Shown here: positions 1 to 23,541 of the stretch, piece after piece
How positions within the stretch are numbered: position 1 is the stretch's first letter
Layout: every line of letters starts with the position of its first letter
Origin: a virus
Virus record (IMG/VR): IMGVR_UViG_3300025870_000074
Coordinates: 1-23,541 of that record
Strand: one strand, 5' to 3'
DNA length: 23,541 bases
Translations under genes and position numbers: made by a program
The notes under the pieces: generated by a model
Seen by the model: the letters and a program-made list of their open reading frames with translations, nothing else
Databases searched by the model: none
What the model was told of the DNA's origin: nothing

Positions 1-3000
1 TAATTTTACAAATACTGCATTACTTGTGCTTGGCAGTACACCAAGACTATAAGTTAATGTGCTATCCATAATATAGCTTTGGCTAAAGATTTGACCTTGT
101 CCGTCACTATCTCTAGTATAAACTTTAATATCTAAAGTATCAAGTATTTGTCCTGGTACAAGTTCTTCTGGACCTTTAGATGTTGTTGGTGTAACAAATC
201 CGTCACCGTCTACAACAATGTCTTCGGCATTTAAACCAGTGGCTGTTGAATATACTAAATCTCCGCCGTTAATTTGTGTATCATAACTTGTTGGGTCTAG
301 ACCTATTGATCCATCACTTGACGATTTTCTTACAACAAATACATCTCCGTCTAATAGACTTATACCCAAATCTTGTACCAAAATTGTATCTGTTATGCCG
401 TCACCTATAATGCTATTTGTAATTGCATTAACATTTGTAGCTGATGTTCCAGGAATTTCATCTGTCCCTGCTACAAAATCAGGTGCGTCAATTCTCACAC
501 CATTTTTATATAAATTGTAAACAACGTTATTTTCTAAAGGAGCATTTAATTGTACTGCAATTGTTGATCCGTCTGCTGTAAACACTTCATCTTCAAAAGT
601 ATTTTCAAATACGTCCCAATTATCAGTATACCAGCCTTGTGTATCCCAACCTGATGGCCCGGAAAAATCAAAACTACGTATTTCTACTCCCCCATAATCA
701 ATTCCGTCTAATAACTGCGACAACTCTTTACCAAACATATTTTGTCCTGGCTGATATGCAAATTTAATTCTATCTTCAGCACTTAATAAACTTATAGGCT
801 TTTTATATTTGACTTGAATTGTAGCATTCAATGCAGGCGGTTTAGTAAATGTAATTCTACCCTTTTCCCTATTATATGTTTTAGTTTTATCTTCAATATT
901 AGTAAAGGTATATTTACTACGTAACTGTAGTGTATTGTCTATGTAAACTTCAACCTTCTTTATATCAAGATCCATAGGCCAGCCTAGATCATATCTTACT
1001 CTAGCTCCTGTACCTGTAAATGTTTCTGTTTCGTCAAGTGTATCAAAAGTATAAGATCCAGCATTTCTATCAAACTTCATTGCTACTTTAGTTGATCTTA
1101 CTAATCCGCCGCCTAATACTGCTGTTACTTTTGCAGGAGTACTGTTGTCAATCTGTGAGCCTTCAATTACGACAGTGGGCGCACTTGTATATCCGCTACC
1201 AGGTTCAGTAACTTCAATATGTGTTATTTTTCCGTAGCCAAGATATGCTTTTGCTTCGGCTCCTGTTCCTCCGCCGCCTTGTATTTTAACAATTGGTTCA
1301 AATGTCCAGCCACTGCCTCCGTCGCCAATTTTAATTTCAACAATTTGTTGTCCAATATTATTCTTCCAATTTTGGCGTGGATTAATATCTGTATCAAGAT
1401 TTTGTTCAACGATAACACCATCTTGTATTCTTGCAACACTTGATTCAATACGCTTTGTTTCAGTGCTATATGCCGGACTTAAATCAAAATCTGTTGTTAA
1501 CGAACTAGTATTATCAAGTACATCGTAATTACTTACAAATTCTCTTAGTTTAGTTTTATATGGTTTAAATTCTTCTACAAAATCTTGATAACTTTGTAAG
1601 TTATCGTTGTTAAACGTTATGTCATTTTGATTAAGTGTTCCTTTAATATGTTTGGCTTTTACAAAACTAGTTTTAAACAACCAATCTGCATTAGATTGTT
1701 CAGCCAATACATATCTTATTGTTGACATAAACAACTGGTTATATTCAACTTTTAAGCTACCTATAAAAATATTATCTCTAATAGCTTCTAAAATATTTCT
1801 TATTTCTGTAGAGGGATTAATATCATAAAAAGTATTATCAAATCGTCTATTGTCAAATCCAACAGAGTTTAGATTATAGTTATACACATTTTCTTTAAAC
1901 TGTATTGTACCGTTTTGTCTACCTATAGTTTCATAATTAACCGTATAGTCTTCTGTATCTTCATTGGCAACTTTTCTTAATAATAACCAACCGCCTGATC
2001 CAACATTATTAATTTTAACAACATCATTAATGTTTACTTCTAATGGAAATAGTTGATACGATCCTTCAATGCTAGTTGTAATTGGAGTAAATTGATTAAA
2101 TCCGTCTGCATACCAATCAGTATACTCCCAATAAGCTGTTGTATCATAACTTTGCAGAGCTTTTCTATACCATGTATTAGTTGCGTTATTAAAAGAATAC
2201 AGTGCCCACTTGCCATTAATTTCAATATCTGAAGTTACTAGCACAGTAAATGGTCTAACATTAATTGTTGTTTGATCATTATATTCAGATCCATCATCAA
2301 TTACTTGTGCTTCAGTAACTTGTCCTAAATTATTAATTGTAAGATCAATAACTGCATCTTTGCCTGTGCCAGTAATTGTAACTTTTGGTGCAGACTTATA
2401 TCCACGACCTGGATTATCTATTCTAACTCTTGCAACTCTACCGTTGACAACAATTGGTGTTAATTGTGCATCAAGTATTTTATTCGTACTAATAAACTCT
2501 AATTCGTCTATGCTATCAACACTTATATCCCATAGCTGTGAAATAGTTGTAGGTATGTCATCCTTCTTTAACAAGTTTGATAGGTTATATTCGTCAGTAA
2601 TTAAGTTTTGTTTTAACACTAAATTGATTCGTTCAATAGTTTGTTTTAACGCTTCTATTCTGTTAACAAACATACTTTGACGCGGTCTTGATTGTATACC
2701 GTATCGCATACTTAATGGAATATTAGGATCTGGAATTGTTCTTTCTGCAATATCAAAACCAATTAAACTGTCAAACCATTTACGTTCTAAATCTTGATCC
2801 GGAACACTATCAGGTGAGCCGTCAGCAAACAACTTATATTGATTGTGATAGTTTTGAGTAGTCTTATTAGAAGTATGATATTTAATTTGCAGTACACTAT
2901 CAGTACCGTTGATTAAATCATCACAATTATTAAGAACAAATTTATCTTTTCCTAAGAAACTTATAAATTTATATCCCTGGGTTCTAGGATTAGCAATCAA

Positions 3001-6000
3001 CTCAGCAATACCAATAGTATTAATATTTCTGCCAACTGGAATAGTTCTTTTATTAGTGACCCAAAAGTAGTATAATCTACCAAATGTTTTACTTGTTTCG
3101 TCATATACAATTTTTGACGAAAATCTAGTATTACCATATAGTGAAGTACCACTTACACCATTAGTGTACCCTTTCGGAGTACCAGATAACTGGTCCCAAG
3201 TGTCTGGTAAGTATGCTGATTCGACCCATTCACAAATAAGTATTGTTGCACCAGGTGTTAGCTTATTCCAGTTATTTTTTTGGAAGGTAGTTGTATCCTG
3301 ATAAGGATTAACAAATTTAGCTTTACTCAAATCCCACCAAACTTTTCCAACAGGTTTGTTTGTCCAGGCTATAGCTGGATCAACAAGTGGATCGCTTGTT
3401 AATCCTGTATTATACATAGCAGGATCTGTAGGTAATTTATATGATATTTCTTGATCTGCTGGACCAGCAATTTTACCTTGTATAGGATCAATATAGTCTA
3501 TATAAGAAACAATTCTATTTGAACGCTTATTATATATAAATGCGCCTGCAAATTGTTCAATATTTACCGGCGTACTACCTTGACTTATTACATTCCAAGA
3601 TTTTGTATTAGGCGGTTTTCTATAATCGATTAATATTCCTCGATGATCACGTCCGTCAACATACTGCTGTGGAACACCAATATATGCATGATTGCCTACT
3701 GAATATACATTTTCTCCAAACATAGTTTGGGTTAGTGGATATACAAATTGTTCGCCATATACTAATGTTTTGTTAACATTTTCGTAAACATAAACTACAC
3801 CTTTATCTAGTTTTGTGTTTCTAAAACTAGTAAAGTTTTTATCAAACGTTGTTACAGTGTCTTCTGTTGCGGAATATACCGTAAAATCAAACGTTGTTGG
3901 AATTTTTTGATCACCATTTAAACTTGAAACAAGTAAATCGTCTTGTCCAAAATCTATACTATATCCAAACTTTTCACTTTCTTCGTTATTAGGCGGAGTA
4001 AGAGTTTGTGTTAATTCAAATACGCCAGCATCGTTTTGTGTCCAAACATACACTTCGCCTTGATTAATTTTAGCATTGTCATTTAACGGAGAGCTAATTG
4101 CTATTTGTGTTCCGGATGGACTTAGTGACACTGCCTTTGCCCAAGCCTCATCATTAAACACAATTCCGTTATTTTCAATGTTTGTATTTGGTGCTGAAAT
4201 AACTTGAGAAACTACATACTTGTTATCAACTTCTCTATAAACAATTACTCTAGCATCTGTAGTACTATCTTGTCCATTTATTTTTGCCGTTACCACTAAT
4301 ACATTTGAATCGTCGCTTACGTCAAAATTTTCACTAAACTCTAATACTTCTTCTTGTGGATTAAATGTTTCTTCACCATAAAAATTGTTTGCCGTAATAT
4401 TTGGCAGATAACCCAAATAATCAATTTTAGTACTTACTGATATCCAAGAGTTATTTGTATTTGAAGGATTATTTGCTCCAATATCAATATTAGTTACTGC
4501 TTTCCACAAATTGCTATTATAAGAAACAACATTACCCGCTTTGTAAGAATATGTATTATCAAATTCTCCCATAAACTCAGCATCTTTTCCGTGGCGCCAG
4601 CTAATTTTGTTCCAGTATATAGAATTTAATACATCATTCATTGTTTCTGGTACATCTTTTATTGCAATATAATAGTCGTCTTTATAAAGAATAATATCAC
4701 CTTTACTGTATACTTGCCTTCTATAAACTCCAGCAAAGGATTCTTGCGGTGAAACTCCGTGTCTAAATATTTCAATTGACCCAGGATTGCCGCCTTGACT
4801 TTTACTACCTATTAACAACGTGTAATAATTGCCTGATTGGACTAGTCTTACTTTGTTACCAAATTGTTTATTGTTTTCTCTATGTTCGGATACGAATAGG
4901 TCTTGAAATCTATATCCTCCGTTATTCAATCTTCTATAAATTGCAACAGCGCCTTCGTTTGTTAAACTGTTAGTGGTTCCTTGATCCAACGCAGGAATAT
5001 TATAAACTTGTGTATAATCCTTGTTTAAGCTATAAGGAGGATTTGCTGCTCGTGCAATTCCTGGTTCTAATATTTCAGTAAAGAATGCATATTCTTCATC
5101 AATAATTTCAGGATTGGCAACTATATCAAAATTACTAGTATGTTCAAATACTAGTAATTTTCCAACTAAACTAGTTTGTAATACAATATTATTGTTTACA
5201 TCATCTATTGTAGCAACAACACGGTCTGAATCTGCTTGTCCTCGAAGAATTGTATTTGCTTTTCTTCTAATATTATATTTGCCAATATTAGACTGTTCAC
5301 TAAAATCTCCAGTTAATACTTTTACATATACTCGAATGTTGTTAAAGTTACGCTGTACAAAAACAACTTGTGCAGTACTTGTACTAATGGTTGTCAAAGC
5401 TAACCCGCCTTGTCCGTCTGCAGGCACTTGCACATCTTCAATTATATCACCGACTTGCGGTTGGAAGGCAAACCCATTAAAATCAAACTCACTAAGGGTC
5501 ATATCAATATAACCATCCCATATATCAATAATGGTATGCTGTTTATTTAAAATATCGTAAGATAGTCCTGCGCTTTCAACATCGATTACCCTGTTGTCAA
5601 GTTGATATAGATCAAAGTTGGGGGTTGCTCCAATAGTAAGACTATCAGAATATTGTTTACCAACTCTTACTATCCATTTATTACTAGGCTGATCTGCTTC
5701 AACACCGTCTTGTGCATCTGCTGCTGACGGATCACCTCTATACGATAAGTGGCTTAAAAAGCTCACTCTATTTTTATTCGTTACATATACACCAATATCA
5801 CCCACTGTAGCTTGTACATTATAATATAAATTAGTGTCACGTACAGAATCTTGTTTCTTAACATCAGCATACACTAATCCTCTACCCACATCATAATATC
5901 GAGAGTTATTGTTATATGCCGGAGTTGCAATTTTCCAGTAGCCTGCAACTGATGATGATGTAGAATATGTGTCTTCTTCAGTATAAAATCCTACAAAGTC

Positions 6001-9000
6001 TGTATCATTAATATATAATTCGCCACTAATATCAAAAATACCATTTGAATTTTTAAGGTATATTACTGCGCTATCAGATTTAAATGCAACGTAATCTACT
6101 TCGGCACTACCTGTGTCTGTAGTTATTCTTTGTCCAACTGTAGGTAATGTCACAAAAGTATCAACATACATAATATGATCAACTTTTTCTAAAATAGTAT
6201 GTTCTGCTGTAATAAATGCAGCATTAAGTTCTAGTATTTCTCCGTCAAAGGGAATATAATTATCTATTGTAGGATATGTGAAACTACGTTGATTCCAAAA
6301 TAGACTAAGTTTATCGCCTATTGCAGTACCTAAGTACATGTCTTTCGGAGCACGTATTAACATATGATCTATATTAGGATAATTTGGTAATCCGGGATTA
6401 CCTGCAACTAGTAAATTTAGTGTAGTACTATCAGCATCAGCAGCATTTGCTAAATTAGTGTAAGAATCAAATGTTGAAAACTGTTGGGCGGCAATTTGTG
6501 GTAAAATTTCTCTATTAGCTTTCCATAAACTTTCTCTATATCGAACAATATCATTTTTAACATATGTTGCATCTGGTTGATAATCAAATGTTAATTCTCC
6601 ATCTCCATTAGTTTTATATGCTAACTTAGTTTTAACATTACTGGCTTTTGGAATACCAACTGCCAAGTATTCTCCGTCTGGTGAAACATCAATACTTTTA
6701 CCAAAGTCGCTATTAGTTGGTGTGAACATTTGCGTTTCGTCAATAGTTATTTTTTGTTCAAAATTTAAATTTGCTACATCTCTTGATCTTTTATAAACAG
6801 ATATTTCTCCGTTGCCGGCGCCCGGTGCTGAGATAAACAAATTATTATTATTTTTAGTTACAGCAATACTATCAGTAAATCCTTGATCAGTACTATCATA
6901 ATCTGCAGGATTTACTAAAGTTTCTTGCATACTATAAACTGGATTATTTTGTAGTACTGCCCAATCATCATCGTACTTGTCAACCCACACTTTTTGATTT
7001 TTAACTATATCTTGTCCAATTTCTTCGCTAATCTCTGCAACTGAAGCAACCCTGCTGTCACTAAGATTAACTATAAGATAAGGGACTTCTTCATCAGTAA
7101 ATGGTGTAATATCGTTGTCAAGTGGGGCTTCGACTACAATTTTGTTAAAGCTTCTTTCTCTAATTCTGTATAATCCCAGTAATCCTTGTTTGCCAGCTGC
7201 CTTAAATCCAATATAATTATCTACCTCGTAAATATCGTCTATCCATTTATCAGTAGTAACTTCTAAAAATATAAAATTAGCTGCTGGTGTCTTATTAGTA
7301 ATCGTAATTACTTTAGTTAACTCTGTTATATGTACGTTCTTTGAGCTTAGTTTCGCAACTCCCCAGGAGTCAGTAGCTGTGTTTGTAATCCATATTGTTT
7401 GACCTAATCCAATTTGATTTATATTTACGTTATATAATGTAGTAACATCTCCTGCAACAAAATCAACATCTTCTTCGCTTACATAACCAGCTGTTTTAAC
7501 AAATTCTTCATCTAATACCTTAGTTGGAAATGGTTCGCTTACATAATCTGCAGGTTTACTATACACTTCTCCTGGCAATATCCTATATATATTGTTTAGG
7601 TTACTGCTAGGCAATGTGTTAACAAGTTCAAATGCCTGTGGAGAGTCTTGCATTTTTTTATCATCGAGTTGGAATTCAATTTGTTGAATATCTTCAATAG
7701 CGCCAAATCTACCAGACTGTATTGCCCATTCTTCGTATAATTCTAATGTATCTGTTGTATCACCTAATGCACTAAACAGTTTAGTAAACACATTCATTGT
7801 GCCTTTGTCTGCTATTGCACCTCTATAAAATTTATACTGACTTACATCGTCATTAATAATATTGGCAAGATATTGGCGCTTTTGATAGCCAATTAAATGC
7901 TGAGCCATTCGTTGTTGTTCGCTATCAAAATTATCAGTATCTAAATCATAAAAATCTGCAAATTGGTTGATTTTATAATCAAAGTTTGGTATTAATTCTG
8001 ACTCTGGTTTTTCATTTAATCTATACCAAAAGTTAGAATTAAATAATTCAGTACCAATAACATTTCTTAGTGCTACGTAGTAGTACTGTTTGTATTTTAC
8101 AAGATCTCCAATTTTATAATCTTTCCATTGTTCCCAGTCACCATAAGTTGCATCATCATAAACAAATCCAGGAATGTTTAGTCCGCCGTTCCAGTTATCT
8201 GATCTATATCCGTTAACACGTATTCTTTCTTGTCTATAACCAGTACTTGGATTATATATTAAATCGTTGAATATTGTTTTATTATCAAGCAATACAACAT
8301 GTTCTTTTTGTACTACCGGTAATGACACATGATATAACCCGTCATCAGTTCCTTCTATCGAAACACCAAATGAGTTTTCGTCTCTTATTAAACTACTAAA
8401 GGATGAATCTAAAAAGTCCCCAGATGCTTTGAGTAAACTGTACCCATAAAACTCATCTGCTAGACTATCAATTATACCATAATCTAATTTGACTCGTAAC
8501 TGATTAGCTGATGGACTTATTGCTATTAATGCACCAGATGCCCAACCTTGCGTGGTCCAATACATAAACTCTTTAGCCGACTGCTTCCAATCTTCAACAA
8601 CATTAGCTTCGTTATCAAACTTATTAAATTCAAATCCTAAGTCTAATTGTCTTTCTGCGTATCCTAATAAAAAGTCAACAGTTTCTTGTACTGTATCAAA
8701 TTTTGTTCCGTATGGTAACGTTGAAACTTCAGTTCTAAAATTCTTTTTAAATTTTGCTGTTCTGCCGCCAGTAGTTGGTAATTTTGGAAGTTTTACTGTA
8801 TTATCATCAAATAGTTTTTGGCCTGCTTCACCGGCAGTAGACTTAAAATCATTTGTAGCTTTAAAGAAACTATTGCCGGTGGATATTATCTCGCCAACAA
8901 AATATTGAGTGTTATTGGCGTAAAGTGAAGCTTTTTCGCTTTTTCCACCTACGGTAACTTCTACAAAGGCGGCGCCGCTAACTGTTTTGTAATATTCAAA

Positions 9001-12000
9001 ATACGGTCGTTGCAAACTATATCCGCTGAGTACATACCCGTTTGTAGCTTTTTCTATTAATACACCACTGTATGTTAACAATGTCTTTGGACTACTAGTA
9101 TTTAAGAATACTTTGTAATTTTCTTGTGGAACAAATATGCCGTCACGGGCAAGGGATTGTGTTGGTGATCTACTATCTAATATTAAATTAAAATTTTCTT
9201 TGCTTGTAAATCCTGAAATTTTAATACCAATTTGATTTGTTAAATTTTGCAAATTAGTTCTATAGTCATCATAAACTGTTAACACATCACTAGCAACTAA
9301 ATTATAAATGTAGTTTACAAAGCCAGATGTCATAACTCGTGAATCCGAGTTAGTAGTATTAGGCAATACAAGATCTTTTAAAACTAACTGTTTGTTAGTT
9401 TGTGTATATGTCCATTGTCCGCTTAGATTTCTTTTTATTCTCGATACATCAAACCCAAGACCCATTGTTTTAGCTGGTTGGTTTATTAACATTGCTATCA
9501 TAACAGCAAAGGGATATTCTGAACTATTACGCCATGCATTTTCAATAGGTGCAAAATCACCAAATTTAAAATTTCTTGTAGCACTATTTAATATAAAATC
9601 ATTTGCGTATCCTGATACTAACGGCGATAATAATTTTCCTTGTGAATCAACTGGCAAATGTGTGGTTATATCTGGTCTAGCATAATTTAGATCAAATGTA
9701 ACATTAGAAGGATTTGCTATTTTTCCTTCTTCAATATTTTTCCAAAGTATTAAGTTATCACTTGTATACGGAGCAGGACCGTATACAGTATTCCACCAAG
9801 ACGGTTTTATACTAAATCCTTGTATCTCCCAAGGATGACTGTGCGGACGGTCTGTATCATATGCATGTCGATATATGCCTCTCCAAAATCCAGGATTTGT
9901 ATTTCCGTTTGGAGATAGTGTATCTGTATAATTAAAAGTCCAATCGTTGCCCCTATTATAAAACGTGTTATTAGTATAATTTTGATTATTTAGATTTGAT
10001 TGAATCCATTGTTGAAAATCTGGTAGCAATGTTCTATCTATTTCTTGTTTTGTAAAATTAGACGTTTTAAATTCGCCACCAATAAACTGATCTATATCTA
10101 GTCTCAAATTAGAATAGTCAACTTTAATATTGTTGAAAATACGTTTTTCTAATTCAATTAATAAATTATCTCTAAAATCTTTATATGCCTTTATACGACT
10201 ACCATCGTGTCCTATAATAAATGCAACTCCGTAATCGTATTCAGTTACTTCAGCATCATCATTGCCGGCTATTACTGCTGTATCATTTGTATTAGGAATA
10301 TAAAATAATCTATTTAATCCTTCAAATGTTATAGTCTTAGCAGTAGAATCTGTAGATGCTTCTTTTGCATCTGACCTAGACGTATATAACGGATATGTCC
10401 AGCCTACAAGTCCTTGCTCAATACCTAAAATAGACTTAGTACTAGTTTCAATTTGTCCGTAAACTTTAAATGGTCCGGTAGAATTATTAACAGGTACTGT
10501 GGGCTGTACTGTGTCGTCAATTGTTAACATTGGATTATACTTAGGATATAACCCTAACTTAGTAGGTGTTGGTGAAATAAATGACCCATCAGATGACTCA
10601 TATTCATAAATTTCAATAATGTCATTTTCTAACTGTCCTGCATCAATAGTTATGTAGCCAGCATTATCAAAGTTATAATCTTTGTTGTATGTTATTTGAG
10701 TACCATTAAGATAGACTAATAAACCTTTTGGAGTTAAATCTTTTAGTGTAAAAGTTTCAGTTAACGGGTAGTCTAGTGTTCTACGATCTAATACTGCATA
10801 TTCAATCCTATTAGAAGAACCATAAGGTATCATATCAGAGAAATAAAACGGTTGTGATTTTATTTTATCTTTGTTTACTTCAGCCAATATTAAATCTACA
10901 TGAGTTTTTGTTGCTCCGTCATACCCTAGATTTGTAGCGGTATCAATAAAGGTTCTTTTAAAACGTGCATATTCATTTTTAGCATATTTTAATGCTTTGA
11001 CAATATTATATTCTTTGTTTGTAATATGATACAAAGGAAGATTAATTGGACCACTATGCTTTACAAAGCGTTTGCCAAATTGATCTAACTCTCCAAGGTC
11101 ACGTAGATTATTTGCACCTAAGAACTTACCAGTAAAGTTTGGTAAATCTTCTAACATACTATCTACATGATCAATTACTTCGCCTAAAGTAAATTGCACA
11201 ATGTCATCATTTAATGGATTGCGTTCCAAGTTGTAGGGAAATTCATAATATCCGTTTTGATTTTTTATTGTTTTAGTATCAGTTTTTACCTTAATAACAT
11301 CGCCGACATTTAAATCGTTAACGAATTGTATTTGTACAACAGGATCTGTTTTATTGATATTATAATCTGTAGTTAATAATTGTATTTTATTGTTTACAAA
11401 TACTACTACTTTTAAATCAGTAATTTTAAATGGATTGTCATATACATCAATATTAAAATTATTTTTTTGCGTATCAGTTGCTGCATATTCTCTAACAACA
11501 AATTGTTTTGATGTTTGAGGAGTATTACTAAAACCGTTAGCATAACTAAAAGTTGTTAAATTTTTATACTTCTTTAAATACCCAGAGCTGATTGCACTAG
11601 TTTGCACTGTGTTTGCTACTTCGTATTCAAATGTATCACTTAATAAATTAAAACTAAACAATATATCGCCGGAATTGTCAATATTTCTATAAGATAATGG
11701 AAATCCTAATTCAGTATCAGATGTTCCTTCACCTTCTAAGTATGAAAATAGTTTAGTTCCTTGAAAATTTGTTTGCGGGTAATATGTTGTAGACGAAAAA
11801 CTGTTACCATTAACATCGCATACTTCAAAAAGTGGCTGCTGGTTTGTTTTTGTTTTTTCTTGTGCCTTTACCCATGTATTATTGTGATAGTGATAGCTTT
11901 TACCTGCATTTACTTGGCCTTGTGTAACTAAAATAGTTTCAAGATCTAGCGGTGTAGTGTCTGCTGTTTCAATTAACGAAACCTGTCTATTGTTTCCAAT

Positions 12001-13671
12001 TCTAACAAATTTTACTTGAAATATTTTTCCATTAACAAGCACATCTGTATCAGCAGTAAATAAAATTCTCATTCCGTCAGCTAAATCAACGCCGTCTATA
12101 TTGTATCCAAGTTGACCTTCTATCATACTAAATGCATCTGTAGTATACGTATCAATTAAATCTACATCTTGTTTAGCATATGCACCAAAATTGTTTAATT
12201 TTAGTCCGGCTTCAAATTCAATAATAGGACGAGAGGCTCTTTTAGATTCATCTAAATTTTCTGCTAACTTGTTAAAACTAAAACTTTTTAAAATTACATC
12301 TCTATGATGCCAACAATTATATCTGCTCCACGCATTTCTATCTGGACTAGCTCTATTAATGACAATATAATCTTTTTGTGTAGCATAATTGCCTGCATTT
12401 GAAAAAGGCAAGGTATCAAATTCTTCGCTATCAAAAGGTACAACTTTGTTTTCACTATACACAGCTGGAATAATTAGGTCTTGATCTTTAATTAATTTAA
12501 TTTTGTCGCCGACGCCTTCTACATACCAGTTATGTTCTTTGTATATAATATCATCAGTATCACCTTGGAATCTAATTTGCATTCCATTTGATAACTCAAC
12601 ACCGTTAGCACTTTTATAGTATTTTTTACCTAGAATTTCATCAGTAACATTTAAAAAGCTATTTTCTTCAATATCATAAATTTTAATTAATCCGCTAGTA
12701 TCAATTTCATTTTTACTAATATAATATAATCTTTCAGGCGAATTTGCAGGAATAGTAAACTCTATAGTTCCTTTTTCAATATAAGCAACTGCTACTTCTT
12801 CACCGTCTTCTCCTAACTTACGAATTCCGTCTGGATACAGTGTGCTAACATTATCGTCAGCTTCAAATGTTACACTACCGCTAGACGGTAATACAATATA
12901 TTCGCCTTGGTCATATTCGTTACCATATAATACTGCATCAAAAAGGCCTTGGCCTCTAATTCCTTCATTGCCAGCAGTTAGTATTGAGCTACCAGGAGTA
13001 AAGGTTCTTGAGATCGAAAATGCAATGGGATGCCCAGGTGTATCAATTTCAAAGCGATATTTTTGTCCACGATATAATTTAAGTGTTGGATTTCTTGTTA
13101 GTCCGTCGTTAAAAACGTAAGCAATATTATCGCCCTGATCTTCTGTTGTAATTGTATAGGTACTAACAACTTCTCTACTTTGACCTCTTACTGGGATACT
13201 AAGAGGGCCGTTTGGCATCCAGTAATACTCACGGAAATTTACAAATTTGTCCCAATCAATATTTGGATTCCATCCGTAAGTTTCTTGTGTGTTTAATCTA
13301 CTATGATTTTGTGTGTTGGCGCCGAAAACACCAAGTTGGCCAATATAATCATTGTAATCTTTATAAAATTCTACATTGTCGTAATCATCTTTAATAACCG
13401 CTGCTGGTTCTAATTGATAATTTTTCCTTTCACTGCTAACATCGTCTACATAATTGTCAGTAGGCTTAAATGCTTTAGCAGTTGTTCTACCAAAATAGCC
13501 ATTTATTTTTTCTGCAACGCCTGGTTGTATTAACTGATCTAGTGTTGCCTGTAAAAACTTTTTGTTAGCTGCTGTTCTAAAGAAAGAAGGTAAAAAATCA
13601 CTTGCCGTAATGTTTTTATCTTGTCCCGGCACCGGAAGTGGAGACGCATTTTGATCATCATTGTATGCCAT
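1..13671 (-). CDS. Giant multidomain virion structural protein (partial, C-terminus off left edge)
   Basis: The frame starts at an ATG that shares one base with the gp6 stop (TAATG) and stays open for 4557 codons to base 1, so the C-terminus is missing. Order downstream of gp5-gp25-gp6 is that of T4 gp7, so a baseplate wedge or tail-periphery role is inferred; I cannot show homology to gp7. Modules, by residue: an N-terminal region (about 10-190) with the motif NFREYYWMPNGP; a cupredoxin-like domain (198-335); paired L-x-x-GM-x-I repeats (358, 528); W-rich motif WSRYNCWHH (448-456); beta modules at 752-797, 984-1024 and 4238-4291; PSWWNTVYGPAPYT (from 1290); HLIGYQKRQYL and QYKFYRG (1925-1951); four CBM5/12-like modules; six propeller-like motifs (2265-3337); VGKVWWDLSKAKFV (3441-3454) followed by an EWVES motif; two G-x-G-Y pairs; and GPEELVPG (4500-4507). 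Such motifs are typical of very large structural proteins of marine T4-like phages as I remember them. No signal peptide or membrane segment was noticed. The reading frame is certain; the function is inferred from position. Confidence 0.9.
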   Translation of the reverse strand, partial: MAYNDDQNASPLPVPGQDKNITASDFLPSFFRTAANKKFLQATLDQLIQPGVAEKINGYFGRTTAKAFKPTDNYVDDVSSERKNYQLEPAAVIKDDYDNVEFYKDYNDYIGQLGVFGANTQNHSRLNTQETYGWNPNIDWDKFVNFREYYWMPNGPLSIPVRGQSREVVSTYTITTEDQGDNIAYVFNDGLTRNPTLKLYRGQKYRFEIDTPGHPIAFSISRTFTPGSSILTAGNEGIRGQGLFDAVLYGNEYDQGEYIVLPSSGSVTFEADDNVSTLYPDGIRKLGEDGEEVAVAYIEKGTIEFTIPANSPERLYYISKNEIDTSGLIKIYDIEENSFLNVTDEILGKKYYKSANGVELSNGMQIRFQGDTDDIIYKEHNWYVEGVGDKIKLIKDQDLIIPAVYSENKVVPFDSEEFDTLPFSNAGNYATQKDYIVINRASPDRNAWSRYNCWHHRDVILKSFSFNKLAENLDESKRASRPIIEFEAGLKLNNFGAYAKQDVDLIDTYTTDAFSMIEGQLGYNIDGVDLADGMRILFTADTDVLVNGKIFQVKFVRIGNNRQVSLIETADTTPLDLETILVTQGQVNAGKSYHYHNNTWVKAQEKTKTNQQPLFEVCDVNGNSFSSTTYYPQTNFQGTKLFSYLEGEGTSDTELGFPLSYRNIDNSGDILFSFNLLSDTFEYEVANTVQTSAISSGYLKKYKNLTTFSYANGFSNTPQTSKQFVVREYAATDTQKNNFNIDVYDNPFKITDLKVVVFVNNKIQLLTTDYNINKTDPVVQIQFVNDLNVGDVIKVKTDTKTIKNQNGYYEFPYNLERNPLNDDIVQFTLGEVIDHVDSMLEDLPNFTGKFLGANNLRDLGELDQFGKRFVKHSGPINLPLYHITNKEYNIVKALKYAKNEYARFKRTFIDTATNLGYDGATKTHVDLILAEVNKDKIKSQPFYFSDMIPYGSSNRIEYAVLDRRTLDYPLTETFTLKDLTPKGLLVYLNGTQITYNKDYNFDNAGYITIDAGQLENDIIEIYEYESSDGSFISPTPTKLGLYPKYNPMLTIDDTVQPTVPVNNSTGPFKVYGQIETSTKSILGIEQGLVGWTYPLYTSRSDAKEASTDSTAKTITFEGLNRLFYIPNTNDTAVIAGNDDAEVTEYDYGVAFIIGHDGSRIKAYKDFRDNLLIELEKRIFNNIKVDYSNLRLDIDQFIGGEFKTSNFTKQEIDRTLLPDFQQWIQSNLNNQNYTNNTFYNRGNDWTFNYTDTLSPNGNTNPGFWRGIYRHAYDTDRPHSHPWEIQGFSIKPSWWNTVYGPAPYTSDNLILWKNIEEGKIANPSNVTFDLNYARPDITTHLPVDSQGKLLSPLVSGYANDFILNSATRNFKFGDFAPIENAWRNSSEYPFAVMIAMLINQPAKTMGLGFDVSRIKRNLSGQWTYTQTNKQLVLKDLVLPNTTNSDSRVMTSGFVNYIYNLVASDVLTVYDDYRTNLQNLTNQIGIKISGFTSKENFNLILDSRSPTQSLARDGIFVPQENYKVFLNTSSPKTLLTYSGVLIEKATNGYVLSGYSLQRPYFEYYKTVSGAAFVEVTVGGKSEKASLYANNTQYFVGEIISTGNSFFKATNDFKSTAGEAGQKLFDDNTVKLPKLPTTGGRTAKFKKNFRTEVSTLPYGTKFDTVQETVDFLLGYAERQLDLGFEFNKFDNEANVVEDWKQSAKEFMYWTTQGWASGALIAISPSANQLRVKLDYGIIDSLADEFYGYSLLKASGDFLDSSFSSLIRDENSFGVSIEGTDDGLYHVSLPVVQKEHVVLLDNKTIFNDLIYNPSTGYRQERIRVNGYRSDNWNGGLNIPGFVYDDATYGDWEQWKDYKIGDLVKYKQYYYVALRNVIGTELFNSNFWYRLNEKPESELIPNFDYKINQFADFYDLDTDNFDSEQQRMAQHLIGYQKRQYLANIINDDVSQYKFYRGAIADKGTMNVFTKLFSALGDTTDTLELYEEWAIQSGRFGAIEDIQQIEFQLDDKKMQDSPQAFELVNTLPSSNLNNIYRILPGEVYSKPADYVSEPFPTKVLDEEFVKTAGYVSEEDVDFVAGDVTTLYNVNINQIGLGQTIWITNTATDSWGVAKLSSKNVHITELTKVITITNKTPAANFIFLEVTTDKWIDDIYEVDNYIGFKAAGKQGLLGLYRIRERSFNKIVVEAPLDNDITPFTDEEVPYLIVNLSDSRVASVAEISEEIGQDIVKNQKVWVDKYDDDWAVLQNNPVYSMQETLVNPADYDSTDQGFTDSIAVTKNNNNLFISAPGAGNGEISVYKRSRDVANLNFEQKITIDETQMFTPTNSDFGKSIDVSPDGEYLAVGIPKASNVKTKLAYKTNGDGELTFDYQPDATYVKNDIVRYRESLWKANREILPQIAAQQFSTFDSYTNLANAADADSTTLNLLVAGNPGLPNYPNIDHMLIRAPKDMYLGTAIGDKLSLFWNQRSFTYPTIDNYIPFDGEILELNAAFITAEHTILEKVDHIMYVDTFVTLPTVGQRITTDTGSAEVDYVAFKSDSAVIYLKNSNGIFDISGELYINDTDFVGFYTEEDTYSTSSSVAGYWKIATPAYNNNSRYYDVGRGLVYADVKKQDSVRDTNLYYNVQATVGDIGVYVTNKNRVSFLSHLSYRGDPSAADAQDGVEADQPSNKWIVRVGKQYSDSLTIGATPNFDLYQLDNRVIDVESAGLSYDILNKQHTIIDIWDGYIDMTLSEFDFNGFAFQPQVGDIIEDVQVPADGQGGLALTTISTSTAQVVFVQRNFNNIRVYVKVLTGDFSEQSNIGKYNIRRKANTILRGQADSDRVVATIDDVNNNIVLQTSLVGKLLVFEHTSNFDIVANPEIIDEEYAFFTEILEPGIARAANPPYSLNKDYTQVYNIPALDQGTTNSLTNEGAVAIYRRLNNGGYRFQDLFVSEHRENNKQFGNKVRLVQSGNYYTLLIGSKSQGGNPGSIEIFRHGVSPQESFAGVYRRQVYSKGDIILYKDDYYIAIKDVPETMNDVLNSIYWNKISWRHGKDAEFMGEFDNTYSYKAGNVVSYNSNLWKAVTNIDIGANNPSNTNNSWISVSTKIDYLGYLPNITANNFYGEETFNPQEEVLEFSENFDVSDDSNVLVVTAKINGQDSTTDARVIVYREVDNKYVVSQVISAPNTNIENNGIVFNDEAWAKAVSLSPSGTQIAISSPLNDNAKINQGEVYVWTQNDAGVFELTQTLTPPNNEESEKFGYSIDFGQDDLLVSSLNGDQKIPTTFDFTVYSATEDTVTTFDKNFTSFRNTKLDKGVVYVYENVNKTLVYGEQFVYPLTQTMFGENVYSVGNHAYIGVPQQYVDGRDHRGILIDYRKPPNTKSWNVISQGSTPVNIEQFAGAFIYNKRSNRIVSYIDYIDPIQGKIAGPADQEISYKLPTDPAMYNTGLTSDPLVDPAIAWTNKPVGKVWWDLSKAKFVNPYQDTTTFQKNNWNKLTPGATILICEWVESAYLPDTWDQLSGTPKGYTNGVSGTSLYGNTRFSSKIVYDETSKTFGRLYYFWVTNKRTIPVGRNINTIGIAELIANPRTQGYKFISFLGKDKFVLNNCDDLINGTDSVLQIKYHTSNKTTQNYHNQYKLFADGSPDSVPDQDLERKWFDSLIGFDIAERTIPDPNIPLSMRYGIQSRPRQSMFVNRIEALKQTIERINLVLKQNLITDEYNLSNLLKKDDIPTTISQLWDISVDSIDELEFISTNKILDAQLTPIVVNGRVARVRIDNPGRGYKSAPKVTITGTGKDAVIDLTINNLGQVTEAQVIDDGSEYNDQTTINVRPFTVLVTSDIEINGKWALYSFNNATNTWYRKALQSYDTTAYWEYTDWYADGFNQFTPITTSIEGSYQLFPLEVNINDVVKINNVGSGGWLLLRKVANEDTEDYTVNYETIGRQNGTIQFKENVYNYNLNSVGFDNRRFDNTFYDINPSTEIRNILEAIRDNIFIGSLKVEYNQLFMSTIRYVLAEQSNADWLFKTSFVKAKHIKGTLNQNDITFNNDNLQSYQDFVEEFKPYKTKLREFVSNYDVLDNTSSLTTDFDLSPAYSTETKRIESSVARIQDGVIVEQNLDTDINPRQNWKNNIGQQIVEIKIGDGGSGWTFEPIVKIQGGGGTGAEAKAYLGYGKITHIEVTEPGSGYTSAPTVVIEGSQIDNSTPAKVTAVLGGGLVRSTKVAMKFDRNAGSYTFDTLDETETFTGTGARVRYDLGWPMDLDIKKVEVYIDNTLQLRSKYTFTNIEDKTKTYNREKGRITFTKPPALNATIQVKYKKPISLLSAEDRIKFAYQPGQNMFGKELSQLLDGIDYGGVEIRSFDFSGPSGWDTQGWYTDNWDVFENTFEDEVFTADGSTIAVQLNAPLENNVVYNLYKNGVRIDAPDFVAGTDEIPGTSATNVNAITNSIIGDGITDTILVQDLGISLLDGDVFVVRKSSSDGSIGLDPTSYDTQINGGDLVYSTATGLNAEDIVVDGDGFVTPTTSKGPEELVPGQILDTLDIKVYTRDSDGQGQIFSQSYIMDSTLTYSLGVLPSTSNAVFVKL
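799..960 (-). repeat. Beta module B3 (residues 4238-4291)
   Basis: This copy contains KKVEVYIDNTLQLRSKYTF and later GRITFTKPP and IQVKYKK. It is the most divergent copy and lies more than 3200 residues from module B2. Confidence 0.45.
1156..1320 (-). repeat. G-x-G-Y/W repeat pair C2 (residues 4118-4172)
   Basis: GGSGWTFEPIVKIQGG is followed 39 residues later (Trp 4122 to Tyr 4161) by GSGYTSAPTVVIEG, with ITHIEVTEP leading into the second copy. It has the same period and the same layout as pair C1. Confidence 0.65.
2257..2409 (-). repeat. G-x-G-Y repeat pair C1 (residues 3755-3805)
   Basis: GRGYKSAPKVTITG is followed 39 residues later (Tyr 3758 to Tyr 3797) by GSEYNDQTTINV. The linker VTEAQVIDD leads into the second copy. 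This 'G.GY.SAP.V.I.G' element recurs in phage structural proteins. Confidence 0.6.
4444..4545 (-). repeat. CBM5/12-like aromatic module 4 (residues 3043-3076)
   Basis: YKAGNVVSYNSNLWKAV, then GANNPSNTNNSW. This is the best match of the four to the CBM5/12 consensus, including the G-x-x-P spacer before the final Trp. Confidence 0.6.
4612..4710 (-). repeat. CBM5/12-like aromatic module 3 (residues 2988-3020)
   Basis: YSKGDIILYKDDYYIAIKDV, closing with IYWNKI. The full core 'Y..GD.I.Y....Y.A......W' is present. It is separated from module 4 by only about 20 residues, so the two form a tandem pair. Confidence 0.55.
6460..6564 (-). repeat. CBM5/12-like aromatic module 2 (residues 2370-2404)
   Basis: YVKNDIVRYRESLWKANREI has the 'Y...D.V.Y....W.A' core. 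The closing aromatic is less clear than in the other copies. The module directly follows the first pair of propeller-like motifs. Confidence 0.45.
6637..6879 (-). repeat. FG-GAP/beta-propeller-like motifs 1-2 (residues 2265-2345)
   Basis: Motif 1 is FTDSIAV followed by NLFISAPGAGNGEISVYK. Motif 2 is FGKSIDVSPDGEYLAVGIPK. Both follow 'FG.si.vs.dG..laigaP......G.v.vy', the repeat of integrin-type and related beta-propellers. They are spaced 58 residues apart, a normal blade length. Confidence 0.55.
8017..8136 (-). repeat. CBM5/12-like aromatic module 1 (residues 1846-1885)
   Basis: The run WEQWKDYKIGDLVKYKQYYY, then VALRN and FWYRL, matches the carbohydrate-binding module family 5/12 layout: 'W...Y..GD.V.y....Y.A', a spacer, then a closing Trp. 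Sugar binding is inferred from the family only. Confidence 0.5.
10600..10722 (-). repeat. Beta module B2 (residues 984-1024)
   Basis: This copy contains LLVYLNGTQITYNKDYNF and then a strand ending NDIIEIYEY. It matches the same 'vYlNG...DY...I......D.I.i' pattern as modules B1 and B3, and is the clearest of the three. Confidence 0.55.
11281..11418 (-). repeat. Beta module B1 (residues 752-797)
   Basis: This stretch reads as a hydrophobic strand with V-V-V-F-V-N-N, then a D-Y turn, then a strand ending in VGDVIKVKT. The pattern 'vYvNg....DY......i.F...l..gD.I.V' is common in phage tail and fibre proteins. It is copy 1 of three that I can see in the giant protein. Confidence 0.5.
12043..12090 (-). 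repeat. Internal repeat A2 (residues 528-543)
   Basis: VDLADGMRILFTADTD, the second copy of repeat A1, 170 residues further on. The shared core is V-x-L-x-x-GM-x-I-x-F-x-x-DTD. Confidence 0.6.
12553..12600 (-). repeat. Internal repeat A1 (residues 358-373)
   Basis: VELSNGMQIRFQGDTD in the giant protein. It resembles the copy at residues 528-543 (repeat A2) at 9 of 16 positions, and both are followed by a short hydrophobic beta-like stretch and then a basic/aromatic segment. It probably marks a duplicated beta-rich domain. Confidence 0.6.
12667..13080 (-). other. Cupredoxin-like domain in giant protein (residues about 198-335)
   Basis: The segment opens with YRGQKYRFEIDTPGHPIAFS, which follows the cupredoxin pattern in which a 'G..Y.F' strand leads to a conserved His-Pro. 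It closes with EFTIPANSPERLYYISKNE followed by SGLIKI, matching the usual 'F.VP..AP..LYY.C..H..M.G.I' end of the fold. The final Cys, His and Met ligands are absent here (Ser, Asn and neighbouring residues instead), so the domain would be structural and would not bind copper. Similar degenerate cupredoxin-like segments occur in marine phage structural proteins as I recall. The assignment is by motif only. Confidence 0.5.
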
Positions 13672-16600
13672 TAGTAACTATATCCTCCGCCGCTACTACT
13701 ACCGCTCGAGCTACTACTTGAGCTACTACTTGAGCTACTACTTGAGCTACTACTAATTGAATTTGTTGATACAATTCCTGTTGTTACTGCGTTCGGAACA
13801 GAACTAATTACATTTCCTGCTGCTTGTAGTTGTGTTGCTGTAATTTCATCTATAGTTTCAACATCACTTACTGTTGCTGCACTTGTAAACACTTCGTCTG
13901 CTTCACTTTTTATTTCAAAAAGACTACCAAATGTTTGTGTAGTTTGGCGAGGAACTATTAAAAAACTAACTAATCTTGGGGATAGTTTGTTCATAATGTA
14001 CGCACTAAGTTCTTGGAAATAAAATGTTTCTCCAAAGTCCCAATTTTCAATATCAAAAAATCTGTTTATTTCGTCAATAATATCTGCTTTTAATTCATTG
14101 TCATTAACAACTAAGTTTTTATTTCTAACTATTTTAAATTTAACTTGTAAATCTGCTGGAGCTTTTGACCCAAACAATATTTTATAGCGTACAGGATGAT
14201 AAATGATGTCATCACTTATACTTTTAACTTTAGAAATTTCATTGCCATAACTTCTAAGTAACTGGTCATTACTTGGCGGTCTAGGTTCAACTGGTAATTG
14301 TCCTGAAATATATTGTTTTAGTTCTCTATCATATGTTTTAGTTAATAGATAAGTGTCAATAATATTACTTGAACTTGGATCAATTCTATAATTACCATCT
14401 GCAACATGTACATAATGAAATTTTAAATTTGAACGGCCGAAGAATGCTTTGTAGTCGGTATTGATTTGAGTATTGTTTAAAGTTTTATTTAATTTTCTAA
14501 ATATTTGCTCATCCTGTAAATAGAATACTTGTCCTTCTAAACGGGTACTATACGGAGCTATTGCCGACTCGTTCTGGACAATGATTATTTCATTATTTAA
14601 ATTATTAAAAAATTTAAAATCTTGTACACCGTCTGATGTAGTATATATTTTTTGAAATACAATTCTTTCAGTGATTGGAACCGATGTGTCAGATTCTCCG
14701 ACTATTTGTTCAAAAATATCCGGGTCATCAAATACACCGTCATCATCTAAGTCAATAAATTGTATTTGTATTTTACGACTATCTAAATATCCTTCGGCAT
14801 CTTTATACTGATCCGTAATTGTCCAAGAAAAGTCTCTTGTAAACGGAATTAATTCTCCAGGCTTACGGTTGATATTTAAAATATCAACTTTATCACGAAT
14901 AACCTTTCCTGTAGAAGGATCATAAATTTTATCTGCTCCATCAAAAAAGAAACGTATTTCATTTTCGCTTTCCATTACATAACGCATTTGTCTATATGTA
15001 ATAGTATACTTTTGTCCATCTGTTTTAAAATACATCATCCAACTAGCATCAAGATTATCGCCAGAAGTATCGCCAGCTTTACCTATTGCAAAATCATTAA
15101 TTGTGTTAACATCTTGTGCTAATACAATTTTCCATTGCCTATCATAATTGTCATATCGTAAAGCAAAGTTTCTAAATTCAAATGCCTGATCAATAAGTTG
15201 TGTCTTAATATCGTTAATTAATGCTAGAGAATATTTTGGTATAATTTGTTCAATTAATGAACCTGTTGGAATAAAGTCATTTAGCGTAATACTTGCTCTG
15301 CTAGATTCATCATCTCCTGTTTCTGTCGATAACGATGTTCCGTCACCTTCTACTGATAACACCTTAACCCACTTGTACATAGTTTTTCCAAAATGATCAG
15401 TACCGGAATCGTCCATTAATGTACCATCTGCCATAAAATGTTTACCCGAAGGTGGTACAAATTTTATTACTGTTCCTGGTTCTATTAGTCTAAGACTATT
15501 AGCAGTAAATTCTCCTACAGGATATGGCGTTGAGCTTGTGTCTTGAAAAATACCAGTGTAATTGTTAGTTTGTGAAGTTTTAGCATTCCAAGAAGCATTT
15601 AAGTCACTAACAATAATTTTTGGATACTTTGACAAGTAAAAGTTTTTACTATTTGAATACTTTATTATTTCTTCAATAATATTATAAATTGCACCTTCAA
15701 TATCTGTTTGGGTTGCAAAGGTAAAAGATTGTTTTTCTTGATATTCTTCTTTGTAAATAATACCATCATCTACAAATAAACTAGTATTTGAGTATTTTCC
15801 ACTTGCATCTTTTAAGTCAAAATACCTACTTATGCCACTAGATATTCTGTTAGTACTTTTAGTTTTAATAATTTCCTGACTTACTGCAAGTGGACCAATG
15901 TTGTAATCTTCGCCTGTAATTAGTCTATCCTGTGTATAGTATGTTGCAGGAGCATTTGCTTTAATTTCTTCGTTTGTTTCTGAGGAAGTACCGTTACTAA
16001 CTGTATAGTTTAATTTTAATCCTATTGTTAATTTTTCTTTAGTGCCTTTTTTAGTTTGATAAGGTATTTCTATTTGAATTGTGCCCATCGCAGCAGGTGT
16101 TATTACAGCCCTTAGTCCTGAGCTAGTTCTATAATAAACTTTAAAGTCTCCTGATGGTAGGTTTCCAAAAACTCCGTCACTAAAGACTAAATTGATTCTA
16201 TCGCCAATCCTAGTAGTTACTGCAAAAACATCTTTTGTTTTATTGAATAAACTGTTATATACAACATTATTACCTTCAACGGAGTCTATTTTAGTCCATG
16301 CTTGGTTTTCAAATCCTGATGAATTTAAACCAAATAACCAAACATCATTATTATTAATATTTTCTGCATCGATAGCAATTGATTGATTAGGTGTTGGATT
16401 GCTAACATTAAATGCTCCGGAGTCTAGTCTTCCTTGAACAAACGACATAAAGAAACCTGTATTAGCACTGCCTGCGCCTTGGCCGTCATCTCTAAATAGC
16501 ATTGACGGACTATTGCCAGGAAGTGGAGCTTCTTCAATAATATTTTCTCCTACAATATCACTACTTACAACTTCAAAGCGTGTGTTTATCCCTTCAACTC

Positions 16601-17210
16601 TTTTAGAAAACGGGTATATTGCAGGAGATGTTGATGTTCCATTAAATTTATATTTTTGCGTTACTACTCCGGCAATAGTTTCAGTTTTTAGTGGATTTCC
16701 AATTGCATTTTGTAATGGTAGTGCAGAATTTAAGATTTTCAAAAATTGTTCAAAGTAATTTGAGTTAGTTTGATCATTCCACTTAACAGTAATACCTGCT
16801 AGATTTAATCTATTACTATCTAGTACATTTTCTGTGGTTTTAATTGTGTCAATTTTTAATAATCCGCTTGCTGCTTGATTACGTTTTGGATTATATGAAA
16901 GCATACGTGCAAGACGTAATACGCTTTCTCTACGTTCTGCTGTTTCAAGAAAGTTTTCGCGAGCATTTAAATCAATGCGGAATGATAAGTTCTGCCCAAG
17001 GAAAGCAATCATATCAATTAGCGCAAGATATTCACTTGATTCAATGTAGTCGTTAAAATCTTCGGGATAGTTTTGACGCAGGTAATTAATCATTGTGCGA
17101 CGAAGATTATCAAAGTCATAACTTTGGAAATCAGCGTTACGGTATGATTGATAAATTCTTTTCCAGTCCTCAGCTACTAGTAGCCTTGACTGCCTATCAG
17201 TTGCAGACAT
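13671..17210 (-). CDS. gp6: Baseplate wedge protein gp6, long form
   Basis: In T4, gp6 joins neighbouring baseplate wedges into the ring that rearranges on contraction. Residues 1-120 hold the strongest signature: AEDWKRIYQSY, YLRQNYPEDFNDYIESSEYL, FLGQNLSFRIDLNARENF and the RRESVL segment, all as I recall from gp6 of T4-like cyanophages. The C-terminal part (about 1010-1130), with INRFFDIENWDFGETFYF and FGSLFEI, resembles the baseplate J/gp6 C-terminal region. At 1179 residues it is far longer than T4 gp6 (660). An EF-hand-like acidic loop lies at 820-831 and a poly-Ser/Gly tail ends the protein. The ATG at 17210 has a good Shine-Dalgarno (AAGGAA, 6 bases away) and a late-promoter-like octamer upstream. 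The stop overlaps the next start by one base. Confidence 0.92.
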   Translation of the reverse strand: MSATDRQSRLLVAEDWKRIYQSYRNADFQSYDFDNLRRTMINYLRQNYPEDFNDYIESSEYLALIDMIAFLGQNLSFRIDLNARENFLETAERRESVLRLARMLSYNPKRNQAASGLLKIDTIKTTENVLDSNRLNLAGITVKWNDQTNSNYFEQFLKILNSALPLQNAIGNPLKTETIAGVVTQKYKFNGTSTSPAIYPFSKRVEGINTRFEVVSSDIVGENIIEEAPLPGNSPSMLFRDDGQGAGSANTGFFMSFVQGRLDSGAFNVSNPTPNQSIAIDAENINNNDVWLFGLNSSGFENQAWTKIDSVEGNNVVYNSLFNKTKDVFAVTTRIGDRINLVFSDGVFGNLPSGDFKVYYRTSSGLRAVITPAAMGTIQIEIPYQTKKGTKEKLTIGLKLNYTVSNGTSSETNEEIKANAPATYYTQDRLITGEDYNIGPLAVSQEIIKTKSTNRISSGISRYFDLKDASGKYSNTSLFVDDGIIYKEEYQEKQSFTFATQTDIEGAIYNIIEEIIKYSNSKNFYLSKYPKIIVSDLNASWNAKTSQTNNYTGIFQDTSSTPYPVGEFTANSLRLIEPGTVIKFVPPSGKHFMADGTLMDDSGTDHFGKTMYKWVKVLSVEGDGTSLSTETGDDESSRASITLNDFIPTGSLIEQIIPKYSLALINDIKTQLIDQAFEFRNFALRYDNYDRQWKIVLAQDVNTINDFAIGKAGDTSGDNLDASWMMYFKTDGQKYTITYRQMRYVMESENEIRFFFDGADKIYDPSTGKVIRDKVDILNINRKPGELIPFTRDFSWTITDQYKDAEGYLDSRKIQIQFIDLDDDGVFDDPDIFEQIVGESDTSVPITERIVFQKIYTTSDGVQDFKFFNNLNNEIIIVQNESAIAPYSTRLEGQVFYLQDEQIFRKLNKTLNNTQINTDYKAFFGRSNLKFHYVHVADGNYRIDPSSSNIIDTYLLTKTYDRELKQYISGQLPVEPRPPSNDQLLRSYGNEISKVKSISDDIIYHPVRYKILFGSKAPADLQVKFKIVRNKNLVVNDNELKADIIDEINRFFDIENWDFGETFYFQELSAYIMNKLSPRLVSFLIVPRQTTQTFGSLFEIKSEADEVFTSAATVSDVETIDEITATQLQAAGNVISSVPNAVTTGIVSTNSISSSSSSSSSSSSSSSSSGSSSGGGYSY
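13683..13688 (-). promoter_or_regulatory. Shine-Dalgarno of giant gene inside gp6 C-terminus
   Basis: On the minus strand this reads GGAGGA, formed by Gly codons near the gp6 C-terminus. It lies 11 bases before the ATG at 13671, slightly long but usable. Together with the TAATG overlap it points to translation coupled to gp6. Confidence 0.55.
13707..13754 (-). repeat. Four tandem 12-bp units encoding the gp6 poly-Ser tail
   Basis: The plus strand shows tgagctactact three times, preceded by one copy with a single change (cgagctactact). On the coding strand the 48 bases are read as Ser codons (AGT AGT AGC TC-x), so length change by whole units keeps the frame. More Ser codons flank it on both sides. 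Confidence 0.95.
14718..14753 (-). other. EF-hand-like acidic loop in gp6 (residues 820-831)
   Basis: DLDDDGVFDDPD, followed by IFEQI, places Asp at loop positions 1, 3, 5, 9 and 12 and Gly at 6, the classic calcium-loop pattern. Calcium binding is an inference from the pattern. No flanking helices are obvious, so it may be an isolated loop as in dockerin or other extracellular calcium motifs. Confidence 0.5.
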
Positions 17211-17216
17211 GTACGT

Positions 17217-17222
17217 TTCCTT
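17217..17222 (-). promoter_or_regulatory. Shine-Dalgarno of gp6
   Basis: Minus-strand AAGGAA with 6 bases to the ATG at 17210. It supports that start over any downstream Met. Confidence 0.75.
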
Positions 17223-17234
17223 GTTTACTAATGA

Positions 17235-17242
17235 TATTTATC
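17235..17242 (-). promoter_or_regulatory. Candidate T4-type late promoter before gp6
   Basis: The minus-strand octamer GATAAATA differs from the T4 late consensus TATAAATA at the first base only. It lies in the only gap longer than 19 bases, and a start point a few bases downstream would leave a short leader containing the gp6 Shine-Dalgarno. In an AT-rich genome a 7-of-8 match can occur by chance. Confidence 0.4.
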
Positions 17243-17268
17243 TGAATGAAAAAAGTGCGTATATTATT

Positions 17269-17709
17269 TTAGCTTAATAATCCATTCTCTTTATCAAACT
17301 TAAAACGTAACTGATCCTGTATTTTATACGGTAAAAACGTAAGTGTTATGTCAACTTGAATACCTTGATCAAATGTATCTACTAGAATTTTATCTATCTT
17401 TGTTCTTGGGTCATAGTTTACTATTCGTGTTACATCGTTAACTACTGCTTCTTGCACTTCTCTAGTAAATGGTTCAAATAAAATATCCCATATAATTGTT
17501 CCAAATGTTGGGTCACTTAACTTTTCTGTTTGACGAATATGAAAATGATTTATTAAATCTTGTTTAATTAAATCGTAGTCGTATAAACCAAAGTTTTTTG
17601 GATTATTAGAAGTAGTAGAAAATCCTCGGTAAGTTCTACCGTCTACAGACTTTTTTATGTTAGGTTTAACTACTACACGTTTATATAAGTTTTTTTCTAA
17701 TTGGCTCAT
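17269..17709 (-). CDS. gp25: Baseplate wedge protein gp25 (GPW/gp25 family)
   Basis: This is a 146-residue protein of the gp25/TssE-like family, which forms the wedge core with gp6 and gp53 and contacts the sheath base. T4 gp25 is 132 residues, so the size fits. The family region runs from about residue 45 to the end: a DLINHF segment, FGTIIWDILFEPF (the Glu-Pro of the family's E-P-R signature) and VNYDPRTKI (the Arg), then a beta hairpin near DITLTFLP. Residues 1-40 are a basic extension (LYKRVVVKPNIKK). The gene starts 15 bases after the gp5 stop, with AGGG 10 bases before the ATG. The location between gp5 and gp6 supports the call. Confidence 0.92.
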   Translation of the reverse strand: MSQLEKNLYKRVVVKPNIKKSVDGRTYRGFSTTSNNPKNFGLYDYDLIKQDLINHFHIRQTEKLSDPTFGTIIWDILFEPFTREVQEAVVNDVTRIVNYDPRTKIDKILVDTFDQGIQVDITLTFLPYKIQDQLRFKFDKENGLLS

Positions 17710-17719
17710 ATTGTATTTA

Positions 17720-17723
17720 CCCT
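17720..17723 (-). promoter_or_regulatory. Shine-Dalgarno of gp25
   Basis: Minus-strand AGGG, 10 bases from the ATG at 17709, inside the 15-base gap after gp5. Weaker than those of gp6 and the 262-residue gene. Confidence 0.5.
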
Positions 17724-17724
17724 A

Positions 17725-20220
17725 TTATTGTGGGCCAATTGGCGGTGTTGTTGAAAGATTATCGCCTGGCGATAATGTTGGTGACCCTATTGCTTCTACT
17801 TCGTCTTGTAGACTCTTAAATGCATCTGCCATTTCGTTGCGGAATCTGTTTACAACGGACTTTCTTACTCCAGAATTACTTTTTCCAAAATATTTCATTC
17901 CGTTTGCTGCGGCTCTTTCTAAGTATACTGCTTTGATTATACCTCTATCTGACGGATTCTCTGCTCCTGTATTTCTAATTGCTCTTTCAAATATTCTTTG
18001 ACAGCCGCCTTCGCCGTGTTGTATTGCTGTAGACCACACAACATCCATTAATGTTTTAGATCGTTTTACTACATCAACTCCAGTTGCACGTTTTATACGT
18101 TTAGCAGATGGTTGAAAATATAATTCAACACCAAATGCATGTTGAGCTTCGGCATTGGCACTATCGGCCATAATTGCTACCCAACCTTGTTTAAATGTAT
18201 CACTGCCTGCTCGTGCTGCGTTTTCGCCGCCTATAGTCATTAGTGATTTTCCTAGGTCACTAAAACTGCCTGCTTGACAGAATTTAATAAAGTTGCCCAT
18301 AGCACCTGTTGCTGAAGCTATTTGATATGTACCATAACTCCATCCGCCGGTTCTGTCGTACCCAATTGCGGCTGGTTCGTCTTTTGATTCGTATTTGCTG
18401 CTTAGTTTACCTAATCCTGAAAATCCGTCATAATCATAAACGCCAGTAAAGTCTGGACTTTCGGCATATTCATCACTACCGACAAACCCTATAGGCTCTC
18501 CATCAACATTTGTTGATAATGCATTTGCTGTAACTCCTGTAGTTATTTGTCCTCCTGAGCCTGCAACATATGCACTTGATTTTCTTCCTCCAATATTTTT
18601 AAAGAATGTGTCAGGTGTTAAAATCCTATTAGCAGAAGGTAATCCTCCTGGTGATTCCCTATCAGTTTCTGATTTTTTAAATGATAAAGGATCCATGTTT
18701 TCGTGATGCGGCCAAGGTTCGTGTTGTGGAGATCTTGCTAATATACTTTCATATTCTTCAATTACGCCGCCGGGCTTAATTCTAGGTAATGCAACTGTTC
18801 CTAAAACAACAACTTCTGAAGCAGGATTTGCTATTGCTGCTGTAGGACCATTCATATGGATATATGTTGCGGTTTCCCTATGTTCTTTGACGCTATTAAT
18901 ATGCGTGTAAGCTCCTGCAGATAGTCTATTATCTTGATCTGTTTTAAGATGTAAGTTACTACCTGTTTCAATATACTGTTCTTCTTTAACTTTGATGTTG
19001 TGATTTTTGCCAACAGTAACTTTACTGTCAGCACCAACATGTAAATTATAATTATATGCTGATTCTATTTGCACCCTGCCATTATCAAAACTATTTTTAT
19101 CAGTTGCACTACCATCATTGTACCGGCCTGTAGCTTTTATGTTAACATTTCTTCCAGCTTCTAAATTAATATCACGTTCAGCAGTAACGTTAAGATCATT
19201 CTCAGTCATAATACTAACACTGTCTTGTGCATGAATATCAATTTTACCGTCACTAGTCATTTCTATCCAAGTAGTACCGCGAGCATTGCCAATGTAAATT
19301 AAGTCTTCACTATTATGCATCAATATTTGATGGCCCGTTCTAGTCCTCAAACGAAGTAATTCGTTTTGTAGTATTGTAGGATCTCCTTCTGTGGTTTCTT
19401 TTACATTTTTGTAAATAGGAGGACCTTCTTCGGCGTGTGTTGCACGTACAAATCTGTCATCACCGTCATCCATTACAAACGAACTTCCGCCTAATCTATT
19501 AGAAGGAACTGAGATCTTTTGTTTTGCAGAACCAATTGCAGACGTTGGAGATCCGTCTCTATAATCTTTAGGACCAGGAGTGCTTATGCCAAACACCATA
19601 CTAGGTATTTCTCGTCTAGCACTAGTAGTTGTTGTTCCGCGAGTTTCATCGTTCAACAATCCCTGCACTTCTAATGTTTCAGTAAAATCTTTGTTGTATG
19701 GTTTTTCAAATAATGTAGGATCAATTAATGCGCCGTCTTCAATTAGTTTATTATATTCGCCAACTGGGAGTTTGCGTCCTTTTAAATTGTCAGGAAGATC
19801 AGGCTGTCTTGTTTTTTCCGTTGAAGCTCTGCCATCCGGTACCATAAAGTTCATATAATCAGCTGGAATACATCCTATCCAATATCCAAAGTTAACATTG
19901 CCTTCAGCAAATATTACTAGGACTCTTGTTCCTATATCAGGAGGTACCATCCACATACCATAAGACTTTTGCGTATGTTGATATCCTTCGTTCGGTGTAA
20001 GTGCAGTATTTGGTGTTATTCCGTAAAACGGGCTAAGATATTTTACGTTTAATAGTTGTCCTGTTCTTTCTGGTGTGCCTCCAGCAGAAGTATATTTTAA
20101 AAGTTCAACAGTCAATCCGCCCATATACTTTGTATCAAGATTATTTACTACGATTGCTTCGTATGGACCAGAATCTGAAAACTTACTGTCAGTATGTCGA
20201 GATCTTTTATAACTTGTCAT
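17725..20220 (-). CDS. gp5: gp5-type baseplate hub, cell-puncturing spike and tail lysozyme
   Basis: An 831-residue trimeric-spike-type protein that would pierce the outer membrane and cut peptidoglycan at infection. Residues 1-130 look like the OB-fold of gp5/VgrG (GMWMVPPDIGTRVLVIF, GYWIGCIPADYM). About 285-470 is the spike beta-helix: LRTRTGHQILMHNSEDLIYI, TTWIEMTSDGKIDIHAQDSV, then alternating 'D.N...' and 'R.V.I.A' strands. About 600-800 is a lysozyme-like domain with SSKYESKDEPAAIGYDRTGG (candidate catalytic Glu 611) and WSYGTYQIAS, then an HGEGG motif (Glu near 737). In T4 gp5 the lysozyme domain lies between OB-fold and helix; here it is C-terminal. The ATG overlaps the preceding stop (TAATG) and has AGGA 8 bases before it. 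The C-terminus PPIGPQ is shared, with one conservative change, with the preceding gene. Confidence 0.9.
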   Translation of the reverse strand: MTSYKRSRHTDSKFSDSGPYEAIVVNNLDTKYMGGLTVELLKYTSAGGTPERTGQLLNVKYLSPFYGITPNTALTPNEGYQHTQKSYGMWMVPPDIGTRVLVIFAEGNVNFGYWIGCIPADYMNFMVPDGRASTEKTRQPDLPDNLKGRKLPVGEYNKLIEDGALIDPTLFEKPYNKDFTETLEVQGLLNDETRGTTTTSARREIPSMVFGISTPGPKDYRDGSPTSAIGSAKQKISVPSNRLGGSSFVMDDGDDRFVRATHAEEGPPIYKNVKETTEGDPTILQNELLRLRTRTGHQILMHNSEDLIYIGNARGTTWIEMTSDGKIDIHAQDSVSIMTENDLNVTAERDINLEAGRNVNIKATGRYNDGSATDKNSFDNGRVQIESAYNYNLHVGADSKVTVGKNHNIKVKEEQYIETGSNLHLKTDQDNRLSAGAYTHINSVKEHRETATYIHMNGPTAAIANPASEVVVLGTVALPRIKPGGVIEEYESILARSPQHEPWPHHENMDPLSFKKSETDRESPGGLPSANRILTPDTFFKNIGGRKSSAYVAGSGGQITTGVTANALSTNVDGEPIGFVGSDEYAESPDFTGVYDYDGFSGLGKLSSKYESKDEPAAIGYDRTGGWSYGTYQIASATGAMGNFIKFCQAGSFSDLGKSLMTIGGENAARAGSDTFKQGWVAIMADSANAEAQHAFGVELYFQPSAKRIKRATGVDVVKRSKTLMDVVWSTAIQHGEGGCQRIFERAIRNTGAENPSDRGIIKAVYLERAAANGMKYFGKSNSGVRKSVVNRFRNEMADAFKSLQDEVEAIGSPTLSPGDNLSTTPPIGPQ

Positions 20221-21008
20221 TATTGTGGTCCTACTGGTGGAATGTCTGGTACCGGAGTTGGTAGTGATATTATTGGGTCCGTAGACGAATATGTTTTAGA
20301 ATCAACTACCTTTTTTCCAGTGTTAAAATCGTATCGATCATATCCAGCTCTCATTATTCCATAAGTGTAACTATTGCCAGTTGCTGCTCCTGGAGGAGGA
20401 TCGGTACTTACAGTTTCTGGAGACACTGATGTACCTGTGTCTTCGGTAGTAGTATTCGGTGCGTCTGGGGTCTCAGTAGCAGCGCCGGTACTAGATTCTG
20501 TTCCGCCGGCTTCACTGGTAGTTGTTGTAGTTTCTGTACCGTTTTCACTTGTTGTCATAGCAACTACTTTGTCAGGTCGTTCGTTACTAGACGTTGGATC
20601 TGCTTCAAATATTGGAATACTTTTATACTCGCCGCATTTTACAGAGTTAAGCGGTTGAATAGGTAACTGACCGCCTTCGTTATAATATCTATCTGCATTA
20701 AATTCATACAAAGTACGAATAGTATTTCCATTTGTAGAGCCAAATGCTACAAAGAATCTATTTTTCATTTTAAAATACGGTTCGCCATTTACAACCCTTA
20801 TAATTGGCGGTACTGTGTCTGATGTTAAGGGTATTGCAACACTGTCAGTATCTGCAATAAATTCGTCATAGGTTAGATATGTAATAATATTATTTTCGTC
20901 GCGCCAATACTGACCTTCATTAGTGAAGTTTTCTGCAGGTGCCGAAGCACCTTTTTGTTGAACGTCTTCGTCCTGTACTGCATCATAAGCTAAATCTTGG
21001 TATGGCAT
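20220..21008 (-). CDS. Unrecognised baseplate-region protein with Thr/Ser/Glu-rich tail
   Basis: I do not recognise this 262-residue protein. Residues 1-155 look folded, with aromatic and charged patches (GQYWRDENNIITYLTYDEF, GEPYFKMKNRFFVAFGS). About 160-215 is low-complexity and rich in Thr, Ser, Glu, Gly and Pro, likely a flexible linker. The end (about 216-262) has TYGIMRAGYDRYDF and finishes PPVGPQ. A frame-consistent ATG at 21086 would add 26 residues, but it lies 59 bases inside the hub gene and lacks a clear ribosome site. The ATG at 21008 has AAGGAA 5 bases before it and starts 19 bases after the hub stop, so I chose it. Position between the hub protein and gp5 suggests a hub accessory or connector; it does not look like T4 gp53. 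Confidence 0.85.
   Translation of the reverse strand: MPYQDLAYDAVQDEDVQQKGASAPAENFTNEGQYWRDENNIITYLTYDEFIADTDSVAIPLTSDTVPPIIRVVNGEPYFKMKNRFFVAFGSTNGNTIRTLYEFNADRYYNEGGQLPIQPLNSVKCGEYKSIPIFEADPTSSNERPDKVVAMTTSENGTETTTTTSEAGGTESSTGAATETPDAPNTTTEDTGTSVSPETVSTDPPPGAATGNSYTYGIMRAGYDRYDFNTGKKVVDSKTYSSTDPIISLPTPVPDIPPVGPQ
20229..20232 (-). promoter_or_regulatory. Shine-Dalgarno of gp5 inside preceding gene
   Basis: Minus-strand AGGA, 8 bases from the ATG at 20220, lying within the last codons of the 262-residue gene. Together with TAATG it suggests translational coupling. Confidence 0.6.
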
Positions 21009-21013
21009 TAATA

Positions 21014-21019
21014 TTCCTT
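21014..21019 (-). promoter_or_regulatory. Shine-Dalgarno deciding the start of the 262-residue gene
   Basis: Minus-strand AAGGAA with 5 bases to the ATG at 21008, in the 19-base gap after the hub stop. It favours this start over the upstream ATG at 21086. Confidence 0.75.
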
Positions 21020-21027
21020 TTTTATAC

Positions 21028-23541
21028 TTATCTGCCGGTGGATCCGTATGGGTCACCTTGCGAACCAACGCCTCCGGTACCTCCAAAGGTTAATCCATCG
21101 TTTGATTGAGTTTCTTGTGGAGCTGGATTAACAATTTGTGCTGGGTTAGGAACCTCCGATACTGGGTCCGGCGGTGATCCAGTAATGCTGCCGCCACCGG
21201 GTACTGATCCAGGTGTTGTTAGATTAGGATTAGCAGGACTAAACGATACAGCAGGAGTTGTTGGTAACGGCTGTCCGTTAATTTGGAAATGAGCAGAGCT
21301 ACCAGTAAAACCTATTGTTTGTCCAGCTGCGTTTGTAGATGATACTGTTACTGATCCATCAACATTTTGAGTTAATGAGGTAGATGCGCCGTTGCTGACT
21401 GAAGTAACAGGGTTAGCTCCGCCTTGCCATGTGCCGCCGAATCCTTGTACTCCGACAGGACCGGTGTTGCCGCCGGCTCCAACAGCACTACTAATATTCG
21501 AAATAGCAGTATCTATTGCATTTGCAGCTGATGCCGGAATAGAAGGTGTAGGAAGTCCTGGTATGCCAGGAACAGCAGGTATAGCAGGGATAGCAGGTGC
21601 TAATGCACTAACATCAAATGCTGTCACTTGTGATGCAATTTCATCAAAGTTAGGTAAATTAGCTCCAAGTGCAGACAAGTCTGGTATTTCTATATCTAGT
21701 AAGTTACTAGGAATAATATCTATTGGTATTTCAGGTATATCAAAATCTAATGCCGGAATTAATTTAATTATATCATCAAATCCAAATGTCCGTTTTTCGC
21801 TATCCTTACAAACTGCATTATCATATGCATCACCTTCTGGAAGAATTGGCGGGTTTGGATTTCCTGGGTCGCCTTCCATGACTATTGGTTTTTCTTTAAT
21901 GTTTGCATCGGGATTAGTTTCTATAAATCCTTTATTATTTGTAGTTGCTGGATCGTCTTGTCCTCTACGCCTAATTAATTTAAGGGTTTGGGTAAATTGT
22001 CCTCTTGAAAATCTATTAGTAACTGCCCATACAGAAAACAATCCGCTAAAGCCCGGAACTACTGTAGGCATTTCCATAGTTGCACCTTTTATTTGATAAT
22101 CAAATGGTGTTTTAAAATTAACTACACAAAATACTTCTGCTTGTTGATATGTCATTGTTCCGTCAGCAGTTGCATTTGGTAGACTACCTTGCTCCGCTAC
22201 ATAGTTGCCCGTTTCTTGTGGAATAAAGAAAGGATCTCCCATAATTTCCATTTCAGCAGTAACCATGTCTAGTGGCATATTAGTAATCCTATCATGGAAC
22301 ATTTCAGCAATTTGCCTTCTAATATCCGGATTTACTGTTCCTCCGCTTTCTGTAGCCAATGCTGCTGCTTGTTCAACAGGTGCGCCAGCTTCAGTTTTTT
22401 GAGAAATGTCTGTTTCTTTGGGCGGAGTCGCGCCTGTTTCAACATCTGTAATAGCAGTACTAGTTTTATGGTTGTCGGTTTGCATTCCACCTTTGTTCAT
22501 ACCAAAATTAGATAATGCTGTCTGCATGAACGCTTGATTAAAATTAATATCAAAATTTAACACATCTTCATTCTTGCCGGTGTAGATATAATTATATTCT
22601 TTTGCAGCAGCTTTTTTTAGACCTTCTGTATTTGCAGGTTTTTGGTTAGTTGATAATACGTGTGCTTCGTCAATTTCGTATGGCACTACACAATAAACAT
22701 AAACTTTAGGTGGGCGCCCCATTTGAAATTCAGTATCTGCGTTGGCGTCTATAAAAACTTGTGTATCAATTTTGTACCATTTGTTTAATCCGTTTTTAGC
22801 ACCCTCAGTTGACTTTTCTGCTGCATAATCACTTTGGTTAACTATTTTTTCAATAATTTTAGTAATTTTTTCGCCTTGGCCAAATTGATAGTCTCTTGCT
22901 TTATCTGCTGATTGTGCTGCCTGTGACGATGCATCAACTTTTCCTGTATCGGGATCTATTGCTGCTGCAGGTTCTGCTTCTTGCTGTGCTCCGCCTACAT
23001 TAGTGCTTGTATTAATAGGACTTAGACCAATTTCATTCATTTGCTCTTCATCTTCTGCATATGTTTTTAAAATTGCATATGTAGAATTTGCAGGGCGTAC
23101 AGATACATTATTCAATTTATCAGCTTGATATGTACTGCCATCTAACGGCTGAGTAGATCCTTTTTGTTGTGCAATTGCTTCTTCAACAGTAGTTGTAAAT
23201 GCAGATTCTTCAACTACATTAGCACCTAATGCTTCAACAAGAGATCTCCTTGTTTTTGGAAATGTAATTACATATCGGTCATACCCACTAATTGCTTCTG
23301 CATCTTCTAGTGCTTCAATTTGAGAATTCATTCCTCCTGTAACCGAAGAAACTGAAGTTTCTAATACTTCATGAACAAGAGTTCCGGTAGCTTTAATTGG
23401 AGTTTTAATTTTAGATATATTGTCTGACAATCCCGACTCGCTCATTGGAACTGCTCTAACACTATAAACACTACCTGTTCCTGATACAGAAAAGTCGATC
23501 ATTGTAAATTTAATTGGAATAAAAATAGGACGTTGTAAGAA
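21028..23541 (-). CDS. Large baseplate hub-type structural protein (N-terminus off right edge)
   Basis: The frame has no stop between the first ATG (23502) and the window edge, and the 13 upstream codons read like protein (RPIFIPIKFTM), so the gene very likely starts outside; 837 residues are visible. Numbering from the ATG at 23502: the beginning (GSVYSVRAVPMSESGLSDNI) resembles large-phage hub proteins as I recall; NKWYKIDTQVFIDAN and GRPPKVYVYCVVPYEI (262-277); EYNYIYTGKNEDVLNFDINF (302-321); and FSGLFSVWAVTNRFSRGQF with TLKLIRRR (about 480-510), typical of hub or ring-domain endings. After about 520 it is Pro/Gly/Ala/Ser-rich, including a strict Pro-every-third-residue stretch. A gp27-like hub role is inferred from the gp5 neighbour; sequence identity to T4 gp27 is not claimed. 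Confidence 0.85.
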   Translation of the reverse strand, partial: FLQRPIFIPIKFTMIDFSVSGTGSVYSVRAVPMSESGLSDNISKIKTPIKATGTLVHEVLETSVSSVTGGMNSQIEALEDAEAISGYDRYVITFPKTRRSLVEALGANVVEESAFTTTVEEAIAQQKGSTQPLDGSTYQADKLNNVSVRPANSTYAILKTYAEDEEQMNEIGLSPINTSTNVGGAQQEAEPAAAIDPDTGKVDASSQAAQSADKARDYQFGQGEKITKIIEKIVNQSDYAAEKSTEGAKNGLNKWYKIDTQVFIDANADTEFQMGRPPKVYVYCVVPYEIDEAHVLSTNQKPANTEGLKKAAAKEYNYIYTGKNEDVLNFDINFNQAFMQTALSNFGMNKGGMQTDNHKTSTAITDVETGATPPKETDISQKTEAGAPVEQAAALATESGGTVNPDIRRQIAEMFHDRITNMPLDMVTAEMEIMGDPFFIPQETGNYVAEQGSLPNATADGTMTYQQAEVFCVVNFKTPFDYQIKGATMEMPTVVPGFSGLFSVWAVTNRFSRGQFTQTLKLIRRRGQDDPATTNNKGFIETNPDANIKEKPIVMEGDPGNPNPPILPEGDAYDNAVCKDSEKRTFGFDDIIKLIPALDFDIPEIPIDIIPSNLLDIEIPDLSALGANLPNFDEIASQVTAFDVSALAPAIPAIPAVPGIPGLPTPSIPASAANAIDTAISNISSAVGAGGNTGPVGVQGFGGTWQGGANPVTSVSNGASTSLTQNVDGSVTVSSTNAAGQTIGFTGSSAHFQINGQPLPTTPAVSFSPANPNLTTPGSVPGGGSITGSPPDPVSEVPNPAQIVNPAPQETQSNDGLTFGGTGGVGSQGDPYGSTGR
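21541..21600 (-). repeat. Proline-every-third-residue tract in the hub protein
   Basis: The 20 codons read APAIPAIPAVPGIPGLPTPS (residues 635-654 from the ATG at 23502), with Pro at positions 2, 5, 8, 11, 14 and 17, then one extra Pro at 19. The DNA is a degenerate 9-bp repeat (plus strand gcaggtata / gcagggata). It suggests an extended polyproline-II or collagen-like linker. Confidence 0.85.

Follow-up and report, generated by a model that had tools for sequence, protein, structure and literature searches.

Gene organization of the window

The stretch of DNA analysed here (the window) is the whole 23,541-base record of a virus. A giant gene on the minus strand, which begins at 13671 and runs to base 1, directly follows the gene of a gp6-like baseplate wedge protein (13671..17210, minus strand; 1,179 aa; phrog_10646, 8e-283; phrog_219, 1.4e-26), and the gene of a gp25-like baseplate wedge protein lies further upstream (17269..17709, minus strand; 146 aa; phrog_43, 3.7e-11; PF04965, 5.8e-5, below the cut-off). 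The poly-serine C-terminus of the gp6-like protein is a long serine run (SSSS...GSSSGGGYSY) encoded at 13674-13763 on the minus strand. A gp5/VgrG-like hub spike of 831 aa is encoded at 17725..20220 (minus strand; phrog_13211, 5e-53). This protein contains a VgrG3-like C-terminal domain (PF21277, 1.1e-27) and a weak GH46 match below the cut-off; the Pfam scan listed no lysozyme family in it. The remaining part of the window holds a 288-aa ORF (20220-21086), for which no PHROG match was found at E ≤ 0.01, and an 824-aa protein (21028-23502, minus strand) that matches phrog_11190, a virion structural protein family.

The open frame is a single gene

The giant frame comprises 4,557 codons from its ATG without a stop and is open at its 3´ side. 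Because the window is the whole record, it is the end of the contig that truncates the gene. By our own arithmetic, the chance of 4,557 stop-free codons is approximately 1e-153 at ~33% G+C. In the sequence TAATG, the ATG of the giant gene overlaps the stop codon of its gp6-like neighbour, and a GGAGG lies upstream of this start. The ORF list and the stop-free translation thus agree with an earlier note on this DNA, which had described a single frame of more than 4557 codons after gp6. The same note suggested that the stop be sought beyond base 1, and near-identical contigs provide it. With the last 600 residues as the query, 69 matching stretches were obtained, 63 of which are relatives. Two contigs, L011 and L007, are 97% identical to the window protein across these residues, and in both the frame runs on for 598 codons past the window end and then stops. 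The record behind L007 (L148) has 94.0% protein identity across the entire visible gene. The 4,557 visible codons and the further 598 therefore give a full length of ~5,150 aa. The calculated mass is 513 kDa for the window part and 579 kDa with the L011 end added; a protein above 500 kDa at the T4 gp7 position, after the gp25- and gp6-like genes, is hence already contained in the visible part, as the earlier note had it. Downstream of the giant gene, L011 encodes a 200-aa ORF of phrog_11259 (no function), followed by three ORFs (684, 630 and 494 aa) with matches to families of tail, collar, fibre or other virion proteins, which are weaker for the 630-aa ORF.

The family is common in IMG/VR, with a relative encoded in at least 565 stretches among the 600 matches listed. 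A total of 140 loci were fetched and the records of 35 were searched; 18 of these 35 records, picked as apparently complete, were fetched whole. In all 18 complete homologues the giant is encoded by one uninterrupted gene of 5,091–5,624 aa. The genome search indicated longer frames in G029 (7,175 codons) and G007 (7,425 codons); these were rejected, as direct translation gave 5,136 and 5,093 codons, respectively, from stop to stop. The window gene was compared with four of the 18 complete homologues in blocks of 500 codons (the last of 57) that cover its visible part. In 40 of 40 blocks, the dN/dS ratio is 0.076–0.393; two of the four comparisons have a high dS (up to 1.7). The visible length of the gene is selected as protein, under purifying selection, and low dN/dS throughout identifies a maintained protein and not an assembly join. 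The truncation of the frame by the contig end might be taken to favour an assembly artefact that fused separate genes, a possibility raised in the earlier note. One uninterrupted gene was found, however, in each of the 18 fetched records and also in six cultured phages. With complete homologues uninterrupted and selection acting on the protein, the artefact is rejected as vanishingly improbable, and the long open frame is confirmed as a real single gene.

Relatives of the giant protein in jumbo phages

The visible protein (1..13671, minus strand; residues 1-4557 of ~5,150, with ~598 C-terminal residues beyond the contig end) matches phrog_10938, a virion structural protein family, with 1,028.7 bits over six stretches. 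The same family was matched in all 35 related records searched; its PHROG category is 'head and packaging'. Relatives of residues 1-1000 were found in 57 phage records, every one with less than 60% identity. The homologues are long proteins in Phosso (XYS97451.1; 4,555 aa), Atu_ph07 (gp180; 4,449 aa), PA5oct (gp355; 3,857 aa), SCTP-2 (3,807 aa), Vibrio 2.275.O (3,771 aa), CBB (CBB_236; 3,340 aa), RaK2 (ORF070w; 3,326 aa) and RAS14 (3,138 aa), and BLASTP segments of 23–40% identity lie in the same order in all eight, with one extra, out-of-order segment in Atu_ph07. The jumbo-phage records examined label the giants 'structural protein' or 'hypothetical protein'. CBB_236 was found in purified virions with 21 unique peptides and 7.72% coverage, according to the CBB paper (PMC5259590), and the record of the PA5oct homologue bears the note ESI-MS/MS.

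In Phosso, Atu_ph07, PA5oct, RaK2, CBB and RAS14, the giant gene lies directly 3´ of a gene annotated as or matching gp6; the slot after gp6 is therefore the same as that of the window giant. In SCTP-2, the giant does not adjoin gp6: a 3,096-aa ORF (8627-17917 of L006, Salicola phage SCTP-2) directly precedes it and the gp6 homologue is far off. The gene preceding the giant in Vibrio 2.275.O carries an annotation other than gp6. Table 3 of the CBB paper gives gp6, gp25 and gp53 homologues, and gp7 is absent from that table (PMC5259590). The gp23 of a 120-kb relative contig has 65–70% identity to jumbo-phage gp23 among the best 15 matches, and this likeness suggests that the window probably derives from a jumbo-type phage of the T4 superfamily.

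Domain organization of the giant protein

The jumbo-phage giants share homology with the window giant in N-terminal, central and C-terminal blocks. In contrast to them, the proteins of the window family are longer, with a cupredoxin-fold insert and an insertion of ~1,250 aa that bears FG-GAP repeats and CBM modules. The window giant is thus a new member of PHROG 10938 with a notable family-specific domain set. The features below are all encoded on the minus strand; the whole-length alignment on which several of them are based leaves out L166. Structure models cover residues 1-2115, for which 93 of 103 selected relatives were the input of model A and 47 of 55 that of model B. The fold matches include the BFVD proteins A0A6J5L0K2 and A0A6J5T0D1 (uncultured Caudovirales phage), to which residues 1-1060 are 45% and 26% identical, respectively; these two proteins are named by the domain keyword 'YHYH domain' only, without a stated role.

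An N-terminal segment conserved in the alignment and common to the jumbo homologues (residues 1-165; 13177..13671) precedes the cupredoxin-fold insert (residues 166-338; 12658..13176), which was identified in the AlphaFold model by a fold match to 2dv6 (VIA Z 10.0; 2.3 Å over 96 residues). The model with this insert has a pLDDT of 79.6 and a pTM of 0.70, with pLDDT below 50 at residues 224-272. The insert is gapped in all seven jumbo isolates aligned. Type-1 copper sites are formed by a Cys/His/Met loop. In the ligand columns of the insert, the copper ligands are not kept; the Cys/His/Met loop is not conserved and a His at position 214 occurs in only 57 of 94 rows, so an active copper protein was rejected. 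A literature search found no publication on a cupredoxin in a bacteriophage baseplate. A conserved β-rich block with the motifs N.WSR.N.W.H and RPIIEF, recognized in the alignment and the model, follows at residues 400-1049 (10525..12474); within it, residues 431-870 reach a pLDDT of at least 86 in 43 of 44 ten-residue blocks.

The central block conserved with jumbo phages in the alignment spans residues 1143-2060 (7492..10245). The model of residues 1061-2115 is moderate, with a pLDDT of 69.1 and a pTM of 0.50. Internal profiles place up to five CBM5/12-like modules in the whole protein, one of them weak. The weak module lies within the central block at residues 1584-1613 (8833..8922; internal profiles with E of 0.0026 and 0.009 in a one-sequence search), where the fold comparison gives a VIA Z of ~6 for model residues 519-571. 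Another module in this block (residues 1838-1889; 8005..8160), also detected by the internal profiles, matches the fold of a module from the baseplate of phage Milano (8fqc_P1) with a VIA Z of 8.2 and 1.2 Å over 45 residues. This match suggests that the modelled module may have a structural role as readily as one in glycan binding.

The window-family insertion occupies residues 2103-3359 (3595..7365) and includes FG-GAP repeats and three CBM5/12-like modules; its occupancy is 0.93–1.0 in the window family versus 0.18–0.49 in eight jumbo isolates. Two of the modules are located by internal profiles at residues 2363-2405 (6457..6585; E 3.9e-16) and 2986-3024 (4600..4716; E 4.1e-14). The third, a CBM5/12 module at residues 3032-3080 (4432..4578), scores 25.9 bits with PF02839 in the window, just below the cut-off of 26.2, and 31.5 bits in L148. 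A small β segment at residues 2493-2561 (5989..6195) weakly resembles T4 gp7 domain V (PF21427, E 0.037, below the cut-off); with an hhalign probability of 12–17, it was judged to be probably a common small β-barrel, and the assignment was rejected. FG-GAP repeats are matched above the cut-off by PF14312 at residues 3173-3305 (3757..4155). By eye, seven FG-type repeats start near residues 2265, 2321, 2935, 3113, 3176, 3233 and 3317, some of which are backed by profiles. The second block that the alignment finds conserved with jumbo phages follows at residues 3359-4091 (3353-4085 in L148 numbering; 1399..3597).

A candidate wedge-core segment and the giant gp7 proteins of cyanophages

Giant proteins in the gp7 slot are already on record in cyanophages and related large phages, as annotated cyanophage gp7 proteins have 4,156–5,195 aa: PSSM2_111 of P-SSM2 (5,195 aa) occupies a gp25-gp6-gp7-gp8 slot, and those of P-HM1 and S-SM2 have 4,446 and 4,156 aa. 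S-SSM7 (L174) and DSL-LC02 (L176) carry two large genes per genome that are labelled gp7 or wedge initiator, and a wedge-fibre connector gene lies between the two gp7-type genes of S-SSM7. The window giant is similar to the cyanophage proteins in its gp25-gp6-gp7 slot and in size, and it has a candidate counterpart of their KGT segment. The next gene differs: it is gp8 in P-SSM2, P-HM1 and S-SM2 and that of the 200-aa phrog_11259 protein in L011. BLASTP against cyanophage gp7 yielded a single segment of 68–117 residues in three of seven sequences, located away from the KGT site, and collinear homology with the cyanophage giants was not found by hhalign, whose segments were short and out of order.

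The slot of T4 gp7 (phrog_964; 1,032 aa) is also alike, but the protein is five times shorter than the window giant. The phrog_964 profile has no match in the window protein or in G029, G031, Phosso, Atu_ph07, PA5oct and RaK2, whereas T4 and P-SSM2 do match it. A PDB sequence search with the window protein returned nothing at E ≤ 1. The T4 gp7 chain is absent from the listed fold matches of the models of residues 1-2115, which is not taken as absence. The possible tie to T4 gp7 is indirect, through the KGT segment of the cyanophages. Their N-terminal segment aligns to residues 724-813 of T4 gp7 with a probability of 95–97, and phrog_964 matches P-SSM2 at its KGT segment (8e-5). The corresponding part of T4 gp7 packs with gp6 in the wedge core. 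In T4, gp6 and gp7 form a three-way helical bundle.

In the window giant, scans with the cyanophage gp7 core profile point to an FY..KGT..LF segment at residues 1925-1985 (7717..7899, minus strand) as a candidate gp7 wedge-core segment; the segment is near residue 200 in cyanophage gp7 and near ~1950 in the window giant. The site was first spotted by eye, and window scans were run afterwards to remove that choice. With an alignment of 18 window-family and eight jumbo proteins, residues 1925-1985 are the top of 46 scan windows, with scores of 33.6 and 31.9; the next window scores 18.1 and the reversed null does not exceed 18.1. The corresponding site is the best of 41 windows in a Phosso-led set of five (29.7 versus a null of 16.6) and the best of 30 windows in a RaK2-led set of three (21.4, barely above the null of 20.8); the three sets share members. 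The probabilities in these scans are modest (48, 24 and 3), and the T4 gp7 core profile picked other sites in all three scans. The segment is modelled as helices, mostly with pLDDT below 50. Pfam and PHROG scans of this region in 31 members found no wedge family and returned phrog_10938 in 31 of 31. We take the KGT segment to resemble P2 gpI; Tail_P2_I (PF09684) has no match at E ≤ 10 in nine records, and T4 and P-SSM2 are likewise without a match, which makes this result uninformative. As judged from the profile scans, the identification of the KGT segment as the counterpart of the cyanophage/T4 gp7 core is suggestive.

Discussion

We consider it likely that the window giant is the gp7-slot baseplate-wedge protein of a T4-superfamily, probably jumbo, phage, with ~5,150 aa and 579 kDa. 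In this arrangement, residues ~1925-1985 would be packed against gp6 at the core of the wedge. The outer wedge and the baseplate rim would be built by the remaining chain, which consists largely of β domains in the modelled parts. The outer part of the giant may structurally perform some of the work of the separate wedge proteins of T4. The family inserts (the cupredoxin without copper ligands, the CBM5/12-like modules and the FG-GAP repeats) would lie at the surface and serve either contact between subunits or adhesion to glycans.

Alternatively, the giant could belong to the fibres, whiskers or decorations of the virion and share no more than the gp7 slot, with the wedge role on another gene. 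The carbohydrate-binding-type modules and FG-GAP repeats, the 'head and packaging' category and the failure of the T4 gp7 profile to match directly are in keeping with such a protein, as are the separation of the giant from gp6 in SCTP-2 and the whisker-like structures that the CBB paper describes without assigned proteins (PMC5259590). We regard it as unlikely, in view of the gp6 adjacency in six other jumbo phages, the KGT segment and the presence of the giant in both RaK2 and CBB despite baseplate fibres that differ greatly according to the same paper (PMC5259590). A polyprotein, translated whole and then cut into several virion proteins, appears very unlikely: the length is kept in all 18 fetched relatives and no positive evidence of a cut was found. 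It is compatible with the low peptide coverage of CBB_236 (PMC5259590) and with the two such genes of S-SSM7 and DSL-LC02, since the occurrence of two gp7-type genes in some cyanophages implies that the function may tolerate division.

The earlier note also proposed that one chain might combine what T4 divides among gp7-gp12. The size and the slot of the giant favour this fusion, and no separate full-length match to phrog_438 or phrog_964 was found in Phosso, Atu_ph07, PA5oct and RaK2; the genome search for gp8 covered phrog_438, one of two gp8 families (the other being phrog_977). The Phosso giant matches the wedge families phrog_438, phrog_2885, phrog_708 and phrog_719 in parts other than the KGT site, as well as hub and fibre families; the wedge matches also speak for the wedge assignment favoured above. 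In contrast, the search of the window giant against 38,880 PHROG families, with T4 gp7, gp8, gp9, gp10, gp11 and gp12 all represented, returned phrog_10938 and phrog_460 alone at E ≤ 0.001, with no gp8, gp9, gp10, gp11 or gp12 family, and the sole match of the missing 598 aa is phrog_10330 (0.0017). The matches to phrog_438 (gp8 family) are interior segments in the giants of three of six clade records and span just positions 166-301 of 478. Moreover, the collar- and fibre-type ORFs are separate and downstream in L011, and a separate ORF of PA5oct bears the C-terminal part of gp10. The proposed combination in one chain is therefore not supported, and we judge it highly improbable. The interior matches and the missing full-length phrog_438 would fit, without showing, a takeover of outer-wedge roles by the giant.

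Under the favoured reading of the giant as a gp7-slot wedge protein, the placement of the candidate core suggests that much of the chain may consist of family-specific added domains. This candidate, located midway along the chain, provides a testable link among the baseplates of T4, cyanophages and jumbo phages. A bolder and rather unlikely proposal is that the wedge-core protein itself bears a host-facing adhesive surface, composed of an integrin-like FG-GAP propeller, chitin-binding-type modules and a copper-free cupredoxin. If this were true, receptor contact and baseplate triggering would be covalently one molecule in this abundant lineage.
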